Source: Acidobacteriota bacterium
GTDB taxonomy: Bacteria > Acidobacteriota > Vicinamibacteria > Vicinamibacterales > SCN-69-37
Assembly: GCA_020853395.1 (NCBI GenBank)
Contig: JADYYY010000015.1
Location: forward strand, 62,001 to 126,000
DNA: 64,000 nucleotides
Direction of reading: 5' to 3'
Shown here: in pieces, positions 1-64,000 of the stretch
Layout: every line of letters begins with the position of its first letter
Numbering within the stretch: the first letter of the stretch is position 1
The notes under the pieces: generated by a model
The model's input: only the letters and a program-made list of their open reading frames with translations
Database searches by the model: none
What the model was told of the DNA's origin: nothing
Program-made: the position numbers and the translations under genes

Positions 1-1629
<1,629 letters not shown>

Positions 1630-1647
1630 GCCGGAGCGGCCGGGGCG

Positions 1648-2679
1648 TCATGCGGTCGACCTCGGCGATGGCGGCGGCGGGCCGCAGGCGTCGGGCCACC
1701 GCACATCGGTCAGCGCCGGCAGCCTGATCGCGATCGCCGACGCGTCGTCGAGGCACGCGCTGGACGCGTCGACGGATCCGCCGTGCCGTTCAGCCAGTTC
1801 CTTGACGATGGCGAGCCAGAGGTTCACGCCGGTGTGCTCCCGTGCGGCCGCGACGTCGAATGGCTGGCAGCGCTCGAACGGGCGTGCCACGTCCGACGCG
1901 ATGCCGATGCCCGTGTCGGCGACGTCCACGCGGTAGTCGGCGCCCTCGCGCGCCACCATCACGCTGATGACGCCGCCGGTCTGGGTCGAACGCACGGCGT
2001 TGGACAGGAGCGTGCTCATCACACGCTGGAGGCGATCGCGATCGCCGGTGATGTAGCAGGGTTCCTCGGGCAGATGGACGTCGAGCACGATGTACTTCGC
2101 GTGCGCCGGGGATCGGACGCTGTCGATCGCCGCCCGGATCGGCGTCCGCAGGTCGACGAGATCGAACGTCAGGTCCGTCGTGCCGGTCACGACGTTCGAC
2201 ACATCCGCCAGCTCCGCGAGCACGCGCCCAAGGTTCTGCGCGTTTCGCGCGATCGCCGCAAGGCCGCGAGAGCACGCCGGGTCGTCCTGCGAGGCGCTGA
2301 GGAGCTGGGTCCATGCGGTGATGCCCTGAAGCGGCGCACGCAGGTCGTGCGACATCGCCGAGAGCAGCGCGTCCTTGGCACGGTGTGCCTCGCGCTCCTG
2401 ATCGAGGAGCGCCTCGCGTGTCCGAAGAGCCTGCTGCGCGTCGTCGAGCTCTCGGCGAAGCGTCTCCGCATCCGAGATCGTGCGGGCGCGATCGGCGGTG
2501 AGCCGCCGGATGTGCCAGACGCCGGCGAGGCCGGCGGCGAGCGCGCCGGCCACGATCGCCGGGCCGACGCCGAGACCAAAGAGCGCGCCGGCGGCGGCCG
2601 CCGGAGCCGCGAGCGCGCCGAGCACGAGCGCGGTGGCGGGATGCGGCGTGCCGAGCCGTGGGTCGAAGCGGTGCATCAT
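1648..2679 (-). CDS. Orphan sensor histidine kinase, membrane-anchored
   Basis: A 343-residue protein with two hydrophobic N-terminal segments (about 16-55), a coiled-coil-like linker (60-105), a HisKA domain and a HATPase domain. The phospho-acceptor is His111 in SAMSHDLRAPL, the N box has Asn227 and the G1 box is DTGIGI (255-260). The G2 box is degenerate: GVNLWLAI (284-291) where GTGLGLAI is usual, so nucleotide binding may be altered. There is almost no periplasmic loop, so a cytoplasmic or membrane cue is likelier than an external ligand. No response regulator is adjacent. It starts 22 bp after an upstream methyltransferase gene on the same strand and probably shares its transcript. ATG at 2679 follows a GGAG with 8-base spacing; ATG 2676 is an alternative. 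The signal is unknown. Confidence 0.85.
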   Translation of the reverse strand: MMHRFDPRLGTPHPATALVLGALAAPAAAAGALFGLGVGPAIVAGALAAGLAGVWHIRRLTADRARTISDAETLRRELDDAQQALRTREALLDQEREAHRAKDALLSAMSHDLRAPLQGITAWTQLLSASQDDPACSRGLAAIARNAQNLGRVLAELADVSNVVTGTTDLTFDLVDLRTPIRAAIDSVRSPAHAKYIVLDVHLPEEPCYITGDRDRLQRVMSTLLSNAVRSTQTGGVISVMVAREGADYRVDVADTGIGIASDVARPFERCQPFDVAAAREHTGVNLWLAIVKELAERHGGSVDASSACLDDASAIAIRLPALTDVRWPDACGPPPPSPRSTA

Positions 2680-2701
2680 CGCGTCTCTGCTCCAGTCAGC
2701 C

Positions 2702-3220
2702 TCACAGCCATCGCGGCACGCGGCGGCAATACGCGTCGTACTCCGCGCCGAAGCGCCACCGCATGTACCGTTCTTCCCGCGCGATCACGATCGACGTCAG
2801 CGCGACGATCACGACCGGCAGCAGCACGAGCGGCCACGCCGAGTTGAGCCACGACGTCGCACCGAGATAGATCGCCACGCAGCCCACGTACATCGGATTG
2901 CGCGACCATCGGTACGGGCCGTGGTGCACCACGCACGTCGCGGCGCGCTGGAGCAGGATGCCGGTGCGCGCGCGTGCGAACGTTTCCATGCCCCACGCGA
3001 ACCATCCGGCGCCCAAAGCGACGAGCGCGACGCCGCTGGCGACCATCAGCCAGGACGCTTCGTCGGGCGTGAGCGGCCACGGATGGCGCCGGTCCCACCA
3101 CCATCCGCCCACGATGCCCAGGGCGAAGAGCGACAGCGGCGGCACAGGGGTGCCGGGCCCGCGATCGGTCGCCGACTCGTGTTGCCGCGCGGCGCGTGGA
3201 GGCACGAGGTGAGAAGCCAT
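2702..3220 (-). CDS. Isoprenylcysteine/phospholipid methyltransferase-family membrane protein
   Basis: Integral membrane protein of the ICMT/PEMT family (SAM-dependent methyltransferases of lipids or small amphipathic thiols). It has four or so hydrophobic segments and the family's C-terminal signature: HGPYRWSRNPMYVG, then a double hydrophobic helix, then EERYMRWRFGAEYDAYCRRVPRW. The conserved RNPMY and the EE...YxxYxxxVPR element bind SAM and the polar head in characterised relatives. The chosen ATG (3220) removes a non-conserved 14-residue extension from a possible GTG at 3262; neither has a good Shine-Dalgarno (SD) sequence. It is followed by the histidine kinase in an apparent two-gene operon. 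The substrate cannot be told from sequence. Confidence 0.8.
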   Translation of the reverse strand: MASHLVPPRAARQHESATDRGPGTPVPPLSLFALGIVGGWWWDRRHPWPLTPDEASWLMVASGVALVALGAGWFAWGMETFARARTGILLQRAATCVVHHGPYRWSRNPMYVGCVAIYLGATSWLNSAWPLVLLPVVIVALTSIVIAREERYMRWRFGAEYDAYCRRVPRWL

Positions 3221-3262
3221 AGAAGGTCCGGTCACGGCAGCGGAGTGCAAGAGCCTAGCCAC

Positions 3263-3655
3263 GGCCTAGCCGGGAACGCGGCCGCCGGCAGCATCTCCTT
3301 CGGTCGATCGGGTCACCGTGCCGTTGCGAATCGCCGGATACTCTCGGCGCGTCGCTAGCCACCCTGAGGCGCGCGGCGCCCGGTTCGGACCGTCCACCAG
3401 GCGGCTCACGACGACGCTGGGCTGGCTCAGCTCTTGCTTTTTGCTCGCCCGCAGTGCAAGGTCAAAGCACGCGGAAACATGAGCGACGGTGCAGGGCGGC
3501 GCCCGCCATCGCGACGGTGCCGAGGCATCGCGGCCGTGCGCACGCCGCGCGTCGTCGTTCACGGGGCTCACGGGCACAGAGCGAGGTTCGTCGTCCAGCA
3601 CGACGCCGCCGATGGGCGGCGCGTCCAGTTCACCCTTGCAGAAAGGATGTTGACC
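3263..3655. other. Intergenic region with sigma-54-like promoter, no gene seen
   Basis: About 390 bp between two divergent genes. Short open frames here lack SD sequences and recognisable domains. The clearest element is a sigma-54-like -24/-12 site at 3422-3438 directed at the downstream GlsB/YeaQ-like gene, which would give that gene a leader of about 200 nt. Confidence 0.5.
3422..3438 (+). promoter_or_regulatory. Candidate sigma-54 (RpoN) promoter
   Basis: CTGGCTCAGCTCTTGCT matches the 17-base sigma-54 consensus YTGGCACGrNNNTTGCW except for two positions (A6 to T, G8 to A). The essential GG and GC are at the right spacing. Transcription would begin near 3450 and read into the gene at 3656. 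No enhancer-binding protein gene is adjacent, so the activator is unknown. Confidence 0.5.
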
Positions 3656-3913
3656 ATGTTCGGCATTCTGGGATGGATCGTCTTCGGCCTGATCGTCGGT
3701 GTCGTCGCCAAGCTGCTGATGCCCGGACGTGATCCGGGCGGCATGATCGTCACGATCCTGCTCGGCATCGTCGGCGCCGTGCTCGGCGGCTTCCTCGGGC
3801 GCGCCATGGGCCTCTACGGTCCGGGCGATCCGGCGGGCTTCATCATGTCGCTCGTCGGCGCCCTCATTCTTCTTTTCCTCTACCGCATGATGGCCGGACG
3901 ACGAACGGTCTGA
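3656..3913 (+). CDS. GlsB/YeaQ/YmgE-family stress membrane protein
   Basis: An 85-residue protein of the transglycosylase-associated (GlsB/YeaQ/YmgE) family: three glycine-rich hydrophobic helices with the typical opening GILGWIVFGLIVGVVAKLL, the loop PGRDPGGMIVTILLG and the ending LVGALILLFLYRM. Family members are induced by stress or stationary phase, but the biochemical role is unknown. ATG at 3656 is chosen because GAAAGGA lies 8 bases upstream; an in-frame ATG at 3647 overlaps that site. The gene stands alone, with a sigma-54-like site about 220 bp upstream and a strong intrinsic terminator starting 19 bp after its stop. Confidence 0.85.
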   Translation: MFGILGWIVFGLIVGVVAKLLMPGRDPGGMIVTILLGIVGAVLGGFLGRAMGLYGPGDPAGFIMSLVGALILLFLYRMMAGRRTV

Positions 3914-3931
3914 CGTCACGCCGCGCTCGAG

Positions 3932-3965
3932 AAAGGGGGCAGGAGCGACGCTCCTGCCCCCTTTT
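3932..3965 (+). terminator. Rho-independent terminator after the GlsB-like gene
   Basis: A perfect 15-bp stem (3932-3946 with 3950-3964) closes a 3-base loop (GAC). The 3' arm runs directly into a T/C-rich tract. This is the strongest intrinsic terminator in the window. It abuts the pyrimidine-rich repeat tract that follows. Confidence 0.9.
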
Positions 3966-4061
3966 CCCTTTTCCCTTTTCCCTCCTTTTCCTTTTTCCCT
4001 CTCCCCTCCCTTTTCCCTCTCCCCTTCACCTTTGCCCTTTGCCCTCTGCCCTTTGCCCTTG
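3962..4061. repeat. Purine/pyrimidine-asymmetric heptad repeat tract, copy 1
   Basis: About 100 bp of almost pure pyrimidine on the plus strand, built from degenerate 7-base units of the TTTGCCC / TTTTCCC / CTTTTCC type; on the minus strand they read AAGGGCA. The units nearest the permease gene (4031-4060) are the most regular. Repeated GGG runs on the minus strand could form G-quadruplexes. A homologous tract lies at 16590-16663. Both join a -10 hexamer through the same bases (GCCCTTGTA). Confidence 0.85.
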
Positions 4062-4067
4062 TACGAT
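4039..4067 (+). promoter_or_regulatory. Promoter of the APC permease, -35 inside the heptad repeat
   Basis: A -35-like TTGCCC (4039-4044, part of a repeat unit) lies 17 bp before a -10 TACGAT (4062-4067). The ATG at 4077 is only 9 bases after the -10, so the transcript would be leaderless or nearly so. There is no SD sequence. Confidence 0.6.
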
Positions 4068-4076
4068 TTCGCCTCC

Positions 4077-5435
4077 ATGTCGACGACGCTGACGCGAAGG
4101 TTCGGACTGCTGCAGGCCACGGCGCTGAACATGATCAACATGATCGGCATCGGGCCGTTCATCACGATCCCGCTGCTCATGACCGCGCTCGGCGGGCCGC
4201 AGGCGATGCTCGGATGGGTCGTCGCGCTGGCGATCGTGATCTCCGACGGCATGGTCTGGAGCGAGCTCGGCGCGGCGATGCCGAAGTCCGGCGGGTCGTA
4301 TGGGTACCTGCGCGAAGCCTTCGGGCGGGAGACGTTCGGCCGCCTGATGGCCTTTCTCTTCGTCTGGCAGTTCGTGCTGAGCGGGCCGCTCGAGATCGCG
4401 TCGGGCTACATCGGGTTCACGAAGTACCTCGGCTACATCTGGACCGGCCTGACGCCCGGCCAGATGCTGCTCGTCGCCGCCGGCGTCGGCGTGCTGAACG
4501 TGGTGGTGCTCTACCGGCGCATCACGTCGATCGCGAAGATCACCGTGGCGCTCTGGATCGGCACGCTCGTGGCCACGTTGGGCGTGATCGTGACCGGCAT
4601 CGCGCACTTCGATCCGAAGGTCGCGTTCGACTTCCCGCCGGGCGCCTTCAACTTCTCGCTCGGGTTCCTGTTCGGCCTCGGCGCCGCGGCGCGCGTCGGC
4701 GTCTACGACTATCTCGGCTACTACAACGTCTGCTACATCGGCGACGAGGTGAAGGATCCCGGCCGCGTGATCCCGCGGTCGATCGTGATCAGCACCGTGG
4801 CGGTCGCGCTGATCTACCTGATGATCAACCTGTCGATCATCGGCGTCGTGCCGTGGCGCGACTTCGTGCCGGCGTCAGCGCATCCGGAGTCGGACTTCGT
4901 CGTCTCGACGTTCATGGAGCGCATCTATGGGCACGGGATCGCCAGCGGGTTCACCTGGCTGATTCTGTGGACGGCGTTCGGCTCGGTGTTCGCCCTGCTG
5001 CTCGGCTACTCGCGGATCCCGTACGCGGCGGCCGAAGACGGCTACTTCTTCAAGGTGTTCGGCCGGCTCCATCCCACCGGCGGGTTCCCGTACGTGTCGC
5101 TCCTCGTGCTCGGGGCCATCTCGATCCTCTGCAGTTTCGTCTCGCTCGGCATGGTCATCGACGCGCTGATCGCGACCCGCATCCTCGTCCAGTTCATCGG
5201 CCAGATCGGCGGGCTGATCGCACTGCGGCGCCGCCGGCCCGACATGCCGCGGCCGTACCGGATGTGGCTGTACCCGCTCCCCGCGCTCGTCGCGCTGTTC
5301 GGCTGGATCTTCGTGTTCGCGACGACCGATCCGACGGTGATCGTCTTCGGTCTCGGATTCCTCGTGCTCGGCATCGTGTGCTTCCTCGGCTGGTCGAAGC
5401 ACAGGGCGCAGTGGCCGTTCCAGGCCGCCGCGTAG
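4077..5435 (+). CDS. APC-superfamily amino acid permease
   Basis: A 452-residue cytoplasmic-membrane transporter with about 12 hydrophobic helices. The N-terminal segment LNMINMIGIGPFITIP and the following GGPQAMLGWVVA match the helix-1 unwound glycine motif (GxGxF/I) that binds the substrate amino group and carboxyl in APC transporters. The GGSYGYLREAFG stretch is also typical. Transport is presumably proton-coupled uptake of an amino acid or amine; the substrate is not predictable. The start is the ATG at 4077, because family homology begins right after it and it sits 9 bases downstream of a -10 hexamer; the frame upstream only translates the repeat tract. It converges closely (8 bp) with the next gene. 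Confidence 0.88.
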   Translation: MSTTLTRRFGLLQATALNMINMIGIGPFITIPLLMTALGGPQAMLGWVVALAIVISDGMVWSELGAAMPKSGGSYGYLREAFGRETFGRLMAFLFVWQFVLSGPLEIASGYIGFTKYLGYIWTGLTPGQMLLVAAGVGVLNVVVLYRRITSIAKITVALWIGTLVATLGVIVTGIAHFDPKVAFDFPPGAFNFSLGFLFGLGAAARVGVYDYLGYYNVCYIGDEVKDPGRVIPRSIVISTVAVALIYLMINLSIIGVVPWRDFVPASAHPESDFVVSTFMERIYGHGIASGFTWLILWTAFGSVFALLLGYSRIPYAAAEDGYFFKVFGRLHPTGGFPYVSLLVLGAISILCSFVSLGMVIDALIATRILVQFIGQIGGLIALRRRRPDMPRPYRMWLYPLPALVALFGWIFVFATTDPTVIVFGLGFLVLGIVCFLGWSKHRAQWPFQAAA

Positions 5436-5443
5436 GCGGCGCG

Positions 5444-7450
5444 CTACTGGACGGGTTCGCCGAGCCGCGCGCGCCGCTCGCGCAGCAGCGCGTCGGTCGC
5501 CGGCGTGCCGTCGAGCAGCAGGTGGCCGATCGCGTCACCGCCGCCGTCCGACAACGGTTCGACGACGACCACATCGAAGCCGCCGCGGAGGGCGAGCGGC
5601 GGCACGTCGCCGTAGTGCACGGCGAGCCCCTGCGGCCGTCGATGTTCCGGGACCGCGCCGATCTCGACCGCGCCGACGTGCTGATTGCGCTTCAGGAACA
5701 CCAGCCGATACGAGGCGCTGGCGGTCAGGCTCACCTCGTAGTAGCGGCGGCCGCCCTCGTCCTCGCACGACACCGCGAGCGGCCCCGTCAGCCGCCGCAC
5801 GCCCGGCGCGTCGATCGCGGTGCCGTTCTCCTTGACGTCCGCGAGCGAGTCGAGCGGCACGAGCGCCCGCTCGTGGCGGTAGTACGGCACGTTGACGAGC
5901 GCATCGTACCGGCCCGTCGTCATGCCGGCGATCGCCCGAAGGCGCTCGGGTGCGAGGAGACGCCGGCCTCGCGTGATCAGGCGGATCCGATCGTAGAACT
6001 GCTTCAACGCGGGATCCGTGAGCAGGTTCGCATCGCTCGCGAGGCTCGCTTCGTAGCCGTCCGGGATGGTCCGCCGCAGGTGCCCGATGCGCCATTCGTC
6101 GTTGTAGACGGCCGGGAGGCGAGCGAGCAGGGGATCGGTCAGCGCGCACTCGTCGAGCACGTGCACGAACGGCCCCTGCTCGAGCCCGGCCGCGCCGGCG
6201 AGCCCGCACACCGGCACGACGCGCGGCCGGATCGCCGCGCCGGTGTTCATGGGCCAGCCCGGGCTCCGGAACGTCCGCCGATCGCCGCGGACGACCGATC
6301 GCTCCTTGAAGTACGTGCCGCGCTCGTCCACGATGCCGCTCTTGCGGATGCCGGGATCGTCGAACCGGCTGTCGTTCAGCAGCGGAACGTGCGCGGCGCT
6401 GAGCCCGACGGCCACGAGCACCGTCGTCGCGGCGACCCAGAACGCCTGCGGCCGGTCGGCCATCCATCCGACGATCAGCGCCGAGGCGAGCAGCGGCGCG
6501 GAGAAGAACCGGCCGCTCATGAAGTCGCCCCCGATCGAGACGACGTACACGAGGTAGAGCGCGATGCCGACGGCGAGCAGGCGTGCCACGGCGTGGCGCG
6601 CGGACAGGCCGAGCAAGACGGCGAATGCCGTCGCGACGAGCGTGAGCGGATCGCGGTCGATCGAGTCGGCCGCGTAGAGCCACCCTTGCGTCCACCGCGG
6701 TCCGAATCCGATGCCGGCGCCGAGCTTCGCGTACGCCGTGTTCGGAAACGGGAACCCGTAGTAGACGAGCGAGAACAGCGTCCACGCGAGAGCCGGTGTC
6801 GTGCCGATGGCCGCCGCTCGCGCGACGCGCGCTACCGAGCGCGCCCGGAGCGAGCCGAACACGACGAGCGGCGCGCCGATCAGCACGAGATCCGGTCGCG
6901 TCAGGTACAGCAGCGACTCGATCGACCAGAGCGTGGCCAGCGAGTCGGCCCACCCGCCGGGGACACCTTCACGATCGCAGTGCTCGGCACGCATGGCCCC
7001 CAGCACGAGCGCGACGATGAGCGCGTGCGACAGCGGGTTCTCGAGACCCGACGTCGAGTAGTCCACGAACGCGTTGGAGAAGAGCAGCACGACGCCGGCG
7101 GCCGCGGCCTGCGCCGCGGTCGTCGCGCGCGTGAGCACGAGCCACACGACCGCCACCGACAGCGCGCCGGCGAGCGCGAGCGTGCCGAGCAGCAGATTGC
7201 CGCCGACGAGATAGGCCAGCGTGACGAGCAGCACCCACAACGGGTGCGTGAACGCCTGCACACGCTCGGCGATGTTGTACGTCAGCCCGAACCCGTGCGT
7301 GACGTTCAACACCGCGCGCAGCGAGATCAGCATGTCGTCGCCGATCCACGCCGTGCGGACCAGCACCGCGGCGAACACGATGACGACGAGCGCCGCGAGC
7401 AACCGCGGCAGCGGCGCCGGCCTGGCTGGGGATGGGGCCTCGGGCGACAC
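5444..7450 (-). CDS. GT-C fold membrane glycosyltransferase, AftB-like
   Basis: A 668-residue protein with about ten hydrophobic helices in the N-terminal 400 residues and a soluble C-terminal domain. The first extracytoplasmic loop carries WIGDDMLISLR, an Asp-Asp like the catalytic motif of GT-C enzymes. Later motifs (FTHPLW, SGLENPLSH, YYGFPFPNTAYAK, GGDFMSGRFF) resemble the family annotated as terminal arabinofuranosyltransferase AftB. It would use a polyprenyl-phosphate sugar donor on the periplasmic face, perhaps decorating a cell-surface glycan. The start is GTG 7450, just before the first membrane helix and 9 bases after a -10 hexamer. A longer in-frame reading would overlap the upstream DsbA-like gene and is rejected. 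The sugar and acceptor are unknown. Confidence 0.7.
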   Translation of the reverse strand: MSPEAPSPARPAPLPRLLAALVVIVFAAVLVRTAWIGDDMLISLRAVLNVTHGFGLTYNIAERVQAFTHPLWVLLVTLAYLVGGNLLLGTLALAGALSVAVVWLVLTRATTAAQAAAAGVVLLFSNAFVDYSTSGLENPLSHALIVALVLGAMRAEHCDREGVPGGWADSLATLWSIESLLYLTRPDLVLIGAPLVVFGSLRARSVARVARAAAIGTTPALAWTLFSLVYYGFPFPNTAYAKLGAGIGFGPRWTQGWLYAADSIDRDPLTLVATAFAVLLGLSARHAVARLLAVGIALYLVYVVSIGGDFMSGRFFSAPLLASALIVGWMADRPQAFWVAATTVLVAVGLSAAHVPLLNDSRFDDPGIRKSGIVDERGTYFKERSVVRGDRRTFRSPGWPMNTGAAIRPRVVPVCGLAGAAGLEQGPFVHVLDECALTDPLLARLPAVYNDEWRIGHLRRTIPDGYEASLASDANLLTDPALKQFYDRIRLITRGRRLLAPERLRAIAGMTTGRYDALVNVPYYRHERALVPLDSLADVKENGTAIDAPGVRRLTGPLAVSCEDEGGRRYYEVSLTASASYRLVFLKRNQHVGAVEIGAVPEHRRPQGLAVHYGDVPPLALRGGFDVVVVEPLSDGGGDAIGHLLLDGTPATDALLRERRARLGEPVQ

Positions 7451-7459
7451 AGGGCGCGA

Positions 7460-7465
7460 ATTGTA
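7460..7465 (-). promoter_or_regulatory. -10 hexamer of the GT-C gene (leaderless type)
   Basis: TACAAT on the minus strand lies 9 bases upstream of the GTG at 7450, with no SD sequence. It sits 26 bp after the stop of the upstream gene, so the glycosyltransferase can be transcribed independently. Confidence 0.55.
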
Positions 7466-7491
7466 GACCGAAGGCCGAGGGACGGAGACGT

Positions 7492-8259
7492 TCAGCGTGC
7501 CCGGGCCGCGGCGGCGGCGATGGCCTGCTCGAAGACGGAGAACGGCTGGGCGCCCGTGACGGCCGTCAGCAGTCGCACCTCGTCGGTCGCCGGGTCTCGC
7601 AGTCCGACGAAGAACGACGGCGTACCGTTGGCGCCGAGCGACTTCGCCAGCTCGACGCTCTGCCGCACGCCGGCGGTCGCGCGGCCGCTCGCGAGGCATT
7701 CGCGCAACGACGGCACCGACAGGCCAGCCTCCGTCGCGCGTGCCTCGATCCCCGCGTCGTCGTGCGATCCGGCGCGGCTGAACAGCCGCGCGTGCATCTG
7801 CCAGAACTTGCCCTGCTCGGCGGCGCACCTGGCGGCCTCGTGCGCGCGGATGGCCGCCGGGTGCAGCTCATCGATGGGGAAGTCCTTGAACACGTAACGG
7901 ATCCGCCCGGTCTTGATGTACTGCGTCTCGATCTGGGGCATCGTCTGCGTGAAGTGCCGCAGGCAGAAGGGGCACTCGTAGTCGGAGAACTCGACGAGCG
8001 TCACGACCTGGTCGGCGGGACCGAGCGCCGGCGCGCCCGCGACGTCGATGGTCGTGCGGCCGCGCGCCGTGTCGAAATCGGTCTGGAGCTGCGCGTGCGA
8101 CTGCGAGAGCTTCGCCAGCTCCTGGCGCGTCTCGTACCAAACGAACAGCGACAGCACGATCGACACCACGGGCAGGACGATGGTCCAGGCGACGCGGGGA
8201 GGACGGCGGGTCGCCGAGCCGGGCTGGGATGGAGGACCGGATCCTTGCGCTGACGCCAC
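7492..8259 (-). CDS. Membrane-anchored DsbA/BdbD-like thiol:disulfide oxidoreductase
   Basis: A 255-residue protein with one N-terminal membrane helix (24-41), a short coiled-coil-like spacer and an extracytoplasmic thioredoxin fold with the DsbA helical insertion. The redox motif is Cys96-Pro-Phe-Cys99 in YECPFC, and the cis-proline loop is GTPSFF. It probably oxidises or isomerises cysteines of exported proteins. That fits a genome stretch rich in c-type cytochromes, whose CxxCH thiols need redox handling, although no Ccm or Ccs gene is adjacent. GTG 8259 is chosen because GGGAGG lies 7 bases upstream; GTG 8265 would be too close to it. Confidence 0.87.
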   Translation of the reverse strand: MASAQGSGPPSQPGSATRRPPRVAWTIVLPVVSIVLSLFVWYETRQELAKLSQSHAQLQTDFDTARGRTTIDVAGAPALGPADQVVTLVEFSDYECPFCLRHFTQTMPQIETQYIKTGRIRYVFKDFPIDELHPAAIRAHEAARCAAEQGKFWQMHARLFSRAGSHDDAGIEARATEAGLSVPSLRECLASGRATAGVRQSVELAKSLGANGTPSFFVGLRDPATDEVRLLTAVTGAQPFSVFEQAIAAAAARAR

Positions 8260-8299
8260 GAACACGCCTCCCGACGGCAGGGTCTCGCGCCGTCGGCCG

Positions 8300-8305
8300 A
8301 TTGTA
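8300..8305 (-). promoter_or_regulatory. -10 hexamer of the DsbA-like gene
   Basis: TACAAT on the minus strand, about 40 bases before the GTG at 8259. Unlike most promoters nearby it leaves a leader of about 35 nt with a clear SD sequence (GGGAGG). Confidence 0.5.
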
Positions 8306-8388
8306 CGTCGCGGCGAGATGCCGGAACGAACCGATGGCGGCGGCCGTCTCAACGAGACACGGCAAACGCATCTGCAGAGGAGTCGCGC

Positions 8389-9402
8389 ATGTCGTCAGCC
8401 GCAGGTCCGTTCGCCCACATGCTGCCGTCCGTGCTCACGTTGACGCTGATCGCGGGCGTCGGCGCGGCCGGCCCCGCGACCGCCCAGGTGCCCGGCTTGT
8501 CCGGCACGCTCATCGTCACCAACAAGACTCCCGGCACCGCGACCATCCTGGACGTCGCGAGCGGCCGCACGCTGGCCACGGTGCGAACCGGCCAGGGCCC
8601 GCACGAGATCGCGCTGTCGGCAGACGGGCGTACGGCGGTCGTGACCGACTACGGCGCGGGCCGCACGTTGACCGTCGTCGACGTGCCGAGCCGGACGGCG
8701 AAGACGATCGATCTCGGCCAAGCCGGCCGTCCGCACGGCGTGGCGTTCCTCCCGGGCGACCGCCTCGTCGCCGTGACGAACGAGGCGAGCCGCAACGTCG
8801 CCATCGTGGACGTCGTCGACCGGCGCGTTCGCGCCCTCGTTCCGACCGAGGCAGGCGGCTCGCACATGATCGGCGTCACGGCGGACGGCAGGCGCGGATA
8901 CACCGGGAACATGAGCGGCCACACGGTTTCCGAGCTCGATCTGGTGAACGGCGCGTTTCTCCGGACATTCGACGTGCCTGCGACGCCGGAGGCGATCGAC
9001 GTCACGCCGGATGGCAGGGAAGTGTGGGTCGGGAGCAACGGCACGGGACGCGTGAGCGTGCTCGAGCCCGGCACCGGCAGCGTGACCACGGTCGTCGACG
9101 GCATGCGGTGGCCGTATCGGATGCTCTTCACGCCGGATGGCCGATACGTGATCGTGCCGGATCCGACGCTGCACGAAGTACGGTTCCTCGACCGCGCCGC
9201 GCGGCGCGAGGTCGCCCGCCTGTCGATCGCGGGCGCGGCGCCGCAGGGCGGGACGCTCACGCCCGACGGGCGGTATCTGTTCCTGTCGCTCAGCGCTCAG
9301 GCCCGCGTGGCGATCATCGACCTCGGCAAACGCGCGATCGTGGGCTATCTCGCCGCCGGTCCCACGCCCGATGGCGTGGCGTACGCGCCGCCGACGAACT
9401 GA
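8389..9402 (+). CDS. Exported YVTN-type beta-propeller protein
   Basis: A 337-residue exported protein: signal peptide (about 1-32, ending TAQ), then seven repeats of roughly 42 residues. Each repeat follows the YVTN/cytochrome-D1-like pattern, for example IVTNKTPGTATILDVASGRTLATV, with later copies ending in GxxPxxIALSxDGR or DVTPDGREVWVGS. It lacks heme motifs, so a redox role is unlikely; such propellers usually bind partner proteins or surface ligands. ATG 8389 follows AGAGGAG at a 6-base spacing. It is divergent from the DsbA-like gene and convergent with a DUF454 gene. Its partner is unknown. Confidence 0.82.
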   Translation: MSSAAGPFAHMLPSVLTLTLIAGVGAAGPATAQVPGLSGTLIVTNKTPGTATILDVASGRTLATVRTGQGPHEIALSADGRTAVVTDYGAGRTLTVVDVPSRTAKTIDLGQAGRPHGVAFLPGDRLVAVTNEASRNVAIVDVVDRRVRALVPTEAGGSHMIGVTADGRRGYTGNMSGHTVSELDLVNGAFLRTFDVPATPEAIDVTPDGREVWVGSNGTGRVSVLEPGTGSVTTVVDGMRWPYRMLFTPDGRYVIVPDPTLHEVRFLDRAARREVARLSIAGAAPQGGTLTPDGRYLFLSLSAQARVAIIDLGKRAIVGYLAAGPTPDGVAYAPPTN

Positions 9403-9436
9403 CCCGAAGGGCAACGGCGTTCGGACGGCCGCCGGG

Positions 9437-9913
9437 TTAGGTCGACGTCCCGGTGGGCGTCACGCCTGCGGCGGGCTTGCGGGCATAGAGGAGGATCGTG
9501 GCCGTGCCGACGAGCGCCGCGCCGACGATCGCGATGGCGACCCACGGGCGCAGGCGGCCGGCCACCGACAGCACCAGCAGGCTGACCGCCACGCACGACC
9601 ACATGGACGCGAGCGCGGTCACGACCGCCCGCGTCGACATGCCCCGTCCCTCGTCGAGCACCTTCATGTAGCGTGCGAAAATCGGCACGCGAAGCAGCCG
9701 CTGCTCGAGCCACGGGCAGCTCCGCGTGAAGCAGTACGACGCGACGATCAGAAAGATCGTGGTCGGCAGTCCCGGCACGAACACGCCGATCCAGCCGACG
9801 CCGACCGACACGACGCCGACACCGGCGAACGTGAGCCGCCGCAGATCGCGGGTCCACGACATCGGCTGGGCGTCGGGCGGACAGGTCTCTGGGGTCGAGA
9901 TCGCGGGCTTCAT
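9437..9913 (-). CDS. DUF454 (YbaN-like) inner-membrane protein
   Basis: A 158-residue protein of the DUF454/YbaN family with three or four membrane helices. The diagnostic block is VGVGWIGVFVPGLPTTIFL followed by ASYCFTRSCPWLEQRLL, then the segment ending in DEGRGMSTRAV. Function is unknown across the family. A -10-like TAAGAT (9926-9931, minus strand) lies 12 bases before the ATG, giving a very short leader without an SD sequence. Confidence 0.85.
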   Translation of the reverse strand: MKPAISTPETCPPDAQPMSWTRDLRRLTFAGVGVVSVGVGWIGVFVPGLPTTIFLIVASYCFTRSCPWLEQRLLRVPIFARYMKVLDEGRGMSTRAVVTALASMWSCVAVSLLVLSVAGRLRPWVAIAIVGAALVGTATILLYARKPAAGVTPTGTST

Positions 9914-10136
9914 CGCGGACGATTCATCTTAATCCCGGGCGCCGTCCGGCTCGACGTGGCGTTGTGCCCGGCTGCGGCCCGCCGCTCGAGGGCTGCTGGA
10001 TTGGCCGTCCTCCCCCATTCGTGATTTACTGTGCGATGCAGAACAGGCGGGCGTAGCATGGCGACCCTTCCGGCCCCGCAGGGGCGGCCGGCGCGGCGCG
10101 TTCGTGTTCGACCCGAATCGCAGAGGGATACTTGGT

Positions 10137-12527
10137 ATGAAATCGACCAGTCGCACGTTTTCGGTGACGGCTGCCGCACTCACGGTCGCCACCGTCTGTC
10201 TGGGCGCGCTGACAGCGGCACAGCAGCAGAGCAAGGGGCTGCCGGGCGCCAACAGCTCGAACTTCCGGCCGTTCAATCAGATCACGAAGGCCAACGTGAG
10301 CCAGCTCCAGATGGCCTGGTTCTACCCGTATGGCGCGCCGACGTTCAGCCCGGTCTACGCGAACAACATGGTGTACGGGCTGGGACGCAACAACTCCGCG
10401 CTCGTGGCGCTCGATGCGACAACGGGCAAAGAGGTCTGGGTGCACGAAGGGCTGAACGGCATCACCAGCAAGGGCATCAACTACTGGGAGAGCGCCGACG
10501 GCAAGGATCGCCGGCTGATCTTCGCCGTCGACAGCTTCCTGCAGGAGATCGACGCGACCACCGGCAAGTCGATTCTCTCCTTCGGCACGAACGGCATCAC
10601 CGACATGCGCGTCGGGCTTCCGCGCGCGGAAGGCACGAGCCTGCGCGTGATGCCGGCCAGCCCGGGCCGCATCTGGCGCAACACGATCATCTTCGGCGGG
10701 CAGGCCGGCGAGCAGATCATGACGCCGCCCGGCGACATCCGCGCCTACGACGTGCTCACGGGCAAGCTCGTCTGGCAGTTCCACACCGTGCCGCGCCCGG
10801 GTGAGTTCGGCTACGAGACGAACCCGCCCGACGGTTGGAAGTACATCGGCGGCGCGAACAACTGGGGCGAGATGTCGGTCGACGACGAGCGTGGGATCGT
10901 CTACATCCCGACCGGCTCGGCGACCGCCGACTTCTGGGGCGCCGACCGCCACGGGCAGAACCTCTTCGCGAACTCCCTGCTCGCCCTCGACGTCCGCACG
11001 GGCAAGCGGCTCTGGCACTTCCAGACGGTTCACCACGATCTGTGGGACCTCGACAACGTCTCGGCGCCTCAGCTCGTGACGGCCAACCACAACGGCCAGC
11101 GCGTGGACGTCGTCGCCCTCGCCGGCAAGACCGGCTTCCTCTACGTGTTCAACCGCCAGACGGGCGCGCCGATCTGGCCGATCGAGGAGCGCCCGGTGAT
11201 GAAGGGCGAGGTGCCCGGCGAGTGGTATTCGCCGACGCAGCCGTTCCCGACGAAGCCGCCTGCCTTCGCTCGCCAGTCGTTCACCGAGGACGACGTGAAC
11301 CCGAACCTCCTCACGAAGGAGGAATACGAGGCTCTCAAGCTGCGCGTGCGCAACGCGCGGAACGGCACGGGGCCGCAGGGCGGCCTGTTCGTGCCGACAC
11401 AGCTCAACGGCGACTCGATCTCGATGCCCGGCAACCAGGGCGGCTCCAACTGGGGGACGACGGCGGGCGATCCGCAGCGAGGGTTCGTCTTCGTCGCCGG
11501 CGTGAACCAGGTGGCGGTGCTCCGCGTGAACGACATCGAAGATCCCGCGCTGGCGCAGGGCCGCCGCGGTGGTGGCGGCGGCAATCAGGTGAACATGGGC
11601 CAGGTGAACCAGGGCCAGCGGGCGTTCGCGCAGTACTGCGCGGCGTGCCACGGCGCTGACCTCAAGCCCGCGATTCCCGGCGTCCCGTCGCTGCTCGGCG
11701 TGAACGATCGGATCGACGAAGAGAGCATGCGCGTCATCGTCTCCGAGGGCCGGAACAACATGCGGCCCATCCTCGACGTGACCAACGAAGACATCCGCGC
11801 GATCTACGCGTGGCTGACCGTGATGAACCCGGCGGGCCGCGGCGGTGCGGGCCGTGGCCGCGGCGCGGGTGTGCCGCTTCCGCCTGGACCGGTCGTGGCG
11901 AGCGGTGGCGCGCCAAAGCCGGCGCTGCCCGCGCGCTACGGCGGGCCGTTCTTCCCGGGCGTCGGCGGCACGACCGGCAACATGCCGTGGCCGACCGACG
12001 TCGACGCGGCCAAGCTGACGAAGCGCTATCAGTCGGGCTACAACGTCATGGCGACCTCGACGAAGCCGCCCTACACGACCATCACGGCCTACGACCTGAA
12101 CACCGGCGACATCAAGTGGCAGGTGCCGAACGGCGACGATCCGGCGACGGTCGAGCGGACCACGACCGGCGGACCGTGCGACGCGGCCGTTCCCTGCACG
12201 ACCACCGGCGTGCACGACACCGGCGGCGTCGGCGCGCGCAACGGCATGATCGTGACCGGAACCGGTCTGCTGTTCCAGAACGGCAAAGACGGCTGGGCGC
12301 GTGCCTACGACGTGGACACCGGCAAGGTGCTGTGGAAGGGCAAGACCGCCGGCCAGTCGATCGGCATCCCCGAGATGTACATGTCGAACGGCCGCCAGTA
12401 CATCGTGTTCATGTCGCCGCCCGTGACCCCTGGCTCGGTGGCCGGTGCGCAGGGCGGCGGCAACAGCGCCGCCCCCGTCAACCCGACCGGGCCGTACGGC
12501 TACATCGCCTTCGCGCTGCCGAGGTAA
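10137..12527 (+). CDS. Exported quinoprotein dehydrogenase with inserted cytochrome c domain
   Basis: A 796-residue protein with a signal peptide (about 1-28), an eight-bladed PQQ-type propeller and a cytochrome c domain inserted within it. The heme motif is Cys501-Ala-Ala-Cys-His505, with a candidate axial Met in NNMRP. Propeller markers include TGKEVWVHEG, TGKLVWQFHTV and the diagnostic VHHDLWDLDN. It should oxidise an alcohol or sugar in the periplasm and pass electrons from PQQ to its own heme. A Gly/Arg-rich linker (GRGGAGRGRGAG) follows the heme domain. ATG 10137 is chosen because the signal peptide begins there and AGAGGG lies just upstream. A large hairpin follows the stop. The substrate is not predictable. 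Confidence 0.88.
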   Translation: MKSTSRTFSVTAAALTVATVCLGALTAAQQQSKGLPGANSSNFRPFNQITKANVSQLQMAWFYPYGAPTFSPVYANNMVYGLGRNNSALVALDATTGKEVWVHEGLNGITSKGINYWESADGKDRRLIFAVDSFLQEIDATTGKSILSFGTNGITDMRVGLPRAEGTSLRVMPASPGRIWRNTIIFGGQAGEQIMTPPGDIRAYDVLTGKLVWQFHTVPRPGEFGYETNPPDGWKYIGGANNWGEMSVDDERGIVYIPTGSATADFWGADRHGQNLFANSLLALDVRTGKRLWHFQTVHHDLWDLDNVSAPQLVTANHNGQRVDVVALAGKTGFLYVFNRQTGAPIWPIEERPVMKGEVPGEWYSPTQPFPTKPPAFARQSFTEDDVNPNLLTKEEYEALKLRVRNARNGTGPQGGLFVPTQLNGDSISMPGNQGGSNWGTTAGDPQRGFVFVAGVNQVAVLRVNDIEDPALAQGRRGGGGGNQVNMGQVNQGQRAFAQYCAACHGADLKPAIPGVPSLLGVNDRIDEESMRVIVSEGRNNMRPILDVTNEDIRAIYAWLTVMNPAGRGGAGRGRGAGVPLPPGPVVASGGAPKPALPARYGGPFFPGVGGTTGNMPWPTDVDAAKLTKRYQSGYNVMATSTKPPYTTITAYDLNTGDIKWQVPNGDDPATVERTTTGGPCDAAVPCTTTGVHDTGGVGARNGMIVTGTGLLFQNGKDGWARAYDVDTGKVLWKGKTAGQSIGIPEMYMSNGRQYIVFMSPPVTPGSVAGAQGGGNSAAPVNPTGPYGYIAFALPR

Positions 12528-12551
12528 GGCGAGAGACGCTCAGGCTCCTCC

Positions 12552-12597
12552 ACCGCGCTGGCGCCGGTCATCGACGAGTGACCGGCGTCAGCGCGGT
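12552..12597. terminator. Long hairpin between convergent genes
   Basis: Two 19-base arms (12552-12570 and 12579-12597) pair with a single G/T mismatch around an 8-base loop. It lies between the stops of the quinoprotein and the epimerase genes and could terminate both strands. There is no extended T run. Confidence 0.65.
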
Positions 12598-12656
12598 TCT
12601 GGCGCCGACCTCGACGCCATCCCGCCCCGAGCGAGTGCCGGCTCGCTGCCAGCCAA

Positions 12657-13505
12657 TCAAGACCGTGAAGCGATCTGCCGTCGAAGGAAGCGGATGCCGT
12701 CGAACGCGATGGATTCCGGCGACGGCTCGATGTCGCGCCAAATCGCGGCCGCGGCGCTCAGATCGCCCAGCGCGAACCCGAAGCTCTCGATGACCAGCCA
12801 CCCGTCGTAGCCGATCGCCCGGATCGCGGCGAAGACGTCGTCCCACTCGACGTGCCCGGAACCCGGCGTGCCGCGGTCGTTCTCGCAGGTGTGGATGTGC
12901 TTGACGTGGCGGCCGACGCGGCGGAGCCCTTCGGCGATGCTCTTCTCCTCGATGTTCGCGTGGAACGTGTCGAAGAGGACCCCCACCGATGGATGGGCGA
13001 CGGCGTCGCAGAGCGCCGCGGCATCCGCCGCGGTGTTGAGGAAGTACGTCTCGAAGCGGTTCAGCGGCTCGATCGCGAGCGTCACGCCGCAGGCATCGAG
13101 CGTGTCGGCGACCGACTGATAGCCCTCGACGGCCCTGCGCCACTCGTCGTCGGTCCGGCGCCGGCCGGGCAGTTCGCCGACTGGGCAGTACAACGGGCCG
13201 GCGAGCATTGTCGAACCGGCCTCGGCCGTGGCTTCGATTGCGTCACGGAGATGCTGGAGCGATCGGGCCCGCACGGCGACGTCCTCGGCGATGAGGCTGA
13301 GGCCGGGCGTGAAGGCCGAGGTCACCGTGCACTCGAGGCCGTTCGTGCGGCAGGCGTCACGGATGACGCGGGCTGCGAAGGTCGCCGGCCGAAAGAGCGA
13401 CACCTCCACGCCGTCGAAGCCATGCGCTTTGATTCGCGGCAGCACGCCGACGTGCGCTTCGGTGAACTCCGCCGTCCAGATGTACGTCGTCACGCCGCAC
13501 TTCAT
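12657..13505 (-). CDS. Sugar phosphate isomerase/epimerase, D-tagatose/psicose 3-epimerase-like
   Basis: A 282-residue TIM-barrel protein of the xylose-isomerase-like superfamily. The metal-binding residues of ketose 3-epimerases are visible: Glu in IEPLNRFETYFLNT, Asp in LFDTFHANIEEKS, His/Glu in GSGHVEWDD and the final Glu in LVIESFG. It would interconvert ketoses such as D-psicose and D-fructose, or act on a related substrate, in the cytoplasm. There is no signal peptide. The start is the ATG at 13505, only 6 bases after a TATGAT -10 and without an SD sequence, so a leaderless mRNA is likely. It is divergent from the ThuA gene. Confidence 0.85.
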   Translation of the reverse strand: MKCGVTTYIWTAEFTEAHVGVLPRIKAHGFDGVEVSLFRPATFAARVIRDACRTNGLECTVTSAFTPGLSLIAEDVAVRARSLQHLRDAIEATAEAGSTMLAGPLYCPVGELPGRRRTDDEWRRAVEGYQSVADTLDACGVTLAIEPLNRFETYFLNTAADAAALCDAVAHPSVGVLFDTFHANIEEKSIAEGLRRVGRHVKHIHTCENDRGTPGSGHVEWDDVFAAIRAIGYDGWLVIESFGFALGDLSAAAAIWRDIEPSPESIAFDGIRFLRRQIASRS

Positions 13506-13511
13506 GCGCGC

Positions 13512-13517
13512 ATCATA
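13512..13517 (-). promoter_or_regulatory. -10 hexamer of the epimerase (leaderless type)
   Basis: TATGAT on the minus strand, 6 bases before the ATG at 13505. Transcription would begin at or next to the A of the ATG. Confidence 0.6.
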
Positions 13518-13532
13518 CTGTCGATGCCCGGC

Positions 13533-13555
13533 GGCACGGCGCGAGCCGCCGTGCC
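13533..13555. promoter_or_regulatory. Inverted repeat between divergent epimerase and ThuA genes
   Basis: Perfect 9-base arms, GGCACGGCG (13533-13541) and CGCCGTGCC (13547-13555), flank a 5-base spacer. It lies where the -35 of the epimerase promoter should be, which suits an operator better than a terminator. The cognate regulator is unknown. Confidence 0.4.
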
Positions 13556-13630
13556 CAGGCTTTCGAGGATCCGATCGCCGATGCTCGAACGGCCCCGAGG
13601 TGATGCTCTAATAGCTACACAGGAGTCCCC

Positions 13631-14569
13631 ATGAGACCGCTTCGGTTCGCAGCCGGCTGTGTGATCCTGCTCGTGTGTCTGGTGGCCGCAGCGTGGGTCG
13701 CCACCGTGAGCGGCGCGGCGGACGCGCGCATCGTGATCGTCGCGGGCAAGCCGAGCCATCCGCCGGGCATGCACGAGTTCCGGGCCGGTTCGCTGTTGCT
13801 CCAGAAGGCGCTGGCGGGCGTCAAGGGCGTGACCGTGGACGTCTACGCCAACGGCTGGCCGTCGAAGACGGTGAACGGCCAAACGGTGGACGATAGCGCC
13901 GCGCTCGACGGCGCGGCGGCCGTGCTGATCTACGCGGACGGTGGCGCGGGCCATCCCGCCATTCAGCGCGACCACATGGCGATCGTCGACGCGCTCGCGG
14001 CCAAGGGCGTCGGCCTCGGGTTCGGTCACTACGGCGTCGAGGTGCCGGCGGGGGCGACCGGCGAGGCGATGCAGCGCTGGATCGGCGGCTACTACGAGAC
14101 GAACTACTCGGTGAACCCGATGTGGGCGCCCGCGTTCAACAGCTTCCCCCGCCATCCGGTCACGCGCGGCGTCGCGCCTTTCAGCAACCACGACGAGTGG
14201 TACTTCAACATGCGCTGGACGCCCGACCAGGCGGCGCGCGCGCGCATGACGCCGATCCTGACCGCCACGCCGAGCGACGACGTGCGCAAGGGGCCGTACG
14301 TCAGCCCGAAGGGTCCGTATCCGCACGTCATCGCGGACAGCGGCAAGGTCGAGACGATGATGTGGGTGTACGAGCGGGCGAATGGGGGCCGCAGTTTCGG
14401 CTTCACCGGCGGCCACACGCACGCGAACTGGGGCGATCCGAACCAGCGTCGCGTCGTGCTCAACGCGCTGCTGTGGATCGCCCGCGTCGAGGTCCCGCCA
14501 GGCGGCGTGCGGGATGCGATCACGGCCGCAGACCTGACGACGAACCTCGATCCGAAGCCGCAGCGGTAG
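13631..14569 (+). CDS. Exported ThuA-domain protein
   Basis: A 312-residue protein with an N-terminal signal peptide or anchor (about 1-30) and a ThuA (trehalose-utilisation, class I glutamine-amidotransferase-like) domain. Visible family features are IVIVAGKPSHPPGMHEF, LIYADGG, GHYGVE, HPVTRGV and the closing FGFTGGHTHANWG. ThuA domains in exported planctomycete and acidobacterial proteins are associated with sugar oxidation products, but the reaction is not established. ATG 13631 follows AGGAG with a 5-base spacing. Its convergent neighbour is a DUF1080 protein, another family often found with ThuA. Confidence 0.85.
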   Translation: MRPLRFAAGCVILLVCLVAAAWVATVSGAADARIVIVAGKPSHPPGMHEFRAGSLLLQKALAGVKGVTVDVYANGWPSKTVNGQTVDDSAALDGAAAVLIYADGGAGHPAIQRDHMAIVDALAAKGVGLGFGHYGVEVPAGATGEAMQRWIGGYYETNYSVNPMWAPAFNSFPRHPVTRGVAPFSNHDEWYFNMRWTPDQAARARMTPILTATPSDDVRKGPYVSPKGPYPHVIADSGKVETMMWVYERANGGRSFGFTGGHTHANWGDPNQRRVVLNALLWIARVEVPPGGVRDAITAADLTTNLDPKPQR

Positions 14570-14593
14570 GGCCGCGGCGGCTTCGCGCCGGCG

Positions 14594-15490
14594 CTACGCG
14601 TACTCCTTCGGGATCGCGGCGATGGGCCGGATCCGGATGTCGCGGTAGAAGAGCTCCGCGCCTTCCGACTGCAGGATGAGCGGCCCGGACGTCACGGAGG
14701 ACGGCACGGCGCTGTTGATCTGCATCGGCCCGTAGAGACGCATCACGACCTTGCCGTTGACGATGTGGAGCGCCTCCTCGCCGAGGCAGACGAGCTCCAC
14801 CGTGTTCCACTCGCCCGTAGGCTTCTCGGCGTCGGGCATCTTGACGCACCGGCCCGAGAAGCCCGGCATCTGCGTGAAGTAGGTCCAGTCGCCGGCCGGG
14901 TCGTACTCGAACACGGCGGGCGACGTTCCGGGACGCGGCTTCGCACGCACGGCGATGGCGGACCCCACGGCGTACAGATCGCCGACGTCGTGCTCCTGGA
15001 TTTGCAGCTCGATCGAGCGCGCCCACGTGCGCCCCTGCGCGCCGGGATCCGCGTGCACGTGGTAGAGCAGCCCGCTGTCGCGCGCGGTCGTGGCCGCGTC
15101 GCGCGGCGGCCACTTCTTCTGTCCCCACTTGAACTGCAGCGTCAGGTGATAGTCGCGGAACGATCCCTTCGTCCGCAGCTCACCGAACACTTCACCGGAG
15201 ACGCGGATGGCTGGACCTCCGTCGATGTCCCGCGCCACGGTGAAGATGTCGAGCGGGTCGCGATTGGCGCCGATGGGCTCGAGGTAGGTGCCCTTGGCGT
15301 CGCGCTTCAGGCCGGGCACGTTCGACGTCGGCTCCGGCCTGGCGAGCCAGGTCGTCCACTCGCTGAGATCCCGTCCGTTCCAGAGCGGCGTCCAGCCGCT
15401 CTGGGCCGGCTGCTTCGTGAAGGCCGCGGCGCCAAGGGTGCCGAGCGCCAGCGCGCCAAAGTCCCGCCGCCCTATCCGTGTCGGTCTCAT
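14594..15490 (-). CDS. DUF1080 (3-keto-disaccharide hydrolase-like) exported protein
   Basis: A 298-residue protein with a twin-arginine type leader (RRDFGALALG) followed by a concanavalin-like DUF1080 domain. The domain begins with WTPLWNGRDLSEWT and contains GSFRDYHLTLQFKWG, DSGLLYHV, the SIELQIQEHDVGDLY block and GEWNTVELVCLG, ending with LFYRDIRIRPI. Some family members hydrolyse 3-keto-glycosides produced by sugar 3-dehydrogenases; that activity here is inference. ATG 15490 follows GGAGG at 5 bases. The Tat leader suggests export of a folded, possibly metal- or cofactor-bearing protein. The upstream DUF3616 gene ends 38 bp before its start. Confidence 0.85.
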   Translation of the reverse strand: MRPTRIGRRDFGALALGTLGAAAFTKQPAQSGWTPLWNGRDLSEWTTWLARPEPTSNVPGLKRDAKGTYLEPIGANRDPLDIFTVARDIDGGPAIRVSGEVFGELRTKGSFRDYHLTLQFKWGQKKWPPRDAATTARDSGLLYHVHADPGAQGRTWARSIELQIQEHDVGDLYAVGSAIAVRAKPRPGTSPAVFEYDPAGDWTYFTQMPGFSGRCVKMPDAEKPTGEWNTVELVCLGEEALHIVNGKVVMRLYGPMQINSAVPSSVTSGPLILQSEGAELFYRDIRIRPIAAIPKEYA

Positions 15491-15526
15491 CGGGGCCTCC
15501 CGTCGCGAGTTGTCCGGAGCGCCGCC

Positions 15527-15532
15527 ATCATA
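15527..15532 (-). promoter_or_regulatory. -10 hexamer overlapping a stop codon
   Basis: TATGAT on the minus strand. Bases 15528-15530 of this hexamer are the TGA stop codon of the DUF3616 gene. It would give the DUF1080 gene its own promoter with a leader of about 30 nt. Confidence 0.45.
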
Positions 15533-16577
15533 CCGCGTGGCCGCGCGCCGAGGCGTTGCTCCGCGCGGCGCTGCGCCGCGATGGCGTTCGCTCCGGATGG
15601 TGGAGCCGCGGGTCGTCGCCCCAGAGCACCTGGTACCCGCCGCGGTCGTCGACGAACACCATCGCCTCGCGTCCGCCGATCGTTCCCGGCGTGACACCCT
15701 CGACGCGGAAGCGCGGATCGAACCGTACGCCGGGAAAGCGCGTGAGCCGGCCTGTGGGCGAACCGTCCCACGCGCACAGCTCGAACGGCACCTTGTCGCC
15801 GCTCCGTGCGTTGCCGGTCACGATCAGCACGCGATCGTGGGCCGCGTCGTACTCCAGCGTCCGGATGCCGCGCTCGCCCCGATCGTGGGATTCGAGATCG
15901 AGCAGCACGGGCGGCAGCATCTCGAAGCGGCTCAGGTTCCAGGGCCCGCCGATGCGACCCACGCGGACGCGCAGGACGACGGGCCGGCCGTCGATCACGG
16001 GCGTGCGGATGCCGAAGAGCAGCTCGTTCGTCTTCGGATTCCACGCTAGCCCTTCGACGTTCAGCCCGCCGTCGTCCGGAATCCGCATCTGGCTCTTGCG
16101 CCAGCGCTTTCCCAGGTCCGGCGTGTGTTCGTAGAGCCATGACCTGAAGCCGGGGATGATCTCGGCCTGGTGATCGCGGCCAGTGCCGAGGGTGACGCGC
16201 AGCAGGCTCTCCCGTTCGATCGCGCGGCGGCCGCGCCGGCTCTTCAACGCCGCGCGCCGCCGTTTCACTTTCAGGCTGAAGGACGTCGCCAGCACGAGAT
16301 AGCGGCGCGACTCGTCGGCCGCGAGCGCCATCCCTTCGAAGTCGTCGTAGAACTGCGGCGAGACGCCGCTGATCGTGTGCCGGAGGAGCCGTCCGTGGAG
16401 CAGGCCCCTGCGGTTGAGCCGCATCTCGAAGAGCGTGTCGCTCACGTTGTTGTCGCAGAAGAGGAACCGGCCGTCGCCGAGGGCGACGACTTCCGAGGCG
16501 TTCGGCGGCTCGGCCACCTTAGCGTCGTCGAACGGCGACGCCGAGATTGGCCGGACGAGGGCTCGGGTCACGCGCAC
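15528..16577 (-). CDS. DUF3616-family protein
   Basis: A 349-residue protein resembling DUF3616 members: the central GGLNVEGLAWNPKTNELLFGIRTP and the earlier FYDDFEGMALAAD are the recurrent EG-box segments, and the C-terminal part holds a repeated FVDDRGGYQV-type strand. The fold looks like a beta-propeller. No signal peptide is apparent, and function is unknown. The C-terminal 25 residues are Arg/Ser/Ala-rich and not conserved. The GTG at 16577 (alternative 16571) lies 6 bases after a TAGAAT -10, so the mRNA is probably leaderless. A heptad-repeat tract separates it from the divergent DUF4956 gene. Confidence 0.75.
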   Translation of the reverse strand: MRVTRALVRPISASPFDDAKVAEPPNASEVVALGDGRFLFCDNNVSDTLFEMRLNRRGLLHGRLLRHTISGVSPQFYDDFEGMALAADESRRYLVLATSFSLKVKRRRAALKSRRGRRAIERESLLRVTLGTGRDHQAEIIPGFRSWLYEHTPDLGKRWRKSQMRIPDDGGLNVEGLAWNPKTNELLFGIRTPVIDGRPVVLRVRVGRIGGPWNLSRFEMLPPVLLDLESHDRGERGIRTLEYDAAHDRVLIVTGNARSGDKVPFELCAWDGSPTGRLTRFPGVRFDPRFRVEGVTPGTIGGREAMVFVDDRGGYQVLWGDDPRLHHPERTPSRRSAARSNASARGHAV

Positions 16578-16583
16578 GACGCG

Positions 16584-16589
16584 ATTCTA
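16584..16589 (-). promoter_or_regulatory. -10 hexamer of the DUF3616 gene (leaderless type)
   Basis: TAGAAT on the minus strand, 6 bases before GTG 16577. The heptad repeat begins immediately upstream, and 17 bp from the hexamer it places CTGCCC, a weak -35. Confidence 0.55.
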
Positions 16590-16663
16590 CAAGGGCAAAG
16601 GGCAAAGGGCAGAGGGCAAAGGAAAGAGGGAAAAGGGGAAAAGGCGAAAAGGGAAAAGGCCCT
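16590..16663. repeat. Purine-rich heptad repeat tract, copy 2
   Basis: About 74 bp of purine-rich plus strand made of degenerate 7-base units (AAGGGCA, GAGGGCA, AAGGGAA and variants). It is homologous in reverse orientation to the tract at 3962-4061. It fills the entire gap between two divergent -10 hexamers (TAGAAT minus, TATACT plus). At least seven GGG or GGGG runs make quadruplex formation plausible. Confidence 0.85.
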
Positions 16664-16669
16664 TATACT
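16664..16669 (+). promoter_or_regulatory. -10 hexamer of the DUF4956 gene (leaderless type)
   Basis: TATACT, 7 bases before the ATG at 16677, directly after the heptad-repeat tract. There is no SD sequence. Confidence 0.6.
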
Positions 16670-16676
16670 TCGCGCC

Positions 16677-17468
16677 ATGCTTCCCCAGCGGAGAATCCCA
16701 GCGTTCGTCCGCGCGATGCTGGTTGGTCTCGTCGTCGCGTCCGCCGCGTGCGGCGCGGTGGTCGTGGCGCAGGGCGGCGGCGCGGCGCAGCCGCTACCGG
16801 GCGGCGCGGCCGTCGAGCAAGGGATCGACGCCGCGCCGGGCCCCGGCATGCAGGAGCTGCACGAGGCGTTCATCCGGTTGCCGCTCGCTGCTGCGCTGGG
16901 AGCGGTGCTCGCCCTTCGGCCACGGCACCGGGCGCGCACGCGCCGCAATGCCCTCGTGATCCAGACGCAGATCATGCTGGCCGTCGTCGGCGCGGTGATC
17001 ATGCTGGTGGTCGGCCAGAGCCTTGCGCGCGCGTTCGGCATCGTCGGAGCCGCGAACCTGATCCGCTATCGATCCACGATCGACGATCCCAAGGATGCGG
17101 TCGTCATGCTCTGCGCGCTGGCGGCAGGGCTCGCGGCTGGCGTCGGTCTGTACCGCCTGGCGCCGTTCGCCACGATCTTCATGGCGGCGACGCTCTGGCT
17201 GGTCGAGTACTTCGAGCCGGCCGCACGGCGCCGATACGAGCTGAAGGTGGCGGTCAAGGATGCCGGTGCGTTTCGTCCCAGGCTCGAAGGCGCGTTGACG
17301 GGATTCGCGCTGCCGTTCGAGCTCGTCGGCCAGTCGGACGAGGAGCTGACCTACGTCGTCCATCTCCCGCCCGATGTGCGGACGTTCGACGTCGCCGACA
17401 CGATCCGCGTGCTCGCCGCCGGCGCCGAGATGTCGCTCGAGTGGGACGAGAAGCGAAGCAAGGACTGA
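16677..17468 (+). CDS. DUF4956-family membrane protein
   Basis: A 263-residue membrane protein with an N-terminal signal-like helix and three or four further helices, then a cytoplasmic C-terminal domain of about 80 residues. The block LARAFGIVGAANLIRYRSTIDDPKDA matches the DUF4956 signature (GIVGAxxxIRFRT...DPxD); an MgtC-type assignment fits less well. DUF4956 genes are commonly found beside VTC-domain and CotH genes, possibly in polyphosphate or surface-polymer metabolism. Here the CotH/VTC pair lies 41 kb away. The start at 16677 gives a likely leaderless transcript. Its stop shares a 16-base palindrome (17465-17480) with the convergent ychF stop. Confidence 0.75.
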   Translation: MLPQRRIPAFVRAMLVGLVVASAACGAVVVAQGGGAAQPLPGGAAVEQGIDAAPGPGMQELHEAFIRLPLAAALGAVLALRPRHRARTRRNALVIQTQIMLAVVGAVIMLVVGQSLARAFGIVGAANLIRYRSTIDDPKDAVVMLCALAAGLAAGVGLYRLAPFATIFMAATLWLVEYFEPAARRRYELKVAVKDAGAFRPRLEGALTGFALPFELVGQSDEELTYVVHLPPDVRTFDVADTIRVLAAGAEMSLEWDEKRSKD

Positions 17469-17476
17469 CGCGCGCG

Positions 17477-18580
17477 TCAGACGTTGAACTTGAACAGCAT
17501 CACGTCGCCGTCCTCGACGACGTAGTCCTTGCCTTCCATGCGGTAGAGGCCTTGCTCCCGCGCGGCCGCGACGGACCCGCAGCGGACGAGGTCGTCGTAC
17601 GCCACCGTTTCGGCCTTGATGAACCCGCGCTCGAAATCCGAATGGATGACGCCGGCGGCCTTCGGCGCCGTGTCGCCCGCGTGGATCGTCCAGGCGCGCA
17701 CTTCCTTCTCGCCCGCGGTGAAGAACGTCCGCAGCCCGAGCAGCCGATACGTCGCGCGGATGAGGGCGCCCACGCCGCTCTCCGATACGCCGATCTCGGC
17801 GAGATAGGCCTGCGCCTCCTCGGCCGACAGGTCCACGAGGTCGCTTTCGATCTGCGCGCTGATCACGACCGCTTCGCACGAGAGGTGCCGGCCGACGTAC
17901 TCGCGCACCTGCTGAACGGCCGCGAGCCGGTCGGCGCCCGCGAGGTCGGCCTCCTTGACGTTGCAGGCGAAGATGGTCGGTTTGTCGCTCAACAGGAACA
18001 ACGGTGCCGAGAGCGCGCGCTCCGCCGGCGTGAGGTCCACGGTGAGCGCCGGACGGCCGGCATCGAGCGCCGCCTGGATCCGCGCGAGCACGGCTTCCTC
18101 CGCTGCCGCCGACTTGTCTCCGCGCTTGATGTCCTTCCCGAGCCGTTCGCGCCGTTTCGTCACCGAATCCAGATCCGCGAGCATCAGCTCCGTGTTGATC
18201 ACCTCGATGTCGCGCACGGGATCGACGCTCCCCGAGACGTGGTGCACGTCCGGATCCTCGAAGCAGCGGACGACCTGGATGATGGCGTCGACCTCGCGGA
18301 TGTGCGTGAGGAACTTGTTCCCCAGCCCTTCTCCCTGGCTCGCTCCCTTGACCAAGCCGGCGATGTCCACGACCTCGATCGCGGCCGGGATGACGACGTC
18401 GGTCTTCGCGATGCGGCGCAGCGGCTCCAGCCGCGGATCCGGCACCGTGACGATGCCGACGTTGGGGTCGATCGTGCAGAAGGGATAGTTCGCCGCTTCG
18501 GCGTTGCGGGTACGCGTGATGGCATTGAACAGCGTGGACTTGCCGACGTTCGGCAGCCCGACGATTCCGGCTCTCAACAT
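17477..18580 (-). CDS. ychF: Redox-regulated ATPase YchF
   Basis: A 367-residue Obg-family P-loop protein of usual YchF length. It has the G1 motif GLPNVGKST (8-16), the G3 region [21 protein letters not shown], an ATP-type NxxE element (CNVKEAD) in place of NKxD, and the C-terminal TGS domain ending in [17 protein letters not shown]. YchF binds ribosomes and hydrolyses ATP; in other bacteria it modulates translation and oxidative-stress responses. The ATG is preceded by GAGG at a short spacing. It is divergent from a DUF4038 gene. Identification is firm. Confidence 0.96.
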
Positions 18581-18658
18581 GTGGCCTCGACGGGAACAGG
18601 CAAACCCTGAACTCTAGCACGTGGCTCGAGACGGCTCGCCGTCGCGTCCGGATTCCTG

Positions 18659-18664
18659 TATCGT
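18659..18664 (+). promoter_or_regulatory. -10 hexamer of the DUF4038 gene (leaderless type)
   Basis: TATCGT, 8 bases before the ATG at 18673, with no SD sequence between. Confidence 0.55.
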
Positions 18665-18672
18665 TCGCCATC

Positions 18673-20103
18673 ATGCCAGCCTGTCGCGCGTTCTGGTCCT
18701 GGGTCGGCATCGTCGTCCTCGGCGCGGCGTCCGCTGCGGCACAGGGGACGCTGCCGCGGTTGAAGGTCTCGGAGAACGGACGATTCCTCGTGACCGATGC
18801 CGGCTCGCCGTTCTTCTGGCTCGGCGACACCGCGTGGGAGCTGTTCCACCGGCTGAATCGAGAGGAGGCGGTCCGCTACCTCCAGAACCGCGCCGACCGC
18901 CGCTTCACCGTCGTGCAGGCGGTGGCGCTGGCCGAGCTCGACGGGCTGAACACGCCGAACGCGTACGGCCACCGGCCGCTCCTCAACGACGATCCGTCGA
19001 CGCCGGACGTGAAGGACGGTCCGGACGACGACTACTGGGACCACGTGGACTTCGTCGTGCGGGAAGCCGCGCACCGCGGCATCTACGTCGGCCTGCTGCC
19101 CACGTGGGGCGACAAGTGGAACATCCGCCGCGGCGCCGGGCCGGAGGTGTTCACGCCCGGCAACGCCGAGACGTACGGCCGGTGGCTCGGCGCACGGTAT
19201 CGCGACGTGCCGAACATCATCTGGATTCTCGGCGGCGATCGGCCGGTCGAGAACGACGTGCACCGCGAGATCACGCGGGCGATGGCGCGCGGCCTGCGCG
19301 CGGGCGACGCCGGCGGGCATCTGATCACGTGGCATCCGAGCGGCGGCCAGGGATCGGCGCAGTGGTTTCACGACGAAGCGTGGCTCGACGTGAACATGCG
19401 CCAGAACGGCCACACGCCCGAGTTCACGGGCCGCTACGATCAGACCGCGGCCGATTACGCCCGCACGCCGATCAAGCCCGTGGTCGACGGGGAGCCGATC
19501 TACGAAGACCACCCGGTGTCGTTCAATGCCGCGAACCTCGGACACTCGATCGCGAGCGACGTCCGGCGGCCGCTCTACTGGGATCTCTTCTCCGGTGCGT
19601 TCGGCCACACGTACGGTCATCACTCGGTGTGGCAGATGTGGGCACCGGGGCGTCAGGGGATCAACAACCCGCTGATGCCCTGGTACGACGCGATCGATCA
19701 ACCCGGCGCGGCTCAGATGCAGCATGCGCGGGCGCTGCTGGAGTCGCGGCCGTTTCTCTCGCGCGTGCCCGATCAGGACGTCATCGTCGCCGGACCGGTG
19801 CCGACGGCCATGCCCGGCGCCGGCCGCTACCACGTCGCGGCGACGCGCGACGCGAACGGCGGCTACGCGATGGTGTACGCACCGGTCGGGCGGCCGTTCA
19901 CGGTGAGGATGTCGAAGGTCACCGGCGCAACGATCACGGCGTGGTGGTTCGATCCACGGACGGGCCGCGCGATGCGGATCGGGAACGTCCCGAACGCCGG
20001 CGAGCGAACGTTCACGCCGCCGGATCCTGGCGAGATGATCGACTGGGTGCTCGTGCTCGACGACGCGTCGAAGGGATTCGGCCCGCCTGGGGTGCGGCGT
20101 TAG
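18673..20103 (+). CDS. DUF4038 glycoside hydrolase (apiosidase-like), exported
   Basis: A 476-residue protein with a signal peptide (about 1-24) and a DUF4038 TIM-barrel like that of GH140 apiosidases, followed by a small C-terminal beta domain of the putative collagen-binding type. Diagnostic segments are [15 protein letters not shown] near the start, [32 protein letters not shown] and [14 protein letters not shown], whose Glu is the likely catalytic nucleophile. It would cleave pectin or another plant or exopolysaccharide side chain outside the cytoplasm. It is probably transcribed alone and leaderless. The next gene, a quinoprotein, starts 63 bp downstream on the same strand. Exact specificity is not predictable. 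Confidence 0.85.
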
Positions 20104-20166
20104 AGCCTTCGCGAGCTCGCGCCGTGCGCGTTGCGATACTGCCGCCTGCCACTCTGGAGCCGCCTC

Positions 20167-21912
20167 ATGATTCCTCACGCTTTGTCGAGACTGACGCTGA
20201 CAGTGCTCTTCGTTGGTGCGGCACTGTGGACCGCGCGTGGACAGGGCAATCTCGCTGCCCCACCCACCGCGGACTTCCCGTTGCCTGGCGGCAATTTCGG
20301 CAACCAACGGTACTCGACACTCCGGCAGATCACGCCGGCGAACATCGGCCGGCTCGGCGGCGCCTGGACCGTGAACGTGATGGACAAGACGCCGGGCAGC
20401 CTGCAGGGCACGCCCATCGTCATCGACGGTGTGATGTACATCCCGGCCGAGCCCGGCGGCGGCGTCATGGCTCTCGATGCGGCGACTGGTTCCGTGAAGT
20501 GGAAGCGCCGGCCTGAAGAGGGCGGCGGCCGCAGTGTCAGCCGCGGCGTCGCAGTCGGCGGGGGCAAGGTGTTCGCCTCGGCCGGCGGGAGCACGCTGAT
20601 GGCGCTCGACGCGAAGGACGGCTCGACGTTGTGGAAGATTGCGTTTGCGGAGGCCGGCGCGACGCTGGCGCCGCCCATTTACCACAACGGCCTCGTCTAC
20701 ATCGGCATCGCCGGCGGCGAATCCGGCGTGCGAAGTTTCTTCGGCGCGTTCGACGCGAACACCGGGAAGGAAGCGTGGCGCTTCTTCCTCGTTCCCGGCC
20801 CCGGTGAAAGGGGCAATGAGACGTGGGAGGGCGAATCCTGGAAGCGGGGAGGCGCGCCCGTCTGGACGCATCCCGCGCTCGATCCCGCCCTCGGTATGGT
20901 CTACGTCGCGACCGGCAACGCCTGGCCCGACTTCGATGGCTCGGTGCGCGGCGGCGACAACCTCTTCACGGCGTCCGTCGTCGCGCTGGATCTCGAGACG
21001 GGAGCCTACAAGTGGCACTTCCAGGAAGTGCATCACGACGTGTGGGACTACGACAACGTCGTCTCTCCCGTGCTGGCTGACATCATGTACCAGGGGCAGC
21101 CGCGCCGCATCCTGATGCACACCGGCAAGACCGGGTTGATGTACATCCTCGACCGAGTCACCGGTGAACCGCTCATCGGGATCGAGGAGCGTGAGGTTCC
21201 GCAGGAGCCTCGCATCAAGACGGCCCGGACGCAGCCATTCCCGATTGGCGATTCGTACGTGCCGACCTGCCCTGAGCCGGCCAGCGTGCCGGCAGGGATG
21301 AAGAGCGGCTGCATCTTCACGCCGTACTTCGACGAGCCCGTGGTGATCGCGCCCGGCACGCAGGGCGGCATGACGTGGGCACCGATGAGCTTCAGCCCGG
21401 CCACGAACCTGCTCTACGTGCCGGGATCGATCATCCATTCCGCCTTCACGCACCAGGGCAGCTTCTCGCGGCCTCCGATGGCCTCGCGCTCGGGCACGCT
21501 GACCGCGATGAATCCGGCGACCAACCGGATTGTGTGGCAGAAGAAGGTGAAATACCCGATTGGAGGCGGCAGCGGGCTCTTGAGCACCGCCAGCGGGCTC
21601 CTGTTTCATGGTGAGCCCGACGGGCGCATCATCGCCTGGGACATGAAGAACGGCGATGAGCTGTGGTCTTTCCAGACCGGCGCGGGCGCGAACGCGCCGG
21701 TGGTGAGCTACGAAGTCGGCGGTGAGCAGTACGTCGCGATTCTGGCTGGCGGCACGCGCGGCTATCAAATGTCAGCGCCCGGAGACAGCCTGTGGGCGTT
21801 CAAGCTCGGCGGCACCGTCCCACCGGCACCTGCGCCGCCCGAACCACCGACGGTCGAGCCGATGCGTGGCGGCGGTCGCGGTGGAGCCGCACCAGCAGGC
21901 GGGCGGCAATAG
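20167..21912 (+). CDS. Exported PQQ-type quinoprotein dehydrogenase
   Basis: A 581-residue exported propeller protein related to PQQ-dependent alcohol or glucose dehydrogenases, but without its own heme domain. After the signal peptide it begins FPLPGGNFGNQRYSTL, typical of these enzymes. It carries WHFQEVHHDVWDYDNV and TGKTGLMYILDRVTGEP and ends with a Gly/Arg-rich tail (MRGGGRGGAAPAGGRQ). Electrons would go to a separate cytochrome or quinone. ATG 20167 follows GGAG with 8-base spacing. It resembles the quinoprotein at 10137 in the propeller, but the latter has the heme insertion. Substrate unknown. Confidence 0.87.
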   Translation: MIPHALSRLTLTVLFVGAALWTARGQGNLAAPPTADFPLPGGNFGNQRYSTLRQITPANIGRLGGAWTVNVMDKTPGSLQGTPIVIDGVMYIPAEPGGGVMALDAATGSVKWKRRPEEGGGRSVSRGVAVGGGKVFASAGGSTLMALDAKDGSTLWKIAFAEAGATLAPPIYHNGLVYIGIAGGESGVRSFFGAFDANTGKEAWRFFLVPGPGERGNETWEGESWKRGGAPVWTHPALDPALGMVYVATGNAWPDFDGSVRGGDNLFTASVVALDLETGAYKWHFQEVHHDVWDYDNVVSPVLADIMYQGQPRRILMHTGKTGLMYILDRVTGEPLIGIEEREVPQEPRIKTARTQPFPIGDSYVPTCPEPASVPAGMKSGCIFTPYFDEPVVIAPGTQGGMTWAPMSFSPATNLLYVPGSIIHSAFTHQGSFSRPPMASRSGTLTAMNPATNRIVWQKKVKYPIGGGSGLLSTASGLLFHGEPDGRIIAWDMKNGDELWSFQTGAGANAPVVSYEVGGEQYVAILAGGTRGYQMSAPGDSLWAFKLGGTVPPAPAPPEPPTVEPMRGGGRGGAAPAGGRQ

Positions 21913-21961
21913 GCACGAGCCTCAGGGGTGGTGATGGCATCGACGTCGCCCACGGCGGCTG

Positions 21962-22078
21962 TCAGCGCCGCGAGTGCCTTGCCGGCCGGTGATGCGTCGG
22001 ACACAACGCTCGGTGCGTCACGCCGACATCCGGGATCTTCAGGAACATCTCGTATCGTTGCTTCACGTTGCGAGCCAT
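21962..22078 (-). CDS. Small ORF or frameshifted gene remnant
   Basis: A 38-residue ORF beginning MARNVKQRYEMFLKIP on the minus strand. It has the best SD sequence of the region, AAGGAGG with a 7-base spacing, which argues it was or is translated. Its last dozen residues (CPTHHRPARHSRR) look unnatural. In another frame the same DNA continues as DASPAGKALAALTAAVGDVDAI, a plausible amphipathic helix. A single frameshift near 22010-22025 would explain this, making it a degraded or misread small gene. No family is recognised. Confidence 0.35.
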   Translation of the reverse strand: MARNVKQRYEMFLKIPDVGVTHRALCPTHHRPARHSRR

Positions 22079-22175
22079 GCTGTTGCCTCCTTGGGCGGCA
22101 TGGTCGCGCCGCTCGCACCTGAAGTCCTGAAGGTGTCCCTGAATCACTCTGAATTCTGCGCCGCAGCGGCGCCTT

Positions 22176-22217
22176 ACCGTGGATCGCTCGCCGCTCACCG
22201 TCGATCGTTCGGTGCTC
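22176..22217. repeat. 21-bp imperfect tandem repeat, two copies
   Basis: Units 22176-22196 and 22197-22217 differ at 4 of 21 positions (ACCGTGGATCG... and ACCGTCGATCG...). The tract lies in a gene-free stretch and its role is unknown. Confidence 0.6.
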
Positions 22218-22544
22218 ACCGCGCTGCACTGGCGGCAGAAGGCGCATGCGCGGCTTCCAGCGCGCCGATCTTTCCTCCTGAATCGTGCGAATTCGCCGCT
22301 GAACCGCGCCGCGGGCAACCGGAACCGTGCCAACGCGGCGGCGACGCGTGCGTCAGCGGGGAGTGGACCTCAGTTGGTGGCGGTGCGGTGCCGTGGATTG
22401 GCCCGACATCGAGCCCGGCGTACGTCGCGCCGGCTACAGGACGGCGGAAATCAAGAGGTCGCCGTCGCAGGCGTGATGAGTACGTCCGGACCGGTGTCGG
22501 CCGCCCGGCGCGGCCTGCGCGCCAGGACCGCCCCGGCGCCCGCT

Positions 22545-23339
22545 CTAGTGCATCAACCCGTACAGGATCGCGTTGACGCCCATCTTGTAGGCTTCGTTCG
22601 TCTCGTCGATGGCCCGGTAGCCGCGGCCCGACCATTCCCAGAACTGCGAGATGTCGGTGTTGTAGTCGACGAACATCCGCATCGGCTTCGCCGGGTCGTT
22701 GCCTTCGAAGTAGCCGCGGAAGATCGGGCGGCCGGCATTGTAGGCCTGAGGGAAGATCTCGAGCGACGTGATCTCGAAGAACTGGTGGAAGATCGGGTGC
22801 GAGATGTCGAGATCCACGAACCGGGCCGCCGGCAGCACGCGGGCCATGTTGTCGGCGAACTGCGCCCAGCCACGGCCGCCGCGCCACTGCTCGGTCTTGA
22901 AGTCGTCGACGATGACGAAGCCGCCCTTGTCGAGGTAGGCGCGCAGGTTCGCGGCCTCGGCGTCGGTCATCTGCCACCAACTGACCTCGATGATGTAGAG
23001 GACGGGGTAGCGGAAGATCGCTGGATCCTCGAGCGACAGCACGCTGGTCTCCTCGACGTGCAGCGTCAGGCTCGTGACCGCCTGCAGGATCTCCATCAGG
23101 TTCCGCTCGGACGTCGGGTAGCCGTGCGACCAGGCAGGTTGGCCGCGGTACCAGTAGCCGCCGGGCAGCGTCTGGTAGGAGAGCCTCACGAAGGCGAACC
23201 GGCCGTCGTAGGCGACGTTCGTCGCCGGACGTACCGGCGCGCGCAGCGCGTCGAAGCCGCCGAACCAACGGTCCTGCGCCGTGGCGGCGATCGTGCTCAC
23301 CGCGGCCAGCAGCAGGACCGCACCGACTCGGCCTCTCAT
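22545..23339 (-). CDS. Exported DUF4159 protein
   Basis: A 264-residue exported protein with a signal peptide (about 1-21) and a DUF4159 domain, a glutamine-amidotransferase-like Rossmann fold without an obvious catalytic cysteine. Family features are FAFVRLSYQT near the start, YPVLYIIEVSWWQMTDAEAANLRAYLDKGGFVIVDDF, LDISHPIFHQFFE and the closing NEAYKMGVNAILYGLMH. DUF4159 proteins often accompany MoxR ATPase/VWA systems; none is seen here. ATG 23339 lies 9 bases after a GATAGT -10-like hexamer. It is divergent from phosphofructokinase. Function unknown. Confidence 0.82.
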   Translation of the reverse strand: MRGRVGAVLLLAAVSTIAATAQDRWFGGFDALRAPVRPATNVAYDGRFAFVRLSYQTLPGGYWYRGQPAWSHGYPTSERNLMEILQAVTSLTLHVEETSVLSLEDPAIFRYPVLYIIEVSWWQMTDAEAANLRAYLDKGGFVIVDDFKTEQWRGGRGWAQFADNMARVLPAARFVDLDISHPIFHQFFEITSLEIFPQAYNAGRPIFRGYFEGNDPAKPMRMFVDYNTDISQFWEWSGRGYRAIDETNEAYKMGVNAILYGLMH

Positions 23340-23348
23340 CGTGCTCAC

Positions 23349-23354
23349 ACTATC
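23349..23354 (-). promoter_or_regulatory. -10-like hexamer of the DUF4159 gene
   Basis: GATAGT on the minus strand, 9 bases before the ATG at 23339. It departs from TANNNT at its first base but keeps the leaderless spacing. Confidence 0.35.
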
Positions 23355-23425
23355 GCATCGGCTGCTGGGTGCCCCGCCGTGGCGCTGACGCGAGGTGCGA
23401 CGGCCGCGAGGCGCGTCCGTCGCGC

Positions 23426-23431
23426 TACCAT
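23426..23431 (+). promoter_or_regulatory. -10 hexamer of phosphofructokinase (leaderless type)
   Basis: TACCAT, 8 bases before the GTG at 23440, with no SD sequence. It decides between the GTG and the longer in-frame reading that would begin inside the promoter. Confidence 0.55.
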
Positions 23432-23439
23432 ACCGGCCC

Positions 23440-24597
23440 GTGAAGCTCGTCGTGGCCCACAGCGGCGGTCCGACCGCCGTGCTCAACGCGAGCCTCGTCG
23501 GCATCGTCGACGAAGCGCGCCGGCATCGGGCGCGGGGCATCTACGGCGCACGGTTCGGCATCGACGGGCTGATGCGCGGCGACCTGGTCGATCTCTCGAC
23601 CATGGACCGGCGCGCGCTCGACGCGGTCGCCGCCGCGCCGGGGTCGGTGCTGGGCACCTCGCGTCGCGCGGTGAACGCGGCGGAGCTCGAGCGCGTCCTG
23701 TCCGTGTGCCGCAGCCGGGACATCGACGCGTTGCTCTACACCGGCGGGAACGGCTCGATGATCACCGCACAGCACATCGGCGCGCTCGCGGCGGCCGCCG
23801 GGCAGCCGCTGGCGGTCATCGGCGTGCCGAAGACGATCGACAACGATCTCGCGGCCACCGACCACGCGCCGGGCTACGGCTCCGCCGCGCGGTTCTTCGC
23901 GCAGGCCGTCCGCGACATCGGCGCCGACAACCGCGCGCTGCCTGCGCAGGTCCAGGTGATCGAGGTGCTCGGGCGAGATGCCGGCTGGATCGCCGCGGCG
24001 ACGACGCTCGTCCGCGACGACGCCGAGGACGCGCCGCATCTCGTGTACTTCCCGGAACGGCCGCTGCCGCTCGACCGCCTGCTCGGCGACGTCGAGCGCG
24101 TGTACTCGCGGCTGAACCGCTGCGTCGTGGTCGTGTGCGAGGGCCAGCTCGACGAACGGGGCGAGCCGTTCGGCGCCGACGTGCGCATGAGCTCGCGCGG
24201 CCCGCTGGCCACGAATCTCGCGCACCGGCTCGCGCTGCTCGTCACCGAGCGGCTCGGCCTCAAGGCGCGCGGCGAGAAGCCGGGCATTCTCGGGCGCGCG
24301 TCGGCGGCCTCCCGGTCGGAGGTGGATTGGCGCGAGGCGCGCGGTTGCGGGCGTGCGGCGGTGCGGGCGGCGTACGCTGGCGCCGCCAACGTGATGGTGT
24401 CGCTCGAGCGCCTGGTGGCGCCGGTGTATCGGAGTACGTCGGACCTCGTGCCGCTCGAGCAAGTGGCCGGCGTGGCCCGCCGGTTGCCGCTCGAATGGAT
24501 CGTCGACCGCGCCGACGGCCAGGACGTGGGGCCCGCCTTCGTCGACTACGCGGCGCCGCTCGTCGGGCCGCTCGAGCGGTATCCGACGCTGAGCTGA
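23440..24597 (+). CDS. 6-phosphofructokinase, possibly PPi-dependent
   Basis: A 385-residue group A phosphofructokinase converting fructose 6-phosphate to the 1,6-bisphosphate. It has the N-terminal HSGGPTAVLNASLVG, the phosphoryl-donor loop GGNGS (102-106) and the catalytic PKTIDND (130-136), with Asp134 the likely base. Lys131 at the position equivalent to E. coli Gly124 is typical of pyrophosphate-dependent enzymes, while Gly105 is typical of ATP-dependent ones. The Asn104 in place of Asp is unusual for both. Length fits the short PPi-PFK clade. It converges on inorganic pyrophosphatase with a 10-bp gap. The donor is unresolved; family membership is firm. GTG 23440 is chosen because conservation starts there. 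Confidence 0.88.
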   Translation: MKLVVAHSGGPTAVLNASLVGIVDEARRHRARGIYGARFGIDGLMRGDLVDLSTMDRRALDAVAAAPGSVLGTSRRAVNAAELERVLSVCRSRDIDALLYTGGNGSMITAQHIGALAAAAGQPLAVIGVPKTIDNDLAATDHAPGYGSAARFFAQAVRDIGADNRALPAQVQVIEVLGRDAGWIAAATTLVRDDAEDAPHLVYFPERPLPLDRLLGDVERVYSRLNRCVVVVCEGQLDERGEPFGADVRMSSRGPLATNLAHRLALLVTERLGLKARGEKPGILGRASAASRSEVDWREARGCGRAAVRAAYAGAANVMVSLERLVAPVYRSTSDLVPLEQVAGVARRLPLEWIVDRADGQDVGPAFVDYAAPLVGPLERYPTLS

Positions 24598-24607
24598 CGC
24601 CGGCCGG

Positions 24608-25156
24608 TCAGTACTTCGACAGCTCGCGTCGCCGGAGCTTGCGATAGAACTCGAGGGCGTCCTTGATGATGGTCAGCGCCTCGCTCGGGCCGAGCATGTC
24701 CTGCACGACCACCTGCTTGTCTTCGAGCGCCTTGTAATCCTCGAAGAACCGCCGCACCTGCACGAGCACGTGGTTGGGCAACTGGTCCTTGTCGGTGTAG
24801 CCGGCGAACGTCGGATCGCGGACGCTGACCGCGACGATCTTGTCGTCGATGCCCTTCTCGTCGCGCATCCGCATGACGCCGATCGCCCGGGCGTCCACCA
24901 GCGTCAGCGGGTACACCGGCTCCTGTCCCAGCACCAGCACGTCGAGCGGATCGCCATCGTCGCAGAACGTCCGCGGGATGAAGCCGTAGTCGGCCGGATA
25001 GTAGACGGCGGAGTACAGGACGCGATCCAGCCGGAGCAGGCCGGTCTCCTTGTCGAGCTCGTACTTGTTCTTGCTGCCCTTCGGGATCTCGATGACGACG
25101 GGAAAAGCGGTCTCGATGACCGAGTCGTCGACGTAGCAGTCGTGCCAGGGATGCAT
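24608..25156 (-). CDS. ppa: Family I inorganic pyrophosphatase
   Basis: A 182-residue soluble pyrophosphatase hydrolysing PPi to phosphate in the cytoplasm with Mg2+. The signature DGDPLDVLVL is present, along with IEIPKGSKNKYELDKETG and the conserved RVL-YPADYGFIPRT and KDQLPNHVL segments. Length is normal for bacterial family I enzymes. It is expressed from a leaderless-type promoter of its own (TACACT, 8 bases before the ATG). It faces a phosphofructokinase that may itself use PPi, so the two could compete for the same pool. Confidence 0.96.
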   Translation of the reverse strand: MHPWHDCYVDDSVIETAFPVVIEIPKGSKNKYELDKETGLLRLDRVLYSAVYYPADYGFIPRTFCDDGDPLDVLVLGQEPVYPLTLVDARAIGVMRMRDEKGIDDKIVAVSVRDPTFAGYTDKDQLPNHVLVQVRRFFEDYKALEDKQVVVQDMLGPSEALTIIKDALEFYRKLRRRELSKY

Positions 25157-25164
25157 CGGACACC

Positions 25165-25170
25165 AGTGTA
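25165..25170 (-). promoter_or_regulatory. -10 hexamer of ppa (leaderless type)
   Basis: TACACT on the minus strand, 8 bases before the ATG at 25156. Confidence 0.55.
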
Positions 25171-25281
25171 GCCGAGCCGGCCGATCGGCGACGCTCGTCG
25201 CCGTCGTCTCGGTGCCGATTCGTGCTTTTCCTGGGCGACCGGCGAGCGATCAGCCGCTGCAGCGCGTGCGTCGCGGCTCGC

Positions 25282-26421
25282 TCAGTAGGTCCTTCGCGCG
25301 ACCCACTCGCGCATGAGCGAGTCCACCACGACGTACCGGTTCTGCTCGCGGGTGATCAGATCGTCGCGCTGGAGCGCCGCGAGCGCCGCCTGGACGCTGG
25401 AGGCGCCGCCGAGCCGATGGCGGTCGCGCGTCTCGGCCGAAAGCAGGCCCGCGCCGTGCTCGAGGACCACGGCCCGCAGCACGCTCCGCTGAGCGAGCGT
25501 CTGCCGCTGCCAGATGGCCTCGAACAGCGGATCCTGCTCGGTCAGCAGCCGGTGCAGCGTGGCGTGCAGATCCTCGAGCCCCACCTTCCGTCGTCTCAGC
25601 GCCAGCGCGTCGTCCCAGGTCTCGTGCGCGAGACGCTGCACGTCGTACGGCAGGTTGCCGGCGAGATCGACGATGGCGGCGCCGAGGCCGTCGGCCGGCG
25701 TCATGCCGGTGGCGCGGAAGCGCTGCTCGAGAAAGCGCGCGAAGAGCGCCGGCGGGATCTTCTGGAGCCGCATCACGGGGCCGGCCTTGTAGAACGGGCG
25801 TTTCGGCCCAATCATCTGCTCCATCAGGCTCGGCTCCGAGCCGGCGAACACGTAGCCGACGTCGCGCTGCCGCTGGACCGCCGCGCGCAGCGCCTCTTCG
25901 ACGCTCGTGCCGGGGAAGCCGGCGATCGCCTGGAACTCGTCGAGCGCGATCGCGACCGGCCGCTCGATCCGGCGCGCGAGCTCGCCGGGCAGCGCGAAGA
26001 CCTCTTCGGCCAGCCGCGCCGCGTCGCGCGGCGTGCGGATCGCGGGGAAGCCGAGGGTGAGGCCGCGGCCCGGCGACACGCGGATCTCCGGCCGCGCGGC
26101 GTGGAAGAACGCGCTCAGCCAGCCCGGAACCTCGCGGGCCTGCCGGTCGAGCGCGACGACCGCGCGCGCGTAGCCTTCGAGGAACGCGACGTACGAGCTG
26201 AAGCTGCTGACGGTGAACTCCAGGGTGGCGACCTTGCGTCGCGCGAGCGCCGCGCACGCCTGGCGGATGAGCGACGACTTCCCGTAGCGGCGGGGCGAGA
26301 TCAGGAACACCTTCTGGCCCGAGGCCAGGTCGGCCGTCAGCCGGTCGAGCTCCGCATCGCGCCCGACGAACGCCCCGGCCGGCACGACCTCGCCGTAGAC
26401 GAACGGATTCTCTGCAGCCAT
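25282..26421 (-). CDS. AAA-type ATPase with C-terminal winged helix (archaeal-ATPase-like)
   Basis: A 379-residue P-loop ATPase of the STAND-related 'archaeal ATPase' group. It opens with NPFVYGEVVPAGAFVGRDAELDRL, has a Walker A-like RRYGKSS (44-50), Walker B ALDEF (159-163), a sensor-like VFAGSEPS, then helical and winged-helix segments ending in the QRDDLITREQNRYVVVD wing. Such proteins are often standalone and of unknown function, with links to mobile elements or nucleic-acid handling. The ATG at 26421 is preferred because a TATGAT hexamer (26438-26443) sits 16 bases upstream; ATGs at 26439 and 26442 would lie inside that hexamer. It is divergent from a radical SAM gene. Confidence 0.78.
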   Translation of the reverse strand: MAAENPFVYGEVVPAGAFVGRDAELDRLTADLASGQKVFLISPRRYGKSSLIRQACAALARRKVATLEFTVSSFSSYVAFLEGYARAVVALDRQAREVPGWLSAFFHAARPEIRVSPGRGLTLGFPAIRTPRDAARLAEEVFALPGELARRIERPVAIALDEFQAIAGFPGTSVEEALRAAVQRQRDVGYVFAGSEPSLMEQMIGPKRPFYKAGPVMRLQKIPPALFARFLEQRFRATGMTPADGLGAAIVDLAGNLPYDVQRLAHETWDDALALRRRKVGLEDLHATLHRLLTEQDPLFEAIWQRQTLAQRSVLRAVVLEHGAGLLSAETRDRHRLGGASSVQAALAALQRDDLITREQNRYVVVDSLMREWVARRTY

Positions 26422-26437
26422 TACGTCAAGTGCCGTC

Positions 26438-26443
26438 ATCATA
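26438..26443 (-). promoter_or_regulatory. -10 hexamer of the AAA ATPase gene
   Basis: TATGAT on the minus strand, 16 bases before ATG 26421, giving a leader of about 9 nt. The hexamer overlaps two further in-frame ATGs, so if translation begins there this is not the promoter. Confidence 0.4.
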
Positions 26444-26582
26444 ACAGGGAACGCCGTAATGCCCCCGACAGGGCAAGAGGGCCAGCGACGTGCGCGCCTT
26501 GGACCTGTCGCGCGCGCCGTGCCGGTCGGCCCCCGTCGGCCCCGTCGGGGTGTATCGTGATCCTGTCCCCAGGGCCAACGCG

Positions 26583-28208
26583 ATGAACGTCCTGCTCTTC
26601 TCGATGCCCGACTCGTTCGAGCACACGCCCTCGCTGACGATGCGGATGCCGAACGGCGCGCTGGCATCGCTCGCCGGGAACGTCGATCCGCACCATCGCG
26701 TGGCCGTCGCCGACCTCGTGCTGGCCCAGGACGACGTGCCCGGGACGGTGCGGCGGCTCGTCCGCGACGTCGACCCGCAGGTCGTCGGCCTGTCGGTCAT
26801 GACGTTTCAGCGCCACACGGCCCGCCGCATCGTCGCGCTCGTGCGGGCGCTCCGGCCGGACGCCCGCATCGTCGTCGGCGGGTACGACCCGAGCCTGGCG
26901 CCGCAGATCTACGAGGGCGCCGGATTCGACGTGGACGCCATCGTCCTCGGCGAGGGTGAGATCACGTTCCGGGAACTGCTGCGCGCCTACGAGGGACACG
27001 GGCGGTTGCCGGCGATCGACGGGCTGTCGTACCGCGATGGCGACCGGTTCGTGCGCACGCCGCGCCGCCCGGTGCGCCGTGATCTCGACGCGGAGATCCG
27101 GCCGCCGAACCGCGCGGCGCGCGTGCTCCGCGGCTACACCTTCCTCGGCCGCCCGATCGACATCGTCGAAACGTCGCGCGGGTGCACGTACGACTGCACG
27201 TTCTGCTCGATCATCGAGATGCGCGGCCGGAACTTCGAGACTTGGTCGATCGACCGGGTGGTGGCCGACATCGCGGACGCGCGTGCCCGCGGCGCCCGCA
27301 CGATCTTCATCGTCGACGACAACGTGACGCTCAACGCCAGCCGGTTCCGGCGGATCTGCGACGCGATCGCTGCCGCGGGCCTGAACGACGTGGACTATCT
27401 GGTGCAGGGCATGACGAGCGCCGTCGCGGCCGGCGGTGACGAGCTGGCGGCGGCCATGCGGCGTGCGGGCTTCCGGTACGTGTTCCTCGGGATCGAGAAC
27501 GTGATCGACCAGGACCTCGGGTTCCTCGGCGCGCGGGCGAAGAACGCGGCGCGGGAGCACGGACGGACCGTGGGCAGCGCGACGATGCGTGCCGTCACGC
27601 TCATCCGGCGCCACGGCATGTTCGTGGTGGGCGGGCTCATCGTCGGCAACCCGGACGACACGCGCGAGGCGATCGAGGCGAACCTGGCCTTCGCGCGCCG
27701 GTTCGTGGACTGGCCCTACATCCAGCACCCGACGCCATATCCGGGCACGCCGATGACGCGCGACTTCGCCGGCCGCGGGCTCATTGTCGACCATGACGTC
27801 GAGGCGTACGACGGGACGACCGCCGTGGTGAAGACGACGTCGATGGAGGCGGAAGAGATCGAGTTCATGCGCTGGCGCGCCGAGCGGTGGATGAAGGCGC
27901 GGCACTTTCCGCCGGTGCTCGTTCACGATCCGTGGTTCGTCGGCCGGCACGCCATCCGGATGATGCGCCACACGTTCAGGGGCATGCGCCTGCGGACGTG
28001 GCTCGGGCTGGAGCCGCAGCGCGACGCGTTCCGGCGCTACAAGCGACTGCGACAGCGCGAACGCCAGTTCTTCGCGGCCGAGGACGAGCGTGCATCGAGC
28101 CGGCCGTTCGAGCCGGCCGGCACCGGGGCGTCGATCCCGTCCGTCAGCCGTGAGCCTGCGACTGACGGGGCGTCTGCGGCCGGCGGATCGCCGCACGGCT
28201 CGTGGTGA
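26583..28208 (+). CDS. B12-binding radical SAM protein
   Basis: A 541-residue cytoplasmic enzyme with an N-terminal Rossmann cobalamin-binding-type domain (about 1-150, with VVGLSVMTFQRHTARRIV and VGGYDPSLAP) and a radical SAM barrel whose cluster cysteines are Cys201, Cys205 and Cys208 in CTYDCTFC. The conserved GIEN and a late PYPGTPM follow. It belongs to the BchE/HpnJ-like methylase and cyclase class; the DxHxxG cobalamin motif is not evident, so B12 binding may be base-off or lost. The C-terminal tail is Ser/Pro-rich. The substrate is unknown. The next gene starts within 20 bp, so an operon is possible although that gene also has its own promoter-like sequence. Confidence 0.83.
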   Translation: MNVLLFSMPDSFEHTPSLTMRMPNGALASLAGNVDPHHRVAVADLVLAQDDVPGTVRRLVRDVDPQVVGLSVMTFQRHTARRIVALVRALRPDARIVVGGYDPSLAPQIYEGAGFDVDAIVLGEGEITFRELLRAYEGHGRLPAIDGLSYRDGDRFVRTPRRPVRRDLDAEIRPPNRAARVLRGYTFLGRPIDIVETSRGCTYDCTFCSIIEMRGRNFETWSIDRVVADIADARARGARTIFIVDDNVTLNASRFRRICDAIAAAGLNDVDYLVQGMTSAVAAGGDELAAAMRRAGFRYVFLGIENVIDQDLGFLGARAKNAAREHGRTVGSATMRAVTLIRRHGMFVVGGLIVGNPDDTREAIEANLAFARRFVDWPYIQHPTPYPGTPMTRDFAGRGLIVDHDVEAYDGTTAVVKTTSMEAEEIEFMRWRAERWMKARHFPPVLVHDPWFVGRHAIRMMRHTFRGMRLRTWLGLEPQRDAFRRYKRLRQRERQFFAAEDERASSRPFEPAGTGASIPSVSREPATDGASAAGGSPHGSW

Positions 28209-28211
28209 GCG

Positions 28212-28217
28212 TACACT
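28212..28217 (+). promoter_or_regulatory. -10 hexamer of the inositol-phosphatase-like gene (leaderless type)
   Basis: TACACT, 8 bases before GTG 28226, just after the radical SAM stop codon. It supports GTG 28226 over the in-frame GTG at 28202, which overlaps the upstream gene. Confidence 0.5.
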
Positions 28218-28225
28218 CGCAGGCC

Positions 28226-29038
28226 GTGAACGAGATCGACATCGACGCGGTGACCCGCGCCATCGAGGCCGTGGGGCGCGACGTCGTGCTGCGGCGCTTT
28301 CGTCAGCTCGGCGAGGCGGACATCGAAACGAAGCTCACGCCGGGCTATCCCGACGACATGGTGACGGTCGTCGATCGCGAGGCGGAGGCGGCGCTGGCGG
28401 AGCGGCTCGGCGAGCTGGCCCCGGGGGCGCGGTTGATCGGCGAGGAGCTGGCGCACGGCCGTCCCGACGTGCTCGCGCTGCTCGACGACGACCGGCCCGT
28501 GTGGATCGTGGATCCGATCGACGGGACGAAGAACTTCGCGCGCGGCGACGATCGATTCGGGATCATGGTCAGCCTCGTCGTGGCGGGCGAGGCGCGCGCC
28601 GCGTGGATCGTGCTGCCCGCGCGAGACCGCGTGTTCGTCGCCGAGTCGGGGAGCGGCGCGTATCTCGACGGCACGCGCATTCACGCGCCGAGCGGCGGCG
28701 GCGGTCCCGTACGAGGCACGTTCAGCATCCGCTTCATGCCGGAGGCCCTGCGCGATGCGGTGCTGGCGCGCGTGCAGGGCCGATTCGCCGCCGGGCCGTT
28801 CTCCGGCTGTTCGGCGATCGAGTACACCGCCGTCCTGCAGGGCGACGCCGACTTCGTCGTGTACTACCGCCTGCTGCCCTGGGATCACGCGGCGCCGGCG
28901 CTGATCCTCACCGAGGCCGGCGGCCGCGTGGAGCACCGGGATGGGCGGCCGTACACGCCGCGGTCCACGAACCAGCTCACCATCGCCGGCCGGAGCGCCG
29001 GCGTCTCCGCGCTCGTGCGGTCCTGGCTCGACGCGTGA
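28226..29038 (+). CDS. Inositol-monophosphatase-family phosphatase
   Basis: A 270-residue Mg2+-dependent phosphatase of the IMPase/FBPase/CysQ superfamily. The metal-binding motifs are IGEE, DPIDGTKNF (starting Asp96) and PWDHAAPALILTEAGG, in the usual order and spacing. It could act on inositol 1-phosphate, fructose 1,6-bisphosphate or 3'-phosphoadenosine 5'-phosphate; the sequence alone does not choose. GTG 28226 is taken as the start on promoter geometry. It follows a radical SAM gene and precedes glgB on the same strand, which may hint at a role in carbohydrate metabolism. Confidence 0.87.
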   Translation: MNEIDIDAVTRAIEAVGRDVVLRRFRQLGEADIETKLTPGYPDDMVTVVDREAEAALAERLGELAPGARLIGEELAHGRPDVLALLDDDRPVWIVDPIDGTKNFARGDDRFGIMVSLVVAGEARAAWIVLPARDRVFVAESGSGAYLDGTRIHAPSGGGGPVRGTFSIRFMPEALRDAVLARVQGRFAAGPFSGCSAIEYTAVLQGDADFVVYYRLLPWDHAAPALILTEAGGRVEHRDGRPYTPRSTNQLTIAGRSAGVSALVRSWLDA

Positions 29039-29110
29039 TCGGATCTCACCGCGCGCGCCGGCACGAGGCGCGACTTGCCGACCTGCGTGCTTTTTGACAG
29101 AGTCCGTTCA

Positions 29111-31015
29111 ATGTCGAACTCCGACCGGGTCATCACCGACTACGAGGCGTACCTGTTCGGCGAGGGGACGTGGCTGCGCGCCTGGGAGAAGCTCGGCGCG
29201 CGCCCGTGCGAGCGCGACGGCATCGCCGGCTACAGCTTCGCGGTGTGGGCGCCGAACGCTCGCGGCGTGTCTGTCGTCGGCGACTTCAACGGGTGGGACG
29301 GGCGGGTCGCTCCGCTGCGCAGCCTTGGCGTGAGCGGCCTCTGGGAAGGCTTCGTGCCGGGTGTGTCGGAAGGCGTGCGGTACAAGTTCGAGATCCACAC
29401 GCCGGCCGGGCCGCCGCTCGTCAAGGCCGATCCGTTCGCGCTCGCGGCCGAGCACCCGCCGCGCAGCGCGTCGGTCACCGCGCACCTGACCGGCTATGCC
29501 TGGGGCGATCACGACTGGATGCGCGCGCGGCGCCAGCGGAACCCGCTCGACCACGCGATGAGCATCTACGAGGTGCACGCCGGGTCGTGGCGGCGCAAGG
29601 ACGGCGATGCGCGGCTGAGCTGGCGGGATCTCGCGCACGAGCTGATTCCGTACGTGCTCGAGCTCGGATTCACGCACATCGAGCTGATGCCGGTGATGGA
29701 ACATCCCTTCGACGGATCGTGGGGCTACCAGGTGACCGGCTACTTCGCGCCGACCAGCCGCCATGGCGCCCCCGACGACTTCCGGTCCTTCGTGGACGAG
29801 TGTCACCGGCGCGGCATCGGCGTGATCCTCGACTGGGTCCCGGGCCACTTCCCGAAGGACGCGCACGGCCTGGCGCACTTCGACGGCACGGCGCTCTACG
29901 AGCACGCGGATCCCCGGCAGGGCGAGCACCAGGACTGGGGCACGCTCATCTTCAACTACGGCCGCCACGAGGTCCGCAACTTCCTCCTCTCGAACGCCAT
30001 GTACTGGCTCGACTCGTTCCACGTCGACGGCCTTCGCGTGGACGCGGTGGCGTCGATGATCTACCTCGACTACTCGCGGCACGAGGGCGAGTGGGTGCCG
30101 AATCGGTACGGCGGGCGCGAGAACCTCGAGGCCATCGACTTCCTGCGCGAGCTGAACACCATCGCGCACGAGCACCATCCCGGCGTCTCGATGATCGCGG
30201 AGGAGTCGACGGCGTTTCCGGCCGTGTCGCGTCCGACGTGGGTCGGCGGGCTGGGCTTCACCTTCAAGTGGAACATGGGCTGGATGCACGACATCCTCAC
30301 CTACGTCGGCAAGGACCCGGTCTACCGGCGATGGGAACACCAGCACCTGACGTTCTCGATGCTCTACGCGTACAACGAGAACTTCATCCTGCCGTTCTCG
30401 CACGACGAGGTCGTGCACGGGAAGCGGTCCATGATGGACAAGGTCCCGGGCGACGCCTGGCAGAAGGCGGCGACCGTACGCGCGCTCTACGCGTTCATGT
30501 ACGCGCACCCGGGCAAGAAGCTGCTGTTCATGGGCAGCGAGTTCGGCCAGTGGCGGGAGTGGCAGCACGACACGTCGCTCGACTGGCACCTGGCGCAGGA
30601 GCCGCTGCACGCCGGCATCCGCAGCGCCGTGATCGATCTCAACCGCCTCTATCGCGAGGAGCCGGCGCTGCACGCCGTGGACAACGAGCCCGGCGGCTTC
30701 TCGTGGATCGACTGCACGGACGCCGACTCGAGCATCATCTCGTTCGTGCGACGCGCGCGCGATCCCCAGGATTTCGTCGTGGCGGTCTTCAACTGGACGC
30801 CGGTCGTCCGCGCCGGCTATCGCATCGGCGCGCCGGAGCCCGGCTTCTACCGCGAGCTGCTGAACACGGACGCGGCGTACTACGGCGGCGGCAACGTCGG
30901 CAACGCCGGCGGCGTGCCGAGCGAGCCGATCAGCGCCCACGGTCACGCGCAGTCGATCGTGCTCACGCTGCCGCCGCTCAGCGGCGTGCTGTTCACGCTC
31001 GCTCCGCGAGCGTGA
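29111..31015 (+). CDS. glgB: 1,4-alpha-glucan (glycogen) branching enzyme
   Basis: A 634-residue GH13 transglycosylase that introduces alpha-1,6 branches in glycogen. It has an N-terminal CBM48-like domain ([25 protein letters not shown]) and the branching-enzyme barrel with [15 protein letters not shown], the nucleophile Asp311 in DGLRVDAV, acid/base Glu364 in MIAEEST and SHDEVVHGK (430-438). It lacks the second N-terminal domain of long GlgB forms. The ATG at 29111 is chosen over an upstream GTG (29081) because conservation begins just after it; there is no SD sequence. Its end overlaps the convergent EVE gene by 23 bp. GlgX at the left edge acts on the same polymer. Confidence 0.95.
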
Positions 31016-31400
31016 GAATGGCCTCCCACTGGCGGTCGGTCACCGGCATCACCGACAAACGCGGCAGGCGCGTGAGCGGGAAGTCCGCGAAGCGTTCGTC
31101 GCGCTTCAGCTCGGCGAGCGTCACCGGCCGGCTCAGCGCCTTCACCGGCACGACGTCGACGACGGACGCCTTGCCCGTCGGGTCCGCCGGATCGGGATAG
31201 GCGTCGCCCGCGGCTTTCGCGATGCCGACGATCTGCTTCTCGTCGCCGGTGTGGTAGTAGAAGATCGCGTCGTCCTTCCGGACGCTCCGAAGGTGCTTCT
31301 GCGCGAGCGCGTTCTTCACGCCGGTCCAGGTCGTGCGGCCGTCCTTCGTCAGCGCGTCGAAGCTGTAGTGCGACGGTTCTTCCTTGAAGAGGAACGGCAC
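30993..31400 (-). CDS. EVE-domain protein
   Basis: A 135-residue single EVE (PUA-like) domain protein. It opens [20 protein letters not shown] and has [25 protein letters not shown], the conserved aromatic and Gly positions of the modified-base-binding pocket. Relatives bind modified nucleobases such as 5-methylcytosine or modified RNA; a restriction or RNA role here is inference. The GTG start lies one base after the stop of the upstream MFS gene (TGA-C-GTG), so translation is probably coupled. No restriction enzyme or methylase is nearby. Confidence 0.85.
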
Positions 31401-31401
31401 G

Positions 31402-32949
31402 TCAGTGCGCCTCGTACGCGACGCCGGGCAGCTCCACGCGCCGGTAGCCGCCCCGGCTGGCGAAGTACGCGAGGAGGCCGGCGTACGCGACGGCCATCAT
31501 CAGCGGCAGCACCGCGAATCGGACGAGGGTCTTCTGCTTGTGCTCGGCGATGAGCGCGTTGACCTGCGCCTGCTCGTCGGCCGGCAGGGCCGCCTGCTTC
31601 GCCTTGTCGATCGGCTGATACGGACCGACGGAGATCGGGCCGAGATGGCCGAGGCCGCGGATGAGCGGGAACGAGCGCGGCTCCTCGGCGATCGTCGCGT
31701 GAACCGCCGGCACGGAGACCTTCAGCGCTTCATCGAGCTTCTGGTCCTGCAGCGCGCCGAGGAACGGGGCGCCGAAGACGCCGACGGCGATCATCCCCAT
31801 TCCGCCCATCGCGCTCAGCGTCAGGGCCCCGCCTTTCGGGAACTGCTCCGCGACGAGCCCCAGCGTCGTCGGCCAGAAGAACGTCTTGCCGACGCCGTAG
31901 AGCGTGGCGGCGATGAAGATGCTGCCGGCGGCGGCCCCGGCGTTGGCCAGCAGGACGAGCCCCGCCGCGGCGAGCAGCGCGCAGACCAACAGCAGACCGA
32001 CCGGGGTGAGCCGCCGGACGAGCGGGCCAGAGCTGAAGATCCGCAGGACGAACATGATGGCCGACGTGTAGACCAGCACCCAGTTGCTGTCGCCCTTGAG
32101 GATCGGCGTGAGCAGGTCCGTGACCCAACTGTCGGTGCCGAGCTCCGTCGTGGCGAGCAGGATCATGACGAGCAGCAGGAACACGAACACGGGCCGGCCG
32201 AAGCTCTTGTAGGTGGCGGCGAACACGAGCGTCGGCACCACCGCGATGGCGTAGAACAGCCAGGTCGGGATGGGCCCGCCGAAGATTCCCTGAGCCACCG
32301 CGTCGACCGCGCCCGCGACGAAGTAGGCCACGATGAAGCAGCCGGCCCACCCGAACTCCTTGAGCATGTCGGCGTACGACACGCCGGCCGACACGCGTTC
32401 CTGCACGGGGAACTTGCAGCCCAGCATCATCACGCCGTACACGACGGCCGGCAGCAGGAAGAGGCCGACCTTGAGCTGCCACGACGTCGAGCCCATCGCG
32501 ATGAACAGCAGCCCGCCCACGACGAGCCCGCCGGGCCAACCGGCGTGCAGGATGTTCAGGTACTTGACCTTCTCCTTCGGGTAGAGCGTCGCCACGGCGG
32601 GATTGGTCACGGCTTCGACCGTGCCGTTGGCGAGGGCGAAGATGAGCGTGCCGACGTACAACTGCGTGTAGCTCGCCGCCGTCATCGTGACGACCGCGGA
32701 CACCACGTGGCCGATCCAGGCGAGGGCCATCGCCCGCCCGTACCCGATGCGATCGATGACGAGCGAGACGAGGATGATGCTGACCGCGAACGGAAACAGC
32801 CCGGCGCCCGACAGCGCGCCCTTCTGCGTTTCCGTCAGGTTGTAGAGCGTGCCCCACTCGGTGATCAGGAACGAGCGGACGACGAACCCAAACGCAGTAG
32901 TGGCGATGGAGACGACGCTGGCGATCAGCAGACGACGACTGTTGGTCAT
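31402..32949 (-). CDS. MFS transporter
   Basis: A 515-residue major facilitator with 12 predicted membrane helices and a long, partly soluble insertion of about 80 residues before the last helix (around KVSVPAVHATIAEEPRS to AEHKQKTLV). The loop 2-3 motif appears as VIDRIGYGRAMALAWIG. The helix-4/5 stretch GTVEAVTNPAVATLYPKEK is typical of a sugar-porter-like group common in Acidobacteria and Planctomycetes. Substrate unknown. It has a good sigma-70 promoter (33020-32993, minus strand) and an SD (GGGAG) four to five bases before the ATG. It is followed by the EVE gene. Confidence 0.85.
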   Translation of the reverse strand: MTNSRRLLIASVVSIATTAFGFVVRSFLITEWGTLYNLTETQKGALSGAGLFPFAVSIILVSLVIDRIGYGRAMALAWIGHVVSAVVTMTAASYTQLYVGTLIFALANGTVEAVTNPAVATLYPKEKVKYLNILHAGWPGGLVVGGLLFIAMGSTSWQLKVGLFLLPAVVYGVMMLGCKFPVQERVSAGVSYADMLKEFGWAGCFIVAYFVAGAVDAVAQGIFGGPIPTWLFYAIAVVPTLVFAATYKSFGRPVFVFLLLVMILLATTELGTDSWVTDLLTPILKGDSNWVLVYTSAIMFVLRIFSSGPLVRRLTPVGLLLVCALLAAAGLVLLANAGAAAGSIFIAATLYGVGKTFFWPTTLGLVAEQFPKGGALTLSAMGGMGMIAVGVFGAPFLGALQDQKLDEALKVSVPAVHATIAEEPRSFPLIRGLGHLGPISVGPYQPIDKAKQAALPADEQAQVNALIAEHKQKTLVRFAVLPLMMAVAYAGLLAYFASRGGYRRVELPGVAYEAH

Positions 32950-32992
32950 GAGTCTCCCTGTGCGCGACGCGCGGTGTGGTACGGGTGCGCGT

Positions 32993-33020
32993 ACTTTATC
33001 CAGCCAGCAGGGGACGTCAA
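32993..33020 (-). promoter_or_regulatory. Sigma-70 promoter of the MFS-EVE operon
   Basis: On the minus strand, TTGACG (33020-33015) and TAAAGT (32998-32993) are separated by 16 bp. The leader is about 36 nt and contains an SD sequence. This is one of the few canonical two-box promoters in the window. Confidence 0.65.
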
Positions 33021-33039
33021 GACCGATTGCGGTGTCTGC

Positions 33040-34338
33040 CTAGCGTTTCCTCGCGCTGCCGAGACTGTCGCCGTTCTGACGCCGCGGTCCATCCTGCCCC
33101 GGAGCGGTGGGGGAGGGCGGCGGCGCTGGCGCCTGCCCCGGAGGACCCTCGAGGCGGTAGATCGATCCGGTCAGGCTCACGACGTAGAGCTCGCCGTCGG
33201 CGTCGACGCCGAAGCTCGACGGCGAGGCGGCGGCGTCGCCGAGCTCGGCCGTGTGATCCGCCACCGATCGCGCGGCGGCCTTCCGCGTGGCCGGATCGAC
33301 CGCCAGCTCGAGCGACCAGATCCGGCTGGAGACGAAGTCCCCGACGAAGTAGCGCCCGACGAACGCGGCGCCGAGCGCGCGACCGCGATAGACGTAGCCC
33401 CCGATGACCGATCGGCCCGTGCTCGACGGGTACTCCCAGATTGGCTCCTGGAGCGGCGCGGACGCCGGCCCGGGATTCGCGATGTTCTGGTGCGCGCCCT
33501 CGCGGTTGCGCCAGCCGTAGTTGAGGCCGCCGACATCTGCCGGCTGATAGTCGACCTCTTCCCACGCCCCCTGGCCGACGTCGCCGATGATCAGCGCCCC
33601 CGTCCCGCCCCTCCGCACATCGTCGAAGCTCCAGCGCCAGGGGTTGCGCAGCCCGAGCGCCCAGATTTCGGGCAGGACGCCCGCGTGGCCCACGAACGGA
33701 TTGCCTGGCGGCACGTCGTAGCCCTCGGGATCCGCGTCCGGCACCGAGACGTCGAGCCGCAGCATCTTCCCGAGCAGGGACGAGGGGGTCTGCGCGTGGT
33801 TGAACGGATCGTCGCCGCTGCCGCCGTCGCCCAGACCCAGGTACAGATACCCGTCGGATCCGAACGCGATCTGGCCGCCGTTGTGATTGACGAACGGCTG
33901 GCGGATGAAGCGCTCGCCGCCGGGCCACCGGAGGTCGAAGCGGGTGGCGGCATCGATTCGTAGATCGTCGCCTGTCATCGTGCGATAGCGCGAGATGACG
34001 GAGTGGCCCTGGCGATTCGTGAAGCTGACGAATACGCGGCGGCTGACCGCATAGTCGGGCGCGAAGGCGAGGCCGAGCACACCCTGCTCGCCGCCGGTCG
34101 ACACCTCGTTCGTGAGCGTCAGGAAGTCGATGAAGCGCACCGAGCCTTGCTTCAGGACGAGCAGCCGCCCCCACTGCTGAACGACGATCTGTGCGGTCGG
34201 ATCGGTCGGATGCTGGATGAAGGCGACCGGCCGATCGAAGCCGCTGGCGACGAGCGTCGCGCGCAATTGGGCGGAGGCGGCCGGCGATACGCACGCGATC
34301 GCGAGGAACACGGGCAGCAACGAACGCCATGGCCTCAT
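33040..34338 (-). CDS. Exported PQQ-dependent sugar dehydrogenase (soluble GDH/Asd-type)
   Basis: A 432-residue exported protein with signal peptide (about 1-23) and the six-bladed propeller of soluble glucose and aldose dehydrogenases. Diagnostic elements are GGEQGVLGLAFAPDY, FVNHNGGQIAFGSDGYLYLGLGDGG (with the catalytic-type His), ALGLRNPWRWSFD, IGDVGQGAWEEVDY and GGYVYRG. It would oxidise an aldose sugar in the periplasm using PQQ and Ca2+. The C-terminal 35 residues are Pro-rich and not conserved. ATG 34338 follows GAAGGA at 6 bases; a TAAGAT hexamer (34355-34360) lies 16 bases upstream. It is followed by the MFS gene after 91 bp. Confidence 0.9.
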   Translation of the reverse strand: MRPWRSLLPVFLAIACVSPAASAQLRATLVASGFDRPVAFIQHPTDPTAQIVVQQWGRLLVLKQGSVRFIDFLTLTNEVSTGGEQGVLGLAFAPDYAVSRRVFVSFTNRQGHSVISRYRTMTGDDLRIDAATRFDLRWPGGERFIRQPFVNHNGGQIAFGSDGYLYLGLGDGGSGDDPFNHAQTPSSLLGKMLRLDVSVPDADPEGYDVPPGNPFVGHAGVLPEIWALGLRNPWRWSFDDVRRGGTGALIIGDVGQGAWEEVDYQPADVGGLNYGWRNREGAHQNIANPGPASAPLQEPIWEYPSSTGRSVIGGYVYRGRALGAAFVGRYFVGDFVSSRIWSLELAVDPATRKAAARSVADHTAELGDAAASPSSFGVDADGELYVVSLTGSIYRLEGPPGQAPAPPPSPTAPGQDGPRRQNGDSLGSARKR

Positions 34339-34354
34339 GAACGGTCCTTCGTTC

Positions 34355-34360
34355 ATCTTA
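34355..34360 (-). promoter_or_regulatory. -10 hexamer of the PQQ sugar dehydrogenase
   Basis: TAAGAT on the minus strand, 16 bases before ATG 34338; the short leader contains the SD sequence GAAGGA. Confidence 0.45.
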
Positions 34361-34554
34361 CCGGCACGATCGCGCGGCGAGGCGAGGGATTCGGCGCCGC
34401 CGGCATCGGCGAATCTGCAACGCGCCGGATGCCTCTCGGCGTGCAGTCTCTGCAATGCCGCACCAGCGGCCTCGCGCCGAACCGCGAATCCGCCCGCGTG
34501 AACGCTGGCGCGGCGCGACATCGCGCGGTCGCCGGCCGGTCGGCACCGCGCTTG

Positions 34555-34580
34555 CTCCTGGACACGCACGAAACCAGGAG
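34555..34580 (+). promoter_or_regulatory. Hairpin sequestering the Shine-Dalgarno of a four-gene operon
   Basis: CTCCTGG (34555-34561) pairs perfectly with CCAGGAG (34574-34580) around a 12-base loop. The right arm includes most of the AGGAGG SD that serves ATG 34588. Such an arrangement can make translation depend on temperature, a ligand or a protein; which, if any, is unknown. Confidence 0.5.
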
Positions 34581-34587
34581 GGTACGC

Positions 34588-35469
34588 ATGTCACAACAGT
34601 GCCGCCGGCGGCCGAGATGGATTCGGACCGCCATCGTTCTTGCGCTGGCCGCATCGTCCATGGCCTACGTCAACGGCGCGCGCGGGGGCACGCCGGGGCC
34701 CGAAGCGCAGTCGGGCGATACGTCGCAGCCGTTCGCTGCGGATCTGCGCGTTCGTCACAGCCGGGCGGTCTCGGGCAGCCCGCCGCCGTTCTCGGTCGGC
34801 ATGTCGTATCACATCGAACGCGCGCGGTCGCGCGCCGGGTGGACGACCACGGTCACGCTGACGGAGCTGACGGGGATCGAGGCGCGATCGGTCACGGGCG
34901 CCGTGCTCGACAACCCGTTCCTCGTCACCCGCATGGAGGTCGACGAGGGAGGAGCGGGGACCAGGCTGTTCAACCGGCGCGGTGAGCTCGTCCGGGAACC
35001 GACGAAGCGTGACCGCGATCGCCTTGGGTTGGCGGCTGGGCGCGATCCGCTGGCCGGCTGGGCGCCGGCAGGCGGGTCGCCTGATGCGGTCGCCGCGCTG
35101 GCTGGCGATGCCTGGCCCGCCGACTTCGCGGCGCCGAGTCACGTGGAGCGGCGGCGCCGTGCGCTCGAGGCGACGTTCGGGCCGCCCGTCGAGCGAAAGA
35201 ACGGCTTCAGCCGCCACGTGCGCGTGGCGGGCGACGAAGTCACCGAGGCGCTCGTCGACCCCGAGCTCGCCGTGCCCACCGAGGTCGTCACGAAACGCGC
35301 GGGTGCGGTCGTGTCGCGCACCACGATCGCGTTCGACCGCGATGGAAAAGGCGGGCTCGCGCGCAAGCGGCTTCGCGCCGAGCGTGCGGTGCCGGGGCGC
35401 AAGGGCGAAATGGATCTGCTCGACGTCGATCTCGTCCGCGCGACGCCGCGAGCGGGAGGTGGACGATGA
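34588..35469 (+). CDS. Exported protein of unknown function, first gene of secreted operon
   Basis: A 293-residue protein with a signal peptide (about 1-33, ending GARGG) and no domain I can name. The mature part is basic and mostly beta-like, with TRLFNRRGELVREPTKRDRDRLGL in the middle and a repeated pattern of charged strands. The start follows a strong AGGAGG SD at 6 bases, itself inside a hairpin. Its stop overlaps the start of the lipase-lectin gene (ATGA), so the two are translationally coupled. Co-expression with three other exported proteins suggests a periplasmic or surface role, perhaps as a chaperone or partner of the lipase; that is inference. Confidence 0.75.
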   Translation: MSQQCRRRPRWIRTAIVLALAASSMAYVNGARGGTPGPEAQSGDTSQPFAADLRVRHSRAVSGSPPPFSVGMSYHIERARSRAGWTTTVTLTELTGIEARSVTGAVLDNPFLVTRMEVDEGGAGTRLFNRRGELVREPTKRDRDRLGLAAGRDPLAGWAPAGGSPDAVAALAGDAWPADFAAPSHVERRRRALEATFGPPVERKNGFSRHVRVAGDEVTEALVDPELAVPTEVVTKRAGAVVSRTTIAFDRDGKGGLARKRLRAERAVPGRKGEMDLLDVDLVRATPRAGGGR

Positions 35470-37073
35470 GCCGCGCGGCTCGTCGGCTGCTGTTGATGTC
35501 GATCCTCGTTGCGGCCGGGACCTCGAGCGCCGCGGCGAGCGATCGGCCGGTCGTGTTCCTCCACGGGTTCGCCGCGTCGGCCGGCGATTGGACCGATGCC
35601 GCATCGCGCCTGCAGCAGTCGCTGGCGCTGCAGGCCCGCATACCCGGCCTCGCGTGGCAGAACGAGTTCCCCGCCCAGGCGGCCGCCCTGCAGGCGAATG
35701 CCCAGTTCGGCTCGCTGCCGAACACCACCGTGGCCGTCGGGCACAGCAACGGCGGCCTCGTCGCCCGCGAGTGGAGCAAGCTCCACAACCTCGCCGGGAT
35801 CGTGACGATCGGCACGCCGCATGGCGGTGCGCCGATCCTCCAGAACCTCGTGCAATGGGCGATGTTCAACGACGTGACTCGCTGGGCGATCGATCGGGTG
35901 CTCAGCGCGTTCGCCGTGCCCACCGACTCGTCGTGGGTCATCGGCGCCGTCCAGCAGTGTCTCCGGTTCGCCTCGGACTACAGCGTCTTCACCGTCACCC
36001 GTCTCTTCGCCGGTCTCGGCGTGCAGACGACGGTGCCGGTGTCGTACCAGATGATGCCGGGTTCCAGCTTCCTCAACGCGCTGAACAGCGACGGCAACCT
36101 CTCGCGCGAAGCGGCCAGCGCACCGAAGCGCGTCGGCATCGCGAGCGTGGCGCACAACTACTACTGGGCGGGGCCGGCCCGCGCCGTTCTCCCGCAAGAC
36201 GCCGACGCGATCGCGGTGACGCTGTACGCCTCCGCCGGGACCTTGATCGGCTACGGCAACGCGCTGCTCGGGCGCGCGGCTCCCGGCGACTGGGCATCGA
36301 TCGAGCAAGCGCTCTCGCTCATCGGCCTCGGCTCGCAGTTGCTGATGATCGATCAGATGTACTGCGCGCTCGTGTCGCACCCGGTCATCTGGGTCTGCAT
36401 GCCCAACGACGGCGTCGTGCCGATCGACCGACAGGCGTATCCGGGCGCCGCCAACCTGCTGATCCAGGGGCCGGCGCACACGCAGGAGAAACAGCAGAGC
36501 GACGACGTGCTGTACCACGCGTTGGTGAACTACGTGGGCGTACCGCCGCGGGGGAGCGAGCCCGCGCCTGCGCCGATCCCGCCACCGCCGCCTTCTCCGT
36601 CGCCCGCACCTTCTCCCGCCCCCCCGCCTCCAGATCCCGATCCGGGCGATGCCGGTGGAGGCGACGGAGGCAGCGGGGGATCCGGCGGTTCCGGATCGAA
36701 TCCTGGGGACCCGCACGAGCCCGTCACCATCGACAGCGGCGAGCTGCTCCCCGATCAGTTGCTCCGGCCAGGTGACATCGTTCGGTCCCGCGGCGGCCGC
36801 GTGTTCCTCGCGTATCAGGGCGATGGGAACCTGGTCCTGTATGACGATCAGGGCCGGCCGATCTGGGCGAGCCACACCGACGGCCAGTCGACCGGCGTGG
36901 TTGCGATGCAGGGAGACGGCAACCTGGTGATGTACGACGCCGACGGCGTGCCACGCTGGGCCTCCGACACCCCCGGGCGCCCTGGCGCCTTCCTGGCGGT
37001 GCAGGACGATGGCAATGTGGTGATCTACGCGGACGGTCAGCCCGTGTGGGCCACCAACACCTCGATCCAGTGA
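35466..37073 (+). CDS. Exported lipase/esterase fused to a bulb-type lectin domain
   Basis: A 535-residue secreted protein. After the signal peptide (about 1-25) comes an alpha/beta hydrolase: oxyanion-hole segment VVFLHGF, nucleophile Ser94 in GHSNGG, a likely acid Asp in PNDGVV (about 313) and His in GPAHTQ (about 338). A Pro- then Gly/Ser-rich linker (about 358-415) leads to a C-terminal bulb-type (monocot mannose-binding, beta-prism II) lectin domain with three motifs, QGDGNLVLYD, QGDGNLVMYD and QDDGNVVIY. The design suggests an esterase tethered to a mannose-containing glycan. It overlaps the genes on both sides (ATGA, TGATG). Substrates are unknown. Confidence 0.85.
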   Translation: MSRAARRLLLMSILVAAGTSSAAASDRPVVFLHGFAASAGDWTDAASRLQQSLALQARIPGLAWQNEFPAQAAALQANAQFGSLPNTTVAVGHSNGGLVAREWSKLHNLAGIVTIGTPHGGAPILQNLVQWAMFNDVTRWAIDRVLSAFAVPTDSSWVIGAVQQCLRFASDYSVFTVTRLFAGLGVQTTVPVSYQMMPGSSFLNALNSDGNLSREAASAPKRVGIASVAHNYYWAGPARAVLPQDADAIAVTLYASAGTLIGYGNALLGRAAPGDWASIEQALSLIGLGSQLLMIDQMYCALVSHPVIWVCMPNDGVVPIDRQAYPGAANLLIQGPAHTQEKQQSDDVLYHALVNYVGVPPRGSEPAPAPIPPPPPSPSPAPSPAPPPPDPDPGDAGGGDGGSGGSGGSGSNPGDPHEPVTIDSGELLPDQLLRPGDIVRSRGGRVFLAYQGDGNLVLYDDQGRPIWASHTDGQSTGVVAMQGDGNLVMYDADGVPRWASDTPGRPGAFLAVQDDGNVVIYADGQPVWATNTSIQ

Positions 37074-38224
37074 TGGCGATGCCGCTCGTCATGATCTGTT
37101 GTCAGACGACGCTGCTGGCCGCACTCTTGGTGGGCGGCGGCGCCTCCACGGCGCGCGCGGCGAGCGAGCCGCGCGCGCTCCGGGTGGCCTGGCGCGTGGC
37201 CGGCGAGGCACGCGGGATCCCGGCCGTGCGTGGGGATCTCGTGTATTTCCTGTCGAGGCGGCACGAGGTGGTGGCGATCGACAAGGAGCGCGGCGACGTC
37301 CGCTGGACCCGGCCAACCGGGTCCGGCGGTTCGCTCACCGGCGGAGCCCTCATCGTCGCCACGCCCGCCGGGGTCGTGACGGGCGACGATGGCCTCGTGG
37401 CGTTCGACGAGGTGGGGACGTGGCAATGGCGCTTCGATGCGCCGGACGGTGGCGGCCCCGGCTTCTATCTCGGCGGTGTGGTCGGTGAGACCGTGTTCGC
37501 CGGATCGTCCACCGGCTGGGTCCATGCCGTTGACGCGCGCAGCGGCATCACGAGGTGGTCGGCGGACGTGACGCACGATCGCGGCGCGGCGGCGTTCGCA
37601 CCGGTGGCGGCCGGAGACGACGTGGTCGTCGGGTTCGCGGCGGGGGCGGCTGCGGGCGGCATCGTGCTGCTCGAGGGCCAGACGGGCCGGGAGCGTTGGC
37701 GGGCGGTGTTCAGCGACGGGTCGCCGGCCGATCGCGCCACCGGATCGGGTGGCGGCCCGTTGGTTATCGGCTCTGCGGTCGTCGCCGCCGCCACCGACGG
37801 CCGCATCCACGTGCTCGACCGCACGAGCGGGCGTGGCCTGTGGCACTGGCCCGCGGTCGATCGCCGCGTCATGCCGATCGCCGCGGGCGTCGACTATCGC
37901 CCGCTGGCGCGTGCCGGGCGCGTGCTCGTGGCTGGCTCGCTGTCGGGTGTGATCACCGCGTACGACCTTCTGACCGGCCGTCAGCGGTGGCAGCGTCTCC
38001 CTCACGCGTCGTCGGTCGCGTTCGGGATGACGGCCGGCACGCGTACCGTGCTGGTGCCGCACCTCGCCGGGCCGCTCGTTGCGCTCGATCCAGACGATGG
38101 CCGAGAGCGCGGCCGCACGCAGCCGGCCGATGGCCAGTTCGGATGGGCGCCGGCCGTCAGCGGTGCGCTGGCCTTCGCCGCATCGAGCAGCGGCTACGTC
38201 GCGTTCTACGTGCCTGACAGGTAG
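37073..38224 (+). CDS. Exported PQQ-like (BamB-type) beta-propeller protein
   Basis: A 383-residue protein with a signal peptide (about 1-30) and seven or eight propeller blades of the outer-membrane-assembly-factor/PQQ-like type. Repeats such as VVAIDKERGDVRWTRP, VHAVDARSGITRWSADV and ITAYDLLTGRQRWQRL are evident. It lacks the HHDxWD motif of true quinoproteins, so it is more likely a binding scaffold than an enzyme. The ATG overlaps the stop of the lipase-lectin gene (TGATG). It may serve the lipase in folding or secretion; that is inference from coupling only. Confidence 0.8.
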   Translation: MAMPLVMICCQTTLLAALLVGGGASTARAASEPRALRVAWRVAGEARGIPAVRGDLVYFLSRRHEVVAIDKERGDVRWTRPTGSGGSLTGGALIVATPAGVVTGDDGLVAFDEVGTWQWRFDAPDGGGPGFYLGGVVGETVFAGSSTGWVHAVDARSGITRWSADVTHDRGAAAFAPVAAGDDVVVGFAAGAAAGGIVLLEGQTGRERWRAVFSDGSPADRATGSGGGPLVIGSAVVAAATDGRIHVLDRTSGRGLWHWPAVDRRVMPIAAGVDYRPLARAGRVLVAGSLSGVITAYDLLTGRQRWQRLPHASSVAFGMTAGTRTVLVPHLAGPLVALDPDDGRERGRTQPADGQFGWAPAVSGALAFAASSSGYVAFYVPDR

Positions 38225-38233
38225 GAGGGGCCC

Positions 38234-38689
38234 ATGCTGCTCAGAGGAATTCGGGTCATCGCGATCATGTCGTTGGCGCCGCTCTCGGGAGCGTGTCACG
38301 GCGGACCGAGCCAGAACCCCCTTGTGCCCTCTCCGGCACCGCGTGAGCTCGCGGGCCGGTGGGAGGGCGAGGTCGTCGACGACGTCCACGGACGCGGTCT
38401 CGTGACCGTGAACGTCACCGCCTTGCCGATCAGCGTCAGCGGTACCTGGAAGATCGACTTCACGGACGCCGGGCTGCAACAGGCCGGCAGCATGAACGGC
38501 AGTGGGCTCGGCAGCACGGTGAGCTGGCTGCTCACGCCGCAGACGCCGCTGGCATGCGACTACGCGACGCTCTCCGGAACGTTGAACGTAACCGCGGTCG
38601 TCGAGGGCGATCGGCTCAAGGGCAGCTACTTCCGGTTCACCTGCGACGCATCCGAAAGGGGCACGGTCGATCTCAGGAAGACCGGGTGA
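38234..38689 (+). CDS. Small putative lipoprotein, last gene of secreted operon
   Basis: A 151-residue protein with a lipobox-like LSGAC (Cys21), which predicts lipidation. The mature part is rich in beta strands and Gly/Ser/Thr (GRWEGEVVDD, VSGTWKIDFTD, LSGTLNVTAVVEGDRLKGSYF), resembling the short beta-barrel or lipocalin-like repeats of many uncharacterised lipoproteins. The start has AGGAGGGG three bases before the ATG, 9 bp after the propeller stop. It is the fourth gene of the 34588-38689 operon. Function unknown. Confidence 0.72.
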   Translation: MLLRGIRVIAIMSLAPLSGACHGGPSQNPLVPSPAPRELAGRWEGEVVDDVHGRGLVTVNVTALPISVSGTWKIDFTDAGLQQAGSMNGSGLGSTVSWLLTPQTPLACDYATLSGTLNVTAVVEGDRLKGSYFRFTCDASERGTVDLRKTG

Positions 38690-38718
38690 CCGTGGCGGCA
38701 GCGATGCACGCGCGTCGG

Positions 38719-38724
38719 TAAGAT
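38719..38724 (+). promoter_or_regulatory. -10 hexamer of the NiCoT gene
   Basis: TAAGAT, 9 bases before the ATG at 38734. A GGGAGG also lies 2 bases before the ATG, which is too close to be a normal SD sequence. Confidence 0.45.
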
Positions 38725-38733
38725 AGGGAGGTC

Positions 38734-39741
38734 ATGGCGCGAGTCAGTGCGGTGGAGCGGTCGCAGTTGATTAGGTACGCCGGCGTGATCGTCCTGCTTC
38801 ACCTCGCGGGGTGGGGCATGGTGGCGATCGCGGCGCGCGAGTATCCGTTTCTCGTCGGGCTCGCGGGGCTGGCGTATTCGTTCGGCTTGCGGCACGCGTT
38901 CGATGCGGATCATATCGCCGCGATCGACAACACGACGCGGAAGCTGATGGCCCCGGACGCTCGTCCGTTCGGTGTCGGGTTCTTCTTCTCGCTCGGCCAC
39001 TCCACCGTCGTCTTCGCCCTCACGCTCGTCGTCGCGTTGACGACGAGGACGGTGGTGGCGGAACTGCCGGCGCTGCGCGCGGTGGGCTCGTACGTCGGCA
39101 CCACGGTCTCGGGCGTCTTTCTCTACGCGATGGGCATCGTCAACCTCATCGTGCTAGTGGACGTGTACCGGGTGTTTCGGGCGATGCGGGCGGGGCACGC
39201 TGGCCCGGAGGCGCTCGACGCCGGCCTGATGCCGCGCGGGATCATGAGCCGGTGGTTCGGCTGGCTGTTCCGCCTCGTCACGGCGCCCCGCCACATGTAC
39301 TGGGTCGGGCTGCTGTTCGGGCTCGGGTTCGACACCGCGACCGAAGTGGCGCTGTTGACGACGGCGGGGGTCGCCGCGGCGCAAGACCTGCCGTGGACGG
39401 CCGTGCTGAGCCTGCCCGTCGTGTTCGCGGCGGGCATGTCGCTGCTCGACAGCGCCGACGGCGTGATGATGTGCGGCGCCTACGGCTGGGCGCTCGCGAA
39501 TCCGCTGCGGAAGGTGTTCTACAACCTCACGATCACCGGCCTCTCGGTCGTCGTCGCGCTCTGCATCGGGACGATTCAGTTGGTCTCGATCGTCGCCGGC
39601 CGGATGCTGGGGTTGCACACGGGCATCTGGGGCACGATTCAGGATCTCGACTTCCAGGCGATGGGCTACCTGATGGTCGCGCTGTTCGGCTTGTCGTGGC
39701 TCGCCTCGCTGGCCGTCTGGCGATTCCAGTTCAGGGACTGA
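38734..39741 (+). CDS. Nickel/cobalt transporter, NiCoT (HoxN/NixA) family
   Basis: A 335-residue permease with eight predicted helices. The family signature RHAFDADHIAAIDN (53-66) in helix II contains the His and Asp residues required for Ni2+/Co2+ transport. The second and third signatures appear as FFFSLGHSTVVF and LGFDTATEV. It is a secondary transporter for high-affinity Ni2+ or Co2+ uptake; the ion preference is not fixed by sequence. No urease, hydrogenase or cobalamin-synthesis gene is adjacent, though a B12-binding-type radical SAM protein lies 10 kb upstream. Confidence 0.94.
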   Translation: MARVSAVERSQLIRYAGVIVLLHLAGWGMVAIAAREYPFLVGLAGLAYSFGLRHAFDADHIAAIDNTTRKLMAPDARPFGVGFFFSLGHSTVVFALTLVVALTTRTVVAELPALRAVGSYVGTTVSGVFLYAMGIVNLIVLVDVYRVFRAMRAGHAGPEALDAGLMPRGIMSRWFGWLFRLVTAPRHMYWVGLLFGLGFDTATEVALLTTAGVAAAQDLPWTAVLSLPVVFAAGMSLLDSADGVMMCGAYGWALANPLRKVFYNLTITGLSVVVALCIGTIQLVSIVAGRMLGLHTGIWGTIQDLDFQAMGYLMVALFGLSWLASLAVWRFQFRD

Positions 39742-39774
39742 CGCGCGTCCCGTGCCTCGATCTCGGGACTTTGC

Positions 39775-39780
39775 TACAGT
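39775..39780 (+). promoter_or_regulatory. -10 hexamer of the DUF485-actP operon (leaderless type)
   Basis: TACAGT, 9 bases before ATG 39790; a GTG at 39784 is only 3 bases away and less likely. Confidence 0.5.
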
Positions 39781-39789
39781 CTCGTGTCC

Positions 39790-40098
39790 ATGTCGCAGCG
39801 ACATCGCGAGCTGCTCGACTCGCCCGAGTTCCGACGCATGCTCGCCCGCCGGTGGCGGGTGTCGCTCGTGCTCTCTGCGCTGCTGTTTCTGCTGTACTAC
39901 GGCTACATCCTGCTGATTGCCGCGAACCGTGCCTGGCTGTCGCGGACGCTCGCCGATGGCGTGACGACCGTGGGCATTCCGGTGGGCGTCGCGGTGATCG
40001 TCGGCGCGTGGGCGCTGACGGCCGCCTACGTCGTGTGGGCGAACCGCTACTTCGATCCCGAGGCCGACCGTCTCCGCCGGCGGCTCCACGGCGACTGA
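39790..40098 (+). CDS. DUF485 (YjcH-like) membrane protein
   Basis: A 102-residue protein with two membrane helices and the DUF485 pattern: an N-terminal SPEFRRMLARRWR helix, then a hydrophobic hairpin, then YVVWANRYFDPEADRLRRRL. In many bacteria yjcH is cotranscribed with the acetate symporter actP, as here (next start 8 bp downstream). Its role is unknown but may be to assist ActP. ATG 39790 is preferred over GTG 39784 from promoter spacing. Confidence 0.88.
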   Translation: MSQRHRELLDSPEFRRMLARRWRVSLVLSALLFLLYYGYILLIAANRAWLSRTLADGVTTVGIPVGVAVIVGAWALTAAYVVWANRYFDPEADRLRRRLHGD

Positions 40099-40105
40099 GC
40101 GGACG

Positions 40106-41644
40106 ATGCAGACCACGCTCGGCAGCCCGACGGCCTCGGCGGTTCTGTTCTTCCTGTCGATCGTCGCGCTCACGCTCGTCGTGACCTACTGGGCCGCGCG
40201 GCGCACCCGGTCGACGAGCGAGTTCTATGCCGCGGGCCGGTCGATCCGTCCCTGGCAGAACGGGCTCGCGCTCGCGGGCGACTACATGAGCGCGGCGTCG
40301 TTTCTCGGGATCGCCGGGCTCGTGGCGCTGAGGGGCTACGACGGGATGATCTACGCGACCGGGTGGCTGGTCGGCTGGCCGGCCCTGATGTTCCTGATCG
40401 CCGAGCCGCTGCGGAATCTCGGCAAGTTCACCTTCGCGGACGTCGTCGCCTTCCGGCTCAGGCAGGTACCGGTCCGTATCGCGTCGGCGTTCGGGAGCAT
40501 CCTCACGCTGCTCTTCTACGTGCTCGCGCAGATGGTCGGCGCCGGCAACCTGATCACGCTGATGTTCGGGCTGTCGTACGAGTGGGCCGTCGTGATCGTC
40601 GGCGGCGTGATGCTCGCGTACGTCCTCTTCGGCGGGATGATCGCCACGACGTGGGTGCAGATCATCAAGGCGATCCTGCTGCTGTCCGGCGTGACGCTGC
40701 TCGCGCTGATGATCCTGGCGAAGTACGGGTTCTCGCCGGGTGCGCTGTACGCCGCCGTGGCGACGCAGTACGGCCAGGCGGCGCTGGAACCCGGCGGGCT
40801 CGTCACGGATCCGATCGACGCGATGTCGCTGGGGCTGGCGCTGATGCTCGGCTTGCTGGGCCTGCCGCACATCCTGATGCGGTTCTACACGGTGCCGGAT
40901 GCGCGCGCGGCGCGGTCGTCCGTGCTCTACGCGACCGGCCTCATCGGCTACTTCTACGTGATCATTCCCGTCGTGGGGTTCGGGGCGGCCGCCCTCGTCG
41001 GGCGGGACGTCATTCGCCGGATCGATCCCGGCGGCAACATGGCGGCGCCGCTCGTGGCCGAGCTGCTCGGCGGGACGCCGTTCCTCGGATTCATCGCCGC
41101 CGTCGCCTTCGCGACGATCCTGGCGGTCGTCGCCGGGCTGACGCTGGCCGGCGCCAGCGCGCTGTCGCACGACATCTTCATGCACGTGGTGACGCGCGGC
41201 AAGGCGACCGAGCACGAGCAGGTGCGCGTGGCGAAGCTGGCGACGGTGGCGTTCGGCATCGTCGCGGTGCTGCTCGGGATTCTCTTCAAAGGACAGAACG
41301 TCGCGTTCATGGTCGGGCTCGCGTTCGCCGTGGCGTGCAGCGCCAACTTCCCGCCGCTCCTGCTGTCGATCGTCTGGCGCCGGTTCACGACGGCCGGAGC
41401 CGTCGCCTCGATCGTCGTCGGCGCCGTGCTCGCGGTGGGGCTGATCGTGCTCAGCCCGACCGTGATGGTGGATCTCCTTCATCGGCCGTCGGCTCTGGTT
41501 CCGCTTCGCAACCCGGCGATCATCTCGATGCCGGTGAGCTTCCTCTGCGGCGTGCTGGTCTCGCTCATGACGCGCGAGCCGGCCGCCGAGGTGCGCTTCG
41601 ACGACGAGAAGCTTCGGACGTATCTGGGAGTGGGGGCCGAGTAG
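40106..41644 (+). CDS. actP: Sodium:solute symporter, cation/acetate type (ActP)
   Basis: A 512-residue sodium:solute symporter with 13 or so helices. Markers include FYAAGRSIRPWQNGLALAGDYMSAASFLGIAG in helices 1-2, ATGWLVGWPALMFLIAEPLRNLGKFTFADV and the helix-8 LGLPHILMRFYTVPDARAARSS. It should import acetate or other short monocarboxylates with Na+. Pairing with the DUF485 gene supports the ActP assignment. No acetyl-CoA synthetase gene is present in the window. Confidence 0.9.
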   Translation: MQTTLGSPTASAVLFFLSIVALTLVVTYWAARRTRSTSEFYAAGRSIRPWQNGLALAGDYMSAASFLGIAGLVALRGYDGMIYATGWLVGWPALMFLIAEPLRNLGKFTFADVVAFRLRQVPVRIASAFGSILTLLFYVLAQMVGAGNLITLMFGLSYEWAVVIVGGVMLAYVLFGGMIATTWVQIIKAILLLSGVTLLALMILAKYGFSPGALYAAVATQYGQAALEPGGLVTDPIDAMSLGLALMLGLLGLPHILMRFYTVPDARAARSSVLYATGLIGYFYVIIPVVGFGAAALVGRDVIRRIDPGGNMAAPLVAELLGGTPFLGFIAAVAFATILAVVAGLTLAGASALSHDIFMHVVTRGKATEHEQVRVAKLATVAFGIVAVLLGILFKGQNVAFMVGLAFAVACSANFPPLLLSIVWRRFTTAGAVASIVVGAVLAVGLIVLSPTVMVDLLHRPSALVPLRNPAIISMPVSFLCGVLVSLMTREPAAEVRFDDEKLRTYLGVGAE

Positions 41645-41856
41645 AGGACGCGCGCTCGCGTATCGGGAGAGGCCCTCGCAGATCGGCGCGCTGCTGGCCC
41701 TCGACCGGGACGCCATCGCTTGGGGACGTACCTGCGCTCAGGTGGCTGCGTCGCAGGACGAGCGCGGGTTGTAATCGTCGAGCCGCCTCCCGCAACGCCG
41801 CCGAGGAGAGGCGGGAATTCAGGCCGGATTGCCGCGCGGGCCCGTGGGCGCGAACC

Positions 41857-41862
41857 TATAAT
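41857..41862 (+). promoter_or_regulatory. Consensus -10 of a lipoprotein gene
   Basis: TATAAT, 17 bases before the GTG at 41880. The short leader holds GGAGG. No good -35 is seen at 16-18 bp. Confidence 0.55.
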
Positions 41863-41879
41863 CAGCCGCCGGAGGGCCT

Positions 41880-42461
41880 GTGAACACGCAGATCGCGGTT
41901 CGTTTCACGGCGTTGACGATCGGACTCACGCTGGCGATGGGCGGCTGCGGCGGAAACTCCTCCAGCAGAGATGCCGGAACGTCTGCTGGCGCGGGCACGG
42001 CGACTGCCGCGACGCCAGGTAGCGAGACCGCGCGGAGGAACGCCTGCGATTTCGTGAATCGCGCGGAGGTCGAGGCCATCATCGGCAAGGCCGTCACGCT
42101 CCTTCACGACATCCAGTCCGACACCGAGACCGCCTGCGAGCTCTCGGATGCAGCGAACAGCAAGGTGACGCTCGTGGTCGTCACCGTCGTGTGGACGGGC
42201 GGCAAGGCCGAGGCGGATGCGGAGAAGGCCGCCGTCGCGATGGGACGATCGCTGATGAACGAGAAGGACGTCGATATCGAAGCGTTGACGGGGTCGGGTG
42301 CCGCAGCCGGGCTCGCAGACGCCGCCTACTACAGCGACGTCATGCCGTCGTGGCTGTTGAAGGGCGACGTGCTGATCAAGGTGATCGCCCCCACGTCGCC
42401 GGGCGAACAGACGAAGCGTATCTACCTGTCCGTCGCGAAGATGGCATTGGCCAGGCTCTGA
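41880..42461 (+). CDS. Putative lipoprotein, DUF3558-like
   Basis: A 193-residue protein with a lipobox-like LAMGGC and a Ser/Ala/Thr-rich spacer, then one compact domain beginning ACDFVNRAEVEAIIGKAVTLL. That opening and the following Cys-containing strand (TETACELSDAANSKVTLVVVT) resemble DUF3558-type lipoproteins of actinobacteria, but the match is only by motif. GTG 41880 follows GGAGG at 5-6 bases. The gene stands alone, and function is unknown. Confidence 0.7.
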   Translation: MNTQIAVRFTALTIGLTLAMGGCGGNSSSRDAGTSAGAGTATAATPGSETARRNACDFVNRAEVEAIIGKAVTLLHDIQSDTETACELSDAANSKVTLVVVTVVWTGGKAEADAEKAAVAMGRSLMNEKDVDIEALTGSGAAAGLADAAYYSDVMPSWLLKGDVLIKVIAPTSPGEQTKRIYLSVAKMALARL

Positions 42462-42785
42462 TCGCAGGACCGCGAGCGATCCGGCGTGCCACCGGCCAGA
42501 TGGGCGAGCATCAGCGCCCGGGTCGTCGGCGCGCGCCGGTCGCTGCGACGCGAGGGCGTGCCGCGCTCGGCCGGCTGATTGGGCTCGCAGTGGCGACGCA
42601 TCCTTGCGTTCGATCGTGTTCTTCACGGCGTCCTCCGCTCCCGTCGTCTCACCCCACCCGAGCCGAGAGCCGATGCGCGGCTTGCCATGTTCGGACGCCG
42701 CGAATATCCTGCTTGGAAATTCAGAGTCCGCGAGTTCGATCCGCAGCGTCGTGCTGCGGTTCACGAGTCGGCTGACGGTGATTCG
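42462..42785. other. Intergenic region with sigma-70 promoter, no gene seen
   Basis: About 325 bp upstream of a large heme-propeller gene. No convincing coding frame on either strand; the long minus-strand open frame across it is a shadow. It contains a two-box promoter at 42692-42720 and a locally AT-richer stretch around it. Confidence 0.5.
42692..42720 (+). promoter_or_regulatory. Sigma-70 promoter of the first heme-propeller gene
   Basis: TTGCCA (42692-42697) and TATCCT (42715-42720) are separated by exactly 17 bp. The leader would be about 60 nt; no strong SD sequence is visible before ATG 42786. Confidence 0.55.
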
Positions 42786-45665
42786 ATGACCAGACCTTCC
42801 ACGACGTTCCGCCGCATCTGGCCCGCGCTCTTGTCCGCGTCCGCGCTGGTGCTGTCGAGCTACAGCTCGCTCGTGCACACGCAGGGCGCCGCGCCGGCTG
42901 GCGCGCAGGCTCCCGCTGGCGGCGCGGGCCGTGGCGCCGGCCGCGGCGGCGAAGGGCAGGGCGGGCGAGCTGGCGGCGCGCCGGCGGGCCGCGGCACGGC
43001 GGCGCCGCCGGCGCCCGGCGTGGCCGACGCGCCCAACGTCGGCGGCGACTACGGCGAGAAGCCGCCAATCCTGGCGCGCCGGCCCGACGAACAGCGCAAG
43101 AGCTTCGTCATGCCGGCCGGCTACACGCTCGAGCTCGTGCTCTCCGATCCGGACATCGTGAGCCCCGCGGTCGTCGCGTGGGACGGCAACGGCCGGATGT
43201 ACGTCGCCGAAGAGCGCAGCTACATGCTCGACGTCGACGCGGGCCGCCAGCACGAGCCCACGAGCCGCATCAGCCTGCACGAGAGCACGAAAGGCGACGG
43301 CGTGTACGACAAGCACACCGTCTTCGCCGACAACCTGCTGTTCCCGCGCATGATCCTGCCGCTCGACAACGGCATCCTCACCAACGAGACGCACTCCGAC
43401 GACGTCCTGTACCTGCAGGACACCAACGGCGACGGCGTCGCGGACAAGAAGAGCGTGTTCTACACCGGCGTCGGTTCCGGCCGCAGCGGCAACGTCCAGC
43501 AGGCGCAGAGCGGGTTCGTCTGGGGACTCGACAACTGGATCTACAGCACGTACAACGCCTTCCGGTTCCGCTGGACGCCGCGCGGCATCGTGCGCGAACC
43601 CTCCGGCCCTCCCGGCGCCGAGTGGGGCATGTCGATGGACGACGACGGGAAGATCTGGCTGGTGAACGCCGCGGGCGAGCGCGGCCCGGCGAACTTCCAG
43701 ATTCCCGTGCAGTACGGCGCGTTCATGGTGCCGGATCAGTGGGAGCCGGGATTCGAGATCCCCTACGGCCTGCCGATGCCGGGCGACTTCCAGGGCGGCA
43801 TGCCGCGCGTGCGGCCGTCGAACGGCAGCCTCGCGCACTTCACGTCGCCGACCGGGCCCGAGGTCGTGCGCACCGACCGGCTGCCGGCGGATCTCAGCGG
43901 CGATCTGCTCTTCGCCGAGCCGGTTGGCCGCATCATCCGCCGCGCGAAGATCGTGAAGACCGACGGCATCACGCAGGTGCGCAACGCGTACCAGGCCGCC
44001 GAGTTCATCGCGAGCAGCGACCCGCTGTTCCGTCCGGTGAACGTCAAGACCGGTCCGGACGGCGCGATCTACATCGTCGACATGTACCACGGCATCATCC
44101 AGGACGCGAACTGGACGGCCAAGGGCACGTATCTTCGCTACAAGATCCAGCAGTACCAGCTCGACAAAGTCGTCGGGCACGGCCGCGTCTGGCGGCTGAA
44201 GTACGACGGCATCCCGGCGGGCGTCGCCGAAGGCGGCGCCGCGACGCAACCGGCCGTGCCGGCGATCGCGCTCGATCGCACGCCGCCGCGGATGCTGAGC
44301 GAGACAGCCGCCGAGCTCGTGGCCCATCTGACGAACCCGAACGGCTGGTGGCGCGATACGGCGCAGCGGCTGCTCGTGCTCAGACAGGATCGGTCGGTGG
44401 TGCCGGCGCTGCAGCAGATGGCGCGATCGTCGCAGAGCCTGGTTGGCCGGTTCCACGCGCTCTGGACGCTCGAGGGCCTGGGGACGCTCGACGCCGGGCT
44501 CGTGCGCGAGGCGATGAGCGACCAGAACCCGCGCATGCGGATCCAGGCGATCCGGGCGAGCGAGTCGCTCTACAAGGCCGGTGACCGATCGTTCGAGAAC
44601 GACTACCGTACCGCGCTCAACGACGCCGACACCGACGTCGTCGTCCAGGCGATGCTGACGCTGAGCACGTTCAAGCCGGCGGACTTCGCCGATCTCGTCA
44701 AGGCGACGCAAGCGGCGAAGACGGCGCGCGGCGTCAAGGCGATCGGCGACTTCCTGCTGACGCCGGCGCCGGCCGTCGCGGGCGCGGGCACGCTCACGCC
44801 CGAAGAGGCGAAGTGGGTCGACGAGGGCAAGCAGATCTACGAGTCGCTGTGCTACAGCTGCCATGGCGGCGACGGCCGTGGCGCGCCGCTGGCTGGCGGG
44901 GCGGCCGGCGCGACGCTCGCGCCATCGCTGGCCGGCTCGCCGCGCATCAACGGCCATCGCGACTACATCGTCAAGGTGCTGCTCAAGGGCATCACGGGCC
45001 CGCTCGGTGAGGGCGCCGGGTCGGACATCATGCTGCCGATGGGGACGAACACGGATCAGTGGATCGCGTCGATCGCCTCCTACGTCCGCTCGGCGTTCGG
45101 CAATCCCGGCGGCATGGTGACGGCCGGCGACGTGGCGCGGCTGCGCGCGGCGACCGCGAGCCGCAAGCAGCCGTGGACGTACAAGGAGCTCGAGCCGACG
45201 CTGCCGCGACGGCTGGAGAACCACGCAGCCTGGAAGCTGTCGGCCAGCCATGGCGCCGAGAACGCGTCCGCTGCGCTGATGGCCGTCCGCCCATGGTCGA
45301 CGAACGCGCCGCAAGCGGCGGGCATGTGGTTCCAGATCGAGCTGCCGCAGCCGGTGAACGTCGCCGAGATCGAGTTCGATTCGCCCGCGCCGGCTCCGGC
45401 GAGAGGCGGTGGGGCCGGGCGAGGCGGCGGAGCTGGCGCGCCGCAGCCGACGTTCCCGCGTGGCTATCAGGTCGAGCTCTCGCTCGACGGCGCGAAGTGG
45501 ACGAAGCCGGTCGCGACCGGCAAGGGCACCGGCGCGCACACCGCGATCGGGTTCACGCCGCAGCGCGCGAAGTTCATCAAGGTCACGCAGACCGACACCG
45601 TCGCGGACGCGCCGGCCTGGGTCATCTCGAGCTTGAAGGTGTACGAGGCAGGGCCGGGCAAGTAA
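42786..45665 (+). CDS. Large exported heme-propeller protein (PVC-type), paralogue 1
   Basis: A 959-residue exported protein with a signal peptide, a Gly/Ala/Arg-rich low-complexity stretch (about 35-75), a six-bladed PQQ-sugar-dehydrogenase-like propeller (about 100-480), HEAT-like helices, a cytochrome c domain with heme motif CYSCH (689-693) and a C-terminal discoidin-like (F5/8 C) domain interrupted by a second Gly/Arg-rich insert. The class is common in Planctomycetes, Verrucomicrobia and Acidobacteria, and probably oxidises a carbohydrate or glycan and passes electrons to heme. The second paralogue (51738) shares the whole layout. Start chosen at the signal peptide. Substrate unknown. 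Confidence 0.85.
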   Translation: MTRPSTTFRRIWPALLSASALVLSSYSSLVHTQGAAPAGAQAPAGGAGRGAGRGGEGQGGRAGGAPAGRGTAAPPAPGVADAPNVGGDYGEKPPILARRPDEQRKSFVMPAGYTLELVLSDPDIVSPAVVAWDGNGRMYVAEERSYMLDVDAGRQHEPTSRISLHESTKGDGVYDKHTVFADNLLFPRMILPLDNGILTNETHSDDVLYLQDTNGDGVADKKSVFYTGVGSGRSGNVQQAQSGFVWGLDNWIYSTYNAFRFRWTPRGIVREPSGPPGAEWGMSMDDDGKIWLVNAAGERGPANFQIPVQYGAFMVPDQWEPGFEIPYGLPMPGDFQGGMPRVRPSNGSLAHFTSPTGPEVVRTDRLPADLSGDLLFAEPVGRIIRRAKIVKTDGITQVRNAYQAAEFIASSDPLFRPVNVKTGPDGAIYIVDMYHGIIQDANWTAKGTYLRYKIQQYQLDKVVGHGRVWRLKYDGIPAGVAEGGAATQPAVPAIALDRTPPRMLSETAAELVAHLTNPNGWWRDTAQRLLVLRQDRSVVPALQQMARSSQSLVGRFHALWTLEGLGTLDAGLVREAMSDQNPRMRIQAIRASESLYKAGDRSFENDYRTALNDADTDVVVQAMLTLSTFKPADFADLVKATQAAKTARGVKAIGDFLLTPAPAVAGAGTLTPEEAKWVDEGKQIYESLCYSCHGGDGRGAPLAGGAAGATLAPSLAGSPRINGHRDYIVKVLLKGITGPLGEGAGSDIMLPMGTNTDQWIASIASYVRSAFGNPGGMVTAGDVARLRAATASRKQPWTYKELEPTLPRRLENHAAWKLSASHGAENASAALMAVRPWSTNAPQAAGMWFQIELPQPVNVAEIEFDSPAPAPARGGGAGRGGGAGAPQPTFPRGYQVELSLDGAKWTKPVATGKGTGAHTAIGFTPQRAKFIKVTQTDTVADAPAWVISSLKVYEAGPGK

Positions 45666-45990
45666 CACGGCCCTGCGTAGCGCCTCTTTCTCGATCCGGC
45701 GCCGATCGAACGAGCGGACGGCGGTGAGCCGTCGCCGGAGCCCGGGTCGTCGGAAACGATCTCGCGTCGCGGTTGCGCGACGGCGTCTTCCGCACCAAGC
45801 GCGCGACGGCCGATGCGAGAGGGTTCGACAGCGATTCGAGCGCGCAGCCGGACGCACGCGACGACGGGCACCCATGCGGCCGCGATGCTGGACTCGCCGC
45901 GTTGCGCGCGGCGTTCGTTTACCCTGATGAGAGCCGCGAGGTTCGAGCACACGGTTCGTGCCGGTGTGCCTCTGCCTCGAGGCCCGAGTC
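45666..45990. other. Intergenic region, nothing recognised
   Basis: About 325 bp between the heme-propeller and TauE-like genes. No convincing coding frame, SD sequence or hairpin. A reading frame that continues into the TauE region from here is not supported by composition. Confidence 0.4.
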
Positions 45991-46773
45991 ATGCTCGTCT
46001 TCGAGTCCGTTCTCCTCGGAAGCGTCGTCGGTTTGGCCCTCGGCCTGACGGGCGCCGGCGGCGCCACGCTGGCCGTGCCGCTGCTCGTGTACGGCCTGTC
46101 GATCGATCCACCTCACGCGATTGCCATCTCGTTGCTGTCGGTCGTGGCCTCCGCGGTGGTCGGCTTCCGGACCAGGCTACGGCGCCGAGAGGTCGACACG
46201 CACGCCGGCACGCTCATCGCGCTCGGCGGCATCGTCGGCGCTCCTGTCGGCGCGTGGTGGGGCGGCACGCTTCCCGAAGCGATGCTCCTCACGCTTTTCG
46301 GCGCGCTCGTGACGCTGGTGAGCGTGCGCACGTGGATGATGGCCGGGCAGGAAGGTTTGGCGAGCACGGCGGTGTGCGCGGCGTCGAAGCGGCTGTCGTG
46401 GCGATGCCGATCGGTGCTGTCCGGTGCGGGCGTGCTGACCGGTTTGCTCTCCGGCATCTTCGGCGTCGGCGGAGGATTCGTCGTCGTGCCGGCAGTGCTG
46501 TTCGCGACCGGGACGTCGATGCTGCGCGCGGTCGGGACGTCGCTCATGGTGATGGCGCTCGTGAGCACGGTCGCGCTCGTCTCGATGCTCGTGGGCGGCC
46601 GCGAAGTGTCCTGGAACATCGCCGTGCCGTTTCTCGCCGGCAGCCTGAGCGGCATGACGGCCGGTGCGCGCCTCGCGCCCTGGGTGTCGGGGCCGCGGCT
46701 GCAGCGGGGCTTCGCCGCCGCGCTCGGCCTTGCCGGGCTGTTCGTCGTGGTCGAGTCGGTCGCACGCTTCTGA
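45991..46773 (+). CDS. TauE/SafE-family membrane permease
   Basis: A 260-residue permease with eight or so helices in two homologous halves. Each half carries the family's glycine-rich motif: [16 protein letters not shown] near the start and [20 protein letters not shown] in the middle. Members export sulfite, sulfoacetate or other small anions, or import sulfur compounds. No sulfur-metabolism neighbour fixes the substrate. ATG 45991 is chosen at the first helix; upstream in-frame codons are not conserved. A peroxiredoxin remnant follows 53 bp downstream. Confidence 0.83.
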
Positions 46774-46826
46774 GACCTGTCACCGCCCCGCGTTCCGGGT
46801 CGCTTCCGGCGCCTCGCTGGAGGGCG

Positions 46827-47057
46827 ATGATCGTCTACCCGATGAGCACGGGCCGGAACTTCGACGAGGTGCTGCGCGTGATCGATTCGCTGCAGCTCAC
46901 CGCGAAGCACGAGGTGTCGACGCCCGCGAACTGGAAGCAGGGAGAGCACGTGATCATCTCCGGCGCCGTGTCGGACGAGGAAGCCAGAACGATCTATCCT
47001 GGCGGCTGGGAGGCCCCGCGGCCCTACCTTCGCATCGTTCCGCCGCCGCGTTCGTAG
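46827..47057 (+). pseudogene. C-terminal fragment of a 1-Cys peroxiredoxin
   Basis: A 76-residue open stretch matching only the C-terminal domain of 1-Cys (PRDX6-like) peroxiredoxins: [21 protein letters not shown], then [18 protein letters not shown] and the closing [13 protein letters not shown]. The thioredoxin-fold half with the catalytic PVCTTE is absent upstream, where the TauE gene ends 53 bp away. There is an in-frame ATG but no family precedent for this piece acting alone. It is most simply a truncated pseudogene left by a deletion or rearrangement. Confidence 0.75.
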
Positions 47058-47164
47058 GCCCGCAGGCGGGTCGATCGCGTGGTGCTTCACGGCGGTCAGC
47101 GGCGACGTGACGATTCGCGTTGCGCTCGATCCGGGCGAGAGGCCCGCGCGGCGCGATCGGCTGG

Positions 47165-47815
47165 CTACTCGGGCGTGTGCGACAGGCTCGCGATGTACTC
47201 CGCGACGGCTTTGATCTCGCTGTCGGTCATGCGTGAGGCGACGAGCCGCATGACGCCCGCGCGGTCGTTCGCGCGTGTGCCTTTCCTGAACTCGTCCATC
47301 TGCACCGTCACGTACGACTGCATCTGACCGGCGATGCGCGGGTAGTTCGGGCTGCCGCCGCCGTCCGCCTGGTGGCATCCCATGCAGTTCGGCACGCCCG
47401 TCGCCGCGTTGCCGTTCTCGTAGAGCTGTTTGCCGGCCGGAAGCAGCGACGGGTCCTCCACGATTCCGGGCACCGGCGCCTGCTTGGCGAAGAACGCCGC
47501 GATCTCCTTGAGTTGCGAGCCGCCGACCACCCCGAGGACCGGCACCATGACGGCGCTCGGCCGCCGGCCGCTTCGGTAGTCCTTGAGCTGTTTGTACAGA
47601 TAGTCCGCGCGCTGGGCGGCGAGAATCGACGCTCCCGGCACGGCGGGCGTGCCGAGCACGGCGTGGCAGGCGATGCAGAGGCGCGGATCGCCGGGATCGG
47701 TGCCTTCCTGCCCGCTGGCCGGGGCGCCGACGGAGAGCACGAGGGCCGCGGCGATCAGCCAGCGTCGCGGGTTCCCCGCAGATCGTCGTGGGGCTCGAGT
47801 GTCGTCGACACGCAT
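47165..47815 (-). CDS. Exported diheme cytochrome c (c4-like)
   Basis: A 216-residue periplasmic protein with a signal peptide and two class I cytochrome domains; heme motifs are CIACH and CMGCH. The candidate axial methionines fit (for example VMVP and RLVASRM). Cytochrome c4-type proteins shuttle electrons between membrane complexes and terminal acceptors. ATG 47815 is chosen because TGAGG, overlapping the MtrB stop, supplies an SD sequence at 6 bases; a GTG at 47827 would overlap that stop. It is the third gene of the decaheme/MtrB operon and is the likely periplasmic link to it. Confidence 0.88.
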   Translation of the reverse strand: MRVDDTRAPRRSAGNPRRWLIAAALVLSVGAPASGQEGTDPGDPRLCIACHAVLGTPAVPGASILAAQRADYLYKQLKDYRSGRRPSAVMVPVLGVVGGSQLKEIAAFFAKQAPVPGIVEDPSLLPAGKQLYENGNAATGVPNCMGCHQADGGGSPNYPRIAGQMQSYVTVQMDEFRKGTRANDRAGVMRLVASRMTDSEIKAVAEYIASLSHTPE

Positions 47816-47823
47816 GGCGATCC

Positions 47824-50550
47824 TCACAGGTCGAGTCGAAACAGCACGCCGCCGACGTGGACCTTGTAGTGCTGCGGCCCGTTGTCGAGGTACACGGCGT
47901 TGTTGGCCGGCGCCGGATTCTCGGCGACGCCGTCGTAGTGCCAGTCCTGGATGCGCCCGCGTTCGTACCGGTAGATGAGGTGGAGGCCGGCGCGCGAGGT
48001 CAACCGCAGCAACAGGTCGACGTCAGCGAGATGCTGGTCGAACACGAGGTCCGACCAGCCGGAGCCCGCGAGCGCGGCCTGAGCGGTGGGAATCGCGAGG
48101 GCGGCGGCGTTGTAGCCGTAGTCGATCGCCGTGCGGCTGCGGATGCGGGTGTAGACGAGATCGAGCGTCGCCCGGCCGAAGCCGTTGTGATAGGTCAGGC
48201 CCGCGGCGTTGTTGCGGTCGCGCTGCGTCACGTTCCAGGCGCGGCTGGTCGGGTAGAGCGGGCTGTCGGCCGCGGCGTTTCCGCAGAGCGACAGCCAGTT
48301 CGACGGCAGCACGAGCTGGGTGGCCACGAGCGTCGTGCCTGCCGGTGCCGCCGGCGCGATGCCGGTCGCGTTCGTCTGGATGGAGCCGTCGCTGAAGAAG
48401 TAGTACGAGTTGCCGAGCACGCAGCCGTTCGGCTGCAGGCCGACCTGGTACATCCGCGAGCGCTGGAAGGAGGCGAACGCGCTGGCGCTCGCGTCATTCG
48501 AGATCTGCCAGGTCACGTCGACGTTCGGCGAGACCTGCCGCTGGTGATCGGCGCGGCCGTAGAGCGATGACGGAAAAGCCGCGTCGCGGGCCAGCAGGCC
48601 GACAGCGGCGTCGACGGACGGCAGCAGGGCCACGTTCAGCCGGGCGTTCGCCGTGTGCTGATTGCGGTCCGCCAGATCGAACTTCCGGAACTGCTCGATG
48701 TTGTGCAGCCAGTTCGCGACGTTGCTGGTCGGCGCCGACGGCAGCGGCCCGAACGAGCCGCTGAGGAACGGCTCGTACGGATCGGCCACGTACTCGCTGC
48801 CGCGCCGGTTGCCGTACTCGTAGGCGAGGCGCAGCGTGCCGTAGTCGAATCCCCGGTTCACGTAGGTGGCCTTGATCCGGTGCTCCCAGGTCTCGTCGCG
48901 CTCGCGATAGGCGCGGTGGAACGCATCGCGTTCGTAGGCGAGCTCCAGGCTGTGATGACGATTCCAGCGATAGTCGGCTGCCACCCGCGCGGTGAGCTGC
49001 CGGTGTTCGAAGGGCATGTTCCGGATGTTGACGTTGCCCGCGGCGGGCACGAGCCCGAGCGCGATCGTGCGCGCCAGGTCGCAGCCCGTGCCGTTGTAGC
49101 CGGTGGCCAGCGTGCCGGCCGGGTTGTTCCCGGCCGTCAGGTTCGGCGTGGCGAACGCTCCGCCGGTGCCGTCGTTGATGAGGCGCCCCCACTGACCCGT
49201 CAACGGGTTGCACGCGAAGAACTCCGTCGAGTTGTTCGTGTCGTAGTAGCGGACCTTCGCGCGCACGTCGAGCGCGTTCGCCGGCCGCAGCGACCAGCCC
49301 AGGTCCACGAGCGTCGTGTCGATCTCGGCACCCGACGTCTTGCGGGTCAGCGCGTCCGTCGTGTTCCACCGGTTGGCGGCTGACACGCCGTTGATGACTC
49401 CGGCCGTGAGCGGCTCGGCCGTCCATGGCAGCAGGTCGTCGTTCTGCTGGAACCGGGCGATCGACACGAGGCCCGTGAATCGGCTGGCGGCGAGCGCCGG
49501 CTGGCTCCGGGCCAGCTCCGCGCGCACGTTGTAGTAGCGGTTGTCCGGCGGCATCGCGTACCGAGCCTGCGTGAACGAGCTCGCCGGGACGCCGGTGATG
49601 GTGTTCAGCGTGACGAACAACGGGTTCTGGATCGTCAGCGTGTCGATGCCGCCGGTGAAGAACGACGCGGTCGCCTGCACGTTCAGGTTCGTGAGCCCGC
49701 GCGCGAACGTCAGCCCGGTGACCACGTCGTTCGTCGTCATGTCGATCGATTCGGGCGCTTCGACGTTGCCGCCGCCACCGCCGCCGCCGAAGACCAGCCC
49801 GAACGGCCGGGATCCCTCACGGCGTTCCCGCGTGTAGCTCGTGTAGAACTTCCAGTTCGCCGGCAGCGTGAGATCGAGCCGGAGGATGCCCTTCTGCCGG
49901 GTGAGGCCGAGCTCGGTCGTCGCCGTGTTGGCCAGCGTGGTCTGGATGGCCGTCTGCGCGGCGGCGGCACTGGCACCGCCGCCAGGCGTCAGGCCCGACA
50001 AGAGGAGCGTGTCGCTGCCGAGGCCCGTCCATAGCGACCGGTAGGTCGTCGTGAACACGTGCGGCGTCTCGTTGAAGCTGCCTCGGAGCCGCCAGGCGTT
50101 GTACTTGCCTGTTCGGACCGTGAGGAACTGGTCGGTGCGTGCGATGCCGCCGCCGAGCACTTCGAGATATCCCGCGGAGCCCGCCTTCTCGAGCGACATG
50201 GCGAAGCTGTCGAGGTAGGCGCCGTTCGACAGGTCTTTGTACTCCTTGAACTTCGCGTTGCCATCGTCGCCGCTGGTGCCGAGCGCGCCGAAGTCCACCT
50301 GGGCGCTGTAGAGCCAGCCGCCGGCCGTCCGGCGCGGCTCCTTCGACCGGGCCGGGGTCGGGATCAGGAATCCGGTCGGCGTGCGCGGAACGTGAGCGAG
50401 GCCCATGCCCACCGGATCGCGTTCCACGACGGCACTGGCGATGCCGGGATTCATGGCGTTGCCGGCGTGCTCCTGGGCGGAGGCCGGGAGCGCCGCGAGC
50501 CCCCACGCGCCGCAGCAGAGCAGGAGGCGTGTCGCAGGACGAATCAACAT
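47824..50550 (-). CDS. MtrB/PioB-family outer-membrane beta-barrel
   Basis: A 908-residue outer-membrane protein of the MtrB/PioB class. It has a signal peptide (about 1-25), a conserved early segment GWLYSAQVDFGALGTSGDDGNAKFKEYKDLSNG, many alternating beta strands with aromatic girdles, and a C-terminal strand ending in GGVLFRLDL. MtrB barrels hold a periplasmic decaheme cytochrome inside the outer membrane. Characteristic MtrB CxxC at the N terminus is not seen. A (Gly)7 run near residue 250 lies in a loop. SD GAGGAGG precedes ATG 50550. The gene starts 13 bp after the decaheme stop and is followed directly by the diheme gene. Confidence 0.88.
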   Translation of the reverse strand: MLIRPATRLLLCCGAWGLAALPASAQEHAGNAMNPGIASAVVERDPVGMGLAHVPRTPTGFLIPTPARSKEPRRTAGGWLYSAQVDFGALGTSGDDGNAKFKEYKDLSNGAYLDSFAMSLEKAGSAGYLEVLGGGIARTDQFLTVRTGKYNAWRLRGSFNETPHVFTTTYRSLWTGLGSDTLLLSGLTPGGGASAAAAQTAIQTTLANTATTELGLTRQKGILRLDLTLPANWKFYTSYTRERREGSRPFGLVFGGGGGGGNVEAPESIDMTTNDVVTGLTFARGLTNLNVQATASFFTGGIDTLTIQNPLFVTLNTITGVPASSFTQARYAMPPDNRYYNVRAELARSQPALAASRFTGLVSIARFQQNDDLLPWTAEPLTAGVINGVSAANRWNTTDALTRKTSGAEIDTTLVDLGWSLRPANALDVRAKVRYYDTNNSTEFFACNPLTGQWGRLINDGTGGAFATPNLTAGNNPAGTLATGYNGTGCDLARTIALGLVPAAGNVNIRNMPFEHRQLTARVAADYRWNRHHSLELAYERDAFHRAYRERDETWEHRIKATYVNRGFDYGTLRLAYEYGNRRGSEYVADPYEPFLSGSFGPLPSAPTSNVANWLHNIEQFRKFDLADRNQHTANARLNVALLPSVDAAVGLLARDAAFPSSLYGRADHQRQVSPNVDVTWQISNDASASAFASFQRSRMYQVGLQPNGCVLGNSYYFFSDGSIQTNATGIAPAAPAGTTLVATQLVLPSNWLSLCGNAAADSPLYPTSRAWNVTQRDRNNAAGLTYHNGFGRATLDLVYTRIRSRTAIDYGYNAAALAIPTAQAALAGSGWSDLVFDQHLADVDLLLRLTSRAGLHLIYRYERGRIQDWHYDGVAENPAPANNAVYLDNGPQHYKVHVGGVLFRLDL

Positions 50551-50563
50551 CGGCTCCTCCTCG

Positions 50564-51496
50564 TCAGCGCTGGAACCGCGCGCCGGCCGGATGGTTGCTG
50601 CCGTGCACGGCGGTGTGGCAGTTCTGACACGAGCGCCCGATGACGCGTGCGCTCTGCGCTCCGCCGACGAGCGCGGACGCGGCCGTCTGGCCGTCCCGGA
50701 AGAACTGCCCGGGATGGCCGACCGGCGGGTTGTGGCACTGCGAGCAGAGATACGGACGCGCGCTCACGAGCAGCTTGTCGTGATTCGAGCCGTGCGGCTG
50801 ATGGCAATTGAGGCAGCTCTCACGAACCGGCGCGTGTTCCCAGATGAACGGGCCGCGCTTCTCCGCATGGCACGCGTAGCAGACGTCGTTCACCGAGTCG
50901 GCCTTGAGCAGCGAGCGCGTCGCCGAGCCATGCGGGTTGTGGCAGTCGACGCACGTCATCTTGCCCTCGAGGACGGGCATGTGCGACCGCTTGCGGAACT
51001 CCGCGCGCTCCTGCGGGTGGCACTGGAAGCAGGTCTCGGTGATGCGCTGCCGCACCAAGGAGACGTCGGCCGACGTCCTGCGCATCGGGTTGTGGCAGTC
51101 GGCGCAGGCGACCTTGTTGGACATGTGCGCCGATCCAGGCCAGTGCAGGCGGTTGCCGCCTTCGTGACAGGTCAGGCACTGGCCGTTCTGCGTCTCGACC
51201 GGCGTACCCCACGCCTTCGTGAAGCCGATGATGAGCGTCTTGTCGACGCCGTTCTTGGCGTGCAGCGATCCCGGCCCGTGACAGGCCTCGCAGCTCCGGC
51301 GCTCGATGTCAGTTCTTGGATTCAGCCGAAAGGCCTTGGCGTGCACCGAGTCGTCGAAGTGCTGGTTCTCCTGTCCGTGGCATTCGATGCACCGGGCCTC
51401 CCCGATGTAAGCCGGCGTCTGTGCCGCGGCCCCGCCGGCGACGAGGCACACCGTGAAGCCTAGGACGAGATTGCGGAGTGCCTGCGCGCCACCCAT
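50564..51496 (-). CDS. DmsE/MtrA/PioA-like decaheme c-type cytochrome
   Basis: A 310-residue periplasmic decaheme cytochrome: exactly ten CxxCH motifs are visible (CIECH, CEACH, CLTCH, CADCH, CFQCH, CVDCH, CYACH, CLNCH, CSQCH, CQNCH) after a signal peptide (about 1-24). The spacing and length match MtrA and DmsE, which form a heme wire through an MtrB barrel. The ATG at 51496 fits the signal peptide; upstream in-frame codons are unconserved. It is the first gene of the operon with mtrB-like and diheme genes. No MtrC-type surface cytochrome is in the window. Confidence 0.92.
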   Translation of the reverse strand: MGGAQALRNLVLGFTVCLVAGGAAAQTPAYIGEARCIECHGQENQHFDDSVHAKAFRLNPRTDIERRSCEACHGPGSLHAKNGVDKTLIIGFTKAWGTPVETQNGQCLTCHEGGNRLHWPGSAHMSNKVACADCHNPMRRTSADVSLVRQRITETCFQCHPQERAEFRKRSHMPVLEGKMTCVDCHNPHGSATRSLLKADSVNDVCYACHAEKRGPFIWEHAPVRESCLNCHQPHGSNHDKLLVSARPYLCSQCHNPPVGHPGQFFRDGQTAASALVGGAQSARVIGRSCQNCHTAVHGSNHPAGARFQR

Positions 51497-51737
51497 GTCA
51501 CCCCAACCTGCTGCGAGGATCTGGCGACGATGCGCCCTGCAAAGGGACAGCCACGGCGGATCCGTCGCTCTTCGTGGCAACGGTGCATCCGTCAACGGCA
51601 TGGCCTTGACCGTTTGGGGTATTTCCGCAGCACGTGAGGGTTATTCCGAGGCACGCTCTCGGACCAGCACGGTTTTTCCTTCGCCGTCCTCGGCCGCGGC
51701 GCGTAAGCTACTGCGCACGATTCGCTGGAGGAACCGC

Positions 51738-54608
51738 ATGGCTGTCTGGAGGAATCGCCGAGCAGGCCGTTCCGGTGCGCTCGCACTGTTCGCGTTGGTC
51801 GCCCTCGCGGCGTCCGGCCAACTGCCTGTCGCCAGGGCCCAGGATCAACCAGCGCCCTCCGTGGAGGCGCTCCCGGCCGGCGGCCCGGGCCGCGGCGCCG
51901 CGCAAGGCCGCGGTGTCGTGGCGCCCCCGGCCGGCGCTCGCGGTCAGGGCGGCGCGAACGTCGCCGATCCCGCCAACACGGTCGCGGACTTCACGCCGAA
52001 GCCGCCCGTGACGCCGCTGACGCCGGCCGACGAGGCGAAGCGCTTCATCCTGCCGCCCGGCTTCCGCCTCGAGCTCGTGCTCTCCGATCCCGACATCGTC
52101 AGCCCGGCGACGATCGCCTTCGATGGCAACGGCCGCATGTACGTCGCCGAGATGCGCACGTTCATGCGCGACGCGGACGGAACGGGCCAGATCGATCCCG
52201 TCAGCCGCATCAGCCTGCACGAGAGCACGAAGGGCGACGGCATCTTCGATCGCCACACGGTCTTCGCCGAAAAGCTCGTCCTGCCGCGCATGCTGCTGCC
52301 GATCGATCGGGGCATCCTGATGAACGAAACGCACTCGGACGACGTGGTGCTGCTCACCGATACGAATGGCGACGGCGTCGCCGACGTGCGCAAGGTCTTC
52401 TACACGGGCGTCGGTTCGAACCGCGACGGCAACGTGCAGCACGAGCAGAGTGGCCTCGTCTGGGGCCTCGACAATTGGATCTACACGACCTACAACGCGT
52501 TCCGGTTCCGCTGGACGCCCTCCGGCATCCTCCGCGAGCCCACTGGGCCGAACGGTGCCGAGTGGGGCCTGACGATGGATGACGACGGGAAGATGTGGTT
52601 CGTCAATTCGGGCGGCGAGCGCGGGCCGGTCAACTTTCAGGTGCCGATCCACTACGGGTCGTACAACCTCGCCGACCAGTTCGAGCCGGGATTCGACGTG
52701 GTCTGGCCCGCGCCCGGCATCGGCGACATGCAGGGCGGCATGCCCCGCGTGCGGATGCCGATCGACGCGCTGAACCATTTCACGTCCACGAATGGACAGG
52801 AGATCGTCCGAAGCGATCGCTACCCCGACATGCTCGGCGACCTGCTGTTCTGCGATCCGGTCGGCCGCCTCGTCCGGCGCGCGAAGGTGACCAAGGCCGA
52901 CGGCATCACGGTCCTGAAGAACGCGTATCCGGGATCGGAGTTCATCGTCAGCACCGACCCGCTGTTCCGGCCGCTGAACATCAAGCTCGGCCCCGACGGC
53001 GCCGTCTACATCGTCGACATGTACAACGGCATCATCCAGGACAAGAACTGGACCGGCCGCGGCACGTATCTTCGCGCGAAGATCGAGCAGTACGGGCTCG
53101 ACAAGGCGACGAACCACGGACGCGTCTGGCGGCTGCGGTTCGACGGCCTGCCGGCGGTCGCGGCCACGGCGACGATGCCGGCGCGGCCGGCGGTGCCGGC
53201 GATCGCGCTGGATCGCACGGCGCCGCGGATGCTCGACGAATCGCCGGCGCAGCTCGTGGCGCATCTGACGCACGTGAACGGCTGGTGGAGAGACACGGCG
53301 CAGCGGCTGCTCGTGCTGAAGCACGATCGGACGGTCGTGCCGGCGCTCCAGCAGCTCGCGCGCACGTCGGCCAGCCTCGTCGGACGCTTCCACGCGCTCT
53401 GGACGCTCGAAGGGTTGGGCTCGCTCGATGCGGCGCTCGTGCGCGACGCGATGAAGGACCCGAGTGCCCGGATGCGCGTGCAGGCCATCCGCGCGAGCGA
53501 GACGCTCTACAAGGCCGGCAATCGGACCTTCGAGGCGGACTACCGCGCCATGGCCAGGGACGCCGATCCCGACGTCGCGATCCAGGCCGTGATGACGCTC
53601 AATCTCTTCAAGGTCTCCGATGTCGCGGACGTGGTGAGGACGGCGCAGGACGCCAACCGATCCAAGGGGCTGAAGGACCTGGGCGATCTGATCCTGCGTC
53701 CGCCGGCGGGCCGTGGCGGACGTGGTGCCGTGATGACCGCCGAGCAGCAGCAGTTGATCGATCGCGGCGCGACGATCTACGGCGAGCTGTGCTTCAGTTG
53801 CCATGGAGACGATGGCCGCGGACGGGCTCTGGCCGGCGCCGCGGCCGGCCAGATGATGGCGCCGTCGCTGGCCGGGTCGCCGCGAGTGAACGGTCACCGC
53901 GACTACGTGGTCAAGACGCTGCTCAAAGGGATCGGCGGTCCGATCGACGGGATGTCGTACTCGGAGGTGATGGTGCCGATGGGGATGAACAACGACGAAT
54001 GGATCGCGTCGATCGCCTCGTACGTCCGCACCAGTTTCGGCAATGCGGGCGGCATCGTGACGGCAGCCGACGTGGCGCGCGTGCGCGCGCTCACGACGGC
54101 GCGCCGCACGCCCTGGACGCAGCCGGAGGTCGAGGCGACGCTCCCGCGGCTGCTCGATCCGCAGCCGACGTGGAACGTGACCGCCAGCCACAACAGCGCG
54201 ATGGCGGCCAACGCCCTGTCGATGCGAACGTGGTCGGCCGGTGCACCGCAGGCGGCAGGGATGTGGTACCAGGTCGAGCTTCCCCAGCCGGCGCTCGTGA
54301 CCGAGATCCAGTTCGACGTGCCGGCGGGGCGCGCCGGCGGCGCAGGCGGCCGGGGCGCGGCCGCCGGGGCCGCAGCGCCTCCCGTGCCGTTCCCCAGGAC
54401 GTTCAAGGTCGAGACGTCGGTCGACGGCAAGAAATGGGGGAAGGCCGTCGCCGAAGGCCGAGGTGCGCCGGGCCGCAACGTCGTGGTCTTCGCCCCCGTG
54501 CGCGCGAAGCTCGTGCGCATCACGCAGACCGACGAACGGCCGGACGCGCCCGACTGGACGATGACGAACGTCCGGCTATTCGAGGTGGAGTCGCCGGCGG
54601 CGCGGTAG
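51738..54608 (+). CDS. Large exported heme-propeller protein (PVC-type), paralogue 2
   Basis: A 956-residue paralogue of the 42786 protein with the same domain order: signal peptide, Gly/Arg-rich stretch, six-bladed propeller, HEAT-like helices, cytochrome c (CFSCH, 685-689) and an interrupted C-terminal discoidin-like domain. Segments such as GLDNWIY-TYNAFRFRWTP and AGMW-Q-ELPQP are nearly identical between the two. Differences concentrate in the low-complexity linkers. ATG 51738 follows GGAGG at 6 bases. It is divergent from the decaheme operon, so the two could share regulation. Substrate unknown; electron transfer toward the conduit is inference. Confidence 0.86.
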   Translation: MAVWRNRRAGRSGALALFALVALAASGQLPVARAQDQPAPSVEALPAGGPGRGAAQGRGVVAPPAGARGQGGANVADPANTVADFTPKPPVTPLTPADEAKRFILPPGFRLELVLSDPDIVSPATIAFDGNGRMYVAEMRTFMRDADGTGQIDPVSRISLHESTKGDGIFDRHTVFAEKLVLPRMLLPIDRGILMNETHSDDVVLLTDTNGDGVADVRKVFYTGVGSNRDGNVQHEQSGLVWGLDNWIYTTYNAFRFRWTPSGILREPTGPNGAEWGLTMDDDGKMWFVNSGGERGPVNFQVPIHYGSYNLADQFEPGFDVVWPAPGIGDMQGGMPRVRMPIDALNHFTSTNGQEIVRSDRYPDMLGDLLFCDPVGRLVRRAKVTKADGITVLKNAYPGSEFIVSTDPLFRPLNIKLGPDGAVYIVDMYNGIIQDKNWTGRGTYLRAKIEQYGLDKATNHGRVWRLRFDGLPAVAATATMPARPAVPAIALDRTAPRMLDESPAQLVAHLTHVNGWWRDTAQRLLVLKHDRTVVPALQQLARTSASLVGRFHALWTLEGLGSLDAALVRDAMKDPSARMRVQAIRASETLYKAGNRTFEADYRAMARDADPDVAIQAVMTLNLFKVSDVADVVRTAQDANRSKGLKDLGDLILRPPAGRGGRGAVMTAEQQQLIDRGATIYGELCFSCHGDDGRGRALAGAAAGQMMAPSLAGSPRVNGHRDYVVKTLLKGIGGPIDGMSYSEVMVPMGMNNDEWIASIASYVRTSFGNAGGIVTAADVARVRALTTARRTPWTQPEVEATLPRLLDPQPTWNVTASHNSAMAANALSMRTWSAGAPQAAGMWYQVELPQPALVTEIQFDVPAGRAGGAGGRGAAAGAAAPPVPFPRTFKVETSVDGKKWGKAVAEGRGAPGRNVVVFAPVRAKLVRITQTDERPDAPDWTMTNVRLFEVESPAAR

Positions 54609-54645
54609 CGAGGCAGCGGCGGCCCGTCGATCGGTGGGCCGGTCC

Positions 54646-55734
54646 TCAGCCATCCGACCGGCAGCCGTCGACGAACGCGCGCTCGACGACGGCGGCGCGG
54701 CCGATGTCGCGATAGAAGCCGGCAAGGTAGTCGAGCGCCTCCCGGCGCGACCCGTCCGTCATCCCTGGAATGGCGTCGTAGATGCGGACGACGTCCGCCT
54801 GCTTCGCGCGAAACGTATCGAGTGCGGCGAGGAGCGCGGGCATCGGCCGGCACGGCCCGAGATACAGGCGTTCCCTGACCGTCGTGATCCCTCGGATGCG
54901 CGTCCGATCGACGACGGCGTAGCGCGTGTTGACCAGCCCCGAGTAATCGAAGTCGTACGGCACCGCATAGCGGCGATCCGCCGGCGTTTCGACCACGCGG
55001 ACGTTGTGTTGGGCTTTGAACGCGACGTCCGTGTTGCCGATCATGTATTCGAAGAGGCCGACGAGCAGAAGATGCTCGGGATCGAGCCGGTCGAAGCCGA
55101 ACACGCGGCGTTCGTTCACCCGGCCCGCCATCCGCTTCGCCACGTCGTCATCGTCTTCGAGGAACATGGCGGCTCGTCCGGCGACGGTCTTTCCCGTGGC
55201 GGTGTCGACGTAGGTCGCGCGCGCGAGCCGGGCACGAAACGAATACGGCGTGAGCAGGTTCAGGATCCGGTAGGCGCTGTACTCGCGGAGCACGTACTGG
55301 TCGAACACCGCCGCGGGCCGGCAATGCGTGCCGAGCTTGAGCGCGTCCTGGCCGGCGAACGGCGTGCCCGCCATCTGGCCCTTCGTGAACTCCAGCCTCA
55401 GCGGGACGAAGTCGCAGGTGGCGACGTTGCGGCGCGTGTGGCCGCGCCCGCGCACGCGAATCGCGCGCGCGACGGTCGTGCCGTCCGGTCCCGCAAACGT
55501 GAGCGTCGCCGGATACGTCGTCGTGCTCTCTGGACGACGGTCGCGATCGATGGCCTTGAAGTCGGCCTCGAGCGTGAACGCGAGCGGATCGCTGCGCGCG
55601 AAGAGCGGGCGCGCCTCCGCTTGCTGGCGCCGCTCGGCCAGGGTCGCGGTGCTGGGAAACGGCGGAGGGGGCGGCGTCGGCGCGGACGTCACCTGCAGTA
55701 GCAGCAGGGCAGCCGCGGCAGCAAGGCGCATCAT
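54646..55734 (-). CDS. Exported CotH-like protein, divergent
   Basis: A 362-residue exported protein with a signal peptide and Pro-rich spacer (about 1-35). The body holds a fold that looks like a divergent CotH kinase: a beta-rich opening (ATLTFAGPDGTTVARAIRVRGRGHTRR), then VFDQYVLREYSAYRILNLLTPYSFRARL and PYDFDYSGLVNTRYAV with an Asp pair like the CotH catalytic region. The assignment is by motif and moderate. ATG 55734 (alternative 55731) is at the signal peptide. It is divergent from the VapB-like antitoxin gene. A true CotH protein lies 2.3 kb downstream. Confidence 0.6.
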   Translation of the reverse strand: MMRLAAAAALLLLQVTSAPTPPPPPFPSTATLAERRQQAEARPLFARSDPLAFTLEADFKAIDRDRRPESTTTYPATLTFAGPDGTTVARAIRVRGRGHTRRNVATCDFVPLRLEFTKGQMAGTPFAGQDALKLGTHCRPAAVFDQYVLREYSAYRILNLLTPYSFRARLARATYVDTATGKTVAGRAAMFLEDDDDVAKRMAGRVNERRVFGFDRLDPEHLLLVGLFEYMIGNTDVAFKAQHNVRVVETPADRRYAVPYDFDYSGLVNTRYAVVDRTRIRGITTVRERLYLGPCRPMPALLAALDTFRAKQADVVRIYDAIPGMTDGSRREALDYLAGFYRDIGRAAVVERAFVDGCRSDG

Positions 55735-55879
55735 GGTCGGCGGATGGACTGCCGACACCTTACCGGCCGTACCGGCCGGAATCAACTCCTGCCTGCGAAC
55801 CTTTCACGAGGCGTCGCGCATGGCGCCTTCTCAGGCGGGACGCCGCCTCGGGCGCGAGGAGAGGTCCGGCTCCCCATGC

Positions 55880-55885
55880 TATCGT
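55880..55885 (+). promoter_or_regulatory. -10 hexamer of the VapBC-like operon (leaderless type)
   Basis: TATCGT, 6 bases before ATG 55892. An in-frame ATG at 55886 touches the hexamer and is less likely. Confidence 0.5.
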
Positions 55886-55891
55886 ATGTTC

Positions 55892-56221
55892 ATGCCAAAG
55901 AAGCCTCTATCTATCACACTCGACGATGCCAACGTGTTGTGGCTCAAGGGGCGGGTCGCCAGCCGGAAGAAGCGGAGCCTCAGCGACGCCCTCGACGAGA
56001 TCGTGACGGCGGCGAGGAGCGGCGGGCGTGGCGGCGACCAACCTCGGTCGGTCGTCGGGACCGTGGACATTGCCGCCGACGATTCGACGCTCGATCGGGC
56101 CAAGGACGTGGTGCGCGATCTGTTCACGCAGTCGACGCATCGTCCGATCGTCGCGCGCGAGCGGGCCGAGCCGCTGGCGCCATCGCGGACCTCGCAGGAT
56201 CGGAGACGCGGCCGTGGTTGA
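55892..56221 (+). CDS. VapB-like antitoxin
   Basis: A 109-residue protein. The first half looks like a ribbon-helix-helix DNA-binding domain (PLSITLDDANVLWLKGRVASRKKRSLSDALDEIVTAAR), and the second is polar and likely disordered, wrapping the toxin. It overlaps the PIN-toxin gene by 8 bp in the usual antitoxin-first order. It should bind the toxin and its own promoter. ATG 55892 is chosen from the leaderless promoter; ATG 55886 would add two residues. The RHH assignment is by pattern only. Confidence 0.7.
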   Translation: MPKKPLSITLDDANVLWLKGRVASRKKRSLSDALDEIVTAARSGGRGGDQPRSVVGTVDIAADDSTLDRAKDVVRDLFTQSTHRPIVARERAEPLAPSRTSQDRRRGRG

Positions 56222-56621
56222 GCACAGTGCCGTCGTCACCGACACGCACGCGCTGATCTTTCACGCGTCGGGCGGCGGCGTGCTCGGACCGAAGGCGCGG
56301 GCGCACTTCGCGGCCGCCGAGGCGGGCCGCAGCCTCGTCTACGTGCCCGCCGCCGTGATCTGGGAGGTCGGCCTGCTCGCGCGCGCCGTGCGCATCAACC
56401 TGCACAGGTCGGTTCGCGCGTTCTTCGGCGACCTCTTCAGCAACCCGGCGTACCAACCGCTGGAGCTCTCGGCGGCGCAGGTGTTCGACGCCGACGAGCT
56501 GCGCTTCACGCGCGACCCCTTCGACGCGCTCATCGTCGCCGCCGCTCGCGACCTGAACCTCCCGCTCGTCACGCGAGATGCCGCGATCAGGGAGTCCGGC
56601 CACGTCCGGGTGATCTGGTAG
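56214..56621 (+). CDS. PIN-domain toxin, VapC-like
   Basis: A 135-residue PIN-domain ribonuclease. The acidic active-site residues are Asp10 (VVTDTHAL), Glu51 (VIWEVGLLA), Asp101/Asp104 (FTRDPFDALI) and Asp122 (LPLVTRDAAI), giving a full set. It would cleave RNA and arrest growth when free of the antitoxin upstream. The GTG start (56214) overlaps the antitoxin stop by 8 bp and has GGAG about 8 bases before it. purT follows 42 bp downstream with its own promoter. Confidence 0.85.
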   Translation: MVEHSAVVTDTHALIFHASGGGVLGPKARAHFAAAEAGRSLVYVPAAVIWEVGLLARAVRINLHRSVRAFFGDLFSNPAYQPLELSAAQVFDADELRFTRDPFDALIVAAARDLNLPLVTRDAAIRESGHVRVIW

Positions 56622-56648
56622 GCCGCAGTGTTCACGGGCCGCCGCCGC

Positions 56649-56654
56649 TATAAT
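56649..56654 (+). promoter_or_regulatory. Consensus -10 of purT (leaderless type)
   Basis: TATAAT, exactly 9 bases before the ATG at 56664. No SD sequence. Confidence 0.65.
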
Positions 56655-56663
56655 CCCGCTCGC

Positions 56664-57857
56664 ATGACGCCTTCCTCCGGTTCGATCGGTACGCCGTTCA
56701 CCTCCACGGCCACGCGCGTGCTGTTCTGCGGCGGCGGCGAGCTCGGCAAGGAAGTCACCATCGAGCTGCAACGGTTCGGCGTCGAGGTCATCGTCGTCGA
56801 CCGCTACGATCGCGCGCCGGCGATGCAGGTGGCGGATCGCTGCCACGTGATCGACATGCTGGACGGCGCGGCGCTCCGGCGGATCATCGAGCGCGAGCGG
56901 CCGCATCTGATCGTGCCGGAAATCGAGGCGATCGCGACGGCGGAGCTCGTCGCGCTGGAGCAGGAAGGCTTCACGGTCATTCCGAGCGCGCGGGCCGTGC
57001 ACCTCACGATGAACCGCGAAGGCATCCGGCGTCTCGCCGCGGAGGAGCTCGGGCTGGCGACCTCGCCGTACCGGTTCGCCGCGACGCGCGAGGACTTCGA
57101 TCGCGCCGTCGCGGCGATCGGGTACCCGTGCGTGATCAAGCCGATCATGAGCTCGTCCGGCAAGGGGCAGAGCACCGTGCGATCCGCCGGCGATCTGGAC
57201 CACGCCTGGCGCTACGCGCAGGAAGGCGGCCGGGCGGGCGCCGGCAAGGTCATCGTCGAGGGCTTCGTCGAATTCGACTACGAGATCACGCAGCTCACCG
57301 TGCGGCACGCCGGCGGCGTGTCGTTCCTCGACCCGGTGGGCCACATCCAGGTGCACGGCGACTATCACCAGTCGTGGCAGCCGCAGCCGATGAGCGACGC
57401 CGCGCTGGCACGCGCTCGCGACATGGCGGCACGGGTCACTGCCGCGCTGGGCGGGCGCGGGATCTTCGGCGTCGAGCTCTTCGTGCGCGGCGACGAGGTG
57501 ATCTTCAGCGAGGTCTCGCCCCGGCCGCACGACACCGGCATGGTGACGATGATCTCGCAGGATCTGTCGCAGTTCGCGCTGCACGCGCGCGCGATGCTCG
57601 GCCTGCCGATTCCCAACATCCGCACCCATGGGCCGTCCGCCTCGAGCGTCATCCTCGTGGAAGGGACGTCGAACACGGTGCGGTTCGATCACGTCGATCG
57701 CGCGCTCGTCGAGCCCGACACCCAGGTGCGGCTGTTCGGGAAACCGGACGTCCACGGTCACCGTCGGATGGGCGTCGCGCTCGCCCGAGGCGCGAGCATC
57801 CAAGAGGCGCTCGACAAAGCCCGGCGCGCCGCCGCCGCCGTCACGCCGGTTCTGTAG
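56664..57857 (+). CDS. purT: Formate-dependent phosphoribosylglycinamide formyltransferase PurT
   Basis: A 397-residue ATP-grasp enzyme making formyl-GAR from GAR, formate and ATP in purine synthesis. Markers are [21 protein letters not shown] near the start, [23 protein letters not shown], the ATP-grasp [15 protein letters not shown] and the metal-binding [15 protein letters not shown]. Length is normal. The start is fixed by the consensus -10 nine bases upstream. It stands apart from other pur genes. Confidence 0.95.
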
Positions 57858-57968
57858 GTTCCATCGCATCCCCGGCCTCGGTGGGGCGGGGAACCACCAC
57901 CCGCCTTGTGACATTTCCGTGAAACCCCAGATGTCGGGGCGATCGGCCGATATCTCGAGGAACGGGAC

Positions 57969-57988
57969 GTGTTACACCGTCGTAACAC
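57969..57988. promoter_or_regulatory. Operator-like inverted repeat upstream of CotH
   Basis: GTGTTAC (57969-57975) and GTAACAC (57982-57988) form a perfect 7-base inverted repeat with a 6-base spacer, about 40 bp before the CotH start. Such symmetry fits a dimeric repressor. The spacer and shortness argue against a terminator. Confidence 0.5.
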
Positions 57989-58025
57989 AGCACGCGGAGT
58001 GCGTTAACTCCGAATGGAGCGCGTC

Positions 58026-59588
58026 ATGGCTTCACGTCGCCGCACATTGATGCTCGTTGCCCTCTTGTCGTCCGCTGCCGCGTTGTCGCCAGGCGCCATG
58101 GTGACGTCCCGCGCGGAGCAGTTTCCGGGCGGGGGCGTGCCGCAAACCCGCGAGGTCCTGCGGCAGTTCGACAAGGACGGCAACGGCCGGCTGAGTGCCG
58201 AAGAGCGCCGAGACGCTCGCGCGTTTCTCGAGACGCAGCCGGCGCGGGGCTTCGGCCGTGGTGGCCGCGGCGGGACGACGGCCGGTCCCGCGCAACCCAG
58301 CCCGAAGTTCGACGCGACGCGGGCGCAGACGTTTCCGGCGTCCGTGTCGTTCTACGACCCCGGCACGCTGCGCACGCTGATCTTCGAGTTCGAGAACGAC
58401 GATTGGGACGAGGAGGTCGTCGCGTTCAACGACACCGACATCGAGGTGCCGGCCACGCTGCGCGTCGACGGTCAGACCTATCGAGACGTCGGTGTGCGCA
58501 CGCGCGGGATGTCGTCCTTCATGATGGTGCCGAAGGACCGCAAGCTCTCGCTGAACGTCACGGTGGACTGGGTGCACGGCAAGCAGGACGTCCAGGGCTA
58601 TCAAACGCTCAATCTGCTGAACGCCAACGGCGATCCCACCTATCTGCGTCCGGTGTTCTATCTGGAGGCGGCGCGCGAGTACATCCCTTCGCCCAGCGCC
58701 AACTACGTCCGTGTCGTGGCCAACGGCGAGAACCGCGGCATCTACATCAACGTCGAGCAGGTGAACAAGTCGTTCCTCGAGCGCTGGTACAAAGTCGAGG
58801 GCGGTTCGCGCTGGAAGGTGCCCGGGAGCCCGAACGGCCGCGGCGGCCTGGAGTACCTCGGCGACGACGTGGCGGCATACCGGCGAATCTACGACATCCG
58901 GACGAAGGACGACCCGAAGGCCTGGGCCGCTCTGATCGCGCTCACGAAGGTGTTGAACCAGACGCCGCCCGATCGGCTCGAGGCGGCTCTGAAGCCCATC
59001 CTCGACGTCGACGAGACGCTCGAGTTCCTCGCGCTGGAGGTCGTGTTCGTCAACAGCGACGGCTACTGGACGCGCGCGAGCGACTACGACATCTATCTCG
59101 ATCCAGCGGGGCGCTTCCACACGCTGCCGCACGACGTGAACGAGGCGTTTCCTGGCGGCGAAGGACGGGGCTTCGGCCCGCCGCCGGGCGAAGGCTTCGG
59201 CCCGCCGCCGGGCGGAGGATTCGGCCCGCCGCCGGGCGGAGGATTCGGACGTGGCGGGCGCGGCGGGCGGATGATGGAGGGCGACGCCACGCTCGACCCG
59301 CTCGTCGGGCTCGACGACGCGTCGAAGCCGCTGCGGTCGAAGCTCCTGGCTGTTCCGGCGCTCCGCAGCCGCTACCTGGGCTACGTGCGGGCGATCGCGA
59401 CGAAATGGCTCGACTGGAACCGGCTCGGCCCGCTGGCCGCGAAGTACCAGGCGCTCATCGCGGCCGACGTGAAGGCCGACACCCGCAAGCTCTACAGCGT
59501 CGAAGCGTTCGAGTCGGGCGTACAGGATCTCCGGGCCTTCGTGGAGCGGCGTCGCGCCGTGCTGCTCGGGGAGACGCCGAGCCGATGA
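58026..59588 (+). CDS. Exported CotH-family protein with EF-hand
   Basis: A 520-residue exported protein. After the signal peptide comes one EF-hand loop, DKDGNGRLSAEE (49-60), a Gly/Arg-rich segment and a CotH kinase-like domain: SVSFYDPGTLRTLIFEFENDDW, VGVRTRGMSSF, YQTLNLLNANGDPTYLRP and DYDIYLDPAGRFHTLPHDVNEAF. A run of GFGPPPGG repeats and RGG residues interrupts the domain before the C-terminal helices. CotH kinases phosphorylate spore-coat or surface proteins in some bacteria; the exported setting is unusual for a kinase. The ATG at 58026 follows GGAG at 6 bases. It overlaps the VTC gene (ATGA). Confidence 0.85.
   Translation: MASRRRTLMLVALLSSAAALSPGAMVTSRAEQFPGGGVPQTREVLRQFDKDGNGRLSAEERRDARAFLETQPARGFGRGGRGGTTAGPAQPSPKFDATRAQTFPASVSFYDPGTLRTLIFEFENDDWDEEVVAFNDTDIEVPATLRVDGQTYRDVGVRTRGMSSFMMVPKDRKLSLNVTVDWVHGKQDVQGYQTLNLLNANGDPTYLRPVFYLEAAREYIPSPSANYVRVVANGENRGIYINVEQVNKSFLERWYKVEGGSRWKVPGSPNGRGGLEYLGDDVAAYRRIYDIRTKDDPKAWAALIALTKVLNQTPPDRLEAALKPILDVDETLEFLALEVVFVNSDGYWTRASDYDIYLDPAGRFHTLPHDVNEAFPGGEGRGFGPPPGEGFGPPPGGGFGPPPGGGFGRGGRGGRMMEGDATLDPLVGLDDASKPLRSKLLAVPALRSRYLGYVRAIATKWLDWNRLGPLAAKYQALIAADVKADTRKLYSVEAFESGVQDLRAFVERRRAVLLGETPSR
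59169..59240 (+). repeat. Three 24-bp tandem repeats inside the CotH gene
   Basis: Three near-identical 24-bp units (59169-59192, 59193-59216, 59217-59240), each encoding GFGPPPGG or GFGPPPGE, with a partial fourth. In frame and GC-rich, so copy number could change by slippage without breaking the gene. Confidence 0.85.
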
Positions 59589-60364
59589 GCGCCCTTCCGG
59601 AAGCATCCACGCGCGAGACGCGCCACCGTGCCCGCGAAACGAAGTTCGTCACCGACGTCGCGCTCTACGACCAGGTCGTCTCATGGGCGCGCCAGCGCTT
59701 CGGCCCCGACGGCCACGGCGCCGGTCCGCACGGCGACCAGTATTCGACGACGACGCTCTACTTCGAGACGCGGTCGTTCGACGTCTACCACCGCCGCGGA
59801 TCGTACGGCCGCAGCAAGTATCGAATTCGACGCTACGGGGCGGCGGACGCCGTCTTCCTCGAGCGCAAGTTCCGCACGGAGCGGCTGCTGGCGAAGCGGC
59901 GGACGCTCGTGCCGATCGACGCGCTCGCCCGGTTGAGCAACGGCACCGACAGGACTTGGGCCGGCTACTGGTTCCACGAGCGCATCCAACTGCGGCGCCT
60001 GCAGCCGTTGCTGCAGCTCTCCTACAATCGCGTGGCGCGCGTGAGTCAGGGCCGGTACGGCCCGATCCGGCTGACGATCGATCGGAACCTGCGTGCGCTG
60101 CCGCTCGCCGACTTCGCGTTCGTGGCGCCCATCGGCATGCCGTTCCTCCAGAGCGCCTGCATCGTCGAGGTGAAGTACCAGGTCGAGCTGCCGGTCCTCG
60201 TCAAGGAGATGGCGGCGACCTTCGGGCTGGACGTGCAGAAGGTCTCGAAGTTCAGAGCGGCCATCCGATCGCTCGACTATCCGCTCTGTCCCGAGCCCGA
60301 CGAGCAGGTGCCGCACCGGCTCGACTGCGCGGAGCACGACCCGGCCGGCGCGTACGCGGACTGA
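59585..60364 (+). CDS. VTC-domain protein (polyphosphate polymerase-like)
   Basis: A 259-residue protein with a VTC (CYTH-like tunnel) domain. Features are an ETKFVTD opening, YSTTTLYFETRSFDVY, SKYRIRRYG, FLERKFRTERLLAKRR, YNRVARV, LTIDRNLRALP and IVEVKYQVELPVLVKEM, the basic and acidic residues lining the tunnel. Eukaryotic VTC makes polyphosphate; bacterial members are less certain. The ATG overlaps the CotH stop (ATGA), a common CotH-VTC pairing. The third usual partner, DUF4956, lies at 16677. Confidence 0.88.
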   Translation: MSALPEASTRETRHRARETKFVTDVALYDQVVSWARQRFGPDGHGAGPHGDQYSTTTLYFETRSFDVYHRRGSYGRSKYRIRRYGAADAVFLERKFRTERLLAKRRTLVPIDALARLSNGTDRTWAGYWFHERIQLRRLQPLLQLSYNRVARVSQGRYGPIRLTIDRNLRALPLADFAFVAPIGMPFLQSACIVEVKYQVELPVLVKEMAATFGLDVQKVSKFRAAIRSLDYPLCPEPDEQVPHRLDCAEHDPAGAYAD

Positions 60365-60397
60365 TCGGCGCCGCCGGCCCGGCCCGGGCCTCCGGGC

Positions 60398-60420
60398 GTG
60401 CCGCGATATCATCGCGGCAC
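60398..60420. promoter_or_regulatory. 10-bp inverted repeat over the potassium-channel promoter
   Basis: Perfect 10-base arms (60398-60407 and 60411-60420) flank only 3 bases (ATC). The centre contains TATCAT (60407-60412), a plausible -10, 12 bases before ATG 60425. A regulator bound here would cover the promoter. A terminator for the VTC gene is the alternative, but no T run follows. Confidence 0.5.
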
Positions 60421-60424
60421 CCTC

Positions 60425-62137
60425 ATGAAGTTCCTCGGCACGCTCTTCGCGGTGCTCGTCGGCGACCGCGAGATGCGCGCGAACGTTCGCGCGTTGCTGA
60501 AGTACCTGGCGGCGCTCGCCGCGATGATCGCCGTCTACGCCGTCCTGTTCCACGTCATCAAGGACCAGATCGAGGGCGAGCGCTACTCGTGGCTCACCGG
60601 CCTCTACTGGACGCTCGTCGTGATGACGACGCTGGGGTTCGGCGACATCACGTTCACGAGCGACCTCGGGCGCGTGTTCAGCATCGTCGTCCTGCTGTCC
60701 GGCGTGCTGTTCCTGCTCATCCTGCTGCCGTTCCTGTTCATCCGGCTGTTCTACGCGCCCTGGCTCGAGGCGCGGCTGAAGCTGCAGGCGCCGCGCGAGC
60801 TGCCGGACGAGTTCGCGGGCCACGTCGTCATCGTCGAGCACGACGCGCTGGCCGTGGCGCTGATCGCGCGGCTGCGCGCCGAGGGGACGCCGTACGTGCT
60901 GATCGAGCCGGATCCGGCGAAGGCGGCGGGCTACGTGCGGGACGGTCTCGTGGTCGTGACGGGCGAGAACGACAACCGCCGCACGTACGAGGGCGCCCGC
61001 GCCGCCGCGGCGCGCTTGGTCGTCGCCAACTGCGAGGACACCGTCAACACGAACATCACGCTGACCGTGCGTGAGGTCGCGCCCGACGTGCCGATCGCCG
61101 CGATCGTCGAAGGAGACGACGCCGTGGACGTCCTGCAGCTCAGCGGCGCCACCTGGGTGCTGCCGCTCAAGCGCCGGCTGGGGGCGTGGCTCGCGACGCG
61201 CGTGGACATGGGGCGGGCCAGCGCGCACACGATGGGGCGCTTCAAGGATCTCGAGATTGCGGAGCTGCCGGCGCGCCACACACAGCTCGTGGGCACGACG
61301 CTGCGGGACTCCCGGTTGCGCGAGCAGCGAGGCGTGAGCGTGATCGGCCTCTGGCAGCGCGGCCAGCTTCAACCGGCGTTCCCCGACGCCGTGATCACGG
61401 CCGACAGCGTGCTCGTATTGGTCGGCACGCCGGAGCAGATCGCGTCGGTCGAAGATCGGGGCCATGCCGCCGACGCGCCGGCGCCAGGGCTGACGCTCGT
61501 GATCGGCGCCGGCAAGGTCGGCGCCGCCGCCGCGCACGCTCTCACGGACACGGGTGCGCGGGTGCACGTCATCGATCGGACGCCGGAAGTCCTCGACAGC
61601 GTCCAAGGCGCGGCCGATGCGACGTTTGCCGGCGACGCAGCCGATCGCGAGCTCCTGACGGCGGCCGGCGTCCATCACGCGGCCTCCGTGCTGCTCACGA
61701 CGAACGACGATGCGATGAACATCTATCTGGCGGTGTTCTGCCGGCGCCTGAACCCCACGCTGCGGATCGTGAGCCGGGTGACGCATCAGCGGAACGTCGA
61801 GGCGATGCACCGGGCCGGCGCGGACTTCGTGCTGAGCTACACCTCGCTCGGTGTCGATGCCGTGATGTCGCTGCTCGAGGGCCACGAACCGGTCATCCTC
61901 GGCGAAGGCGTCCGGCTGTTCGAGGTGGCCGTGCCGCAGGCGCTGGCGGGACGGACGCTCGGCGAATCCCAGATCGGCGCGCGCACCGGCCTGAGCGTCG
62001 TCGCGCTCGAGCGCGATGAGCAGTTGCAGGGGCCGCTGACCGCCGAGACGCGGATGCCGTACGACGGGCAGTTGATCATGCTGGGCAGCCTGCAGCAGCG
62101 TGAGGCGTTCGCGGCCGCATTCGAACGCCAGGCCTGA
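60425..62137 (+). CDS. Two-RCK potassium channel protein
   Basis: A 570-residue protein with two membrane helices around a pore loop whose selectivity filter reads TTLGFGD (68-74), then two RCK domains. Each RCK has a TrkA-N-type Rossmann fold (HVVIVEHDALAVALIARL; LTLVIGAGKVGAAAAHAL) and a TrkA-C-like domain. The filter GFG rather than GYG is known from some bacterial channels. RCK domains gate with Ca2+ or nucleotides; the second RCK keeps GxGxxG, while the first, VEHDAL, does not. The likely product is a K+ channel. It starts 60 bp after the VTC gene. Confidence 0.9.
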   Translation: MKFLGTLFAVLVGDREMRANVRALLKYLAALAAMIAVYAVLFHVIKDQIEGERYSWLTGLYWTLVVMTTLGFGDITFTSDLGRVFSIVVLLSGVLFLLILLPFLFIRLFYAPWLEARLKLQAPRELPDEFAGHVVIVEHDALAVALIARLRAEGTPYVLIEPDPAKAAGYVRDGLVVVTGENDNRRTYEGARAAAARLVVANCEDTVNTNITLTVREVAPDVPIAAIVEGDDAVDVLQLSGATWVLPLKRRLGAWLATRVDMGRASAHTMGRFKDLEIAELPARHTQLVGTTLRDSRLREQRGVSVIGLWQRGQLQPAFPDAVITADSVLVLVGTPEQIASVEDRGHAADAPAPGLTLVIGAGKVGAAAAHALTDTGARVHVIDRTPEVLDSVQGAADATFAGDAADRELLTAAGVHHAASVLLTTNDDAMNIYLAVFCRRLNPTLRIVSRVTHQRNVEAMHRAGADFVLSYTSLGVDAVMSLLEGHEPVILGEGVRLFEVAVPQALAGRTLGESQIGARTGLSVVALERDEQLQGPLTAETRMPYDGQLIMLGSLQQREAFAAAFERQA

Positions 62138-62146
62138 CGTCGGCCG

Positions 62147-62176
62147 TTGACCGGACGAACGCCGGCAGCGTATCTT
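62147..62176 (+). promoter_or_regulatory. Sigma-70 promoter of the last gene
   Basis: TTGACC (62147-62152) and TATCTT (62171-62176) are separated by 18 bp. The leader is about 26 nt. Confidence 0.6.
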
Positions 62177-62208
62177 GCCGGTACGCAACCCAACTCAGGA
62201 TGGTCGCC

Positions 62209-64000
62209 ATGAGAAGAAGTGTCTCTTCCGGTGTGCTGCCCGTCGTGTGCGTGATGTCGATCGTGCTGGCGTATGCGACGCTCGGCGCGCGGCAGGGGAA
62301 TACGGCTGCCGCGGTCGCCGTCGATCCCGATGACATCGGCGGCGTCGTCCGCGGACGGTCCGGGCCGGAGGCGGGCGTGTGGGTCATCGCCGAGACGCCC
62401 GATCTCGGGACGCGATTCTCGCGTACGGTCGTGACCGACGATCAGGGCCGCTACCTCGTGCCGGATCTGCCGAAGGCGACCTATCAAGTGTGGGTGCGGG
62501 GCTACGGCCTGGTGGACTCGAAGAAAGTCAGCGCCACGCCTGGCCGGACGTTGAACCTCACGGCCGTGCCGGCCCCGACGCCGCGCGCAGCGGCGGCGAT
62601 CTATCCGGCCGGGTACTGGCTCTCGCTGCTGAAGGTGCCGGAGAAGAGCGAGTTCGGGCAGCCGGGCACCGGCGTGAACCCGGCGGTGAAGAACCAGGCC
62701 GATTGGATGCGCATCATCAAGTCAGGCGGCTGCACCGCATGCCATCAGCTCGGCACGCGCGGCACGCGCGAGCTGCTGCCGGCGCTCGGCACGTTTCCCG
62801 ATTCGAAGATGGCCTGGGAGCGGCGCATCCAGTCAGGGCAGGCGGGCGCGCAGATGTTCGGGACCATCAACCAGCTCGGCAAGCCGAAAGCGATCGAGCT
62901 GTTCGCCGACTGGACGGATCGCATCAAGGCGGGCGAGGTGCCGCAGGCGCCGCCGCGTCCGAAGGGGCTCGAACGCAACGTCGTCATCACGCAGTGGGAC
63001 TGGGCCGAGCCGCACGTGTACCTCCACGATCTGATCACGTCCGACCGGCGCAATCCCCGCGTCAACGGCAACGGCCTCATCTACGGGTCGCTCGAGCTCT
63101 CGGCCGATTACCTGCCGGTGCTCGATCCGGTGAAGCACACGGTGACGAAGGTGCCGCTCACCGTGCGGGATCCGAAGACGCCGGCGCCTTCCGCGGCGAT
63201 GATGCAGCCGTCGCCGTATTGGGGGCAGGAGGTGTTGTGGACGAGCCAGTCGAACGTCCACAACCCGATGATGGACGAGCAGGGCCGCGTCTGGATTACC
63301 GCGGCCATCCGGCCGTCGGCGAACCCCGACTACTGCCGCGAGGGATCGAGCCATCCGTCGGCGAAGCTGTTCCCGATCAACAACGCCGGCCGTCATCTCG
63401 CCGTGTGGGATTCGAAGACGCAGCAGCTCACGCACATCAGCACGTGCTTCGGCACGCATCATCTCGCGTTCGCCGAGGATGCGAATCACACGCTGTGGAC
63501 GAGCGGCGGCGGCCAGGTGGTTGGCTGGATCAATCGCAAGATCTGGGACGAGACGCACGACGAGGCGAAGGCGCAGGGGTGGACCGCGCTGATTCTGGAC
63601 GCGAACGGCAACGGCCGGCGCGACGAGTACGTCGAGCCGAACCAGCCCTTGGATCCCGCGAAGGACAAGCGTTGGGCCGGCGCGTTCTACGCCGTGCAAC
63701 CGGCGCCCGACGGATCCGTCTGGGGATCGCAGCTCGGCTACCCCGGCGCGATCGTGCGCCTGAGCCCGGGCGCGAGCCCGCCCGAGACCGCGCTGGCCGA
63801 GGTCTACGTTCCTCCGTACAAGGAGAAAGTCGCGGGCTACTCCCCGCGCGGAATGGACATCGATCGGAGCGGTGTGGCCTGGGTGCCGCTCGCGAGCGGC
63901 CATCTGGCGAGCTTCGATCGGCGCAAGTGCAAGGGGCCGCTCAACGGTCCGGCCGCGGCGACCGGCGAGCACTGCCCGGAGGGCTGGACGCTCCACGCCG
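62209..64000 (+). CDS. Exported heme/propeller protein with carboxypeptidase-regulatory-like domain (3' truncated)
   Basis: The frame opens at ATG 62209 and stays open to the window edge (597 codons). After a signal peptide comes a carboxypeptidase regulatory-like beta-sandwich (about 43-105: GGVVRGRSGPEAGVWV, VTDDQGRYLVPDLPKATYQVWVRGYG), then a cytochrome-c-like segment with heme motif CTACH (175-179), then propeller-like repeats (NPMMDEQGRVWIT, LAFAEDANHTLWTSGGG, GMDIDRSGVAWVPLASG) similar to Vgb/NHL-type propellers. It probably oxidises or binds an organic substrate outside the cytoplasm. An AGGA lies upstream of the start, and a sigma-70 promoter 33 bp before it. The C terminus is missing. 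Confidence 0.82.
   Translation, partial: MRRSVSSGVLPVVCVMSIVLAYATLGARQGNTAAAVAVDPDDIGGVVRGRSGPEAGVWVIAETPDLGTRFSRTVVTDDQGRYLVPDLPKATYQVWVRGYGLVDSKKVSATPGRTLNLTAVPAPTPRAAAAIYPAGYWLSLLKVPEKSEFGQPGTGVNPAVKNQADWMRIIKSGGCTACHQLGTRGTRELLPALGTFPDSKMAWERRIQSGQAGAQMFGTINQLGKPKAIELFADWTDRIKAGEVPQAPPRPKGLERNVVITQWDWAEPHVYLHDLITSDRRNPRVNGNGLIYGSLELSADYLPVLDPVKHTVTKVPLTVRDPKTPAPSAAMMQPSPYWGQEVLWTSQSNVHNPMMDEQGRVWITAAIRPSANPDYCREGSSHPSAKLFPINNAGRHLAVWDSKTQQLTHISTCFGTHHLAFAEDANHTLWTSGGGQVVGWINRKIWDETHDEAKAQGWTALILDANGNGRRDEYVEPNQPLDPAKDKRWAGAFYAVQPAPDGSVWGSQLGYPGAIVRLSPGASPPETALAEVYVPPYKEKVAGYSPRGMDIDRSGVAWVPLASGHLASFDRRKCKGPLNGPAAATGEHCPEGWTLHA

Follow-up and report, generated by a model that had tools for sequence, protein, structure and literature searches.

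This study identified three consecutive genes that, with a probability of roughly two in three, form one operon for an outer-membrane electron wire, in which a decaheme cytochrome would sit in an MtrB/PioB-type barrel and a diheme cytochrome c4 would act as the periplasmic carrier. The genes lie within the window, that is, the whole stretch of 64,000 nucleotides that was analyzed. An earlier note on this DNA had proposed an outer-membrane conduit without MtrC, and the family models, the homologues of solved structure, the phylogeny, and the conserved gene order all supported that proposal. As judged from these comparisons, the trio most likely represents an electron conduit of the MtrAB type through the outer membrane, in which c4 serves as the periplasmic relay; we infer both the assembly of the proteins into a complex and the role of c4 as the partner of the conduit.

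The three genes are located on the minus strand and encode a DmsE/MtrA-family decaheme c-type cytochrome (50564-51496; 310 aa, ten CxxCH motifs), an MtrB/PioB-type outer-membrane beta-barrel (47824-50550; 908 aa), and a diheme cytochrome c4 (47165-47815 when counted from its ATG; two CxxCH motifs). The coordinates confirmed the arrangement originally described, namely consecutive genes on one strand with gaps of 13 bp between the decaheme and barrel genes and 8 bp between the barrel and c4 genes. Plausible signal peptides, as judged by eye, were present at the start of all three proteins, that of the decaheme being MGGAQALRNLVLGFTVCLVAGGAAAQ. Shine-Dalgarno-like sequences precede the barrel gene (GAGGAGGAG) and the diheme gene, where GAGG is located six bases upstream of the ATG; an alternative GTG start of the c4 gene at 47827 would produce a 4-bp overlap with the barrel stop. 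Promoter and terminator scans found none. The GC and GC3 values of the trio were those of the neighboring genes; a foreign base composition was thus rejected, and composition lends no support to a recent transfer. The E-values given below and the conservation of the gene order elsewhere rule out chance as an explanation of the observation.

The decaheme protein scored 265.8 bits against TIGR03508, the DmsE family model (cut-off, 192.2), which covers MtrA-like proteins generally and also the paralogue in the window genome. A phmmer comparison with MtrA (6r2q_A) returned E = 6.6e-64 over an alignment from residue 32 to the end, and all ten CxxCH motifs, at residues 36, 69, 107, 131, 156, 182, 206, 228, 251, and 290, aligned with MtrA. 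The ten-CxxCH cytochrome recognized from the letters alone was therefore upheld by the motif count, the family model, and the strong homology to MtrA. Among 35 aligned decahemes, MtrA included, the ten CxxCH histidines and eight other histidines were invariant, which fits the need of bis-His ligation. Two related decaheme genes at other loci (L110, 5686-6633; L121, 7262-8308) were each broken by a single in-frame TAG, which in L110 falls within the third CxxCH; these stops are probably point mutations or assembly errors.

The barrel covered nearly the whole of the Pfam model MtrB_PioB (PF11854) with 294.5 bits and matched MtrB (6r2q_B) with E = 7.8e-09. Its homology to the MtrB/PioB type, as first assigned, is thus clear, although the score against NCBIfam TIGR03509 (213.1 bits) was under the cut-off of 240. 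The reported lack of an N-terminal CxxC also held, and a search through the whole window barrel found no CxxC anywhere. Its standing as an unusual feature did not hold, since an N-terminal CxxC was present in 0 of the 22 other barrels examined from the clade described below as clade A and in 2 of 26 barrels outside it; the absence is ordinary in both groups and was rejected as a special trait. AlphaFold2 predictions of the barrel and the decaheme, run on two-row alignments only, gave mean pLDDT values of 26 and 33. When the barrel was used to search genome contigs, only Methylobacter luteus matched. A search of plasmid records yielded one Photobacterium match (36%).

The third gene, described in the earlier note as encoding a c4-like diheme protein, proved to encode a canonical cytochrome c4, as judged by its homology to the c4 structures 6q2u (E = 3.2e-30) and 1etp (8e-27, residues 44-215). 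Methionines follow each haem site (94; 193/200). The score against the NCBIfam PdsA model was 60.4 bits against a cut-off of 330, where PdsA-like relatives themselves reached only 163 and 125 bits, and a branch with 100/100 support separated the c4 proteins from the PdsA-like proteins in the tree; identification of the protein as PdsA was therefore rejected. Because it bears a signal peptide, this cytochrome c4 is expected in the periplasm, and it tells little about the partner outside the cell. The earlier suggestion that MtrC is missing and that the diheme protein replaces it, with an altered acceptor or complex, was accordingly divided: the absence of an MtrC match stood, whereas the substitution by the diheme was rejected.

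The absence of MtrC was assessed in a genome of 4.28 Mb that is 99.9% complete and in which no protein matched TIGR03507, the MtrC/OmcA family model. A search for paired CxxCH motifs found nothing with more than five hemes beyond two decahemes, and a codon-restricted CxxCH pattern with follow-up of clusters gave the same result among the matches listed, although this pattern misses motifs written in other codons, and a divergent surface cytochrome could escape it. The search for MtrC-like or multiheme surface proteins recommended at the outset thus returned no such protein among the matches listed. No more than two MtrB-family barrels in the genome passed the search threshold, namely that of the trio and one on contig C2. 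The second MtrAB locus (L010; C2:170000-189999, positions 8655-13700) encodes a decaheme, an MtrB-family barrel, a monoheme cytochrome c, and a protein that has five CxxCH motifs and a NapC/NirT-type region and for which NrfH is the best NCBIfam match. This monoheme and NapC/NrfH-like set is comparable to that of the Mto locus and is absent from the trio, and the L010 decaheme, unlike that of the trio, groups with relatives of its own phylum. The oxidase genes of the genome comprise three of the aa3 type and one that is divergent.

The distribution of the decaheme was patchy. Among 396 genomes of the phylum, one close match (73%) was found, in a genome of the same family (G004); other matches in the phylum reached at most 49% over long matches, short partial ones excepted, and G007, which belongs to the same genus group as G004, contained no decaheme match. 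Identities of 54-55% were observed in five Methylococcales genomes, including Methylobacter luteus (55%), and of 50-57% in 26 genomes from a different order of the class that includes Methylobacter luteus, with a gap down to the next group at approximately 45%. In a tree of 102 rows, 33 decahemes formed one side of a branch with SH-aLRT 99, which we term clade A; the barrel tree contained the same split with a support of 100, and the joint decaheme and barrel tree recovered clade A at 100/100, which indicates that the decaheme and the barrel travel as a pair. Clade A comprises the window, the one same-family genome, and otherwise Pseudomonadota, and its Pseudomonadota members were separated from the window and G004 in the joint tree (89/88). 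The window decaheme fell in a different clade from MtrA, the sole reference with a known function in the tree, from which MtoA, PioA, and DmsE were absent. This patchy distribution suggests that the locus moved between phyla.

The gene order was conserved across the two phyla. A c4 gene followed the barrel gene on the same strand in 14 of the 24 clade-A loci examined, consisting of the window, G004 (in which the barrel gene is interrupted by a contig break), and 12 loci from 11 genomes of the other order; the loci are related, and these counts are hence not independent. The remaining ten loci, five of them from Methylococcales, had no adjacent c4 gene. Outside clade A, none of 26 loci contained a c4 gene in the trio position, and two had PdsA-like dihemes nearby. 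In the c4 tree, the trio c4s of the other order formed a clade of their own (88/85) apart from the other c4s of those genomes, and the window and G004 c4s paired at 100/99. The c4 tree neither established nor rejected a single origin of these two sets of trio c4s (AU p 0.22), and the joint tree of decahemes and barrels did the same for one clade uniting all conduits with c4 (AU p 0.23). The window genome and G004 each contain one c4 copy, and a search of eight further genomes from the family or order at E <= 1e-8 returned none; judged from these comparisons, this distribution fits the arrival of c4 with the conduit or its recruitment to it.

An all-against-all comparison of open frames found no neighbor beyond the trio that was common to most clade-A loci, and no quinol dehydrogenase was conserved with the trio across them. 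Individual loci had neighbors of their own. In Methylobacter luteus (L042, 1878-6911), four tandem, related monoheme cytochromes of approximately 340 aa are encoded upstream of the clade-A decaheme and barrel, and the other Methylococcales clade-A loci contain one or more related copies. An open frame of 1170 aa at L166 (4086-7595), which contains two CxxCH motifs and weak beta-propeller matches, is located directly upstream of a clade-A decaheme gene; its product could be a surface redox enzyme.

In the mechanism that we propose, the decaheme would be held inside the MtrB-like barrel and would conduct electrons across the outer membrane without MtrC, whereas c4 would be a soluble periplasmic carrier dedicated to electron exchange with the decaheme at its inner end. 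The electrons would come from the oxidation, at the cell surface, of a donor outside the cell (for example, Fe(II), a mineral, or a reduced organic compound), and c4 would then pass them to an aa3-type oxidase. We give this inward flow to the aa3 oxidases an approximately even chance. The lean toward it derives from the lack of a quinol dehydrogenase in the trio, where the paralogue locus has a candidate, from the presence of aa3 oxidases, and from the precedent of Acidithiobacillus, in which the c4 Cyc1, together with rusticyanin, carries electrons from the outer-membrane Cyc2 to an aa3 oxidase (PMC10654088). For MtoD of Sideroxydans, too, a terminal oxidase rather than ImoA may be the recipient of the electrons (PMC13390432).

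Flow in the opposite direction, in which electrons from the quinol or cytochrome c pool would pass through c4 and the decaheme to Fe(III), humics, or a different acceptor under oxygen limitation, is possible but doubtful. The precedent of PdsA argues for it, since this periplasmic diheme cytochrome travels with mtrCAB and cymA or netBCD and is established as part of pathways that lead outward (PMC8805035). MtrAB alone, without MtrC, can moreover reduce Fe(III) in Shewanella (PMC4245776), and the NapC/NrfH-like protein of the window genome could feed c4, although it is encoded at the other locus. However, the third gene of the trio encodes a canonical c4 that is well separated from the PdsA-like proteins, no quinol dehydrogenase accompanies the trio, and c4 cytochromes in general have high potentials and donate electrons to oxidases.

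Two further explanations concern the partners of the conduit. Instead of a mineral, the trio may serve a surface enzyme or an extracellular substrate that is soluble or organic, in the way that DmsEF serves the DMSO reductase; we consider this reading unlikely. The NCBIfam assignment to the DmsE family, the 1170-aa protein of L166, and the PVC-type haem proteins flanking the window trio favor this explanation. Nevertheless, the DmsE model is not specific among MtrA-like proteins, a scan of genes next to the trio revealed no molybdopterin reductase of the DmsA/DmsB type, and no listed neighbor was common to most clade-A loci. It is also quite improbable that c4 adjoins the conduit by chance or through shared regulation and mainly serves, for example, the oxidases while the conduit uses another periplasmic carrier. 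The ten clade-A loci without an adjacent c4 gene and the c4 trees, which show no single origin, are consistent with such an arrangement. Against it stand the identical order and strand in two phyla, the finding that the trio c4 is the sole c4 in the window genome and in G004 and that the eight related genomes contain none, and the separation of the other order's trio c4s from housekeeping c4s.

The conduit with c4 as its periplasmic relay, which remains our preferred reading, resembles several described systems. It shares with MtrAB of Shewanella (6R2Q) a decaheme and a barrel of the same families with ten aligned CxxCH motifs, but its genome has no MtrC/OmcA match, its decaheme belongs to another clade, its third gene encodes c4, and its barrel has no CxxC. 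MtrC-less conduits such as MtoAB and PioAB are well known. MtoAB(D) of Sideroxydans and PioABC of Rhodopseudomonas likewise combine a decaheme and a barrel with a small periplasmic carrier encoded nearby; that carrier is the monoheme MtoD/PmcA or the high-potential iron-sulfur protein PioC, whereas the third gene of the trio encodes a diheme c4, and the trio locus contains no CymA/ImoA, MtoC, or monoheme MtoD. PdsA of Vibrio and Aeromonas is also a periplasmic diheme encoded with an MtrAB-type conduit, but it belongs to another subfamily than c4, and its loci have MtrC and a quinol dehydrogenase. In the rus operon of Acidithiobacillus (Cyc2, the c4 Cyc1, rusticyanin, and aa3 oxidase), an outer-membrane cytochrome conduit similarly feeds a diheme c4; Cyc2, however, is a fused cytochrome-porin, and the trio has no rusticyanin or oxidase genes. 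The trio differs from DmsEFAB in having no DmsA/DmsB-type molybdopterin reductase among its immediate neighbors. The Methylobacter cluster 02045-02048 (PMC13322032) also encodes an MtrA/DmsE decaheme, an MtrB/PioB barrel, and partner cytochromes, which in that case are two monoheme cytochromes; L222, a locus outside clade A, matches this cluster by gene layout only.

Decaheme-barrel conduits without MtrC (Mto and Pio) and PdsA as a diheme partner are already known, whereas the decaheme-barrel-c4 set as its own clade appears to be undescribed in the papers searched, which covered the literature in part. Tentatively, the trio may constitute a third MtrC-less uptake system besides Mto and Pio, an interphylum cassette in which c4 would deliver electrons directly to an aa3 oxidase and which the window genome would use in addition to a second conduit that is linked to quinones. 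Studies of MtrAB-type wires have usually dealt with systems that also have MtrC and a quinol dehydrogenase. The c4 trio, which is conserved and has neither, makes it possible to test cleanly whether the direction of electron flow is set by the partner in the periplasm, which previous studies left open (PMC8805035, PMC13390432), and it adds a genome with two different conduits, each with a different set of partners.

The immediate neighbors of the trio were PVC-type and TauE genes. The two PVC-type haem-binding proteins flanking the trio region (42624-45665 and 51738-54608, both on the plus strand) exhibited DUF7133, cytochrome c domain, and weak F5/8 C-type matches, and the gene at 51738-54608 is divergent from the decaheme gene. 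Farther away in the window, we observed a PQQ-dependent dehydrogenase with a C-terminal cytochrome c domain (10104-12527, plus strand; PF01011, 496 bits) and a CotH kinase family protein (58014-59588, plus strand).
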